Positions 1-64,000 of a DNA stretch of 64,000 bases are shown piece by piece (position 1 is the stretch's first letter; each line of letters opens with the position of its first letter). This DNA is from Zea mays (lineage: Eukaryota > Streptophyta > Magnoliopsida > Poales > Poaceae). The translations under genes and the position numbers were made by a program. The notes beneath the pieces were generated by a model that saw only the letters and a program-made list of their open reading frames with translations, was not told the DNA's origin and searched no databases. The stretch spans positions 121,227,898 through 121,291,897 of the forward strand of contig NC_050105.1 in NCBI RefSeq assembly GCF_902167145.1, written 5' to 3'.

Positions 1-2832
1 GGCATGGCGCTTCACGTCTGGCGCCTCCTTGGAGAGGCTCTCCAGGTCGGTGATGACGGCCTCAGATTCGGCGAGGGCCTCGGCGTACTCCACGCACTCC
101 ACGTCGCATTCGTACGCGTGTCGGTACGTGGGGCCGACGGTGATGACCCCGTTGGGGCCCGACATCTTGAGCTTGAGGTAGGTGTAGTTGGGGACGACCA
201 TGAACTTGGCATAGCATGGCCTCCCCAGCACTGCGTGGTAGGTTCCTCGGAACCCGACCACCTCGAACGTGAGGATTTCCCTTCGGAAGTTGGAGGGAGT
301 CCCGAAGCAGACGGGCAGATCGAGTTGTCCGAGGGGTTGGACACGTTTTCCGGGGATGATCCCATGAAAGGGCGCCGCGCCTGCCCTGACCGAGGACAGG
401 TCGATCCGCAGGAGCCCGAGGGTCTCGACGTAGATGATGTTGAGGCTGCTGCCTCCGTCCATGAGGACCTTGGTGAGCCTGACGTTGTCAATGACGGGGT
501 CGACAACGAGCGGATATTTCCCCGGGCTCGGCACGCGGTCGGGGTGGTCGCCTTGGTCGAAGGTGATGGGCTTGTCGGACCAGTCTAGGTAGACTGGAGC
601 CACCACCTTTACTGAGCAGACCTCCCGACGCTTTTGCTTGCGGTGCCGAGCCGAGGCGTTCGCCACTTGCCCACCGTAGATCATGAAGCAGTCATGGACC
701 TCGGGGAACTCCTCTGCCTTGTGATCCTCCTTCTTGTCGTTGTTGTGGGCCCTGCCACCTTCCGCAGGTGGCCCGGCCTTGTGAAAGTGGCGCCGAAGCA
801 TGACACACTCCTCAAGGGTGTGCTTGACGGGCCCCTGATGATAGGGGCATGGCTCCTTGAGCATCTTGTTGAAGAGGTTGGCACCTCTAGGAGGTTTCCG
901 AGGGTTCTTGTACTCAGCGGCGGTGACAAGGTCCGCGTCGGCGGTGTCGCGTTTCGCTTGCGACTTCTTCTTGCCTTTCTTCTTGGTGCCGCGCTGAGTG
1001 GACGCCTCGGGGACGTCTTCCGGCTAGTGGCCCTAGGGCTGCTTGTCCTTCCGGAAGATGGCCTCAACCGCCTCCTGGCCAGAGACGAACTTGGTGGCGA
1101 TGTCCATCAGCTCGCTCGCCCTGGTGGGAGTCTTGCGACCCAGCTTGCTCACCAGGTCGCGGCAGGTGGTGCCGGCGAGGAACGCGCCAATGACATCCGA
1201 GTCGGTGACGTTGGGCAGCTCGGTGCGCTGCTTCGAGAATCGCCGGATGTAGTCCCGGAGAGACTCTCCCGGCTGCTGGCGGTAGCTTCGGAGATCCCAG
1301 GAGTTCCTAGGGCGCACGTACGTGCCCTGGAAGTTGCCGACGAAGGCTTGGACCAGGTCGTCCCAGTTGGAGATCTGCCCCGGAGGCAGATGCTCCAGCC
1401 AGGCTCGAGCGGTGTCGGAGAGGAATAGGGGGAGGTTACGGATGATGAGGTTGTCATCATCCGTTCCACCCAGCTGGCAGGCCAGCCGGTAGTCCGCGAG
1501 CCACAGTTCCGGCCTCGTCTCCCCCGAGTACTTTGTGATAGTAGTCGGGGTTCGGAACCGGGTCGGGAACGGCGCCCGTCGTATGGCCCGGCTGAAAGCC
1601 TGCAGACCGGGTGGTTCGGGCGAGGGGCTCCGATCCTCCCCGCTATCGTAGCGTCCCCCATGCCTGGGGTGGTAGCCTCGGCGCACCCTCTCATCGAGGT
1701 GGGCTCGACGGTTGCGGTAGTGGTGCTCGTTGCCGAGGCGACCCGGGGCCGCAGGCGCTGTGTTGCGTGTGCGCCCGGTGTGGACCGAGGCTTCCCGCAT
1801 GAATCGGGAAGTCGCGGCGCGATGCTCCGAGGGGTACCCCTGCCTTCGGGAGGCAGAGCTTTCGGCCCGACGGACCGCGGCATCCTCTAGGAGATTCTTG
1901 AGCTCTCCCTGGATACGCCGCCCTTCGGTGGTCGATGGTTCCGGCATCGCGCGGAGTAGTATTGCTGCCGCAGCCAGGTTCTGGCCGACCCCACTGGAAG
2001 CCGGTGGCGGCCTTGCCCTGATGTCGTCGGCAATGCGGTGCTGGATGCCCTGGGGTAGATGACGCGCTTCTCCGGCCGGAGCTCGGTCTGCCCATTCCTA
2101 CCCGATGTTCCGCCGGAACTGCTCAAGTGTTCCTGCTCCCTCGTCGAGCCTGGCCTGCATCTCGCGGATTTGCTCGAGCTGTGCGTCCTGACCCCCCGCA
2201 GGGACTGGGACCACAGCTAGCTCCCAAAGGATGTCAACGCGAGGCGTAGGCCTAGGGGGATCACCGTTTTCCGGTATACCAAGATGGTTGCCTTTGCCGG
2301 GACCCCCTAGATTGACGTGGAAACATTCACGACTTGGGCCGCAGTCCTCGTCGCCGAAGCTGCGGCTACCGTCGGAACAATCGGAAAGGCAGTAGTCGCA
2401 TGCGGTCATGAAGTCCCGCATGGCACTGGGGTTACCGAGCCCGAAGAAATCCCAACAAAAGTCGGGCTCGTCATCTTCCTCGGAACCCGAGGGTCCGTAG
2501 GTCGAGACGACCGTCAGCCGGTCCCAGGGTGACCGCATATGATACCCCGGAGGGTTTGAACATGCCTTCATAAAAGCGTCCACCAAAGCGAGGTCGCTCG
2601 GTGGGTTGCAGCTGGATATGAAAGGCACGAGATGGGAATCGGTCAGTACCTCTTGGTCGACAGGCGGTGACAAAGTCGCGTTAGGGGCGGACTGCACCAT
2701 CGTCTCAGGTACGAGGGTGGTGCCTAGCAAGTCCCTCGCAAGCGTGCTGGCGTCGTTCGTCCGCTTGGAGTTGGCGTGTTGCGGGGAAACGACGCTCGTC
2801 TTCGTCTTAGACGCGAGGTCGAGGCCCGACAT
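1..2832 (-). pseudogene. Huck-1 gag and aspartic protease, broken by stops
   Basis: Reading frame on the minus strand from 2832 to the window edge. The N-terminal part is acidic and low in similarity to anything I recognise. The retrotransposon gag domain covers about 1600-1050 (motifs ARAWLEHLPPGQI, GTYVRPRNSWDLRSYRQ). A CPYHQG...HTLEEC zinc-knuckle-like segment lies near 850-800, and the protease motif VLMDGGSSLNIIY near 465-430. Stops break the frame at 2100-2098 (TAG) and 1035-1033 (TAG); the Huck-2 copy has CAG at both places (56947-56945 and 55882-55880). Downstream of the protease the frame is open to position 1. Gag packages element RNA and the protease matures the polyprotein; this copy cannot make the full product. 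Confidence 0.85.
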
Positions 2833-2869
2833 GTCCCCCGTTGGGGCGCCGGCGCCGTCGACTCACTCG

Positions 2870-2874
2870 ATAGC
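2870..2874. repeat. Target-site duplication of element C (left)
   Basis: ATAGC at 2870-2874 pairs with ACAGC at 16545-16549. The undisturbed site in Huck-2 (around 57716) reads CGACAGTCGACG, so the left copy has probably mutated by one base since insertion. Confidence 0.85.
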
Positions 2875-2875
2875 T

Positions 2876-2894
2876 GTAACACCCCTGGTGTTAC
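2876..2894 (+). repeat. Terminal hairpin of C LTR (5' copy)
   Basis: Perfect 8-bp inverted repeat, GTAACACC and GGTGTTAC with a CCT loop, one base inside the LTR end. The same structure is at 12520-12538 in the 3' LTR. Confidence 0.8.
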
Positions 2895-4185
2895 TGTAAC
2901 TAAAACTTGAGCATGGCATCATAAGCATTGGCATTGCATATGTTTGATACACCTAGAGTGCATTCACTAGGCAAAAATTTCAAACAAGTTGTATTGTTTT
3001 AATGTTTTGCAAATAGGACCCTGGATAGGAAGCTTTAACCCTAAATAGGGATTAAAGGGGTAAAACTTAACCTAAGATGAGAAAACCTAAAAGCTTTAGG
3101 GTAAAAGTCATAAAATGACCCCAAAAATAAAGTTGAATCACATTTATACCCCTGGGATACCAGAAACCCTAATTGGAGCCCTAGAAAACACTGAAACCAA
3201 ACTCTAGGGGCTTATGTGCAAAAGTGATGAACCTTTGGACTAAAGTGTAAAAACTACCATGTTTAAACATATAAAGTCATTTGGTTCACAAATATGTGGC
3301 CTTGAAAGCCAAACCCTAAGTTTTGGACTTAAATGCAAAATGGACCTCAATTGAGTTCTATTCTAAGTCTGAAAATCAGAGAATTGGCTCAACTTTGGAG
3401 CTTTGCATCTTTCAAATTATAGGGTTTTTGCCCTAGGTCACCACATCAAAATTGTAGCCCAATTATAGGAGAACAACTTTGCTAAAGAGTGTGAGCTCAG
3501 TTGTTAAGAAAAATTTGGAGATAATCATGCTTAAACTTTGGCTGTCAGGCTGGATTCATTCTGAAATTCAGCTTTTCAGTGTAACAGGGTCAACTTTGAG
3601 TATGAATTCAACCTTGATCCAGTGCTCACATAAGTTTAAACCCTATAGTCGAGTTGTAGCTGGTATGTAGCACGACAACTTTGATGCAGAGACTTGGACC
3701 TGTTGCCACATGGAATTAAGAGAAATTGGAGCTCCAAAGTACTCTGTCAGCTGCTCTGAATTGGTGTTCGCCATTGTACAGTAGCTGAAACAGATAAGGT
3801 CGCCAGCGAGGCTGTCTTCACCGCCGGTGGCTTTCCGCCGTGATTCACGTCGCCGGCGTCACGATTCGCGCTCGGGTATGTGGATAACTTCGCGGCGTCA
3901 AAAGATCGTCCCCGCCCATGACCTGGACACCACACCGACTAGCCGTAGTCCATCTCCCCTGGCTCACCGCCCGCGGTAAAGTGCTCACCGTCGACCGCCG
4001 CCTCTCGGCCATGCGCCGCGTGGCTCAATCCTTCCACCGCGTCGCTGTAACTTGCTACTGCTGTCAAATCAACGCCGGTGAGGTTGCCACGGCGTAGGAC
4101 ACTAATTCGCGTGCGCCAGTGCCTTCTTCCTCATCTCCGACCGCCGCGTGTCTCGTCCAAATTCGCGGCCACCGCCCGTCCTCCC

Positions 4186-4191
4186 TATAAA
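4186..4191 (+). promoter_or_regulatory. Candidate TATA box in C 5' LTR
   Basis: TATAAA in CTCCCTATAAATTGAGCCC, at the downstream edge of a GC-rich segment. The only clearly plant-like TATA context I noticed in the LTR; the 3' LTR copy is at 13830-13835. Would place the RNA start near 4215-4225, giving a very long R-U5. Confidence 0.5.
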
Positions 4192-6901
4192 TTGAGCCCA
4201 TAACTAGCTCCGTGAGGTCGTCAGCTAACTAGCCACCGCTAATCGGCCACAATCATCCACCCGTGAGCTCGAATTCGGAGTTTCCCCCAAATCTCTTTCC
4301 GCCACCGTGAAACAAGCTTCACCGTCGTCAGCCCAACTCCGGTTAGCTCCTCCCCTCTGCTCTCTTGTTTAAGCATTCTTATGCGTCTACGATGCTTGCC
4401 GAGCCATTGAATTGAACTGAGAGTTCTCTGGTCGCCGGGAACACGGCTGTCTTGCCGCGATGCTCACGACCACCGTGGCCAGAGCTCCATAGTCGATTAT
4501 AAACGCAATTAAGTTAGGGGAAATGATCATGGTAACCCCGATTTCATGTCCGCCGCTCGGAGAACCCAGCCATAGCCCCAATCGGCCGGTCCAGGACCTC
4601 GCCGGAGTCTCTCCGCGCGCGTCGCCGTCGTGGACCGCCCACTGCGAAGAAATAGAACATCAGGGGCATTTCTGCAAATCGTCAGTGACTCTGTTAAACA
4701 GTGAGAGAACCTGTTTGCGATTAGTAAAAACCCCGAGTCCCTTTCTGCAAAGCTGCCAGGGCGCGGGCGCGCGCGGGCGCCTTTCTGCCCTAGCTGGGCC
4801 GCCTGGGCTGGATTTGGCCCAGTGCTGTTCAATTGTTTTTCTTTTTCTTTTATCTCCAGAGCCAAAACAATTATAGAAAAATGTAGAAAAATGCTAAAAT
4901 TGTGAAACTAATTTTCCTAGGCTTGTTATTTTCCCTAGAATTTAATAAAAATAGTTTTGTGATTTTTAGTGGAAATAAGAAATTTTAGGGTATTTAAAGA
5001 AGTTAAAAGTATTAGTTATGGATTTTTAGAAAATAATTGGTAACTCCAAAAATGATCAAATTTTTATATGAGTTCCTCATAATATTTAGAAGCCTTGGGT
5101 AGAGTTTGAATTGATTTGGACCTTGTTTGATCACCAAAACCCAAAACCACCCCCCTGCCCTATGAACTCCTTTACCGACTCCGGAAACCCTAAGTTCCCG
5201 GAATTCCGTGAAGGAAAGTTGTATTCAAGACATAAATAATAAGTTTATGTTACCTTTGCATCCTCATGAGCATCCCATGACATCCATTCTTATACATATG
5301 TATGGTTATGGTTAGAACGTGAAGAAGAAATCGAAGTAACTGAAGAGGAGACACCACCACCACCTTCGGAGTCTCAGGCCGGGAATTGTTTTTACTTTGA
5401 TATCTGCGGATCTGAGCCTGATTCACCTGTGAACGAAGGCAAGCCCCGGTGCATGCAACCCCTTTCCTTGTGTTTTTAAATACTTTTTGCACACTTAAGT
5501 CTAGTGAAATGTGCATTAGGTTCATAGGAGTTACCTGAAAACCTTTGATGCATTGCTTTCCTTGATATCCATACCTTTATAGATACTTCTGTTGAGTATC
5601 AAAATATGATTTACAAAAATGCTTAGCCTTGCTTAGATCTTGTGGATAGAGGTTGTCCTCAATTTAACCATGGAGAGGATGGCTTCTACCTGCAAGAATA
5701 TTTTCATTTGGAGCAATAGTTGGATCTTACTGCAAAGTTCCCTGTGATGCTCTTTCATCCTAAGGAACAGACACAATCCTAAGGATGGAAATGCTTAAAT
5801 TGAGACTTGGGTTAGGAACAGGTGATGTTCTACCCAGGTTGGTTAAGGATTAACGTGTATGTAGGCGTGCTGACCGAGGACCCTTTAACTGGTCACATGC
5901 CTCGTCATGGGTAAGCCTTGCCTCGGGCAGACTAAGGCCGGAATAAGATAACACGAAATGGACGTGGAGCGGTGGCGAGAGTAGCGTGTACCCTCCGTGG
6001 CAAGAGGCTGGACGGTGGTGTATCTGTGCTCTCGGTTTGCGTGAACCTGATCCGGTCTTAAGAACCCCGGTGGCGGGTTGACATATGCAAGGGTTAAGTG
6101 CTACATATGTCGTGTGATTGGAGATCCTCAGCTGAGTATAATCGATTCGGATCGCCGTACCTTCGCGGTTATGAAGACTTGGTCACTTTTCTACAACGTA
6201 AGTCAGGATGTGAACACGATGGATAAAAATGATGTTGTCTTGATGTGATGTGAAATTAGACTAGATGCAAATAGAGTCTATTAATACTTAATATGGCGTT
6301 AAAAGATTGAAAGTAAGGACTCACTTTAGTAAGCTACTTCTGCAAAAGTATAAGTTGATTTTTGCTAAAGCCTCTCCTTGACTCCTATTTATCCAGCATA
6401 CCCTTGAGAGTCTTTTCCTTAGTCGGGTAAGACTTGCTGAGTAATTCCATACTCAGGGTTTATCCCTTTGTTGTTTTTAGGTGAGGAAGCGACAAATTTT
6501 TGTTGCTTTTGCTCCAAGGTGGTACCAAATGAAGAAAAACAAGACTAAAGTGCGGGAGGACTTGGTCCTCCACATAGGATCTTTTGCTTTAAACTTATCG
6601 GGAGGAGTCTGTGCCTCCCTTGGTTTGTATAATATTACTACTCTGCACTCACTTTTAGTCTGGTCTGTAATAAAATAACTCAAGCTTGCTTTTGAAATAA
6701 ATGTAAGTTTATGTAATTGCTTCCGCATTTCTTTATCTCCGATGTTCTGTAATGTCTGCAAGACGGGTGAAACGTTCCTGGTGAGGTAAGGAAAGATACC
6801 GAGCTTGTCAAGTGACTTAGGAACATCTACAGGGTGTCTGATGTCCGTGGGACAAGGACAACTGTAGGTGGGCCTAATTACTTGGGAGGTTCCGTCACAG
6901 C

Positions 6902-6913
6902 TGGTAACGGAGC
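6902..6913 (+). other. Primer-binding site of C
   Basis: TGGTAACGGAGC begins 3 nt after the 5' LTR end. It resembles the initiator Met-tRNA complement TGGTATCAGAGC with two mismatches, as usual for plant chromoviruses. Confidence 0.75.
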
Positions 6914-7137
6914 GTAGCCTTTCTTTGCAGATATTATGAGGCATCTTCAAAAGGATTTTCATAAGTCTTACCTAAAAAACTCTTTTCTCTTCTTACCTAA
7001 GTATTCTGAAGAGTCTATCTTAAAGACCAGATAGGAAGAGTGCAATGTATAGAAGGTTGAATCAACTAAGGTTGATTCTGTAATTATACATGCATCATGC
7101 TAAGCACTATACTCATAACATTTTCCCCCTTAGAAAG

Positions 7138-7722
7138 ATGCCGCCACGCACTAGGCTAACGGCACGCAAGTCTATGGGACCAATTGGGGTGCCTCGGCAT
7201 CAATTGGCTCCCCGACATGAAAGCAGCAGCAGTGGAAGTAACGATCCCATCGGAGATCTTGAAGCCCGTGTGAGTCGACTTCAAGCAGCACTGCAACATA
7301 GGACCGATGTTTGGGTCGCTGACGGAGATAGAATCAATGAACTGAGAAGGGACATCCGACATCTGCAGGATCAGCTCGCTGATCGAGACTTAGCACTTGA
7401 CTGGGCTGTACAGTCTCGTTTGCTAATATGTGCTAAGGAAGCAAGGGCTCAGGCCCGAATTAAAGAACTTAGCTCGACTGTCGATGACCTGCAGGTTTAC
7501 TGCAATACGTTGCATGAGGAAGTCCATATATTATACTCACAGTTACACCCTAGTGAGCCTGCACACCCTGCTGAGGCGAAAGCCGGACCATCTCACGTTG
7601 CGGGACGCGTGCTGGGTGGGGAGTTAGACCTTTTTGAGCCCCCTCGTTCTTTGAGGTTGGTTGATGTCTGGACTCCCACACCTGACGATGAGGCCGCCAA
7701 GAGTAATGGAAAGCAGGAATAA
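7138..7722 (+). CDS. Extra ORF upstream of gag in C: histone H3 tail-like N-terminus plus coiled coil
   Basis: 194-aa protein. I chose the ATG at 7138 over the in-frame ATG at 7090 because a good splice-acceptor-like TTTTCCCCCTTAG lies just before it and the H3-like sequence starts there. Residues 4-24 read RTRLTARKS, one variable residue, G, then a short linker and PRHQLA. This aligns to histone H3 R2-A21 with 13 identities and a one-residue insertion; the K9 and S10 equivalents are kept. A Ser-rich linker follows, then a long heptad-rich coiled coil at about residues 45-150, then an acidic C-terminus. No retroviral enzyme motif. It lies 184 nt upstream of gag. Function unknown; a chromatin-mimic role is inference. 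Confidence 0.8.
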   Translation: MPPRTRLTARKSMGPIGVPRHQLAPRHESSSSGSNDPIGDLEARVSRLQAALQHRTDVWVADGDRINELRRDIRHLQDQLADRDLALDWAVQSRLLICAKEARAQARIKELSSTVDDLQVYCNTLHEEVHILYSQLHPSEPAHPAEAKAGPSHVAGRVLGGELDLFEPPRSLRLVDVWTPTPDDEAAKSNGKQE

Positions 7723-7906
7723 TGGTGTAATAGAAGTAGAGTAGTGTATTGTAGGGTGTACTGTTGTGTAATAGGTTGAACTTTTGTATAATGGGTAATG
7801 TATCCTGTTATGTATTATCGAGTCTGTATCATTACTTTTTATAGTAATGTAAAATGGAAGGTTTTCTCTGGCACATTATGTTTACTTCAAATGTTCTTTG
7901 CCACAG

Positions 7907-10900
7907 ATGCCGACCAGGACTTGAGGACAGGACGCAGCCGGAACTTCTGGGGGAAGGGATGTTACCCCAAACCCACCTCCGGTTCCTCCCACGTTAGCCG
8001 AGGAGATTGCCGCCTTGGTGAATGCCACCGCAGACAATACCCGCTTCCTTAGGGAAATGGCGGGTCAGCAGCAATTCCAGCAGCAGGCAGGAAGAGGTTA
8101 TCCGCAAGGCCCCCGTGAGACCACCTATCTGGACTTCTCTGAAACCCGTCCACCCCTATTCGTCAAAGCTGAAGATCCCCTAGAAGCTGATGAATGGATT
8201 CGGGTTATTGAACAAAAGTTTGGTCTTCTCCGTTGCTCAGAGACGCAGAAGCCGTTGTTCGCAGCACAGCAACTCCGTGGTCCTGCCAGTACCTGGTGGG
8301 GAAATTTTGTGGCTATTCAACCTGTCAACCATCAAGACACCTGGGATGAGTTTAAAGCAGCCTTCCGTGAGCACTACATACCTGAAGGAGTGCTGCATAT
8401 GAAACAAGAGGAATTTATGAAGTTAAAACAAGGTGGAGATACCGTCAACCAATATCTCAACAAGTTTAATCACCTGTCACAGTATGCCATTGACCAGGTG
8501 AATACTGATTTAAAGAAGAAGAACTGTTTTATGCGGGGTTTAAATGATCGGCTACAGAGAAAGATGGCCACATGCATAGATCTCACGTATGGAAAGGCTG
8601 TCAGCACAGCCTTATCTGTTGAAGCCAAATATGCAAATTCTGGGAAGAATAAGGGATTCGGTGGTGAGAGGCCTAATCAGGGCCAGGCGAAGAAGCAACG
8701 GTTTGTGATCCGACCTTCAAATCAAAATCGCCCTTTTTCTCGTCCACCCTCATTCCCTTTCAAACAACCTATCATTATTCGCCCCAACAATACCCCAAAT
8801 CAGCCAGGTGCCCCAGGCACTCGATTCCCTGCCTTGCCTAGTTCTTCAACTGGGTGCTTTAATTGCGGCAAGTCGGGACACTTCATCAAAGACTGCCCAT
8901 ATCCTAGGCAAAATCAATCAAATGCTCCGCAAGGATCTGGGAAATCAGCTCAGCCCAAAGGAAATGTTGTGGGGAAGAATACAAAGAAGACGGGGCGTGT
9001 ATATTACACCCAAGTGGCTACTACACCGGAAGGAGAGCCGGTGATGATGGGTACGTTTCCCGTGGCCAGTCACCTAGCAATTATTCTTTTTGATTCTGGT
9101 GCTTCGCATACATTTATTAGCAAGAAATTTGTGGAGCAACATCATATTGCATACCATGAATCAAAGGAGGGATTTAAAATTCATTCACCTGGGGGACACA
9201 TTTTTACTAGAGAAGTGGCCTATGGAGTGCCAGTAACAATGGCCGGGCGGAACTTTCCTGCTAACATGATTGTTCTAAAAGGCCAGGATATAGATGTAAT
9301 TTTGGGTATGAATTGGTTAACCCAACACAAGGCAATTCTCAACACTGAACTCAGAACCGTCAGGTTGAGCTATAATCAAGAAGAGATTCTTTTGACTCTC
9401 CCCGCAACCAATCCAGCCAAAACTTCTGGTAGAGTATACGAAGCCATTGTACCGGAGATCAAGAACATTCCGGTAGTATGTGAGTTTCCAGATGTATTTC
9501 CGGAAGATTTGCCTGGACTGCCCCCTGAAAGAGATGTAGAATTCGTAATTGAGCTAAAGCCCGGTACGGCTCCCATCTCCCGAAGATCGTACCGTATGCC
9601 CCCTAATGAGTTGGCGGAATTGAAGATTCAATTACAAGATCTACTGAATAAGGGATTCATCCGGCCAAGCTCGTCCCCGTGGGGTTGTCCCGCCATTTTT
9701 GTTAAGAAGAAGGATCAAACCTTGCGAATGTGCGCGGATTATCGACCCCTGAATGAGGTCACCATTAAGAATAAGTACCCTCTTCCAAGGATCGACATCT
9801 TATTTGATCAACTGACTAGGGCGAGGGTATTTTCCAAAATTGATCTCAGGTCGGGCTATCATCAAATCCGTATTCGGCCCGAGGATATACCGAAGACCGC
9901 GTTTACTACGCGATATGGATTGTTTGAATATCTGGTCATGTCTTTCGGGCTCACAAATGCTCCTGCCCACTTCACCTATTTGATGAACTCGGTGTTCATG
10001 CCCGAGTTGGACAAATTCGTGGTAGTCTTCATCGATGATATCTTGATATATTCTAAGAATGAAGAGGATCATGCTCAGCATCTACGGATTGTATTGACGC
10101 GCCTGAGGGAACATCAGCTATATGCCAAGTTCAACAAGTGCGCGTTCTGGCTGGAAGAAATTCAATTTTTGGGGCACGTGTTATCGGCTAAAGGAATTGC
10201 GGTAGATCCTAGCAAGGTCAAAGATATTCTGGAGTGGAAACCCCCAACAACTGTTCACCAAGTCCGGAGTTTTCTTGGACTAGCTGGATATTATCGCAGA
10301 TTCATACCAGATTTTTCTAAGCTTGTGAAGCCAATCACAAGTTTATTGAAGAATGACATTAAGTTCAATTGGTCTTCTAAGTGTAATGAAGCCTTTGAGC
10401 AATTGAAGACACTATTAACCACTGCTCCGGTATGGGCTCAACCGGACATCACTAAGCCTTTTGATGTATATTGTGATGCATCTGGCAGTGGGCTCGGCTG
10501 TGTACTGATGCAAGAGGGCCGAGTAATTGCGTATGCTTCAAGGCAGTTGCGCCGACATGAGGAGCATTATCCAACTCATGATCTGGAGCTAGCTGCTGTG
10601 GTTCATGCCCTGAAGATATGGCGTCACTATCTGCTGGGAAATATCTGTCACATATATACAGATCATAAAAGTTTGAAGTACATCTTCACCCAGTCAGAGT
10701 TAAATATGAGGCAAAGACGATGGCTTGAGCTCGTTAAAGACTATGAACTGGAGATCCATTACCACCCAGGCAAAGCCAATGTGGTAGCAGATGCGCTGAG
10801 TCGTAAGACCTCCTGCCACTGTCTTATGGCGAAGACCTCCGAGAACACTTTGTGTCAGGAGATGGAAAAACTAAACATGGGGATAATCCAACAAGGGACT

Positions 10901-12367
10901 CTAAATCAGCTAAAGCTTGAGTCAATCATTTTGCAAAGGGTAATTGATGCTCAAAAGGATAATCTGGGTATGAAGCACATACGAGAGAAGATAAGGGCTG
11001 GAGTAGCCAAGTGTTTCAAGGAAGACGATCAAGGTGTGATATGGTTTAAAAACCGCATAGTTGTGCCAAAGAACGAAGAACTCCGCCAGCAAATTCTTGA
11101 TGAAGCACATCTTAGTCGTTATTCTATTCATCTCGGAAGCACTAAGATGTACCAAGATTTAAAGCAGCATTACTGGTGGACAAAGATGAAGATTGAAATT
11201 GCACGCTATGTGGCTAGATGTGACACTTGCAGACATGTCAAGGCCATACACATGAAAACTGCTGGTCCATTACAATCTTTGCCAATCCCAACATGGAAAT
11301 GGGAAGACATCAGTATGGACTTTATTGTGGGATTGCCCAGGACAGCCAAAGGGTATGATTCTATTTGGGTTATCGTTGATCGACTCACAAAGGTTGCCCA
11401 CTTCTTACCTGTCAGGGTCACATATACAGTAGCCACTTATGCAGCATTATACATTGCCCGTATTCTCAGTCTGCATGGTGTTCCGAAGACCATTGTGTCG
11501 GATCGTGGACCTCAATTTGTAGCCAAGTTCTGGGAAGCACTTCACAACTCCTTGGGTACTAAATTACTCCACAGTTCGGCTTATCATCCTCAAACCAGTG
11601 GGCAAACTGAGAGGGTCAATCAAATACTGGAAGATATGCTGCGGGCATGTGTTCTGGACTTCTCACAAAGATGGGATGAATGTTTGCCCTTAGCGGAATT
11701 TTCATACAATAACAGTTATCAAGAAAGTATCAAGATGGCACCTTTTGAAGCTTTATATGGGCGACGGTGTCGAACTTCGCTAAATTGGTCTGAACCTGGA
11801 GAAAGATACTTCTTTAGGCCTGATATGGTAAAAGAGGTCGAAGAAAAGGTTCAGAAAATTGTTCATAATATGAAGAAAGCTCAGACTCGACAAAAGAGTT
11901 ATGCAGACCGACGACGACAACCCTTATGCTTTCTGGTAGGCGATTATGTCTACTTAAAAGTTTCACCAATGAAGGGTGTATCGCGTTTCGGGGTTAAAGG
12001 GAAGCTTGCACCCAGATACATTGGTCCATTCTTGGTGCTTGAGCAATGTGGACCAGTGGCATATCGACTCCAACTACCTGAAACATTGTCTGCTGTGCAT
12101 AATGTGTTCCACGTGTCACAATTGAAAAAGTGTCTTCGGGTTCCCGATCGAACCATTGAAGTGACTGATGTTGTCCTGGAACCAGATTTAACATACTCGG
12201 AACATCCTATTCGAGTCTTGGATCAAAAGGACAGGATCACCCAAAGAAAGACTCTCAAATTCTACAAAATACAGTGGAACCAGCATTCTGAAGATGAGGC
12301 TACATGGGAAACTCAAGACTTCTTGAATAAGAATTTCCCAGGCTTCCTAGCCTCATATAAATTGTAA
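7907..12367 (+). CDS. Gag-Pol polyprotein of C with C-terminal chromodomain
   Basis: One frame from the ATG at 7907 (just after TTTGCCACAG) to the TAA at 12365, but codon 6 is TGA (7922-7924). The next in-frame ATG is at 8057, so the true start may be 8057 or a spliced upstream exon. Domains, numbered from 7907: gag, residues 70-300; CCHC zinc knuckle [14 protein letters not shown] at about 317; protease [10 protein letters not shown] at 396; RT with FIDD at 709-711; RNase H with CDAS at 857; integrase HHCC near 1065-1115 and DD35E at D1138, D1199, E1235; GPY/F near 1365; chromodomain about 1430-1480. The chromodomain keeps one tryptophan but lacks the other cage aromatics (group II). Otherwise intact, so possibly a young element. 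Confidence 0.93.
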
Positions 12368-12483
12368 AGTCTGTATAGCTGTGTAATAAAGAAGTGACCC
12401 CCACATCACCCCTGTCTTGTACTAGAAATAAGGAAATAAAAATGTGATGTGTTTCCTTTACCATTACCTACCCTAGGATTTTT

Positions 12484-12518
12484 AATCTCGGGACGAGATT
12501 CTTTTATGGGGGGAAGGA
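12484..12518 (+). other. Hairpin and polypurine tract of C
   Basis: AATCTCG and CGAGATT form a 7-bp stem with a GGA loop (12484-12500), followed by TTTTATGGGGGGAAGGA directly before the 3' LTR. The purine tract primes plus-strand DNA synthesis. The same hairpin precedes the tract in element E. Confidence 0.85.
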
Positions 12519-15500
12519 TGTAACACCCCTGGTGTTACTGTAACTAAAACTTGAGCATGGCATCATAAGCATTGGCATTGCATATGTTTGATACACCTAG
12601 AGTGCATTCACTAGGCAAAAATTTCAAACAAGTTATATTGTTTTAATGTTTTGCAAATAGGACCCTGAATAGGAAGCTTTAACCCTAAATAGGGATTAAA
12701 GGGGTAAAACTTAACCTAAGATGAGAAAACCTAAAAGCTTTAGGGTAAAAGTCATAAAATGACCCCAAAAATAAAGTTGAATCACATTTATACCCCTGGG
12801 ATACCAGAAACCCTAATTGGAGCCCTAGAAAACCCTGAAACCAAACTCTAGGGGCTTATGTGCAAAAGTGATCAACCTTTGGACTAAAGTGTAAAAACTA
12901 CCATGTTTAAACATATAAAGTCATTTGGTTCACAAATATGTGGCCTTGAAAGCCAAACCCTAAGTTTTGGACTTAAATGCAAAATGGACCTCAATTGAGT
13001 TCTATTCTAAGTCTGAAAATCAGAGAATTGGCTCAACTTTGGAGCTTTGCATCTTTCAAATTATAGGGTTTTTGCCCTAGGTCACCACATCAAAATTGTA
13101 GCCCAATTATAGGAGAACAACTTTGCTAAAGAGTGTGAGCTCAGTTGTTAAGAAAAATTTGGAGATAATCATGCTTAAACTTTGGCTGTCAGGCTGGATT
13201 CATTCTGAAATTCAGCTTTTCAGTGTAACAGGGTCAACTTTGAGTATGAATTCAACCTTGATCCAGTGCTCAAATAAGTTTAAACCCTATAGTCGAGTTG
13301 TAGCTGGTATGTAGCACGACAACTTTGATGCAGAGACTTGGACCTGTTGCCACATGGAATTAAGAGAAATTGGAGCTCCAAAGTACTCTGTCAGCTGCTC
13401 TGAATTGGTGTTCGCCATTGTACAGTAGCTAAAACAGATAAGGTCGCCAGCGCGGCTGTCTTCACCGCCGGTGGCTTTCCACCATGATTCACGTCGCCGG
13501 CGTCACGATTCGCGCTCGGGTATGTGGATAACTTCGCGGCGTCAAAAGATCGTCCCCGCCCATGACCTGGACACCACACCGACTAGCCGTAGTCCATCTC
13601 CCCTGGCTCACCGCCCGCGGTAAAGTGCTCACCGTCGACCGCCGCCTCTCGGCCGTGCGCCGCGTGGCTCAATCCTTCCACCGCGTCGCTGTAACTTGCT
13701 ACTGCTGTCAAATCAACGCCGGTGAGGTTGCCACGGCGTAGGACACTAATTCGCGTGCGCCAGTGCCTTCTTCCTCATCTCCGACCGCCGCGTGTCTCAT
13801 CCAAATTCGCGGCCACCGCCCGTCCTCCCTATAAATTGAGCCCATAACTAGCTCCGTGAGGTCGTCAGCTAACTAGCCACCGCTAATCGGCCACAATCAT
13901 CCACCCGTGAGCTCGAATTCGGAGTTCCCCCCAAATCTCTTTCCGCCACCGTGAAACAAGCTTCACCGTCGTCAGCCCAACTCCGGTTAGCTCCTCCCCT
14001 CTGCTCCCTTGTTTAAGCATTCTTATGCGTCTACGATGCTTGCTGAGCCATTGAATTGAACTGAGAGTTCTCTGGTCGCCGGGAACACGGCTGTCTTGCC
14101 GCGATGCTCACGGCCACCGTGGCCAGAGCTCCATAGTCGATTATAAACGCAATTAAGTTAGGGGAAATGATCATGGTAACCCCGATTTCATGTCCGCCGC
14201 TCGGAGAACCCAGCCATAGCCTCAATCGGCCGGTCCAGGACCTCGCAGGAGTCTCTCCGCGCGCGTCGCCGTCGTGGACCGCCCACTGCGAAGAAATAGA
14301 ACATCAGGGGCATTTCTGCAAATCGTCAGTGACTCTGTTAAACAGTGAGAGAACCTGTTTGCGATTAGTAAAAACCCCGAGTCCCTTTCTGCAAAGCTGC
14401 CAGGGCGCGGGCGCGCGCGGGCGCCTTTCTGCCCTAGCTGGGCCGCCTGGGCTGGATTCGGCCCAGTGCTGTTCAATTGTTTTTCTTTTTCTTTTATCTC
14501 CAGAGCCAAAACAATTATAGAAAAATATAGAAAAATGCTAAAATTGTGAAACTAATTTTCCTAGGCTTGTTATTTTCCCTAGAATTTAATAAAAATAGTT
14601 TTGTGATTTTTAGTGGAAATAAGAAATTTTAGGGTATTTAAAGGAGTTAAAAGTATTAGTTATGGATTTTTAGAAAATAATTGGTAACTCCAAAAATGAT
14701 CAAAATTTTTATATGAGTTCCTCATAATATTTAGAAGCCTTGGGTAGAGTTTGAATTGATTTGGACCTTGTTTGATCACCAAAACCCAAAACCACCCCCC
14801 TGCCCTATGAACTCCTTTACCGACTCCGGAAACCCTAAGTTCCCGGAATTCCGTGAAGGAAAGTTGTATTCAAGACATAAATAATAAGTTTATGTTACCT
14901 TTGCATCCTCATGAGCATCCCATGGCATCCATTCTTATACATATGTATGGTTATGGTTAGAACGTGAAGAAGAAATCGAAGTAACTGAAGAGGAGACACC
15001 ACCACCACCTTCGGAGTCTCAGGCCGGGAATTGTTTTTACTTTGATATCTGCGGATCTGAGCCTGATTCACCTGTGAACGAAGGCAAGCCTCGGTGCATG
15101 CAACCCCTTTCCTTGTGTTTTTAAATACTTTTTGCACACTTAAGTCTAGTGAAATGTGCATTAGGTTCATAGGAGTTACCTGAAAACCTTTGATGCATTG
15201 CTTTCCTTGATATCCATACCTTTATAGATACTTATGTGAAGTATCAAAATATGATTTACAAAAATGCTTAGCCTTGCTTAGATCTTGTGGATAGAGGTTG
15301 TCCTCAATTTAACCATGGAGAGGATGGCTTCTACCTGCAAGAATATTTTCATTTGGAGCAATAGTTGGATCTTACTGCAAAGTTCCCTGTGATGCTCTTT
15401 CATCCTAAGGAACAGACACAATCCTAAGGATGGAAATGCTTAAATTGAGACTTGGGTTAGGAACAGGTGATGTTCTACCTAGGTTGGTTAAGGATTAACG

Positions 15501-16544
15501 CGTATGTAGGCGTGCTGACCGAGGACCCTTTAACTGGTCACATGCCTCGTCATGGGTAAGCCTTGCCTCGGGCAGACTAAGGCCGGAATAAGATAACACG
15601 AAATGGGCGTGGAGCGGTGGCGAGAGTAGCGTGTACCCTCCGTGGCAAGAGGCTGGACGGTGGTGTATCTGTGCTCTCGGTTTGCGTGAACCTGATCCGG
15701 TCTTAAGAACCCCGGTGGCGGGTTGACATATGCAAGGGTTAAGTGCTACATATGTCGTGTGATTGGAGATCCTCAGCTGAGTATAATCGATTCGGATCGC
15801 CGTACCTTCGCGGTTATGAAGACTTGGTCACTTTTCTACAACGTAAGTCAGGATGTGAACACGATGGATAAAAATGATGTTGTCTTGATGTGATGTGAAA
15901 TTAGACTAGATGCAAATAGAGTCTATTAATACTTAATATGGCGTTAAAAGATTGAAAGTAAGGACTCACTTTAGTAAGCTACTTCTGCAAAAGTATAAGT
16001 TGATTTTTGCTAAAGCCTCTCCTTGACTCCTATTTATCCAGCATACCCTTGAGAGTCTTTTCCTTAGTCGGGTAAGACTTGCTGAGTAATTCCATACTCA
16101 GGGTTTATCCCTTTGTTGTTTTTAGGTGAGAAAGCGACAAATTTTTGTTGCTTTTGCTCCAAGGTGGTACCAAATGAAGAAAAACAAGACTAAAGTGCGG
16201 GAGGACTTGGTCCTCCACATAGGATCTTTTGCTTTAAACTTATCGGGAGGAGTCTGTGCCTCCCTTGGTTTGTATAATATTACTACTCTGCACTCACTTT
16301 TAGTTTGGTCTGTAATAAAATAACTCAAGCTTGCTTTTGAAATAAATGTAAGTTTATGTAATTGCTTCCGCATTTCTTTATCTCCGATGTTCTGTAATGT
16401 CTGCAAGACGGGTGAAACGTTCCTGGTGAGGTAAGGAAAGATACCGAGCTTGTCAAGTGACTTAGGAACATCTATAGGGTGTCTGATGTCCGTGGGACAA
16501 GGACAACTGTAGGTGGGCCTAATTACTTGGGAGGTTCCGTCACA
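12519..16544 (+). repeat. 3' LTR of element C
   Basis: Near-identical to 2875-6899, same termini (TGTAACACC...GTCACA). Followed by target duplication ACAGC at 16545-16549. Contains the terminal hairpin at 12520-12538 and the TATAAA at 13830-13835. Confidence 0.95.
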
Positions 16545-16882
16545 ACAGCCGACGAGGTGCCGCCTCCTGCTCGGCCATGGCTGCCCCGCCTCCTCCTCCG
16601 TCGGCGGGGGAGGCGACGGGACAAACCCGAATGTTGTTCTTCCGCCACGTGGGGAAGACGTCGTTGATTCTGCCGCCGGCGGGCGGGTTGTCGGCCGCCA
16701 TTGTCGCTGTCGCGCGGCGGAGGAAGGAGTATCATGTCGTAGCTGCCGTCGAGGGACATGAACTCAAGACTCCCGAAACGGAGAATCGTCCCGGGTTGGA
16801 GAGGTTGCTGGAGACTACCCATCTGGAGCTTGACGGGAAGCTGTTCGTCAACACGCAGCAGTCCCCTACCTGGCGCGCCAAC
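16545..16882 (-). other. Huck-1 leader and primer-binding site
   Basis: Stretch between Huck-1's 5' LTR and the C insertion. On the minus strand TGGCGCGCCAGGTAGGGG (16880-16863) starts 2 nt after the LTR and is the same primer site as in Huck-2 (58051-58034) and element F (58708-58725). The rest is untranslated leader and the upstream end of gag; it matches 57720-58053 of Huck-2. Confidence 0.85.
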
Positions 16883-18483
16883 TGTCGGTGTTTCGACCCC
16901 GGGGGGTCCCTGGACCGACGAGTAAATTGTCGCCGCGTGTCCCAGCCCAGATGGGTCGGCGCGAGACGGAGCACGAAGGGGGGAAAAAGGAAATGAGGCA
17001 GGCAAAAGGGGAAACCCGCGACCTTCGTGTTGTCCTGCACCCTGGTCGGGTGCGCTTGCAGTAGGGGGTTACAAGCGTCCGCGTGGGAGAGAGTGAGAGA
17101 CCTTACGCGTTGTCCCGTTCCCCCGCGCGGCCAACCTTTTTTGTATGAGAGCCCTGGACCTTCCTTTTATAGGCGTAAGGAGGGGGCCCAGGTGTACAAT
17201 AGGGGATGTAGCAGTGTGCTAACGTGTCTAGCAGAGAGGAGCTAGAGCCCTAAGTACATGCCGTCGTGGCAGCCGGAGAGGTTTTGGCACCCTGTTCATG
17301 TGATGTCGTGGTCGTCGGAGGAGCGCTGGAGCCTTGCGGAAGGACAGCTGTCGGGGCTGTCGAGTCCTTGCTGACGTCTCCTTGCTTCCGTAAGGGGCTG
17401 AGAGCCGCCGTCGTCATGGAGCACGCGGGGCGCCATCATTATTTGTTTACCGGGGCGAGCCAGATGGGACACCGGTCTTGTCCCCCATAGCCTGAGCGAG
17501 CTAGGGATAGGGTAATGATGACTCCCCCTGTGATGTGGTCGGCCCGAGCCCTAGGTTGGGCGAGGCGGAGGCTCCTCCGAGGTCGAGGTCGAATCTGTCT
17601 TTCGAGGTCGAGGTCGAGTGTGAGCCCTGGGTCGGGCGAGGCGGAGACCGTCGTCCGAGGCCAAGGCTGAGTCCGAGCCCTGGGGTCGGGCGAGGCGGAG
17701 TTCGTCGTCTTCCGGAGCCGAGGTTGAGTCCGAGCCCTGGGGTCGGGCGAGGCGGAGTTCGTCGTCTTCCGAGGCCGAGCCTGAGTCCGAGCCCTGGGGT
17801 CGGGCGAGGCGGAGTCCGTCGTCTTCCAGAGTCGAGGCTGAGTCCGAGCCCTAGGGTCAGGCGAGGCGGAGTTCGTCGTCTTCCGAGGCCAAGCCTGAGT
17901 TCGAGCCCTAGGGTCGGGCGAGGCGGAGTCCGTCGTCTTCCGGAGCCGAGGCTAAGTCCGAGCCCTAGGGTCAGGCGAGGCGGAGCTTCCTATGGCGCCC
18001 GAGGCCAGACTTGGCTGCTGTCAGCCTCACTCTGTCGAGTGGCACAACAGTCGGAGTGACGCAAGCGGCGCTGTTTTCTTGTCAGGTTGGTCAGTGGAGC
18101 GGCGAAGTGACTGCGGTCACTTCGGCTCTGTCGACTGAAGAGCGCGCGTCAGGATAAGGTGTCAGGCCATCCTTGCATTAAATGCTCCTGTGATATGGTC
18201 GGTTGGCGTGGCGATCTGGCCAAGGTTGCTTCTCTGCGAAGACTGGGCCTCGGGCGAGCCGAAGGTGTGTCCGTTGCTTGAGGGGGCCCTCGGGCGAGAC
18301 GTGAATCCTCTGGGGTCGGCTGCCCTTGCCCGAGGCTGGGCTCGGGCGAGGCGAGATCATGTCCCTTGAGTGGACTGAGCCTTGACTTAATCGCACCCAT
18401 CAGGCCTTTGCAGCTTTGTGCTGATGGGGGTTACCGGCTGAGATTAGGAGTCTTGGGGGTGCCCCTAATTATGGTCCCCGACA
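16883..18483 (-). repeat. 5' LTR of Huck-1
   Basis: 1,601 bp, + strand ends TGTCGGTG...CCCCGACA. Minus-strand TATAAAA (complement of 17165-17171, in CCTTTTATAGG) is the likely core promoter; Huck-2 has the same at 34363-34369. The middle holds a GC-rich tandem array. Confidence 0.9.
17545..17990. repeat. Tandem array in Huck-1 LTR (57-bp unit)
   Basis: Degenerate repeats of a unit containing GAGTCCGAGCCCTGGGGTCG and GGCGAGGCGGAG, period mostly 57 bp. Because the unit is a multiple of three, one frame stays open and translates to a repeated Arg/Ser/Pro-rich 19-mer; I do not regard that as a gene. Confidence 0.8.
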
Positions 18484-18832
18484 AATAAAATATATGAATA
18501 ATCTTTTGTGTTTTTGATATTTCATTCCCTTATGTTTTATATTTGTTATATTTCATCCTACATTGTTTTATAATTTTAATCACGAAGGTATGACCTTCGT
18601 GATATCTTGCTCATGGCCTTCGTCCGAAGTTCATTAAATCCTTGGGGAGATAATGCTTCAGTGGACGAAGGGCATTAATATTTAACATTTTATGATATCT
18701 TGCTCATGGCCTTTGTCCGAAGTTCATTAAATCCTTGGGGAGATAATGCTTCAGTGGACGAAGGGCATTAATATTTAACATTTTATGTTGCCTTGTTCTT
18801 AACTCATAGCATTTGAGAACAAGTCCCCAACA
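18484..18832 (+). repeat. 5' LTR remnant of B with 93-bp tandem duplication
   Basis: Right part of the LTR, ending GTCCCCAACA. It contains two copies of a 93-bp unit (18601-18693, 18694-18786); the 3' LTR has the same pair (27686-27778, 27779-27870). The solo LTR at 28256 has one copy only. I saw about five differences from the 3' LTR over this stretch. Confidence 0.9.
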
Positions 18833-18851
18833 TTGGCGCTCACCTCCGGTG
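18833..18851 (+). other. Primer-binding site of B
   Basis: TTGGCGCTCACCTCCGGTG directly follows the LTR end. Position is right for a primer site; I cannot name the tRNA. Confidence 0.55.
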
Positions 18852-18875
18852 AACTCACTTCCACTTTTTGAGTTG

Positions 18876-21800
18876 ATGGCTTCGTTCAACAACCAAGCTG
18901 GAGCTGCTTCGGCTACAAAGCTGGTACTCCCGATAACAGACGATTCATGCTCAGAGCCGGCCAACAAGAAGCAAAAGAAGGAGGCACAGAGAAGGGTACA
19001 ACATGTCGGGTGCAGGGACCCTTCATCAAGTCAAGATGGTCCCATATCCCAATTACCTTCTCCCAAGAGGACCTTCAGCTCAAGGATTACCCTCACAATG
19101 ATGCTATGGTTATTTCTTGCGTTATCAAAGGATTTCTGGTCCACAATGTTCTAGTTGATACAGGCAGTGAAGCGGATATTATATTTGCTAAGGCCTTCAG
19201 ACAGATGCAAGAGCCAGAGGATAAGATTCATGATGCTACACACCCTCTTTGTGGCTTCAGAGGAAGGCAGATTCTAGCGCTCGGCAAGATCACGATGCCA
19301 GTGACCTTCGGATTTGTCAACAATACAAGGACTGAGCAAGTTGTGTTTGATATTGTCGACATGGAGTACCCCTACAATGCAATCATTGGTCGTGGGACAC
19401 TTAATGCTTTTGAAGCAATTCTTCATCTAGCATATCTATGCATGAAGATACCTTCGGATCAAGGGCCTATTGCTATTCATGGAAGTTAGGAAGCTGCCAG
19501 AAAGGCTGAAGGAAACTGGACAGATTCAAAAGCAATTCATAATATAGATGGAACCGAAGCTTGTGAGCAGTACAAGTAAAGAAGGGAGAAGGTTGCTTCG
19601 GCCGATCATCCGAAGCCCATGCTCTTATGTGAAGATATAGCAGAGCAGAAGGTATTGCTGGGATCTCAACTGTCTGAGGAACAAGAGAAAACTTTAACAA
19701 GGTTTTTGTTCAACAACAAAGATGTCTTCGCATGGTCAGCCAATGATCTCTGTGGTGTCAACAGGGATGTCATTGAACACTCGCTCAATGTCGATCCATC
19801 CTTCAGACCCAGAAAGCAGAGGCTTCGGAAAATGTCTGATGACAAAGCCGAAGGTGCTCGGAATGAAGTGAAAAGACTTCTTAGTGCTGGAGTCATCAGA
19901 GAAGTAAAATACCCAGAATGGCTAGCCAACACTGTTATGGTGAAGAAGGCCAATGGTAAATGGAGAATGTGCATTGATTTTACTGATCTCAACAAGTCTT
20001 GTCCGAAGGATGAGTTCCCATTACCAAGAATAGATTCTCTAGTAAACGCAGCAACTTCGTCAGAACTCATGAGTCTACTAGATTGTTATTCAGGCTACCA
20101 TCAAATCTGGATGAAGAATGAAGATGAGCCAAAAACCAGCTTCATAACCCCCAGTGGTACATATTGTTATCTTCGGATGCCTGAGGGGCTCAAGAATGCT
20201 GGAGGAAGCTTCAGTAGAATGACAGCGAAAGTCCTTCATTCTCAGATAGGCAGAAATGTGCTAACATATGTTGATGATATTATAGTAAAAAGCATGAAGC
20301 AAGCAAATCGCATTGCTGATCTGCAGGAAACATTTGCTAACTTTAGGCAAGCTGGCCTGAAGTTGAATCCAGAAAAATGTGTCTTCGGAGTAAAGAAGGG
20401 TAAATTCCTTGGTTGTCTAGTTTCAACAAAAGGGATAGAAGCTAATCCGAATAAAATCGAAGCTATTCTTCGGATGGAGCCGCCAAGCACAAAGAAGGGG
20501 GCTCAACGACTGACAGGAAGACTGGCATCTTTGAATCGATTCATATCTAGATCAGCAGAGAGAAATTTACCATTCTTTGAAGTGCTGAAGTCGACCGAAG
20601 TCTTTCAATGGAGATCAGCTCAGCAGAAAGCCTTCGAAGAGCTGAAGCTGTACCTAATAGACCTAACGACGCTAACTCCACCCACGCCAGGGGCTCCTCT
20701 GCTATTGTATGTGGCAGCTTCGCACTCTGCAGTGAGTGCGGCACTTGTATAGGAGAAGCTTGAAGAACAAAATAAAAAGCAAGTCCCAGTATATTTTGTC
20801 TATGAAGTGTTGAGCTTGTCAAAGAAAAATTACACAGAGTTGGAGAAAGTGCTATATGCTGTGTTAATGGCTTCCAGAAAGCTTCGACATTATTTCCAGA
20901 CTTATCATATAGTTGTTCCTTCGTCACAGCCTCTGAAGGATATTATGAGGAACAGAGAAGCTACTGGAAGGGTTGGAAAGTGGGCCGCGGAGCTCAATGA
21001 ATTCACCATTGATTACGTGCATAGATCTTCAATTCAATCCTAGGCGCTAGCAGACTTCATTGCTGACTAGACGTCAGGGGCTCACGAAAAAGGACAAACA
21101 AGGATACCGAAGCTTGGACGATGTTCTGCGATGGTTCTTGGGGAACCTTCGATGCAGGAGCAGCTGCGGTCCTAGTAGCACCTTCAAAAGTCAAAACATG
21201 TTTTGCAGTCAAACTGGACTTCAGTTGCACAAATAATATTGCTGAGTACGAAGCACTTCTTTTGGGGCTTCGAAAACTAAGGGCAATGGGAATAAGAAGG
21301 GCTATCCTAAAGACTGATTCTCAAGTTATTGTTGGTCATGTGGATAAGAGCAGCAGGGCACGAGATCCGAAGCTAGAAAAATATCTGGATGCAGTTCGAA
21401 GGTTGGAAGCTTCCTTCGAAGGGTTTTCTATCAAAAATATTCCAAGAGGTTAAAATGAGCATGCGGATTTGCTAGCCAAATCAGTGGCTCAGGGGCTCCC
21501 CTTACCCTCCGAAGTATTTTTTGAAACAATAAAAGCACCTTCGGTTGAGCTCATGGAAAGAGCAGTGCTCACTATTTATCCAGTGCACAGTGAAGACTGG
21601 AGAACTGAAATAATATCTTTTCTTCAAGGAAATTGTCTTTCAAGTGACGAAGCTTACAACAAAAGAATGGAGGCAAGAACAAGACCATATGTCATGATAG
21701 AAGGGGAATTGTATAAACATGGAGTTTGTTCACCACTCCTTAAATGTTTATCAAGAACCAAAGGTATCGAATTGATGAAGGAGATACACGCAGGTCTGTG

Positions 21801-22821
21801 TGGATCTCACATCGGATCTAGGCCCTTGTTGGGAAAAAATTTTCGTCAAGGATTTTATTGGCCGAAGGCAGCTTCGGATGCAGCAGAGTTAGTTCAAAAA
21901 TGTGAAGGCTGTCAAAAATGTGCAAGAGATCAGAAACAACCTTCGTCTCTAACTCAGTTAATACAGCCCACTTGGCCCTTTCAAAGGTGGGGCCTCGATT
22001 TGCTAGGCCCACTTCCGCTAGCTCAAGGAAATCTAAAATATGTTGTAGTGGCGGTAGAATATTTTTCCAAGTGGATTGAGGCGAAGCCTTTAGCCACAAT
22101 AACTTCAGTCACTGTCCAGAAATTTTTTTGGCAAAATATTGTTTGTCGCTTTAGAGTGCCGAAGGCTATTACTGTGGACAACGGAACACAGTTCGATGCT
22201 GAAGCTTTCAAAGAGTTTTGTGAACAAATTGGCACGAAGATTCATTTTGCATTGGTCAGACATCCGGAGTCAAATGGACTTGTTGAAAGAGCTAATGGCA
22301 TTATAATGACGGGAATAATGAAGTTAATCTTCAATCAGCCCAGAGGAAAGTGGCCAGATGAATTGATCAAAGTGGTGTGGAGCCACAACACAACAATATC
22401 AAGGTCAACTGGTTTTACACCATTTAAATTATTGTTTGGTGACGAAGCAATAACCCCAGAAGAAGCTAAAGCAGGATCAATAAGAACAGTGGCTTCGACA
22501 GAGGACGAAGCTGATTATTCTGTGGCAAAAGATGCTATAGAAGGGATCATGCTTCAGGCTGTGGAGAACATCAATAAATATCAAGCCGAAACAACAAAAT
22601 GGCGTGACAGAAAAGTTCGGTTAAAAAACATCAAGCCAGGGCACTTGGTACTTCGAAGAGTTGCCAACCCAAATACAGTAGGCAAGCTACAGTTGAAGTG
22701 GGAAGGATCTTTTCTGGTAGTATCTTCGTCAAGACCCGGTTCTTACAAATTGAAGGATATGGACGGCAACGACATTCCTAGATCTTGGAATGCGGATGAG
22801 CTTCGGCGATATTATGTATAG
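18876..22821 (+). pseudogene. B polyprotein remnant: protease, RT, dual RNase H, integrase; gag missing
   Basis: Short basic leader peptide, then protease (VLVDTGSEADIIF near 19150), RT (YVDDIIVKS near 20270), a first RNase H without the usual DAS motif, a second RNase H (MFCDGSWG near 21121, EYEALLLGLRKL), integrase HHCC (21790-21920) and core (VDNGTQF, HPESNGLVERANG), ending at a TAG at 22819-22821. Only about 300 nt separate the primer site from the protease, so the roughly 1.5-kb gag is absent. In-frame stops: TAG 19487, TAA 19577, TAG 20750, TAG 21041, TAG 21068, TAA 21451, plus a frameshift near 21105. Non-autonomous and dead. Confidence 0.85.
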
Positions 22822-23801
22822 CTTGATGTAATCTTTTTATTTTTTCTTATGGTACCCTTTTCCTTTCTAAAGGGGGAGAAAGGTTTTTAATAGGGCCATA
22901 GCATGTAATTTCTCTTTTTTATTTCAGCTCTACAAGAGCAATATCCCCCAGAAATGTAAATGTAAAAGCTGAGCATGCACCATCGAGTGCAAAAAGAAAA
23001 AAACAGGGAGAAGCTCGAAAGACGTCCCTAAGGGGATGCAGCGCACGACGAAGCTACAAAAAGCCGTTCCTAAGGGAACGTAGTGTAAGTTTTCTTCTCA
23101 AAAGTCATTCCTAAGGGAATGCAGAGCTTACAGTGAAAAGTCAACGCTGATTCCGCCGAAATATAAGGCGAAGCGTGAAAAGTCAACGCGATACCGCCGA
23201 AATAGAAGGCGAAGAAGTTCAAAAGACGTTCCTAAGGGAATGCAGAACTTACAGCGAAAAGTCAGCGCTGATACACCGAAAAATAAGCGGTGAAGCCGAA
23301 AAATAAACGGCAAAGAGACTTTGGTTATTCCTAAGGGAATGAAGGCTATGGTTGTGGCTTCGTATGCGTGTGTTTGGACATTCATTTGCACGGTACATTA
23401 CATCATACATTTGCATTCATAAACATTCATTTAGACATTCATAGGATCATCATCATCATAACACAAACAGTTGCTTCGGCTCTAAAGTTAAGGCTTCAGC
23501 AAAAAGAAAAAGAAGCAGTTTTATGCTTCACTGTGTACGAAAAGAAGAGAAGGTGTTTTTCGCCTTCGGCTCAAAAATGCTAAGTTCGTTCACACCGAAG
23601 CACTTTATACATTGACGGAAAGGTAAGAATATATTACAAGGTATGGACAAAGTTCAGAGTAAAATTTAATTACATTATTCTTTACAAAGGTTATTACAAG
23701 AGTTCTTAGAGTTTTTTCTACAGTTATCTATTCAAGCTTCATTTGTATCCATTGAGCTTCAGCTTCGGCTTCGTCATCCGTTAAGCTTCGGCTTCGTCTT
23801 C
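22822..23801 (+). other. 3' spacer of B with repeated small hairpins
   Basis: No gene. Between 23023 and 23341 a short hairpin with loop TAAG occurs five times (stem starts 23023, 23065, 23106, 23227, 23327), interspersed with repeats of GTGAAAAGTCAACGC-type sequence. The rest is AT-rich, GAAGC/CTTCG-rich spacer down to the end of the antisense gene. Confidence 0.75.
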
Positions 23802-26707
23802 TTACTCTTCAGCTTCGTCGGCTTCGACATCCTGTATATATTAAAGTATTGTAAGGAAGATTCAAATTTGAAGGAAGAGGTAAGCACAAGGTATGATTTT
23901 GTTACCGGCTTAAGATGACTTCGAGCTTCATCACCAGCTATGCTTCGTCCACCCTTTGTCTATACCCGTTTTATAAATCTATTGGCTATGCTTCGGGCAA
24001 GGTTGGCAATATTATCCAGATCTGCTGGTGATAAACTAAAATTGGGTCTATTGACAACCTTTCCATGTTCGCAACCAGATTTTAGGAAGGCGACAACTGT
24101 GCCCCGAGAAGCTACCAGCGCACAAAAGTCACCATGTCCAGCTATAACTTCATCAAGGTCATCAATTTCACCTTCGATATGTTCGAAGGCCCCTGGCAGG
24201 TCTTCAGACGAAGGATTAAATTTCTCGCTGCTGGCTCCAACCGAATAAAAGACCTGCTTCAGTCGTTGTATACATCGATTACTGAACTCCAGACATTTGT
24301 TTTGAAGCCCTGTCAATGAGTTTTGCAAATTTGAAATTTTCTAGACCTCGGTCTCAAATTTTGCATTAAGCTTCTGCTTTTCTTGTTCGAAGCTTTCTTA
24401 CTGGGAGAGAAGCTTCGTATTTAGTTCTGCTATTTTAGCTTCAGCTTCTGCCAATAAGCCTTCGGTTGTCTGAAGCTCGAAGTCCTTCTTTTCAAGAGCA
24501 GCTGATTGGTCTTTTATTCTGCTTTCTAAACTCTCAATTATAACTTCGTGTTTTTTATCTTCCAAATCTTGCTGCATTTTCAAAGCTTTACTCAAAAGCA
24601 TACTCTGCGCACAAACAACCTTCGTTAGAAAACATCTTCGTTATTGAAACAATAAAAGTTAAAGAAAAGTTGTTTACCTTGAAATTGGAATAGAATAAAC
24701 TACCGACGATGTGCTGTCGTCGGTAGCGGCTGATGTCCGTCTCGAGCTTCGGGAAACCAATACTCTTTGATAGAGTACCAATAACCTTCGCTTCGGTATG
24801 ATCCTAGACACAGCCCAACTTTTCGTCATCGACACCACCGAAGAGAAGTGCCCCCGGCCGATATCCGCAAGATATGACATACTCTTTTAGCTCCTCTTTT
24901 TCAGCCTTTGTCAGCTCTTGACCAACTAAGTTTTGAAAGTTAAAAATTTCATCTTCTGAAGTGTCTTCAGCTATTCCTTTCTTCTTCTCGGGCTCTAGGG
25001 TCGTAGTCTCTTCGGTGGCTGCAGCAGCTTCTTCTGCGGCCATGTCTAGCAGTATCTTATCAATATTAGCAATTATGCTTTCTAAGTGAATATCTTCGGC
25101 TGTGGCAGCTTCGGCAGCTATGGCTTCCAAAGGTGCAGCTTCGGTAGATGTTGTGCTCTCAACAGCTGGTACCTTCAGAGCTGAAGCCTGTGGTGGTGTC
25201 CCTTCAATGACTTCCGTCACTGTAATAATTCTTTGTTTTTTGGCCTAGCTGCCTTCTTCGTTTTTGTGGGCTCCTTTTTCTTCTGAAAAAGCTTCGTCAG
25301 ATGTGGCCCCAGTGGACATAGCTTGACAGGCAAAGATTCAGTCATTACCTTTAAAATTTCCTCCACGTCGGTGGTAGAGGGTGTAGCAGCAGTTTCTTCT
25401 TCATCATTAATTGCCTTCTGCTTCGGAGCTGTAGCTTTTCTCTTCTTCAAAGCATCTGTTTTCGGCTCAGGCTTCAGCTTTTTCTTTTTCAATTGTTCTT
25501 CATCGTCTTTATTCAGAGCACTAGCCACTCTCTTTCTCTTTTGCCCTTCGGCATCCTTGTCTAGCCGCTCGTAGTCGGGATACTCAAAGTCCAGAGCATC
25601 ATTTACTTGGTTCAACCTTCGCTTCGGACGGGTGCCGAAGGCTGCAGTCATTAGTTGATCTTCTTTTTTAGAGTAATTGCCGAGAATTTCGTTGCACATT
25701 ACTTCTATCGTGTCCAGCCACTCTTGGCAAGGCACTTTGAAATGTTTCTTGAATTTATAATGATAAGGCAACCGAATAAGTTCCCCCTTCTTCTTTTCTC
25801 CCTTAAGCTTCGGCATGTCCCACTCTTTCAAAGTAGGGAACACTCTGAAAGCCAAGAATTCTTGCACTAAGTCCCTAGTGCCGATATGCTCCGAAATAAC
25901 TCTAAATTCAGCCAGAGCAATTTGGCTTGGACTCCCTGGTGTCATGTTGCATTGGGGTTTGGTCTATCCGAAGATCAGTTCTAGTGGACTCTAGACCAGC
26001 TTCTCCTTATCTTCGTCAACTTTGACGTAAAACCACTCAGACTTCCAGCCAGCTGGCCACTTGCTACGATAACTCATCACTGGAAATTTTGTACTCTTGC
26101 GATAGGCAAAATTGTAGCAGCCAAAGTTTTCATGCAGCCCATCTCCTCTAGCCTTGGTCTGATAATGAAGCTCGTGCATTCGGTAGACGCTTTCGGCAAA
26201 TGGTTCCACTCCTTGGCTTCGGAGAGCCCAGATATAAACGCTAAGCCTAACGATAGCGTTATGAGTTAGTTGATGAAGATAGATCCCAAACTTCTTCAAA
26301 ACATCAGCAATCATCTTGTTTAAAGGAAATCTTAAACCAACTTTAAAGAAACTTTTGAAGACCACTACTTCATCCTTTCCTGGCTTCGGAGTAATCTCCT
26401 CCCCGTCGAAATGAACCAGCTCCTTCTTCGCTTCACTGAAATAGCCCAAATTCATCATCTTCGGCATGTCACCTTCGAAAATGGTGGATTTCCCAAACTC
26501 CAGGTGGTTGGGTTTAGTTGGCACTGCGCTGTAATCATCTTCTGATTCAACTTCCTCAGCATCAGCCTGCTCAGCTTCAATGGCAGGTGCATCCTCTGAT
26601 ACTACCAGCCCTGAACGCTTCATCACTTTAGAGATTGGAGCAGTTTCGGCACCTTCGGTTTCCTCTCCATCGCGAGTAACTCTAGCTGTTGAACGTACTC
26701 TGGCCAT
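23802..26707 (-). pseudogene. Antisense gene of B (Tat 'aORF'), two introns, broken by stops and a frameshift
   Basis: Starts at ATG 26707-26705 with MARVRSTARVTRDG. The first 240 residues (PNHLEFGKSTIFEGDMP..., WALRSQGVEPFAESVYRMHELHYQ) look like the family called putative gypsy-type transposon (Transposase_28). Then come a Lys-rich segment, an Ala/Glu-rich acidic segment and a coiled coil (24601-24398); the C-terminus is acidic, with stop TAA at 23804-23802. Two phase-0 GT-AG introns are visible: 24677-24605 (73 nt) and 23905-23832 (74 nt). Breaks: TAG codons near 25991 and 24804 and a length change in an A-run near 25230. Grande elements are known for an antisense gene here; its role is unknown. 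Confidence 0.8.
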
Positions 26708-26906
26708 CTGATGATTGAATTTCTTGTTTTTCGAATGAAGTTAAAAAAATTAACTTTGCCGAAGCTCTTTCTTGTTACGAAGCTTGAGTAAAACAAATAG
26801 CTTCGGATGAGGATGCAGTAAGCAAGCTTCGACTTTGGTCAATATTTTGGTAGCAAAACAGTGCAATAGCAATGAATGTTGTGGTAACTTCACACCTACC
26901 CGTCTG

Positions 26907-26914
26907 TTTATATA
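26907..26914 (-). promoter_or_regulatory. Candidate TATA box for the antisense gene of B
   Basis: TATATAAA on the minus strand, in a GCACTATATAAACAGACGGG context, about 200 nt upstream of the antisense ATG. Suggests the antisense gene has its own promoter independent of the LTR. Confidence 0.6.
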
Positions 26915-27192
26915 GTGCCGCAGGTGGGAAGGTAAATCGTCAAGGTCTTCCGCACCAGACAAACAATCACCCGCACTCACTGAACGGTGGGCCACAGAGT
27001 CCGAGAAGGTGAATCGTCAGGGCGCGCGTAACTGCTGGAAGATGGGGCCACCTCGCGCACAGATTATTTTAATCATTTCTCGACAACGAGCTCAGGGAAG
27101 GTGTTTTCGGATCTTCGGCATCCTAAAGCTTAGAAGATTTTTCATGGATCAAGCTCGTTACGAAAAACGATCTAGCACCGCGAAGGGGCTAC
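26915..27192 (+). other. Spacer and polypurine tract of B
   Basis: No gene. Region upstream of the antisense TATA box, ending in the polypurine tract GCGAAGGGGCTAC (27180-27192) that abuts the 3' LTR. Confidence 0.7.
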
Positions 27193-27916
27193 TGTTGGGG
27201 GTATGCTTCATAGCCGAAGATCCTAAAGAAAGAAACACCTTCGGCAGATCCTATCAAAAGCAATGCCGAAGCTATCGCCTATAAAGCTTCGGCACAAGTG
27301 ACATGTCTCAAGACGAAGGGGTGAACCGACTTAAAGATGAAATGACCTAAAGACCCATGATATTCTGTGTCATTATTGTAGTTGATTGTAAATGGCATAA
27401 ATGTAATTACACACAGGCTGCGCCCTGTGCCTATAAATAGGTGAACAGTACCCCTATACTGTTCACGGAATCTTGTAATCGCTGGCACATTACGCTGGAA
27501 TTTATTGCTTTCTGTCAAGGCGAAGGTAAATGTACCTAAATATTATGTTTTAATATTTAAGTTTGTATAATAAAATATATGAATAATCTTTTGTGTTTTT
27601 GATATTTCATTCCCTTATGTTTTATATTTGTTATATTTCATCCTACATTGTTTTATAATTTTAATCGCGAAGGTATGACCTTCGTGATATCTTGCTCATG
27701 GCCTTCATCCGAAGTTCATTAAATCCTTGGGGAGATAATGCTTCAGTGGGCGAAGGGCATTAATATTTAACATTTTATGATATCTTGCTCATGGCCTTCG
27801 TCCGAAGTTCATTAAATCCTTGGGAGATAATGCTTCAGTGGACGAAGGGCATTAATATTTAACATTTTATGTTGCCTTGTTCTTAACTCATAGCATTTGA
27901 GAACAAGTCCCCAACA
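27193..27916 (+). repeat. 3' LTR of B
   Basis: 724 bp, TGTTGGGGGTATGC...GTCCCCAACA. TATA box TATAAATA at 27432-27439 in GTGCCTATAAATAGG. Contains the 93-bp tandem pair. Confidence 0.92.
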
Positions 27917-28250
27917 GACGGATCATGATGTCGTCCGACTCATGCTAAGGTCATTTACTGTAATTGACCCCCATCTTGTGAATCTTATTCGTGAAAATCC
28001 CAGGTACACCAAAATGATGCCCGAGGAGATCCTCGGAAAATTTGTGAGCGGGCGCATGATGGTGAAGGAAGCTCGATACGTGTACGATGCACTAAACGGT
28101 CCACTACCCGTCTACGAGCCACAACCCGTTGCTCTCAAAGCAACCAGCAACAGGGAGGCGCTACCAAGCAAGGTGGCACAAGTGGAGGCTGTCAGGCTCA
28201 ATGAAGATGAAATGGTGCTTATCATCAAGCGCATCAAGACCGCGCTTAAA

Positions 28251-28255
28251 GGACG
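28251..28255. repeat. Target duplication of the solo LTR
   Basis: GGACG at 28251-28255 and again at 28879-28883, a perfect 5-bp duplication proving that the 623-bp LTR is a clean insertion followed by LTR-LTR recombination. Confidence 0.92.
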
Positions 28256-28878
28256 TGTTGGGGACTTGTTCTCAAATGCTATGAATTAAGAACAAGGCAA
28301 CATAAAATGTTAAATATTAATGTCCTTCGTCCGCCGGAGCATTATTTCCACAAGGATTTAATGAACCTCGGACGAAGGTCACAGGTATAATACTACGAAG
28401 GTTTTCACCTTCGTAAGTGAACTTATAAAAATAATACAAAGTAAAGTAAAGCATGAAATATTAAAGTTAAATACATTGAAAATAAACGACATCATTCACA
28501 TATCTTATTAAATGAATTTTGAATATCTGGACACAATGTTTAGGTACATTTATACCTTTGCCTTGACAAACAATAATTCCCGAATGATGTGTTAGCAATT
28601 ACAGGAATCCGTGAACAGTAAAGGAATACTGTTCACTATTTATAGGCACAGAACACAGCCTGTGAGGAATTACAATCATGCCCCTCATAAAAGTTTACCA
28701 CAATGACTCAGACCCCTATGGGCTAAAGGGTCATTCTATCTTTAAGTCGGTTTGGCCCTTCATCTTCGGATATGTTATAGAAGCTTCATGAATGATGACT
28801 TCGGCGTCACGTACGAGCAACTTCAGCCGAAGCTGTTTCTTTTTGCAGGACCTTCGGCGACGAAGCATGGTCCCAACA
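28256..28878 (-). mobile_element. Solo LTR related to the B LTR
   Basis: 623 bp, TGTTGGGGACTTG...GGTCCCAACA, inverted relative to B. The last ~70 bp of the LTR match B closely, but the body differs considerably and it lacks B's 93-bp duplication. Minus-strand TATAAATA at 28644-28637. Sits inside the Copia gag. Confidence 0.9.
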
Positions 28879-30204
28879 GGACGCAAGGAGTACTCCAACA
28901 AGAACAAAACAAGAGGAAAGCGCTCCTGCTTCAAATGCGTTAAGACTGGTCATTTCATTGTATAATGCCCTGATAATAATAATGACCAGGGACAAGAAAA
29001 GAGCGGGAAGAGGGAAAAGAAGAACTACATGAAGGCGAAGGGCGAGGCACACCTTGGAAATGAGTGGGATTCTGACTGCTTCTCATCTGACTCCGACGAT
29101 GAAGGATTGGCTGCCTCGGCCTTCGACAAGTCTTCGCTCTTCCCCAACGAACGCCACACTTGCCTCATGGCCAAGGAGAAGAAGGTACGTATTCGATATT
29201 CCCCTAAGTACTCTTCTTCTAGTGATGAGGAATCCTCCGATGATAAAGTAGATTACTCTGGTTTATTTAAAGGTTTAGATAGAGCCAAAGTAGAAAAAAT
29301 TAATGAATTAATTGATGCTCTAAATGAAAAAGATAGACTGCTAGAAAAGCAAGAGGACATTTTGTATGAGGAACATGACAAATTTGTTAGTGTACAAAAA
29401 TCTCTTGCTTTAGAAACTAAGAGAAATGAAATGTTGTCTTCTGAGTTATCTGCTTGCCATGAATCTATCTCTAGTTTAAAAAATTTAAATGATGAATTAA
29501 ATGCTAAGCTAGAGGAAGTTAGTAAAACAAGTTCATGTGTAGAGCATGTTAGTATTTGTAATAGATGTAAGGACTTTGATGTTGATGCCTGTGATGAACA
29601 TCTTATTTCTATTACTAAATTAAATGATGAGGTGGCAAGTCTTAATGCTCAACTTAAGACTTGCAAAATTGATTTTGATAAATTAAAATTTGCTAGGGAT
29701 GCCTACACTATTGGGAGACACCCCTCAATTAAGGATGGACTTGGTTTTCGAAAGGAAACCAAGAACTTAACAAGCCAAAGGATTCTCGTTCTCAACAAGG
29801 AGAAAGGGAAGGCCCCTATGGCAAGTAGTCCTCAAAGGAACCATGCCTTTATTTATGATAGGAAAATTGCTAGTCGTTCTCATTATAATAAGAGTTATGT
29901 TCATACTGATTATAATAATTCACATGCTATGTTTGCCTCTAGCTCTACTTTTGTTCATGGTAGAAGTAGGCCTAGGAGAAATCATGTTGTGCCTCATGTG
30001 CCTAGGAAAATGTGCAATGGATCCTCTACTGTTTATCATGCCTGCAATACTTCATTTGTACTTTCATGTAAGAATGCAAAAGTAGTTGCTAGGAAGCTGG
30101 GATCCAAATGCAAGGGAGATAAGACTTGTATTTGGGTTCCAAAAGTTATTGTGACTAACCTTGTAGGACCCAACAAGAGTTGGGTACCTAAAACCCAAGC
30201 TTAA

Positions 30205-33200
30205 ATTCCTTGCAGGTTTATGCATCCGGGGGCTCTAGCTGGATCATTGACAGCGGATGCACAAACCACATGACGAGGGAGAAGAAGATGTTCACCTCCT
30301 ACGTTAAGAACAAGGATTCCTAGGATACGATCATCTTTGGAGATGGGAACCAAGGCAAGGTCAAAGGCTTGGGCAAAATAGCCATCACTAACGAGCACTC
30401 AATATCGAATGTATTTCTAGTAGAGTCGCTTAGATACAATCTTCTGTCTGTAAGTCAATTGTGTCACATGGGTTACAATTGTTTGTTTACAAATGTTGAT
30501 GTATCTGTCTTTAGAAGAAGTGATGGTTCATTAGCTTTTAAGGGTGTATTAGGCGGCAAGCTCTACTTAGTTGATTTTTCAAAAGAGAATGCCGGTCTAG
30601 ATGCATGCTTAATAGCTAAGACAAATATGGGCTGGCTCTGGCATCGTCGTCTAGCACATGTTGGGATGAAGAACCTTCATAAGCTTCTAAAGGGAGAACA
30701 TGTGTTAGGACTAACCGATGTTTGTTTTGAGAAAAACAGACCTTGTGCAGCATGTCAGGCAGGGAAACAGGTGGGAAGCACTCATCACGGCAAGAATGTG
30801 ATGACAACGTCAAGACCACTAGAGCTTCTTCACATGGACCTCTTTGGACCCGTTGCCTACCTCAACATCGAGGGAAGTAAGTATGGTCATGTAATTGTTG
30901 ATGACTTTTCCCGCTTCACTTTGGTGTTCTTTTTGCAGGACAAATCAGAAATTCAAGGGACCCTAAAGCGTTTTCTAAGGAGGGCTCAAAACGAATTTGA
31001 GCTAAAGGTGAAAAAGATAAGGAGCGACAACGGGTCCGAGTTCAAGAATCTGCAAGTTGAGGAGTATCTTGAGGAGAAAGGCATCAAGCACGAGTTCTCC
31101 GCTCCCTACACACCACAGCAAAATGGTGTGGTAGAGAGGAAGAACATGACACTAATCGACATGGCGAGAACGATGCTTGGAGAGTTCAAGACGCCTGAGC
31201 AGTTTTGGTCGGAAGCTGTGAACACAGCTTGCCACGCCATAAACCGGCTCTATCTGCATCGCCTTCTCAAGAAGACCTCCTACGAACTCCTTACCGGTAA
31301 CAAACTCAATGTCTCTTACTTTCGTGTATTTGGGAGCAAATGCTACATTCTGGTGAAGAAAAGTAGACATTCCAAATTTGCTCCCAAGGCAGTAGAAGGG
31401 TTTTTACTAGGTTATGACTCAAATACAAAGGCGTATAGGGTCTTCAACAAATCATCAGGATTAGTTGAAGTCTCTAGCGACATTGTATTTGATGAGACTA
31501 ATGGATCTCCAAGAGAGCAAGTTGATCTTGATGACATAGATGAAGATGAAGTTTCGACGGCTGCACTGTGCACGATGGCGATAGGTGACGTGCAACCACA
31601 GGAACTACAGGAACAAGATCAGCATTCTTCCTCGACACTGGCGCATCCCCCAACTCAAGATGATGGACAGGTACCTCAAGAAGAGGAGCGTGATCAAGGG
31701 GAGCACAGGAAGATCAAGTGTTGGAGGAAGAAGCACCACGGGCCCCTCCAACTCAAGTCCGAGCGAGGATCCAAAGACACCACCCCGTCGATCAAATTTT
31801 GGGTGACATCAGCAAGGGAGTAACTACTCGCTCACGATTAGCTAATTTTTGTGAGCATTACTCGTTTGTCTCTTCTATTGAGCCTTTCAAGGTAGAAGAG
31901 GCCTTGCAGGATCCGGACTAGGTGTTGGCCATGCAGGAAGAACTCAACAACTTCAAAAGGAATGAAGTCTGGAGCCTGGTGCCGCGTCCAAAGCAAAACG
32001 TTGTTGGAACCAAGTGGGTGTTCCGCAACAAGCAAGACGAGAAAAGGGTGGTGACAAGAAACAAGGCTCGACTTGTGACAAAAGGTTATGCCCAAGTCGC
32101 AGGTTTGGATTTCGAGGAGACTTTTGCTCCTGTGGCTAGGCTAGAGTCAATTCGAATTCTATTAGCCTATGCCGCTCACCATTCTTTTAGGCTTTTTCAA
32201 ATGGACGTGAAGAGCGCTTTCCTCAATGGGCCAATCAAGGAGGAGGTATACGTGGAACAACCCCCTGGCTTTGAGGATGACAGGTATCCCGACCATGTGT
32301 ATAAGCTCCCTAAGGCGCTCTACGGACTTAAGCAAGCCCCAAGAGCATGGTATGCATGCCTTAGAGATTTCTTAATTGCTAATGCTTTCAAGGTTGGGAA
32401 AGCTAATCCCACTCTTTTTACCAAGACTTGTGATGGTGATCTCTTTGTGTGCCAAATTTATGTCGATGACATAATATTTGGTTCTACTAATCAAAAGTCT
32501 TGTGAGGAGTTTAGCAGGGTAATGATGCAAAAGTACGAGATGTCGATGATGGGCGAGTTGACCTACTTCCTTGGATTCTAATTGAAGCAACTCAAAGATG
32601 GCACCTTCATCTCCCAAACGAAGTACACTCAAGATCTTCTCAAGAGGTTTGGGATGAAGGACGCCAAGCCCGCGAAGACACCGATGGGAACTGACAGGCA
32701 TGTTGACCTCAACAAAGGAGGTAAGTCCATTGATCAAAAAGCATACCGGTCAATGATAGGTCCATTACTTTATCTTTGTGCAAGTAGACCGGACATTATG
32801 CTTAGTGTATGCATGTGTGCTAGATATCAATCTGACCCCAAGGAATGTCATCTTGTGGCCGTTAAGTGAATTCTTCGATATTTAGTTGTTACGCCGTGCT
32901 TCGGGATCTAGTATCCAAAGGGGTCTACCTTTAACTTAATTAGATATGAGACTCTGATTATGCCGGGTGCAAGGTTAATAGGAAGAGTACATCAGGGACG
33001 TGTCAATTTCTAGGAAGGTCCCTGGTGTCCTAGAGTTCCAAGAAACAGACATCCATTGCCCTATCCACCGCTAAGGCTGAGTATGTTGCCGCAGGACAGT
33101 GTTGCGCGCAACTACTTTGGATGAGGCAAACCCTCCGGGACTTTGGCTACAATCTGAGCAAAGTCCCACTCCTATGTGACAATGAGAGTGCAATCCGCCT

Positions 33201-33411
33201 AGCGGATAATCCTGTTGAACACAACCGCACTAAGCACATAGACATCTGGCATCACTTCCTGAGAGACCACCAGCAAAAGGGAGATATCGATGTGTATCAC
33301 ATTAGCACCGAGAACCAGCTAGCCAATATCTTCACCAAGCCTTTAGATGAGAAAAGGTTTTGTAGGTTATGTAGTGAGCTAAATGTCTTAGATTTGCATA
33401 ACTTGGATTGA
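30205..33411 (+). pseudogene. Copia pol: protease, integrase, RT, RNase H
   Basis: The pol frame differs from gag by one base. Protease SWIIDSGCTNHM near 30238; GAG-pre-integrase WHRRLAHVGMKNL; integrase with LHMDLFGP, RSDNGSEF and APYTPQQNGVVERKN; RT from about 31950 with [11 protein letters not shown] and [11 protein letters not shown]; RNase H with TAKAEYVAA and CDNESAIRLADNP, ending TGA at 33409-33411. Breaks: TAG near 30321, frameshift near 31715, TAG 31919, TAA 32579, TGA 32867, then at least one frameshift and two TAGs between 32900 and 33035. Most stops fit C-to-T changes of Gln, Trp or Arg codons. Confidence 0.88.
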
Positions 33412-34107
33412 TCCATAGCATACATGTGTTATATGCCTTTGATCATGTTACGTTGAGCATTTACATTATTCATTGTATATTTACGGTGCTCAAGTTGTAC
33501 AAGTCCTCCCCGGACCTCACAAGTCCATATGCAAATGGTGCACATATTTAGGGGGAGATGTGCTACAACTTGACCCTTTGAGACTAACTTGTTTGGGTGA
33601 GTTCACTTGATGTAGTCTCAACGGTACATTGAAAGGGAAAATGGACTTGGACGATGCAAAGACTTCCACTGCACTCCGGTATTAGTGTAATTAATTCCAA
33701 GTTCATACTTATGGTTTCATTGCCTTTTTGCTCTTAATTGACATTTATTGGTGAGGCAATGGGGTTACAGGGCCAAAACTGATCCCGTTTTGGTGCTTAA
33801 TGCCAAAGGGGGAGAAATTAAGGCCAAAGCAAATGGATCAGCCAACCACTTGTGAATTTTTGAAAATAATAGAGTAAGAATTTGTGATTTGCTCAAAATA
33901 CTCTTATTGCAAAATTTGTTCTCTTGTGGGGGAGAATATTGATTATGGGAAAAGGGGGAGTTTTTGGCACTTGATTAATTTTACTCTTGGAATATCTCTC
34001 TATTTGCCCAAACAAGTGTGTTTGACTTAGAGATAGGAAAAAAAATTTGATTTGTAAAAACAAACCAAGTGGTGGCAAATAGTGATCCAAATATGCCAAA
34101 TTATAAG
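33412..34107 (+). other. 3' spacer of the Copia element
   Basis: No gene. AT-rich, with repeated purine tracts (TTTAGGGGGAGATG near 33550, CCAAAGGGGGAGAAATT near 33804, AAAAGGGGGAGTTTTTG near 33951). Any could be a polypurine tract, but no LTR start follows before Huck-2 cuts in. Confidence 0.7.
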
Positions 34108-35653
34108 TGTCGGTGTTTCGACCCCGGGGGGTCCCTGGACCGACGAGTAAATTGTCGCTGCGTGTCCCAGCCTAGATGGGTCGGCGCGAGACGGAGCACA
34201 AGGGGAAACAATAAGGGGAATCGCGGCCTCGTGTTGTCCTACGCCCAGGGCGGATGCGCTTGCAGTAGGGGGTTACAAGCGTTCGCGAGGGAGAGAGAGA
34301 GCTTGTGCGTCAGCCCGTCCTCCCGCGCGGCCACCTTTTTGTACGAGGGCCCTGGACCTTCCTTTTATAGATGTAAGGAGAAGGCCCAGGTGTACAATGG
34401 GGGGTGTAGCAATGTGCTAACGTGTCTAGCAGAGGGAAGCCAGAGTCCTATGTACAAGCCGACGTGGCTGGCGGAGAGGTTTTGGTGCCCTGTTCATGTG
34501 ATGTCGTGGCCGTCGGAGGAGGGCTTGAGCCCTGTAGGAGCACAACTGTCGGAGCTGTCGGGTCCTTGCTGACGTCTCCTTGCTTCCGTAGGGGGCTGAG
34601 AACCGCCGTCGTCATGGAGCACGCGGGGTGCCATCATTACTTGTTTTACCGAGACGAGCCAGATGGGATGCCGGTCTTGTTCCCCATAGCCTGAGCTAGC
34701 TAGGGGTAGGGTAATGATGTGCCCCCCTGCAACGTGGTCGGTCCGAGCCCAAGGTCGGGCGAGGCGGAGGCTTTTCCGAGGTCGAGGCTGAGTCCGAGCC
34801 CTGGGGTCGGGCGAGGCGGAGACCGTCGTCCGAGGTCGAGGTTGAGTCCGAGCCCTGGGGTCGGGCGAGGCGGAGACCGTCGTCCGAGGTCGAGGTTGAG
34901 TCCGAGCCCTGGGGTCGGGCGAGGCGGAGACTGTCATCCGAGGTCGAGGTTGAGTCCGAGCTCTGGGGTCGGGCGAGGCGGAGTCCGTCGTCCGAGGTCG
35001 AGGTTGAGTCTGAGCCCTGGGGTCGGGCGAGGCGGAGACCATCTTCCGAGGTTGAGGTGGAGTCCGAGCCCTAGGGTCGGGCGAGGCGGAGACCGTCTTC
35101 CGGTGTCGAGGTTGAGTCCGAGCCCTGGGGTCGGGCGAGGCGGAGCTTTCTATGGCGCCCGAGGCTGGACTTGGCTGCTGTCAGTCTCACCCTGGCGGGT
35201 GGCACAGCAGTCGGAGCAGGGCAGGCGGTGCTGTTTTCCTGTCAGGTCAGCCAGTGGAGGGGCGAAGTGACTGCGGTCACTTCGGCTCTGTCGACTGAAG
35301 AGCGCGCGTCACGATAAGGTGTCGGGCGATCCTTGCATTGAATGCTCCTGCGATCCGATCAGCTGGCGAGGCGATCTGGCCAAGGTTGCTTCTCCGTGAA
35401 GCCTGCTCGGGCTGGGCCTCGGGCGAGTCAAAGGTGTGCCCGTTGCTTGAGGGGACCCTCGGGCGAGACGTGAATCCTCCTGGGTCGGCTGTCTTCGCCC
35501 GAGGCTGGGCTCGGGCGAGGCGAGATTGTGTCCCTTGAGGGGACGGAGCCTTGACCTGAATTGCGCCCATCAGGCCTTTGCAGCTTTGTGCTGATGGGGG
35601 TTACCAGCTGAGATTAGGAGTCTTGGGGGTACCCCTAATTATGGTCCCCGATA
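34108..35653 (-). repeat. 3' LTR of Huck-2
   Basis: 1,546 bp, same ends as the Huck-1 LTR except CCCCGATA for CCCCGACA. Tandem array at 34740-35150 with a 54-bp unit. Minus-strand TATAAAA at 34369-34363. Confidence 0.9.
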
Positions 35654-35776
35654 GTAGCCCCCGAGCCTCAAAGGGAGTGTGGGTACTCGCTTGGAGGCTT
35701 TGTCGCACTTTTTGCAAGGGGACCGGCCTTTCTCGGTTGCATTTTGTTCTGGTGGGTGCGCGCGAGCGCACCCGCC
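35654..35776 (-). other. Polypurine tract and strong hairpin of Huck-2
   Basis: Minus-strand GGCTCGGGGGCTAC abuts the LTR. 83 nt farther in lies an 11-bp stem (35751-35761 with 35766-35776, one G-T pair) with loop GCGA on the + strand. PPT-like copies recur near 35783, 35969 and 39634. Confidence 0.7.
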
Positions 35777-37700
35777 GGGTGTAGCCCCCGAGGCCTCGGA
35801 GGAGTGGTTTGACTCCTCTGAGGTCTTAGCGCTTTTCGTGACGCCTCGGCCGATCAGGTTGTTCCCTCATGCGAACTGGTCGTTGCCCGGGTGCATAGTC
35901 AGGTTCCGAGTTCTTGGGCTGGTATGTTGACGCTGTCAACGATTTGACCGGAGCTGGGTTTGCGAGAGCAGCCCCCGAGCCTCCGCACAGAGCGAGAGGA
36001 CGGTCAAGGACTGACTCGGCTTTTATCATACGCCCCTTCGTCGCCTTTCCACAAGGAGGAGGGGGGAAAGCGCCATGTTGCCCTTGGAGGGCACCGAACA
36101 TGGTGTCTCCAGTGAGTTGCTAACGGGTGATCCGAGTGGACGCCCGTGCCCCGTTCGATAAGGGTCGGCTAGTGGCCCAGAGGCGCGCTCCAAAAGTACC
36201 TGCAGGTGATTTGCCGGACCCAGTCCCGTTTGATTGGGTCCGAGGGCTCGATGCCTCCCTCTGATGGGATTCCGTTACAGAATCGTTCCTGCTGGTCTCG
36301 GAAATGTCCTAGGGTACCTCGGGAGCGTAGCCCGAGCCTCGGCCATGTATCGGACGTACCCAGAGTCATCCCTCGCTCTGCGTGCTCTAAGGCAGCTGTC
36401 GAACCCTTCGGGGGCCAGCCTACGAACCCCTGATCAGTAGTGGGCGCGGAGCCCGAGTGGCCTGAGGCAGCTATCGAACCCTTCTGAGGGGCCAGCCTTC
36501 GAACCCCTGACCAGTAGTGGGCGCGGAGCCCGAGTGTTCTAAGGCGGCTGTCGAACCCTTCCGAGGGGCCAGCCTTCGAACCTCTTCAGTAGGAGGGCTC
36601 GGGGCCCGCTTCCTTCGCAGGGAAGGATCCCTTTTGGAGTATCCCCTTTTCCGGTCCCTGTAACAAGAGAGAGAAAGGGGAAGAGGAAAAGGATACGAAA
36701 TTGAACGATGTGGCGCACCTTTTTTGACACGGTCATCATGGCGGAGGTGAAGCGTCGCCCGCTTCGCTTGCCAAAGGTGTCGCCTGCCCTGCCGCAGAGT
36801 TAATGCGACGGGACGAGTGGTTCGCGGGGCAGCTGTTGTGCGTGCGCGAGCCGTTTGAGGAACAGAACACGGGCGCGTCGTCTTCATGCCGTGGGAGAGG
36901 GCTCTCTTGCTGTCCCAGGAGGGGACGTGAGCCTGCAGACGATTTGACTGCTGCTTCCGCCCGCCTACCGCCGCCATTACTGTCGGCCCACTTTTGGCCA
37001 TATCGACCGTCGCGCCTTCTCCCGCGGTGGACTGACCCGTGACCGATGTGCTCGGTTGGCACTGTTGGGCCATGCGTAGGGTTGCCTCGAGTCGCGGCAC
37101 CGGTTCCACAGTCGAGAAGGCGCGGTACTGGCGCAAGTGGCGGTGTAGTTTCTCGCACGTAGTAACCGGCGCGCCGGTTATATGACGTGTGGGCCTGGGC
37201 CTCCATGCTGGACGCGTCAAAGTAGATAGGGTGCATCCCCTTGGTGCTGTTGCATGCCGCCTGCATGGCGGTCCGCCCTTTCACCCGCTGGTCTGGGCAA
37301 AAGTGGAGGAGTGCTCGTAACCGCTGGGCAGTTACGCGCTCTACGCGTGGCGGTCTGGCTTCTTCTGTCCTGGGCCAGCTTGCATGACGCGTGGGACCCA
37401 GCCCCCGTGTCGTAGGGGGAGGACCTTGGAGCGTGTTGGTGAAAACTTAGTCCGCGACGCCTGAGGACGCAAGTGGGGAGAGTCGCCTTTAAAAAGGGGG
37501 CGACCCCCTTGGATGGCAGCCATGCCTTCACACTCCCCTAATGCATTGCGCCCTTCCATCTTCCGAGCCCCCAGATGGGGGGCGCCCGCGTTGCTTTCGT
37601 CTTGCTGTCGTTGGAGGAGCGCAACTTCGCGGAAGTTGGTACCTTTCAGCCATCGCTCGGCTTCAAGGATTTTCATCAGGTAGCCCGGCTGCATCCCCTC
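35777..37700 (-). other. Huck-2 3' spacer with a 76-bp tandem repeat
   Basis: No sense-strand gene. About 36381-36600 holds three copies of a ~76-bp unit containing GGGGCCAGCCTTCGAACCCC and GTGGGCGCGGAGCCCGAGTG. A + strand TATA-like TTTAAAAAGGGG occurs near 37489, about 210 nt before the antisense ORF region. Confidence 0.7.
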
Positions 37701-37704
37701 GCTG

Positions 37705-39026
37705 ATGGTCACCCAAGACGGTGACCACCAGTTTGATGGTGGGGAGAAGCAAGCCGGGCTGCGGCCTCTGCCCCGCCCTCAGCTTCAAGGATCTTCATCA
37801 TCCTTGCTGGGGAGGAGGGCGAGGCGAGCCGGGGCCTGCCTTCGCGTGGGCTGGCGTCCCGCTTCTTCCTCCGGCTTCTGGGGGTGGAAACCATCCTCCA
37901 GCTCTGTGGAGGAGGCGCCCTCCAGCCGTGCCGGGGAAGGCGAACTGCTGCTGCCCAGTCCAGGGTGCAGCATTCCGTCCTTTGTCCGGGCGACGGTGGC
38001 CAGCCGCACCAGGGGGTCTCACAACACGTCGTACACCGCGAGGGCGGTACTCATGTTCTAGGACGGTCCCATTCTCGTTTTCGTGACGAGGACGGGAGCG
38101 AGGACCTGCCGGTGCGCTTTGGGGCGGCCGGTGCCCGCTGGTGCGATGTTGGTGGGCAGGTGGACGCCGCCGCCGGTGCTGAGGTGGTGGCAGCTGGAGA
38201 AAGCTTCTCCGCCGATGAGACCGTCAGCGCCACCCGCGGATCGACCTCCGGCTCTTTGGCTTTAATGTCTGGTTCTCGTCCCTCGAGTGGGGACACGAAC
38301 GAGAGCCTTTCAGCGGTAGCGTTCGTCCTGGGACCATCGCTGCTGCTGCAGAGGTCGCTGGCGAGTCACCCGGAGTTTGTCGTCCCGCAGGCTCTCCGAT
38401 GTGGAGGTTGTTTATACCCGCGGGAGTGGAACTGGAGTTCCGTTTGTAATGGCACCTTGAGTGCCGGTGTCTGTTCATTGCGGCTGTCGGGGCCTGAACA
38501 TCTGGTTATTGTTGGTGCAATACCGTGTTTCTTCCTTATTTCGAGCACCAGGACTCGCCTGTCAGCTAGCTGGACCGCTTAACCAAGTGTGAGTTGCCCC
38601 ATGCGGAAGGTGACGAGTGAGGTATCCGTATCCCGGAGGCGTAGGAGTCCCTCGGCTCGCCTGGCCTTGCCGCCTGAGGCTTCCCTTGCTCAGTTAAAGA
38701 AAACCCTCGGCTGCTCTGCGATGAGCCGGAGCCGGAGGCAGCGGTGTCAGCATGGACAGAGGCAGAGTCGGCTCGAAAAGGAAACTTCATCGGCCCAGGA
38801 GCAGGTGACTTCCCTGGCCGAGGAGGCGTAGCAGCGGCGGCCGGAGCCTGGCCGGGTCGTCCACTGGTGGGACCAACCCTGGAGTCGGGTTGCCGAGGCC
38901 ATGAGCCGGGCCGGTGTCCCCGAGGGACGGCTGGCTGAGGCTACGGAGCGACCGGTCCGGCCGTCCGCTTGGGCCGGGTTCCTGGAGGAGGCCCTGGCAG
39001 CGATGGCCCAGGCGCAGTACTGACGT
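37705..39026 (+). pseudogene. Degraded antisense ORF region of Huck-2
   Basis: Lies on the strand opposite to Huck's gag-pol. The clearest piece (about 38750-39026) reads as a charged helix, a TAG, then VVHWWDQPW, EAMSRAGVPEGRLAEATERP and FLEEALAAMAQAQY before TGA, a protein-like sequence with heptads. An open frame at 37884-38582 is acidic and Ser-rich. I cannot join these into one gene; frames change between them. Position and strand match the antisense ORFs known in other Tat-clade elements. Confidence 0.45.
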
Positions 39027-39525
39027 CTTCCTTCGAGGTGGAGATCCTCCGACCGTGTCGCCGTCCGAGGCCGGGTCGGATTCCACCGAAGGTGGAGTCG
39101 ACGTCGAGGGTGCTGCTGCTCCCCCTACTGATGTCTGATCCTACAGGATCAGTTTGTCTGTAGTATGCGTATGTTTTTTTGCGGCCGCCGAGGTAATAGA
39201 ATTGTTTATCCGAGCGAGAGTTACTTATTGCGGAAGGTGATGAGTGAGGTATCCGTATCCCGGAGGTGTAGGAGTTCCTCGGTTCGCTCGGCCTTGCCGC
39301 TTATGTGTACTCTTACTCGTCCATAGGATTCTGTTATCGATATAGTCGAGAAGGCACGAAAAATCGTTTCGGCAAAAAAGTTTTCGAGCGTTAAGACTTG
39401 TTCGATCAGCGGAATCGCTTATCCGAGCGTGAGTTACTTATCGCAGAAGGTGATGAGTGAGGTATCCGTATCCCGGAGGCGTAGGAGTCCCTCGGCTCGG
39501 TCGACCTTGCAGCTTACGTGTACTC
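38577..39525. repeat. Dispersed ~95-bp repeat, three copies
   Basis: Copies near 38577-38672, 39203-39300 and 39417-39515, sharing GAAGGTGATGAGTGAGGTAT and CCGTATCCCGGAGGCGTAGG. They lie in and beside the antisense region of Huck-2. 39026-39740 otherwise holds no recognisable gene. Confidence 0.75.
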
Positions 39526-39740
39526 CGTCGTTTTCAGGATCCCACTATCGAAGTAGTCGAAAAGCACGAAAGATGTTCTGGCAGAAAGACTTTTTCCGAG
39601 GAAAACTTTGACGCAGAGGGGGTTCCCCCCTTCTAGCCCCCGAGGGAGGGTCGGGCTTTGCCGAGGCAAGGCTGACCCTTCCTTGATGGTTAGACTTTAT
39701 TTGTGTATGTAAACGAGGTATATGAAGACTTGAAAACATC

Positions 39741-40355
39741 TTAAGGGTAGAAGCGACGTAGCTGTCGGATGTTCCAAGCGTTGTTGTAGACCTCGACTTG
39801 ACTGTTGGCCAGCTTGTATGTTCCGGGCTTCAAAATCTTGGCGATGATGAATGGCCCTTCCCAGGGAGGTGTGAGCTTGTGGCGCCTTCGGGCGTCTTGT
39901 CGTAGCCGAAGCACCAAGTCGCCCACCTGGAGGTCTCGGGACCGAACCCCTCGGGCGTGGTAGCGTCGCAGGGACTACTGATACCACGCCGAGTGTAGTA
40001 AGGCCATGTCCCGAGCCTCTTCCAGCTGGTCCAATGAGTCTTCTCGGTTGGTCTGGTTGCTTCGGGCGTCGTATGTCCTCGTCTTCGGGGAGCCGTATTC
40101 TAAGTCTGTGGGCAAGATAGCCTCGGCCCCATAGACTAGAAAAAACGGTGTGAAGCCCGTGGCTCGGCTTGGCGTCGTCCTTAGACTCCAGACCACCGAG
40201 GGGAGTTCCTTCATACATCGCCTGCCGAACTTGTTGAGGTTGTTGTAGATCCTTGGCTTGAGTCCCTGCAGAATCATGTCGTTGGCACGTTCTACCTGCC
40301 CATTCGTCATGGGGTGGGCTACGGTGGCCCAGTCCACCCGGATGTGGTAGTCCTC
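39741..40355 (-). pseudogene. Huck-2 integrase C-terminal part
   Basis: Continues the integrase interrupted by E: HPMTNGQVERAND carries the catalytic Glu region, followed by WSLRTTPSRATGFTPFFLVYGAEAILP and, after a TAG near 39975, the GPY/F-like end (PPWEGPFIIAKILKPGTYKL) terminating at 39741. Joined to 52108 onward across E. Confidence 0.85.
40351..40355. repeat. Target duplication of element E
   Basis: TCCTC at 40351-40355 and at 52108-52112, perfect. Confidence 0.95.
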
Positions 40356-43073
40356 TGTCACACCCGGTTTTAGAAGGCAAACCGAATGCAAACCATGTAC
40401 GTGCCAGGATCAGTTATTCACGTACACAGCAGTTACATAATATGGACATCATCACACAGTGCTCAAAATAGTATCAATAAGGGAAATAATCGATTACATC
40501 ATACGTCTGAGACGTCCATATAGTTCTTACAATAAATCAAAGTGCGGAAAAGAAACGTAGATAACGCGGCCTTCACAGGCAACCGACTGGGGGGTTGCCG
40601 CTAACCCACACCTAGAACTCGTCGTAGTCTTGGAACTCCTGGAAGTCTCCTTCCACAGCTTCATCTTCGCCTGAGCAGTGGTTGCAATGCTGACAACCTG
40701 GGGGGGGGGGTTTGGTGTGTAGAGCAAGGGTGAGTACACATCAACATACTCAGCAAGTATCCCGTTTGGCTGTAGTGGACTAGCTTTATGTGGGGATAAG
40801 TCAAGCAGTTGCTTTTAGTTGGTCAGGTTATTACTTACTAGTAGAAAGCCAGGTTTTAACATTAACCCAAGTTATTAGCCCAATGTATCCTTTCCAAACG
40901 GAAAGAATACCACTTACCAATACCATAATCGTAATCAGAACCATCAATCTCATTGTCACCTGTACCAAAGTATCTCTGATCAAGTATCACTAATCTCTGG
41001 AGCTCCCTTGGCCGCTCATAACCGCGAGCACGGCTGATATATCAGTTTTATAACACTCTGCAGAGGTTGTGCACTTTACCCACAAGCCGTGATTCCCTCT
41101 CTGGCCCGGGCTTGCAAGACCCTTATTCACTCCCGAGGTGAATGGCCAAGGATTCACTACGAAGCCTTTACAAAGATTCCCCGGGGCTGTAGCCACCCGT
41201 TAGGTTTCCTAAATGTACCGCACTCCTCCCCAAGGGACAAATCAACCTTGGCAGAGCGAGCCGCATACACCGAGCCCCATTGACGGCACGACGGCGAAGC
41301 GAACTACACCCCGGATCCTCTAATTATTCAGCTAAGGGCACCCCATTCCACCCTCATGGTTGCACTGTTTTCCCGGGCGGTCATCCATTGAACAGGTCCT
41401 TACGGAGAGGCACTCGAGAAACCGCTCGAGTCCCCTTAAATGCCACAAGTATAATCATAAATAAGAACGGGAAAACAGCGTATCATAGATAACCACATCA
41501 TGTTCATTGATTAAAGTTGAGCAATAGCATCAAACTAAGCAGTAATAATCCGACCCAAATAGGTAAACAAGGACATGGATAACAAAAAGCTAGTCAATCC
41601 TTAGGTATAAATGTGTGATGCGGGAGGTGAATTAAAGAATGATTAGGACAGAGATAGGTCAAAGGACACTTGCCTCCACCAACCGACTGCTGCTCAGGGG
41701 CTTCTCCTGCGAATTCCTCGGGCTCTTCGACCGGATCGTTCTCTATGCGAGCGCAAACATACATACATCCATCCACATATTTAATACAAAAGAACAGTAC
41801 ACCATACAAGGGAACAAATAAAGCGAATATGCATCAAGTATGACATTTGACATTGCATTTGTTATGGTTAGAAAGAAACGGGAAAAGGGTCTCGCAGGGG
41901 GGGTTAAAGTTTATGCACTAATGATTAGTTAAATTATGCACTCTAGTTTCAATAGGTTCCTAACAAAAGAATTCTGTTATATGCACTAGTGGGAACCTAA
42001 TCATTTTAAGTTGATTAACATTGCACGGGATAAACAATTAACTGAATGAATCAACTAGCGCAACGAAATTCTAAATTAAACTTCTCATTTCCATAGCATG
42101 AACCATGATTAGTCTACCCAAAATAAGGTAATTATGATCACAGAAAGTTAATAAAATAAAATAAAAAAAATAAAAAAAACAGGGGGGGGCGGTTGAACCG
42201 GCCCTAGGGCGGTTGAACCGGCCGGCTGGGCGAGCGGCTGGGCCGGCCAGGGGCGCGGCCGAGCCAGCGGGCAGGGGGCGGCTGGCGGGCGGCCAGGGGC
42301 CAGGGGCGGCCGAGGGCGCGGCCAGGGCGGGCCTGGGGCGCGGCTGGGCGCGGCCGGGGGCGCGGCTGGGGCTAGGGCGCGGCCGGCGGCTGGGCTGGGG
42401 GCGGCCAGGGGCGCGGCCAGGGGTGGCCGGGCGGCTGGGCTGCCAAGAGGAGGGAGGAGGGGAGAGGGGAGAGGGAGGGAGGAGAGGGAAAGGGGGGGCT
42501 CACCGGCGATGGGCGGCCGACGGCGAGGGCGGCGGCCGAGCAGGGGGCGGCGGCGGTTAGGGCAGAGGGGTAGGGGCGGCGGCTTAGGGAGAGAGAGGGA
42601 AAATGAGAGGGAGAGAGAGAGGGAGAGGGAATTGGGGAAAAAAAAGGGGAGGTGGGGGGCGGCTGGGCCTGCCAAGGCCCAAGAGGGGGGGCGCGCAGGG
42701 GGCTTGGGCCGGCCAAGGGGCGGCTGGGCCGGCCAAGGAGCCCATGGCGCGGGAGAGAGGGAAAGGGGAAGAGGGAGAGAGAAAGAAAGAGAAAGAAAAA
42801 GAAAAGATTATTTCCCTGCTTTCGAAATCCGATCTTCCTAGATGAATGCATTTGCACTTTCAAACAATCAAAGAATGCATAGCTCGGCATGGTGCATCAA
42901 ACAACATAAAGTATTTTTTGAGTTTTTCTTTACACGGGAATTCCAAACCGAATCCCGCTAGCTTTGGAAAAAGTCAAGGTCTAGCGAGGGCAAAAAGAAA
43001 AAGAAAAGGTAACGCCCGAATTTGGCGAGTAAAGAAAAGAAAAAAATTCAACTGCAAAATTCGGGGCGTTACA
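40356..43073 (-). repeat. 3' LTR of E
   Basis: 2,718 bp; + strand ends TGTCACACCCGG...GGGGCGTTACA. 42180-42830 is extremely G- and purine-rich on the + strand; the long Pro-rich minus-strand translations there are low-complexity artefacts. Confidence 0.95.
42180..42830 (+). other. G-rich and polypurine segment in E LTR
   Basis: GGC/GCGGCC low-complexity DNA, then GGGCAGAGGGGTAGGGG, which with the next GGG run fits a G-quadruplex pattern (about 42560-42589), then long GA tracts to 42820. The C-rich strand is the RNA-like strand of E. The 5' LTR has the same at about 51165-51840. Confidence 0.7.
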
Positions 43074-43111
43074 AACCTATCCCCCTTAAAAGAATCTCGC
43101 CCTCGAGATTC
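43074..43111 (-). other. Polypurine tract and hairpin of E
   Basis: Minus strand: GAATCTCG/CGAGATTC stem (43111-43092) with a 4-nt loop, overlapping the pol stop codon, then TTTTAAGGGGGATAGG before the 3' LTR. Confidence 0.85.
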
Positions 43112-45305
43112 AGGGCTGGCTAGCAAAGAGCTCTGGGTACTTGGCCACTAGATCATCTTCACGCTCCCAGGTTGCTTCTTCCTCAGAGTGGTGATTCCAT
43201 CTGACTTTGCACATTCTGATGGTCTTCCTTCGGGTGACTCTGTCTGCAATCTCAAGGATCTGAGCTGGCTTCTCAACATAGGTCAAGTCCTCCTGGACCT
43301 CAAGACCTTCCACTGGCAACTGCTCTTCTGGCACACGCAAGCACTTCTTCAACTGAGACACATGAAAGACATCATGCACAGCAGACAAATTCTCTGGCAG
43401 GCTGAGCTGATAAGCCACTTCTCCACGCTTTGAGAGGATCTGGTACGGACCAATGTAGCGGGGTGCTAGCTTGTCTTTCACTCCGAATCTTCTGACTCCT
43501 CTGATCGGTGACACTTTCAGATAGACAAAGTCTCCGACTTCAAAACTCAGCTCTCTTCTTCTTGTGTCTGCATAGCTTCGCTGCCTCGATTGCGCTATCT
43601 TCAGATTCTCTCGGACCATCTTGATGTTCTCTTCGGCTTCAAGCAGAATGTCTGGCCCAAACACTTGCTTCTCTCCAGGCTGATCCCATTGCAACGGAGT
43701 TCTACAACTCCTTCCATAAAGCGCCTGAAACGGTGACATCTTCAAACTGGCCTGGTAACTGTTGTTATAGGAAAACTCTGCATAAGGCAATCGCTTGTCC
43801 CATCCGGACTGATCTTGCAACGCACAGGCTCTCAACATATCTTCGAGAATTTGATTGGTCCTTTTAGTCTGGCCATCTGTCTGCGGGTGATAAGCTGAAC
43901 TGAAATTCAGATGTGTGCCCAAGGCTTCATGCAACTGCTGCCAGAAATGAGAGGTGAACTGCGTTCCTCTGTCTGACACTATCTTCTTTGGCACACCATG
44001 AAGACAAACGATCCGAGACATATACAACTCTGCCAATACTGCATTGTTGTAGCTGGTCTTGACAGGTATGAAGTGGGCTGACTTGGTCAAACGGTCCACC
44101 ACTACCCAAATAGAATCGTAGCCGGCTCGAGTGCGAGGCAATCCGACTATGAAATCCATACCAATTTCATCCCATTTCCACTGAGGGATCTGCAACGGTT
44201 GCAACAATCTAGCTGGTCTCTGGTGCTCTGCCTTAATTCTTCGACAACTATCGCACTTAGCCACATGCTCTGCGATTTTCCTCTTCATTCCGTACCACCA
44301 GAATTTCTTCCTCAGATCCTGATACATCTTCTCACTACCAGGGTGAATCGAATAGGCTGTCTCATGAGCTTCCTTGAGGATCAACTCTCGAATAGACTGG
44401 ACATTGGGAACACATAAGCGGTCTTTGAACCATATCACGCCTTCAGCATCTTCTCGAAAATCTTTGCCTCTGCCATCTAGAATCAATCGCCGAATCTCAC
44501 TGATCTTTTCATCATTCTTCTGCGCTTCTTTGATTTCTCGCTCCAAGGTAGGTTCCAATTCAACTGTGACTCCTCGCGAATTGTTCAGAAACCCGAGACT
44601 CAACCTGTCGAACTCCTTGGCCAACTCATAAGGCATCGGGCGAGCGACCATTAGATTGACTTGACTCTTTCTGCTCAAAGCATCTGCCACTACGTTTGCT
44701 TTGCCTGGATGGTAATGAATCTCCAACTCATAGTCTTTGATCAGCTCTAACCATCTTCGTTGCCTCATGTTCAGCTCTATCTGAGTGAATATGTACTTCA
44801 GACTCTTGTGATCTGTGTAAACATCGCATTTCTGTCCATACAGATAGTGCCTCCATGTCTTCAGTGCGTGAACCACTGCTGCCAACTCTAGATCATGGAT
44901 TGGGTAGTTCTTCTCATGAACCTTCAGCTGTCGGGACGAGTAAGCCACAACTCTTCCCTCTTGCATCAACACGCATCCCAAACCTGTGTAACAAGCATCA
45001 CAATACACCGAGAAGGGCTTGTGCACATCAGGCAAGATTAGGACATGCGAGGTAGTCAACTTCTCTTTCAGCGCTTCAAAGGCCTCTTGACATTTCTGGG
45101 TCCATTTGAACTCAACCTTGTTGCCTAGCAACGCTGTCATTGGCTTCGCAATCTTCGAAAACCCTTCAATGAATCGCCGATAGTATCCGGCCATTCCAAT
45201 GAAGCTCTTGATTCCTCGAGCATCCGTTGGCGCTTTCCAGTTCAGAATGTCTGCCACTTTCTTCGGATCCACAGCCAATCCTTCCTTGTTGATTATGTGA
45301 CCCAA
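43110..45305 (-). pseudogene. E Pol part 2: RT end, RNase H, integrase, chromodomain
   Basis: Begins within RT at [10 protein letters not shown]. RNase H with [27 protein letters not shown] and YTDHKSL; integrase HHCC then [34 protein letters not shown] domain ([15 protein letters not shown]); C-terminal chromodomain (IADRVTRRKTIRMCKVRWNHHSEEEATWE), ending TGA at 43112-43110. It is continuous in sense with the upstream gag-RT frame, but a single-base change near 45315 moves the frame. Otherwise the domain set is complete. Confidence 0.92.
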
Positions 45306-47695
45306 GAACAGGACTCGCTGATCCAGAACTCACACTTGCTCAACTTTGCGTACAACTGGTGCTCTCGCAATCTCTGCAATACCATCCTCAAATGATCTGC
45401 GTGCTCTTCTTCGCTTTGGGAATAAATCAGAATGTCATCAATGAATACCACCACAAACTTATCAAGGTAATCCATGAATACATTGTTCATCAGATTCATA
45501 AAGAACGCTGGTGCATTGGTCAAACCAAAAGACATCACTGTGAATTCGTACAAACCATACTTGGAAATGAATGCCGTCTTCGGAATGTCCGAAGGTCGGA
45601 TCCTGAGCTGATGATAACCTGACCTCAGATCAATCTTGGAGAACACGCTGGCTCCTCTCAACTGGTCGAACAGATCCTCTATTCTGGGCAAGGGATACTT
45701 GTTCTTGATCGTGACCTCATTCAAAGCTCGATAATTGATGCACATCCTCTTGGTGCCATCTTTCTTTTCCACAAATAAGACAGGGGCGGCCCAAGGCGAG
45801 GTGCTTGGCCGGGTGTAACCTTTCTCTGACAGCTCATCAATCTGCTTCTTAAGCTCAACCAACTCTGGTCCGGATATTCTATAAGCTCTCTTAAAGATAG
45901 GGGCGGTTCCAGGAAGAAGCTCTATAGCAAACTCAACTTTCCGCTCTGGTGGCATACCCGGTAAGTCCTTTGGAAACACATCTGGGAATTCAGACACAAC
46001 CTTGATACTCTCAACTGGATCTGCTTCACTGCTATCGACAGCCATCTGATAACAACTTCCTTTCTTCGGCTCAGGTGGGACTAACTCGGTCACCACTTCC
46101 TTTCCTAGTGGGGACACCAACTTGATTGTCCTTTTATCACAACTGATAACTGCTTGATACTTATCTAACCAATTCATCCCTAGGATGACATCTATTCCCT
46201 GAGTACCCATTACTATAAGGTTGGCGGGAAACGCTATCCCCCTTATTTCCACACTTATATTTAAACAAATGCTATCAGCTCGAATTCTACCACCAGCTGA
46301 GTCAATTTGAATGGGGGTTGACATGGTAGTAGTTGGAAGATTATGTGCTTCTACCCATGATGCAGTAATGAAAGAATGCGTTGCTCCAGTATCAAATAAC
46401 ACTTCTGCAATATGGGAGTCGACTGGGAACATACCTACTATCATGCCGGGGGTCTCCTGAACTGCTTCAGCCTCCAAGTGATTCAATCTTCCATGATTAT
46501 AGCGCTGTTGAGGGCGGTTGCCTGCTCCAGGCTGAGACACATTCTGCTTTGCTGGGGCATTGGGGCCTGACTGCTGCTGGGCTGCCTTCTTCGGACATTG
46601 CATCACCCAATGGCCCTGCTCTCCACAGTGGAAACATGCCCTGTTTCCAACCTGAGCTGGTGCTGCCTGACTGTTCTGCTGGTTTGCTGGGGCAGGAAGA
46701 CGGGGTGCTTGCTGATTCTGCCTTTGAAACTGACCTCCTGACTGATTGCTCTGACGGTTCTGGTACTGATGCTGAGGATACTGCCTTTGGAACTGCTGAT
46801 GCTGCTGACGCTGCTGAGGTGGACGCTGGTTCTGCCTGAACTGCTGAGGTTGATTGCCTGAAAAACGAGGGCGGCTGCTGCTTCCAGGCTGGGGTCCACT
46901 GATCTTGCGCTTACGATCTTCCATCTCCTTACGCTTCCTTTCTGTCATGATCGCTCTATCAATCAGGTGCTGGAATGTCGGGAAGGTGTGATTCATCAGT
47001 TGATACTGCAGGGGGTCGACCAAGCCTCTCAGAAAACGGTATTGTCGCTTGGCGTCAGTGTTGACATCCTCAGGAGCATAGCGAGACAATTGCAGAAACC
47101 TGTCTCGATACTCACTGACAGATGATGACCCTTGCTTAAGGGCCAGGAACTCCTCCTTCTTCACTGTCATCAGACCTGCAGGCACGTGGTACTGACGAAA
47201 GCTACCTCTGAATTCTTCCCAGGTGATGGTGTCGGGGTTGGCATGGGTGGCGAGGTAAGACTCCCACCATGATTGGGCTGCTCCTCTCAACAGACGGGGA
47301 CCATACAAGACTTTCTCCCTGTCATCACACTGAGCGGTATGCAACTCCCGCTCCACAGTGCGCAGCCAATCTTCAGCATCCATGGGGTCAGAAGAGTGAG
47401 CGAACGTTGGGGGATGACCTCTCATGAATTCAGCACGCTTGTCTCTGGGCATCTGAGGCATCTGAGGCTGGGGTGGTGCTTGCTGCTGTTGCTGCTGCTG
47501 CTGCTGAATGGCGGCCAGAGTCTGACCGATGGCCTGAACTGCCTGAGTCTGCATCAGAAACATCTGCTCGATCGACATCGGGGGCGGGGGTGGCAGCTGC
47601 TGCTGCTGGGGCGCCTCATCTTGTTGACCGGCTTGCTCCTGCTGAGCACGCCTTCCTCCTCTGCCTGTTCTCTGACATCTGCAGAATGCAACCAC
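45293..47695 (-). CDS. E Gag-Pol part 1: gag, protease, RT (frameshifted end)
   Basis: Open from 47695 but without a nearby ATG: the open frame starts at a GTG and the first in-frame ATG is about 40 residues in. A splice-acceptor-like CATTCTGCAG ends at 47679. The N-terminus is Gln-rich (poly-Q from a CAG/CTG tract near 47483-47510). Gag core [23 protein letters not shown] knuckle [14 protein letters not shown] near residue 350; protease [11 protein letters not shown] near 430; RT with [13 protein letters not shown] near 755. The frame ends at TAA 45293 after a one-base slip inside RT, so Pol is truncated. Confidence 0.88.
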
Positions 47696-48081
47696 ACATC
47701 AGAACTGATCTGGCAAATCTTGCAGCATAAGAAAAGAGTATAGAATTCTTCAACAGCACTGAGCAGGTGAGCATCTTCACTGATCTCCAACACAGACCAC
47801 ACAGCTTCTCAGATCAAGAGGAAAGTGGAATAAAAGGTTTCCCAACTATATAACTAACTCCATTAACATAATATGTAAACCAAAATGCAGGGGATACCCA
47901 CACTCTGGTGACAATCATTACAAAGATCCAAACCAAACATAGTTCATCATGACAAACATAAATGCACAGGATATAGCAAACTACCCTGTCTAACTAAGAC
48001 TAACTAAGACCGAGATTAACGCTAAGACTGAAGCTTCTATGCATATATTTCGTATTAATTACAAGATCCAACTCTAGCGAT

Positions 48082-49095
48082 CTATGGTTCTAGATTTATC
48101 TTGGTCTTGCAGTCGGGATTGCCATAAGGCTGGTGTCCACGCTGAGGTGAGCGGTACGGGTGCTGAGTCCCGACGGGAGCGGGGGAACCACCATCCAGAT
48201 GACGACGTTCCGCGCGCTCAGCCCGCAGCAGGGCGATCTCAGCATGAGCCCTACTCAGCTCGTCTAATGCATGGTCCAGCTCCGTGTTTAGCACGGCGGC
48301 TAGGTTGACGGTGCTGCTCAACCTAGGATTGCCCTCACCGACAGGTGAGACAATCACGCCTCCTGTGCTGCCAGATGGACGGCAGGGGTAATACTTCAGG
48401 TCAAGACCGTCAGCTGCCCCACCGAAAACCGAGCAGTAGTGCGAAAGCGCACGCCGTGCAGCATCTTGCATGGCTGCCTCAGCTGAGTCCCGTTCAGAGA
48501 TAGAATAGTGCTCTGAGCAGGCCTCTGCACCCTGGAGACTGTTCTCCGGGCAGCGCACCAAGCAAGTTGCCTCCCAGCGGTCCGGGTAGACCCCGCGACT
48601 ATGCTGGTAGACCACACAGCGATACTCGACGGACCAAGTATGCCGGTCAAATGCCCGACGTAGCAGGGTGTCGAGCGCATCGTGGAAGTGACACCCGCGA
48701 GCAGCGTCGCGAGTGATGGGTCGAGCAACCCATCCTTCCGGCTCAAGGTTAGCAGAGAAGTCGGTGTCGTGGCTCGAGCTGTCGTCGCCATCTCCGTCGT
48801 CTGGGTCTCCTCCAGCAGCTACTCCAGAAGCTGGGGCGCCCAGTGGTGGTGCAGGGGGCGGCTCCAGAGGAAGCACAGGAGAGCAGCTCCTCACAGACTC
48901 TATCTCCTGGTGGAGCAAGAAAGAAGAGCCCTGCTGCTCCTGTCGTCGACGTTCCTGCTCCTCACGCAGGCGGTGGTGTAGTCTCTCCAAGTGGTTGGAC
49001 TGTCCGGCCACGGGACGGCGAAGCGGACGCTCAGCAAGGCGGGAGGGTAAGAAGGGGATGACGGACTTTCGTGCAGTGTGTCTAAGTCGAGCCAT
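48082..49095 (-). CDS. Extra ORF upstream of gag in E: H3-like N-terminus, possible dsRNA-binding fold, coiled coil
   Basis: 337 aa, ATG at 49095 directly after TGTCTTTTGTAG (splice-acceptor-like). After the Met, residues 1-10 are ARLRHTARKS, the same register as histone H3 A1-S10 with K9 kept. Then come a basic/Arg-rich helix with REEQERRRQEQQ, an acidic low-complexity linker (about 85-120), and residues about 135-230 in the order helix-strand-strand-strand-helix (FHDALDTLLRRAF; WSVEYRCVVYQ; WEATCLVRC; DSAEAAMQDAARRALSHY), reminiscent of a double-stranded-RNA-binding domain. A coiled coil follows at about 270-305 and a charged tail. Stop TAG 48084-48082. No enzyme motif. Position matches ORF1 of C. 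Function unknown. Confidence 0.75.
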   Translation of the reverse strand: MARLRHTARKSVIPFLPSRLAERPLRRPVAGQSNHLERLHHRLREEQERRRQEQQGSSFLLHQEIESVRSCSPVLPLEPPPAPPLGAPASGVAAGGDPDDGDGDDSSSHDTDFSANLEPEGWVARPITRDAARGCHFHDALDTLLRRAFDRHTWSVEYRCVVYQHSRGVYPDRWEATCLVRCPENSLQGAEACSEHYSISERDSAEAAMQDAARRALSHYCSVFGGAADGLDLKYYPCRPSGSTGGVIVSPVGEGNPRLSSTVNLAAVLNTELDHALDELSRAHAEIALLRAERAERRHLDGGSPAPVGTQHPYRSPQRGHQPYGNPDCKTKINLEP

Positions 49096-49338
49096 CTACA
49101 AAAGACATCGCAAGCAAAAGGGTGAGAACAGAATCAATATGACCAGCAAATAATGAATCATAAGTGAATGAAGGATTAGAATAAAACATGTTTTTCAGCA
49201 AGGTATAATATATAGTAGAACATAGGTTTGGTCGGTATGACCAACTTTTGAAGGGATATCAAAGTCAAGGCAGAGACAGAGGTCTATAGTCCTTAGAACG
49301 ACCATTCTACTCTAGGTTAGCGGTCCTACAGTCAGCAC

Positions 49339-49351
49339 GGCTTTGATACCA
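49339..49351 (-). other. Primer-binding site of E
   Basis: Minus-strand TGGTATCAAAGCC, one mismatch from the initiator Met-tRNA complement, 4 nt from the 5' LTR end. Confidence 0.85.
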
Positions 49352-49355
49352 CTTA

Positions 49356-52107
49356 TGTCACACCCGGTTTTAGAAGGCAAACCGAATGCAAACCATGTAC
49401 GTGCCAGGATCAGTTATTCACGTACACAGCAGTTACATAATATGGACATCATCACACAGTGCTCAAAATAGTATCAATAAGGGAAATAATCGATTACATC
49501 ATACGTCTGAGACGTCCATATAGTTCTTACAATAAATCAAAGTGCGGAAAAGAAACGTAGATAACGCGGCCTTCACAGGCAGCCGACTGGGGGGTTGCCG
49601 CTAACCCACACCTAGAACTCGTCGTAGTCTTGGAACTCCTGGAAGTCTCCTTCCACAGCTTCATCTTCGCCTGAGCAGTGGTTGCAATGCTGAAAACCTG
49701 GGGGGGTTTGGTGTGTAGAGCAAGGGTGAGTACACATCAACATACTCAGCAAGTATCCCGTTTGGCTGTAGTGGACTAGCTTTATGTGGGGATAAGTCAA
49801 GCAGTTGCTTTTAGTTGGTCAGGTTATTACTTACTAGTAGAAAGCCAGGTTTTAACATTAACCCAAGTTATTAGCCCAATGTATCCTTTCCAAACGGAAA
49901 GAATACCACTTACCAATACCATAATCGTAATCAGAACCATCAATCTCATTGTCACCTGTACCAAAGTATCTCTGATCAAGTATCACTAATCTCTGGAGCT
50001 CCCTTGGCCGCTCATAACCGCGAGCACGGCTGATATATCAGTTTTATAACACTCTGCAGAGGTTGTGCACTTTACCCACAAGCCGTGATTCCCTCTCTGG
50101 CCCGGGCTTGCAAGACCCTTATTCACTCCCGAGGTGAATGGCCAAGGATTCACTACGAAGCCTTTACAAAGATTCCCCGGGGCTGTAGCCACCCGTTAGG
50201 TTTCCTAAATGTACCGCACTCCTCCCCAAGGGACAAATCAACCTTGGCAGAGCGAGCCGCATACACCGAGCCCCATTGACGGCACGACGGCGAAGCGAAC
50301 TACACCCCGGATCCTCTAATTATTCAGCTAAGGGCACCCCATTCCACCCTCATGGTTGCACTGTTTTCCCGGGCGGTCATCCATTGAACAGGTCCTTACG
50401 GAGAGGCACTCGAGAAACCGCTCGAGTCCCCTTAAATGCCACAAGTATAATCATAAATAAGAACGGGAAAACAGCGTATCATAGATAACCACATCATGTT
50501 CATTGATTAAAGTTGAGCAATTGCATCAAACTAAGCAGTAATAATCCGACCCAAATAGGTAAACAAGGACATGGATAACAAAAAGCTAGTCAATCCTTAG
50601 GTATAAATGTGTGATGCGGGAGGTGAATTAAAGAATGATTAGGATAGAGATAGGTCAAAGGACACTTGCCTCCACCAACCGACTGCTGCTCAGGGGCTTC
50701 TCCTGCGAATTCCTCGGGCTCTTCGACCGGATCGTTCTCTATGCGAGCGCAAACATACATACATCCATCCACATATTTAATACAAAAGAACAGTACACCA
50801 TACAAGGGAACAAATAAAGCGAATATGCATCAAGTATGACATTTGACATTGCATTTGTTATGGTTAGAAAGAAACGGGAAAAGGGTCTCGCAGGGGGGGT
50901 TAAAGTTTATGCACTAATGATTAGTTAAATTATGCACTCTAGTTTCAATAGGTTCCTAACAAAAGAATTCTGTTATATGCACTAGTGGGAACCTAATCAT
51001 TTTAAGTTGATTAACATTGCACGGGATAAACAATTAACTGAATGAATCAACTAGCGCAACGAAATTCTAAATTAAACTTCTCATTTCCATAGCATGAACC
51101 ATGATTAGTCTACCCAAAATAAGGTAATTATGATCACAGAAAGTAAATAAAATAAAAAAAACAGGGGGGGCGGTTGAACCGGCCCTAGGGCGGTTGAACC
51201 GGCCGGCTGGGCGAGCGGCTGGGCCGGCCAGGGGCGCGGCCGAGCCAGCGGGCAGGGGGCGGCTGGCGGGCGGCCAGGGGCCAGGGGCGGCCGAGGGCGC
51301 GGCCAGGGCGGGCCGGGGGCGCGGCTGGGCACGGCCGGGGGCGTGGCTGGGCACGGCCGGGGCCGGCCAGGGCGCGGCCGAGGCTGGCCAGGCGCGGCTG
51401 GGGCCAGGGCGCGGCCGGCGGCTGGGCTGGGGGCGGCCAGGGGCGCGGCCAGGGGTGGCCGGGCGGCTGGGCTGCCAAGAGGAGGGAGGAGGGGAGAGGG
51501 GAGAGGGAGGGAGGAGAGGGAAAGGGGGGGGGCTCACCGGCAATGGGCGGCCGACGGCGAGGGCGGCGGCCGAGCAGGGGGCGGCGGCGGTTAGGGCAGA
51601 GGGGTAGGGGCGGCGGCTTAGGGAGAGAGAGGGAAAATGAGAGGGAGAGAGAGAGGGAGAGGGAATTGGGGAAAAAAAAGGGGAGGTGGGGGGCGGCTGG
51701 GCCTGCCAAGGCCCAAGAGGGGGGGCTCGTAGGGGGCTTGGGCCGGCCAAGGGGCGGCTGGGCCGGCCAAGGAGCCCATGGCGCGGGAGAGAGGGAAAGG
51801 GGAAGAGGGAGAGAGAAAGAAAGAGAAAGAAAAAGAAAAGATTATTTCCCTGCTTTCGAAATCCGATCTTCCTAGATGAATGCATTTGCACTTTCAAACA
51901 ATCAAAGAATGCATAGCTCGGCATGGTGCATCAAACAACATAAAGTATTTTTTGAGTTTTTCTTTACACGGGAATTCCAAACCGAATCCCGCTAGCTTTG
52001 GAAAAAGTCAAGGTCTAGCGAGGGCAAAAAGAAAAAGAAAAGGTAACGCCCGAATTTGGCGAGTAAAGAAAAGAAAAAAATTCAACTGCAAAATTCGGGG
52101 CGTTACA
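49356..52107 (-). repeat. 5' LTR of E
   Basis: 2,752 bp, near-identical to 40356-43073. The main difference is extra GC-rich repeat units near 51330-51400. Confidence 0.95.
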
Positions 52108-55100
52108 TCCTCGCAGAAGTCCAGGAACTTTCTTCCAGTGAACTGGGTGCCGTTGTCAGTGATGATGGAGTTCGAGACCCTGAAGCGATGGATGATGTTG
52201 GTGAAGAACGCCACCGCCTGTTCGGACCTGATGCTGTTTAGGGGTCGGACCTCAATCCACTTGGAGAATTTGTCGATAGCGACTAGCAGGTGCGTGTAGC
52301 CCCCGGGTGCCTTCTGCAAGGGACCGACGAGATCTAGACCCCACACAGCAAACGACCAGGTGATGGGTATTGTTTGCAAAGCCTGAGCGGGTAGGTGCAT
52401 CTGCCTTGCGTAGAATTGACACCCTTGGCAGGTGCGTACAATCCTAGTGGCATCGGCCACCGCGGTTGGCCAGTAGAAACCCTGTCGGAAGGCGTTTCCA
52501 ACGAGGGCCCGAGGTGCTGCGTGGTGACCGCAAGCCCCCGAGTGTATTTCTTGTAATAACTCCTAACCTTCGGCAATGGATATGCATCGCTGGAGGATGC
52601 CTGAGGGGCTGCGGTGGTAGAGCTCCTTTCCGTCACCTAGCAAGACAAACGACTTGGCGCGCCGCGCCAGTCACCGAGCTTCGGCTCTGTCGAGGGGTAG
52701 CTCTCCTCGGTGGAGATATTGCAGGTACGGGGTCTGCCAGTTTCGATTAGGCGGGACCCCATTCCGCTCTTCCTCGACGCGCAGTGCCTCACCCTCGACG
52801 GTCGAGGGTGCCTCAGGCTGAGCCGAGGGTTCCTAGGGCAGGGCCGAGGCCTTCTCGGGCTCGGGCGTGTCATCGGTCTTGATGTAGGGTTGATGTAGGT
52901 CTTGGGAGAAGACGTTCGGGGGGACCGTCGTCCGCCCCGAGGCTATTTTAGCCAGCTCGTCCGCAGTCTCGTTGTATCGTCGAGCGATGTGGTTGAGCTC
53001 GAGCCCGTAGAACTTGTCCTCCAGGCGCCGAACCTCGTCGCAGTAGGCTTCCATCTTTGGGTCGCGACAATGGGAGTTCTTCATGACTTGGTCGATGACA
53101 AGCTGCGAGTCGCCCCGAGCGTTGACGCGCCGGACCCCTAGCTCGATGGCGATGCACAACCCGTTGACCAGAGCCTCGTACTCGGCCACATTGTTGGATG
53201 CCGGGAAATGGAGGCGTAGCACATAGCGTAGGTGCTTCCCGAGGGGCGAGATGAAGAGCAGGCCTGCGCCTGCTCCTGTCTTCATCAGCGACCCGTCGAA
53301 GAACATGGTCTAGAGTTCCGGTTGGATCGGAGCTGTTGAGAGCTGGGTGTCGACCCATTCAGCCACGAAGTCCGCCAAGACCTAGGACTTGATGGCCTTC
53401 CGAGGGGCGAACAAGATTGTTTCACCCATGATTTCCACCGCCCACTTTGCAATTCTACCCGAGGCCTCTCGGCACCGGATGATCTCCCCCAGGGGGAAGG
53501 ATGACACCACAGTTACCGGATGAGACTCGAAGTAGTGTCGCAACTTCCGCCGCGTTAGGATCACCGCGTACAGCAGCTTCTGAATTTGTGGGTAGCGGAT
53601 CTTGGTCATGGATAGTGCCTCACTGATGAAGTAGACTGGCCTCTGGACGGGCAATGCATGCCCCTCTTCTCGTCTCTCGACCACAATCGCGGCGCTAACC
53701 ACCTGAGTGGTCGCGGCGACGTAGATCAAGAGGGCTTCTCCGGCAGCGGGGGCACCAAGATGGGCGCATTCGCGAGGAGCGCCTTCAGGTTCCCGAGGGC
53801 TTCCTCGGCCTCAGGGGTCCAAGTGAAGCACTCAGCCTTCCTTAAGAGGCGGTACAGAGGCAGGCCTCTTTCGCCGAGGCACGAGATGAAACGGCTCAGA
53901 GCCGCGAGACATCCCGTGACTCTCTGTACGCCTTTCAAGTCCTTTATGGGCCCCATGCTGGTGATGGCTGCGATCTTCTCCGGGTTGGCCTCGATGCCCC
54001 GCTCGGAGACGATGAACCCCAAGAGCATGCCTCGGGGAACCCCGAAGACACACTTCTCGGGATTGAGCTTCACGCCCTTCGCCTTGAGACATCGGAATGT
54101 CACTTCAAGGTCGGAAAGGAGGTCGGAGGCTTTCCTCGTCTTGACTACGATGTCATCGACATAGGCCTCGACCGTTTGGCCAATGTGTTCGCCGAACACA
54201 TGGTTCATGCCTTGTTGGTACGTAGCACCCGCAATCCTCAAACCGAACGGCATGGTAACATAGCAGTACATGCCGAAGGGTGTGATGAAAGATGTCGCGA
54301 GCTGGTCGGACTCTTTCATCCTTATTTGGTGATACCCCGAGTAGGCATCGAGGAAAGACAGGGTTTCGCACCCAGCAGTGGAATCCACGATTTGATCGAT
54401 GCGAGGCAGAGGGTAGGGAACTTTCGGACATGTTTTGTTTAGACCAGTGTAGTCTACACACATCCGCCATTTCCCTCCTTTCTTTCTCACAAGCACAGGG
54501 TTGGCAAGCCATTCGGGATGGAATACCTCTTTGATGAACCCTGCCGCCAGTAGCTTGTGGATTTCCTCGCCTATGGCTCTGCGCTTTTCTTCGTCGAACC
54601 GGCGCAGAGGCTACTTCACGGGTCGGGCTCCAACTCGGATATCCAGCGAGTGCTCGGCGACATCCCTCGGTATGTCGGGCATGTCCGAGGGACTCCACGC
54701 GAAAACGTCGGCGTTTGCGCGGAGAAAGTCGACGAGCACTGCTTCCTATTTGGGATCGAGCTCGGAGCCGATCCGGATCGGCTTGGAGGCGTCGCTGCTA
54801 GGGTCGAGGGGGACGGATTTAACCGTCTCCGCCGGCTCGAAGTTGCCGGCGTGGCGTTTCACGCCTGGCACCACCTTAGAGAGGCTCTCCAGGTCGGCGA
54901 TGAGGTCCTCGGATTCGGCGAGGGCCTCGGCGTACTCCACGCACTCCGCGTCGCATTCGTACGCGTGTCGGTACGTGGGGCCGACGATGATGACCCCGTT
55001 GGGGCCCGGCATCTTGAGCTTGAGGTAGGTGTAGTTGGGGATGGCCATGAACTTTGTGTAGCATGGCCTCCCCAGTACTGTGTGGTAGGTTCCTCAGAAC

Positions 55101-55128
55101 CCAACCACCTCGAACGTGAGGGTCTCCC
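52108..55128 (-). pseudogene. Huck-2 pol: RT, dual RNase H, integrase N-terminal half
   Basis: RT at about 54496-53730 (RMCVDYTGLNKTCPK, EAYVDDIVVKTRK). First RNase H near 53729-53390 lacks the catalytic DAS ([17 protein letters not shown]), the second at 53306-52840 keeps it (MFFDGSLMKTGAGAGL, EYEALVNGL, RGDSQLV), as is standard for the Tat clade. Integrase zinc region (CQGCQFYARQ) and core (GLDLVGPL, TDNGTQF) run to the E insertion. Broken by several stops, including TAGs near 53383 and 53309, TGA 55096-55094, and shifts around 52530-52640. Confidence 0.87.
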
Positions 55129-55129
55129 T

Positions 55130-57763
55130 TCAGAAGTTGGAGGGCGTCCCAAAGCAGACGGAAAGATCGAGTTGTCCGAGGGGCTGGACGCGCTTCCCGG
55201 GGATGATCCCGTGGAAAGGCGCAGCGCCTGCCCGGACCGAGGATAGATCAACACGCAGGAGCCCGAGGGTCTCGGTGTAGATGATGTTGAGGCTGCTGCC
55301 TCCGTCCATGAGGACCTTGGTGAGCCTGACGTCGCCGATGACGGGGTCGACAACAAGCGGGTATTTTCCCGGGCTCGGCATGTGGTCGGGGTGGTCGGCT
55401 TGGTCGAAGGTGATGGGCTTGTCGGACCAGTCTAGGTAGACTGGCGCCGCCACCTTTACCGAACAGACCTCCCGACGCTCTTGCTTGCGGTGTCGAGCCG
55501 AGGTGTTCGCCACTTGCCCACCGTAGATCATGAAGCAGTCGCGGACCTCGAGGAACTCTCCTGCCTGGTGACCTTCCTTCTTATCGTCATCGCGAGCCCT
55601 GCCACCCTCCGCGGGCGGCCCGGCCTTGTGAAAGTGGCGCCGAAGCATGGCGCACTCCTCAAGGGTGTGCTTGACAGACCCCTGATGATAGGGGCACGGC
55701 TCCTTGAGCATCTTGTCGAAGAGGTTGGCACCTCCAGGAGGTTTCCGAGGGTTCTTGTACTCGGCGGTGGCGACAAGGTCCGCGTCGGCGGCGTCGCATT
55801 TCGCTTGCGACTTCTTCTTGCCTTTCTTCTTGGCGACGCGCTGAGTTGACGCCTCGGGGACATCTTCCGGTGGGCGGCCCTGGGGCTGCTTATCCTTCCG
55901 GAAGATAGCCTCAACCGCCTCCTGGCCAGAGGCGAACTTGGTGGCGATGTCCATTAGCTCGCTCGCCCTGGTGGGGGTCTTGCGACCTAGCTTGCTCACC
56001 AGGTCGCGGCAGGTGGTGCCGGCGAGGAACGTGCCGATGACATCCGAATCGGTGATGTTGGGCAGCTCGGTGCGCTGCTTCGAGAATCGTCGGATGTAGT
56101 CCCGGAGAGACTCTCCCGGCTGCTGGCAGCAGCTTCGGAGATCCTAGGAGTTTCCAGGGCGCACGTACGTGCCCTGGAAATTGCCGGCGAAGGCTTGGAC
56201 CAGGTCGTCCCAGTTGGAGATCTGCCCCGGAGGCAGGTGCTCCAGCCAGGCCCGAGCGGTATCAGAGAGGAACAGGGGGAGGTTGCGGATGATGAGGTTG
56301 TCATCGTCCGTTCCACCCAGTTGGCAGGCTAGCCGGTAGTCCGCGAGCCACAGTTCCGGTCTCGTCTCCCCCGAGTACTTTGTGATAGTAGTCGGGGTTC
56401 GGAACCGGGTCGGGAACGGCGCCCGTCGTATGGCGCGGCTGAAAGCCTACGGACCGGGTGGTTCGGGCGAGGGGCTCCGATCCTCCCCACTGTCGTAGCG
56501 TCCCCCACGCCTGGGCTGGTAGCCTTGGCGCACCCTCTCGTCGAGGTGGGCCCGATGGTTGCGGTGATGGTGCTCGTTGCCGAGGCAACCCGGGGCTACA
56601 GGCGCTGTGTTGCGTGTGCGCCCGGTGTGGACCGAGGCTTCCCGCATGAATAGGGAAGTCGCAGCGTGATGTTCCAAGGGGTACCCCTGCCTTCGAGAGG
56701 TGGAGCTTTCGGCCCGTCGGACCGCGGCGTCCTCCAGGAGGTTCTTGAGCTCTCCCTGGATACGCCGCCCCTCGGTGGTTGATGGCTCCGGCATTGCGTG
56801 GAGAAGCATTGCCGCTGCAGCCAGGTTCTGGTCGACCCCACTGGAAACCAGTGGCGGTCTTGCCCTGACATCGTCGGCGATGCAGTGCTGGATACCCTGG
56901 GGTAGATGACGCACTTCTCCGACCGGAGGTTGGCCCGCCCATTCCTGCCCGATGTCCCGTCGGATCGGCTCAAGTGTTCCTGCTCCCTCGTCGAGCCTGG
57001 CCTGCATCTCGCGGATTTGCTCGAGCTGTGGGTCATGACCCCCCGCCGGGATGGGGATCACAACTAGCTCCCGAAGGATGTCAACGCGAGGCACAGGCCT
57101 AGGGAGATCTCCGTTCTCCGGCATACCAAGATGGTTGTCTTCGTTGGGACCCCCTAGATCGACGTGGAAACATTCACGACTTGGGCCGCAGTCCTCGTCA
57201 CCGAGGCTGTGGCTACCGTCAGAACAGTCAGAAAGGCAGTAGTCGCACGCGGTCATAAAGTCCCGCATGGCACTGGGGTTACCAAGTCCGAAGAAATCCC
57301 AACAGAAGTCGGGCTCGTCATCTTCCTCGGACCCCGAGGGCCTGTAGGTCGAGACAGCCGTCAGCCGGTCCCAGGGTGACCGCATACGATACCCCAGAGG
57401 GTTTGGGCTCGCCTCTACTAGAGCGTCCACCAAAGCGAAGTCGCTTGATGGGTCGAGGCTGAATCCAAAAGGCGTGAGATGGAAATCGGTTGGTACCTCT
57501 TGGTCGACGGGTGGTGACGAAGTCACGTCAGGGACTGACTGCACCGTCGTCTCAGGTACGAGGGTGACACCCAGCAAGTCCTTCGCGAGCGTGCTGGCGT
57601 CGTCCATTCGCTTGGGGTTGGCGTGTTGCGGGGAGACGGTGCTCGTCTTCGTCTCAGACGCGAGGTCGATGCCCAACGTGCCCCCCATTGGGGCGCCGGC
57701 GCCGTCGACTCGCTCGACAGTCGACGAGGGCCGCCTCCTGCTTGGCCTTGGTTGCCCTGCCAC
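55130..57763 (-). pseudogene. Huck-2 gag and protease
   Basis: Frame from 57763 (MAGQPRPSRRR...) through the same acidic N-terminal region, gag domain and CPYHQG...HTLEEC knuckle as Huck-1, with protease VLMDGGSSLNIIY near 55315. Breaks: frame changes near 56450, TAG 56146-56144 where Huck-1 has TGG (1299-1297), TGA 55132-55130 where Huck-1 has CGA (295-293). The long gag N-terminus with a GSEEDDEPDFCWDFFGLGNP motif is shared by both Huck copies; I do not recognise it elsewhere. Confidence 0.87.
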
Positions 57764-58077
57764 CTCCTCCGTCGGCGGGGGAGGGGACGGGGTGAGCTCG
57801 AATGTTGTTCTTCCACCACACAGGGAAGATATCGTCGATTCCGCCGCCGGCGGGCGGGCTGTCGGCCGCCATTGTCGCTGTCACGCGGCGGGGGAAGGAG
57901 TATCATGTCGTAGCTGCCGTTGAGGGACATGAACTCAAGACTCCCGAAACGGAGCACCGTCCCGGGCTAGAAAGGTTGCTGGAGACTGCCCATCTGGTGC
58001 TTGACGGGAAGCTGTTCGTCAACACGCAGCAGGCCCCTACCTGGCGCGCCAACTGTCGGCGTTTCGAACCCGGGGGG
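57764..58077 (-). other. Huck-2 leader, primer site and LTR stub
   Basis: Untranslated leader; primer site TGGCGCGCCAGGTAGGGG at 58051-58034; 24 bp of 5' LTR (58054-58077) up to the F insertion. Confidence 0.85.
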
Positions 58078-58705
58078 TGTGGGGAATAGATATCCCCTGG
58101 GTCCACTAAAGAAGTAAAGGCCTCACGAAAGGCCCAAGGGCCCAATAATTCGTAAGGTCATTCTTTCGTGGGCCTGGGGAAAGACAACCAACGAAGAAGA
58201 GAAGACATGAGACCGGATTGGTGCAAACCCGGACGGCCCACAACGTCGAGCGAATAAATCGCAACAGAGACCCGACTTTCCCGCGCTGAAGCCCCCATGC
58301 AACGGAGCTATGCGAGGATAAGTCGGCGAGGGTTACGTAGGGATAAACTCAGGAGGTTCACTATCTTTTAGCTACTTGTTGTTATCATATCCACATGTAC
58401 TGCCCCACGGTCGAGTATATAAGGCCTAGGGGGCACCCCTTCAGAATGATCGAACCTATTTTACTTAGCCACCCACGTAAACTCTCTGCGCCCTCAATCC
58501 AGAGAGTCCTCTTGTAACCACGCTCATATACTCACCAGGACGTAGGGTGTTACGCACTTCTAAGCGGCCCGAACCTGCAAATCTTGTCCATTGTCCCTCG
58601 TGCGATCGGCATGAACCATTTTGCTACAGTTGTCGACACCGTCCTACTCCTAAAAACATCTTGAGGGGCAACCCCGGGTGTGCGGTCGGACCCAAAACAC
58701 CGACA
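58078..58705 (+). repeat. 5' LTR of F
   Basis: 628 bp, TGTGGGGAATAGATATCCCC...CACCGACA; the start could be 2 nt later. TATATAA at 58416-58422 in GAGTATATAAGGCC is the likely core promoter. Note the GGGGAATAGATATCCCC near-palindrome at the very start. Confidence 0.85.
58416..58422 (+). promoter_or_regulatory. TATA box of F LTR
   Basis: TATATAAGGCC context, about 290 nt before the LTR end, typical spacing for a plant LTR promoter. Confidence 0.65.
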
Positions 58706-58707
58706 GC

Positions 58708-58725
58708 TGGCGCGCCAGGTAGGGG
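58708..58725 (+). other. Primer-binding site of F
   Basis: TGGCGCGCCAGGTAGGGG, 2 nt after the LTR end, same as in Huck. Confidence 0.85.
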
Positions 58726-58751
58726 GTGTGTCGACGATCCAAGCTAGCTCA

Positions 58752-61700
58752 ATGGCCGTTACCTTCCATAGCAAGATCACCGTGCGTCCCGGATCTGTAT
58801 TCTGCTTCGGGACAATCTCATCTGTAGCGGATGAAGAAGGAATTCTACACCGCCTCGCAGATCTGCCGGAAAAGAAGTCTCCTCCAACAAACTCCGAAAA
58901 TGCTGGAAAGACGCTACCTCCGGCTCTTCGGAAAAAGATTATCTCCGGAAAGGCTGGAGCTGAAAGCTCGCTGACCCGGAAGACTCCGCTGTCTACTTCC
59001 CCGACGAAGGAATGGACACGGATCGCGAGGAAGAAGGAGACCAGGGAAAGGCAAGTCGTTCTTTCCGTTCCTCCGGCCTCAAAGGAGAACGGAAAGAAAG
59101 TTGCCACGACAGCAGCACCATTCTACCCCGACGTCCTCTTCATCGGGAGAGTGGAGTCACCCGCCGTCTCTAACGACGAACCGACCGCGCCTGGAGAAGA
59201 ACCACCTCAACGAGAATCCCGCCGACGGAGGAACCGACGCAGGAACGTTCGACGACATCACGCGGCCGGAGAACGGGATCCGGAGCAGCCTGTCTCGCGA
59301 GACGAGGTCTCGGAGATAGGAGAAACCCCGGAAGAACGCGTCTTCAGGGAACGAAGGAACTCCCGACGACGTGATCGCCGACGGACTCAGGAGCAAGCCG
59401 AGCAGGATGCGAGGCAACGCCGGGAGAACCCGCTCTTCGGGCGCAACCTGAACCCCGACTTCGCCCGAGCTATGAACACGCCGAGCGAAGTCGGAGGCAT
59501 TCTGGCTCGGATAGCTGACGGACTTCCTCGGACCCCCGACGCCGAGGGATACCGACGCCTGTTCACTCAAGCGGCCAACCATCTTCTGCCGCTCGCTCAC
59601 CCGCCGAACGATCTGCGACACGCCATCAACAGTCGCCGAGACGCGCGAAGCTCTATCAATGCTTCGCGCGAACGGCGGCATGAAAACGAAATTCGCCGTC
59701 GGGAGGAGTATGACCGAGATCATGGCTTCCCGACTCAAAGCCAGGCCACCAGGACTGAGTCGGCAACAGCTTCAACTGGCGGTACCACCCGGGGACGGTC
59801 GAGGAACCACCATCACCACTCCCCTCCCCGGGACAGACGACATCCCCGACGACAGGAGGACACGTGCGGAGTATCCGCTCTTACTCCGCGCCTTAGGGCC
59901 ATCCAATGGCCTCCCAACTTCAAGGTATCCAATGTCGACAAATATGAACCAAAGCAGGATCCGGGAGGTTGGTTAGCCGTTTACACCACCGCTGCTCGGG
60001 CTGCCGGAGCATCCGAAGACGTCATGACTGCGTATCTGCCCATCGTCCTTGGGCAAGATGCGCTGCAGTGGCTACGACATCTACCCCGACACTGCATCGA
60101 CGACTGGGGAGGTTTCAGTCGACGTTTCATCGCCAACTTCCAGTCCCTCTCCGACAAGCCAGCGCAACCATGGGACCTCAAATCCATCAAGCGCCGAGGG
60201 GACGAGACTCTCCGGTCATACCTCAAAAGGTTCCAGACCATGAGAAACCGCATCCCCGAGGTCACGGAGGCGGCCGTGATCGAGGACTTCTACAGAGGAT
60301 CCAATGACTCAGCTTTCGTCCGAGCCATACTACAAAAGGCGCCGACTACCTCCGAGGAGCTGTTCCGGGAAGCCGACCTCTACATCACCGCCGACGAGCG
60401 GGCCCAGGATCTCATCGGAGGAGCAAAGCCTGCACCAGCAGCACCACGACGCGACGCGAACCAGCCACCCGACAAACGCTGGGAGAAGAGGCCTCGTGAA
60501 GAAGTACACGCCGCCGGACCACCCGCCTCTTGCGCCCGAGGAGGACCTCATGGAGGCGAGCGCACGCTGGACGACATCCTCGACGCCCAGTGCCCGTACC
60601 ACAAGGACATGCGCCATACTCTCCGTAACTGCCGGGACTTCAAGCACTCCGTCGGGCACGGCTGACCCTTCCAACCTCTACCGCCTCCTCCGCCGAGGGG
60701 AGGACCAGATGAACCACGACAGCCCCATCAGCAGGAGGAGGGGGGAGGAGGAGCTTTCCCACACGTTGACAGGGAGGTCAACGTCATCTTCGGTGGACAT
60801 GGATCGCAGGAGAACAAAAGACAACAAAAGCTCAACGACCGCCAGATACTGGTGGCGACCACCGGACCGCCCGCCCCATACCGGTGGTCGGAGCACCCGA
60901 TCACTTTCACTCGGGAGGATCAATGGCTCAACTTCGACCATCCAGGCAAGTACCCGCTCCTCGTCGATCCGGTGATCCGAGAGAGCCGGGTAAAGAAGGT
61001 GTTAGTGGACGGGGGGAGCAGCATCAACGTCACCTTCCCCCGTACGCTCCAAGGCTTGGGAGTTCATCTCAAAGAGCTCCACAAGTCAGACACTCCTTTC
61101 TTCGGCATCGTGCCGACGGAAGGGGAATACCCGCTGGGCCACATCTACATGCCGGCCACCTTCGGGACTCCGGAGAACTACAGAACCGAGTTCCTGAGGT
61201 TCGAGGTGGCGAACTTCGACTGCGGGTACAACGCCATCATCGGGAGGCCGGGGCTGGCCAAATTCATGGCCATTCCGCACTATACATACATGATACTGAA
61301 GATGCCAGGACCGCAAGGAATCATAACTGTGCGCGCCGACTTCCAAGGCGCTGCAGAATGTTTGCGAGTGGCCATCCAAGCAGCCCTCACCACCAAGCCG
61401 TCAACAATTCCTTCTACGCCGGCGAACTCTAAGCCTGAGGAAGACCTCGCCGTACCGGCAAACGAAGCTCAGGCCGTGACCTCTATGCGGCCGACTGAAG
61501 AAACCAAGCGGATCAACCTGGGGTTTGCTGATGAGCGCAAGACGGCCATCATCAGCTCCAGTTTGAATGACAAATAGGAAAGCGCGCTCGTCCAGTTCCT
61601 GCAAGATAACCGAGACGTATTCGCATGGCAACCTGCGGATATGCCGGGAGTCCCAAGAGAACTGGCCGAGCACAAATTGAAGGTCTATCCTCAGGCGAGG

Positions 61701-64000
61701 CCGATCCGGCAAAAGCTGCGTCGTTTCACGCCCGACAAGAGAGAGGCCATTCGTGCCGAGTTAGCTCGCTTGGTCGCGGCTGGATTTATTAGAGAAGTAT
61801 TACACCCCGAGTGGTTAGCCAACCCTGTTCTTGTACTCAAAAAGAATAAAGTGGATTGGCGCATGTGCGTCGACTATACTGATCTCAACAAACACTGTCC
61901 GAAGGATCCCTTCGGGCTCCCGAGGATAGATCAAGTGGTGGATTCCACCACTGGATGTTCTGTGCTGTCTTTCTTAGATTGCTATTCCAGGTATCATCAG
62001 ATTAGTTTGACAAAAGAAGACGAGGAAAAAACGGCGTTCATCACCCCGTTTGGTGCTTTCTGTTATACCTCCATGCCGTTCGGCCTCAAAAACGCTGGAG
62101 CGACTTATCAGAGAGCCATTCAAACATGCTTAGCCGATCACTGGGGCAAGCGTGTGGAGGCTTACGTAGATGACGTGGTGATCAAAACAGAGAATCCGGA
62201 AAACTTCATCGAAGATTTACAGCTGGTTTTCAACAGCCTGAGAAGATATAGATGGAAGCTCAATCCTGAAAAATGTGTTTTCGGGGTACCAGCAGGAAAG
62301 TTGCTCGGATTTATCGTCAGCCACCGGGGAATTGAAGCTAATCCAGATAAGATTGAAGCTATCATGAAGATGGAAGCTCCTCGGTCACAAAAGAAGGTTC
62401 AGCGACTCACTGGATGTATGGCAGCCCTGAGCAGATTTATATCCAGGCTGGGAGAAAAAGGTTTGCCATTTTACAAACTACTCAAGAAGGTGGATAAGTT
62501 TCAGTGGACTTCAGAAGCACAAGAAGCTCTAGACGCACTGAAGAAATTCTTGACAACACCGCCAGTATTGAAACCACCCCGGCGAGCTACGCCAACTCAA
62601 CCGGCTGAAGATTTGTTGCTGTATATCTCTTGCACGACTCACGTGGTAAGCACTGCGTTGGTAGTCGAGCGAGTAGAAGAAGGACATGCCTATCCAGTAC
62701 AACATCCTGTTTACTTCATCAGTGAGGTTCTAGGCCCCTCGAAGAAAAAGTATCCTCAGGTTCAGAAGCTATTATATGCAGTACTTCTAACTGCCCGCAA
62801 GCTGCGTCACTACTTTGACGACCACAAAGTCATAGTAGTTACTGGTTTTCCAATAGGGGACATTCTTCACAACAAGGAAGCCATTGGCCGAATAGCCAAG
62901 TGGGCTTGCGAGTTGGGATCCCATGATATCGAGTTCCGACCTCGCACTGCCATCAAAACTCAAGCACTGGTCGATTTCATATCAGAGTGGACAGAACAGC
63001 AAGTTCCAGACAATCCAGAAATGGCAGAAGTATGGCGAATGTATTTTGATGGCTCGCTGAAGCTGCAGGGAGCAGGAGCAGGGATTCTCTTCACCGCACC
63101 TGGAGGCGAACACCTCAAGTATGCTCTCCAGTTGCTATTCCCGGCCTCTAACAACGCAGCCGAGTATGAAGCTTTGATACATGGATTAAACATCGCCATA
63201 TCACTGGGCGTCAAGAGACTGATGGTATATGGAGATTCTCTGGTAGTCATCAGCCAGATAAGCAAGGAATGGGATTGTTCAAGTGATTCAATGGGAAAAT
63301 ACTGCGCCGCCGTCCGAAAACTGGAAGATAAATTCGAGGGTCTGGAGTTTCATCATATAGAAAGAGATTGGAACACGGCGGCCGATGTACTGTCCAAGCT
63401 CGGATCCGGTCGGACTCAGGTCCCGCCCGGGGTCTTCGTGCAAGAAATTCTCCAGCCGAGTATCTCGACGGATCAAATAGAAGAGTGCAACATCATAGAT
63501 CAACCCGAGTCAGACTCTGACGATTGGAGACAGCCGATTATTAAGTATATAAAGAATGAAGAAGAACCAGATGACAAGAACTCGGCAGAACGCATTGCTA
63601 GACAATCAGCTCACTATACACTCATTGGGGAGGTATTATACAGGAGGGGCGCGTCAGGCGTCCTCATGAAGTGCGTTCTCCCGTCCACCGGGAAGCAACT
63701 TCTGGAGGAAGTCCATGCAGGGCAGTGTGGAGTACATGCATCATCCAGAACACTAGTCGGGAAGGTTTTCAGGTCAGGATTCTATTGGCCGACGGCGAAG
63801 AACGATGCAGCCGAGTTAGTTCAGAGATGCGAAGCTTGCCAATACCTGTCAAAGCAACAGCACATGCCAGCACAGCAGCTATAGACCATACCAGTAACTT
63901 GGCCCTTCGCATGCTGGGGATTGGATATGATTGGACCTTTCAAGAAAGCTCAAGGGGGATATACCCATGTATTGGTGGCAATTGACAAATTCACTAAATG
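58752..64000 (+). pseudogene. F Gag-Pol, one frame with three stop codons
   Basis: ATG 58752 in CTCAATGGCC. The same frame stays open to the window edge except for TGA 60663-60665, TAG 61575-61577 and TAG 63882-63884; no frameshift. Numbered from 58752: Arg-rich N-terminal segment about 140-240; gag domain 405-505; zinc-knuckle-like CPYHKDMRHTLRNC near 615; protease KVLVDGGSSINVTF near 750; RT with YVDDVVIK near 1138; first RNase H lacking DAS (LLLYISCTTHVVS); second RNase H with MYFDGSL and GDSLVV (1430-1555); integrase HHCC 1655-1697 and the first core Asp (GLDMIGPF) at the edge. Very well preserved apart from the stops. Confidence 0.9.

Follow-up and report, generated by a model that had tools for sequence, protein, structure and literature searches.

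The window analysed here, a 64,000-nucleotide stretch of Zea mays DNA (NC_050105.1, positions 121,227,898 to 121,291,897, assembly GCF_902167145.1), is retrotransposon-rich and contains two elements, designated A and B, that are chromoviruses (chromodomain Ty3/gypsy elements) by their domain content. Chromovirus A, on the plus strand, is bounded by a 5' LTR of 4,025 bp (2875..6899) and a 3' LTR (12519..16544) that are 99.2% identical, and the 5' LTR is adjoined by a primer-binding-site-like sequence, TGGTAACGGAGC (6902..6913, plus strand), which we take to resemble an initiator-tRNA site. The gag-pol open frame (1436 aa, 8057..12367, plus strand) matches the Pfam families Retrotrans_gag, RVP_2, RVT_1, RNase H, integrase, and Chromo, the chromodomain (12239..12361) scoring just over the cut-off (25.7 bits against 25.1; E 1.1e-05). 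With an LTR divergence rate of 1.3e-8 per site per year, the LTR identity corresponds to an age of about 0.3 million years. The element is nested in another one (1-2870 and 16545-16907), its target-site flanks being ATAGC and ACAGC, and an uninterrupted, ~90% identical copy of this host element lies at 54848-58078 (near 57717). Chromovirus B, on the minus strand, comprises a 5' LTR (49356..52107), a gag-pol region (43110..47578) in two open pieces (47578-45293 and 45194-43110), and a 3' LTR (40356..43073); Pfam matches were obtained for the second gag-pol piece only and include RNase H and integrase, with Chromo below the cut-off (21.1 bits). Elsewhere in the window, tandem repeats of 57 and 54 bases (17592-18042 and 34721-35206) lie inside two related (~85% identical) stretches of other elements.

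Both chromoviruses carry an additional open reading frame, ORF0, upstream of gag-pol. ORF0 of the young element A encodes 194 aa (7138..7722, plus strand) between the 5' LTR and gag-pol, in a frame that differs from that of gag-pol, and its body yields only sub-threshold Pfam matches of coiled-coil type (SlyX, 23.4 bits against a cut-off of 30). ORF0 of B encodes 337 aa (48082..49095, minus strand), and its body has no Pfam match. Taking an LTR of ~3 kb or more together with an ORF0 upstream of gag-pol as the layout of the Retrosat2/RIRE3/RIRE8 group, element A shows both features, and element B has the ORF0 and an LTR of ~2.7 kb, slightly short of that length; by LTR length and ORF0 layout, both fit the group. 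The presumed gag start of A (7907-7924, plus strand) reads MPTRT followed by an in-frame stop, the next ATG of the open frame being at 8057, and this MPTRT resembles the MPPRT with which ORF0 A begins.

Likeness of the ORF0 N-termini to the histone H3 tail

The N-terminus of ORF0 A (26 codons, 7138..7215, plus strand), translated as MPPRTRLTARKSMGPIGVPRHQLAPR, matches the tail of histone H3 beyond chance. Against the H3 tail sequence, we counted 13 identities (R2, T3, T6, A7, R8, K9, S10, G12, P16, R17, Q19, L20, and A21) with one residue inserted in the linker between R2 and A21, the same count as in the initial annotation, and Lys11 (codon 7168..7170, plus strand) is the equivalent of H3K9. 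The tail is rich in Arg. Since one extra residue precedes R2, A1 of H3 is not copied, nor are K14, K18, and K23, and in the window copy Leu occupies the Q5 position and Met the T11 position. That this likeness is too close for chance, as the initial annotation had judged, was borne out by two calculations. The local alignment with H3 has a score of 52, which no shuffle of these 30 residues reached in 20,000 trials (Gumbel fit p ~4e-5). In an anchored comparison, in which the register was fixed relative to Met (offsets -1, 0, and +1) and 12 H3 positions were scored, ORF0 A matched at 8 of 12, whereas at least 8 matches occurred in 0 of 10,000,000 random N-termini and at least 7 at a frequency of 3.9e-6. 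In searches of PDB sequences, H3 chains made up 18 of the 21 matches to the 26-mer, all of them weak (E 0.48-1.1), and were outscored by three designed repeat proteins (E 0.034-0.087), while a profile of the ORF0 A family matched H3 at E 0.73-0.98 only, and PDB searches with another profile (A2) returned nothing convincing.

ORF0 B begins with MARLRHTARKSVIPFLPSRLAERP (MARLRHTARKS at its very start) and, without gaps and counted from the residue after Met, is identical to H3 at A1, R2, T6, A7, R8, K9, S10, and P16, the K9 equivalent being Lys10 (codon 49066..49068, minus strand). Its anchored match is 7/12 (random frequency ~4e-6); by unanchored local alignment alone, which was equalled by 26 of 20,000 shuffles, the likeness is not striking. 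When every ATG-started frame of 60 aa or longer in the window (363 in all) was ranked by H3-tail match, first place went to ORF0 A (8), second to ORF0 B (7), and third to an ORF on the minus strand at 26707 (5). A profile comparison of the ORF0 A and ORF0 B bodies detected no homology (probability 0.7%; shallow alignments, Neff ~1.5), and a common ancestry of the two bodies is not supported by this comparison of shallow alignments. The residues common to both tails are encoded by different synonymous codons, and because of this difference a nucleotide-level motif was rejected as the cause of the likeness.

The third-ranking frame (25991-26707, minus strand) starts MARVRSTARVTR and is like H3 at A1, R2, T6, A7, and R8, with Val at K9. 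It matches Pfam PF04195 ("Putative gypsy type transposon") and could represent the additional, antisense ORF of a Tat-type element whose LTR-like repeats are short (18484-18832 and 27569-27916). We do not claim it as a third mimic, given the Val at K9, the 5/12 matches, and a random frequency of ~1e-3.

Conservation of the tail and of its lysine

A protein search with ORF0 A returned 1577 proteins at E<=10. The best 120 were aligned, and all family-A counts given here refer to these best 120 of 1577. The initial annotation had regarded absence or poor conservation of the motif in other copies as evidence against mimicry; among these homologues, the K9-equivalent Lys11 is present in 120/120. 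The R2 equivalent is kept in 111/120 and Arg stands at the K4-equivalent position in 115/120, followed by T6 (117), A7 (97), R8 (102), T11 (116), G12 (118), P16 (117), R17 (51), Q19 (120), L20 (120), and A21 (114). At the S10 position, His (87/120) is found more often than Ser (28/120), i.e., most members of the family carry ARKH and not ARKS, and the pattern R-x-[RK]-x-T-A-R-K is intact in 75/120, or in 20/120 if Ser is also demanded. The resulting consensus, RTR[RK]TARK[HS]TGPIGVPRHQLA, is slightly nearer to H3 than the window copy is (anchored match 9/12 versus 8/12). As to where the protein starts, 88 of the 120 homologues begin at the tail Met, 24 have an MHHAK-type leader, and 8 have another leader that looks like another frame; because a leader is thus absent in most and of differing type in the remainder, the in-frame upstream ATG at 7090 is an unlikely start and was rejected.

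The tail of family A does not stand out by its average conservation. Mean entropy over positions 1-30 is 0.53 and 0.46 bits in two 15-residue bins, and the body bins span 0.13-0.84; among these close relatives the tail is therefore, on average, no more conserved than the body. Two of the more diverged homologues, P0099 and P0116, share 88% of residues 1-26 with the window copy, against 55-84% in their other segments. To look for other ORF0 families, we used a query restricted to the N-terminus and a length range that excludes ordinary members of family A. Of 9 candidates, 8 proteins were obtained, with 78-95% identity across the part that was scored, and P0242, P0243, and P0247 among them combine a tail that is 69-85% identical with strongly altered bodies (33-69% identical from residue 46). 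As the tail itself was the selection criterion, these 8 proteins were not counted towards its conservation. Scans for the DNA of relatives found none, neither in viral contigs, queried with the RT region and with each of the two ORF0s, nor in one genome-contig scan with alignment A1.

The corresponding search with ORF0 B returned 847 proteins at E<=10, and the best 120 of 847 were aligned, 31 of which were without the N-terminal part, leaving 89 for all family-B counts. The K9-equivalent lysine is present in 87/89, the R2 equivalent in 74, Arg at the K4-equivalent position in 85, T6 in 87, A7 in 79, R8 in 77, and S10 in 82; R-x-[RK]-x-T-A-R-K is intact in 59/89, and in 54/89 together with Ser.

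Replacement of the motif lysine by Arg was observed in 0/120 family-A and 1/89 family-B sequences. At the other lysines compared, Arg occupies 42/479 cells in family A (positions 100, 103, 188, and 192; Fisher p 8e-5) and 103/323 cells in family B (positions 234, 330, and 332; Fisher p 9e-12), p-values that overstate independence because the sequences are related. Lysines 109 and 148 of the window ORF0 A were excluded from the comparison, Lys being in the minority there. One other lysine of ORF0 A, K100, is likewise invariant and never replaced, and ORF0 B is very lysine-poor, the K9 equivalent being the only one of its compared lysines kept in nearly all relatives. Lysine itself seems to be required at the K9-equivalent position.

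Candidate readers and the possible role of ORF0

The ORF0 of long-LTR chromoviruses is already known, having been published without a demonstrated function. An ORF0 upstream of a separate gag-pol ORF has been described in Retrosat2, RIRE3, RIRE8, FRetro3, and their grass homologues, it diverges much faster than gag-pol (the ORF0s of Retrosat2 and Sorsat2 are ~10% similar), and no elements with a Retrosat2-type ORF0 were found beyond the grasses (PMC3485330). Elements A and B share with these the layout of an extra ORF upstream of gag-pol; the published Ty3/gypsy elements have LTRs of at least 3 kb, and for the Retrosat2-group ORF0s metabolic enzyme functions were proposed from modelling (PMC3485330); the words "histone" and "chromatin" do not occur in the main text of that paper. 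The 5' aORF of Tekay elements in sunflower and grasses is similarly a family-conserved 5' aORF of chromoviruses, its product being predicted nuclear and likened to DRBM proteins as a possible modulator of RNA silencing (PMC11728184), again with no occurrence of "histone" in the main text. A review of aORFs (PMC7264820) does not use "histone" in its main text or treat these elements by name there, and the titles and abstracts of the open-licence literature searched describe no H3 mimic in a plant retrotransposon. Outside retrotransposons, the non-histone proteins G9a and GLP contain an H3K9-like motif that is automethylated and bound by HP1 proteins (PMC9768651). The putative ORF0 mimic likewise places an H3K9-like motif in a non-histone protein but differs from these in being encoded by a retrotransposon, in standing at the protein start in the H3 register, and, in A, in covering more of the tail.

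The initial annotation had proposed that the tail mimics H3 and could be methylated or read as H3K9me, either to tether the chromodomain integrase of the element to heterochromatin or to titrate silencing readers. The mimic reading has gained from the conservation of the tail, its recurrence in ORF0 B, and the near-invariant lysine, while the element's own chromodomain has become a weaker candidate for the reader. Compared with Clr4, the chromodomains of A and B keep the Trp and have His at the third cage aromatic, the first position lying outside the alignments. Plant group II chromodomains are reported to be without cage residues, the first and usually the third cage aromatic being missing by the group's definition, and their ligand is described as unknown (PMC3350952, PMC12786077). 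Because A and B have His at the third aromatic position, as in group II, reading of the ORF0 tail by the element's own chromodomain appears less likely. ADCP1, a plant HP1-like reader of H3K9me2, contacts R2, K4, and K9me2 but not A7, R8, and S10, whereas animal HP1 reads Q5-T6-A7-R8-K9me-S10 (PMC6318295). The pattern kept in families A and B, R-x-R-x-T-A-R-K, has the spacing of H3 R2-K4-K9, and the ADCP1 contacts would agree with Arg at the K4 position and with the frequent His at S10; a host reader such as ADCP1 thus appears to fit the conserved residues better than the chromodomain of the element does.

These observations can be accommodated by a mechanism in which the ORF0 N-terminus copies the H3 tail around lysine 9, its K9 equivalent would be methylated by host H3K9 methyltransferases (SUVH4/5/6 type), and the methylated tail would then be captured by Agenet proteins of the ADCP1 type or by CMT3, tethering ORF0 and the partners of its body to heterochromatin. 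ORF0 would act as an adaptor whose body (coiled-coil-like in A, unassigned in B) joins the components of the element while its tail displays a heterochromatin mark. Such a displayed mark would complement a group II chromodomain: the integrase chromodomains of chromoviruses would likewise bring element proteins to heterochromatin, but by reading the mark that the ORF0 tail would display (PMC3350952, PMC12786077). Methylation and capture by a host reader are favoured because the R2-K4-K9 spacing suits the ADCP1 contacts, and we put forward, tentatively, that the tail may well be methylated by the host and bound by a reader that tethers the element protein to heterochromatin. The fuller version, in which ORF0 would be a self-made heterochromatin tag, methylated by the host and bound by ADCP1, that brings the element into silent chromatin or shelters it there, is more doubtful.

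H3 tails also serve nuclear import, and the ORF0 tail might be a plain basic N-terminal arm for nuclear import or for binding RNA, DNA, or nucleosomes, its H3 likeness following from import or charge demands with no methylation involved. The Arg-rich tail of ORF0 A would suit such an arm, as would the nuclear prediction for all grass 5' aORFs examined (PMC11728184). Charge alone would, however, allow Arg in place of the lysine, yet Arg is found there in 0/120 family-A (best 120 of 1577) and 1/89 family-B sequences (from the best 120 of 847), and the uncharged T6 and A7 are kept as well (117 and 97 of 120 in A; 87 and 79 of 89 in B), so we consider a basic arm unlikely, if still a serious contender. 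We regard it as improbable that a gag-like start (MPPRT/MPTRT) was joined by a chance TARKS and kept for reasons other than H3: the presumed gag start at 7907 does read MPTRT, the family-A tail is on average no more conserved than the body, the family-A profile reaches H3 in the PDB at E 0.73-0.98 only, and 26 of 20,000 shuffles equal the local alignment of ORF0 B, but coincidence is opposed by the anchored matches (0 of 10,000,000 random N-termini for A, ~4e-6 for B), by a family consensus that is nearer to H3 than the window copy (9/12 versus 8/12), and by the recurrence of the tail in ORF0 B.

As a decoy, ORF0 would weaken silencing of the element by competing against H3, as substrate or ligand, for the H3K9 methyltransferases or the readers; this explanation draws on the same sequence evidence as tethering to heterochromatin. 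The known inhibitory form of H3 has Met at K9, whereas ORF0 keeps the lysine, and since the amount of a retrotransposon protein probably falls far short of that of histone H3, the competition would have to be local; we hold this explanation to be quite improbable.

If the heterochromatin-tether reading is true, the tail would be the constant part of an otherwise fast-changing ORF0, common to two families without detectable homology between their bodies, and this would be a case of histone mimicry in which a retrotransposon puts a silencing mark on display. With its conserved H3K9-type N-terminus, ORF0 offers a specific and cheap test of how long-LTR chromoviruses meet heterochromatin.
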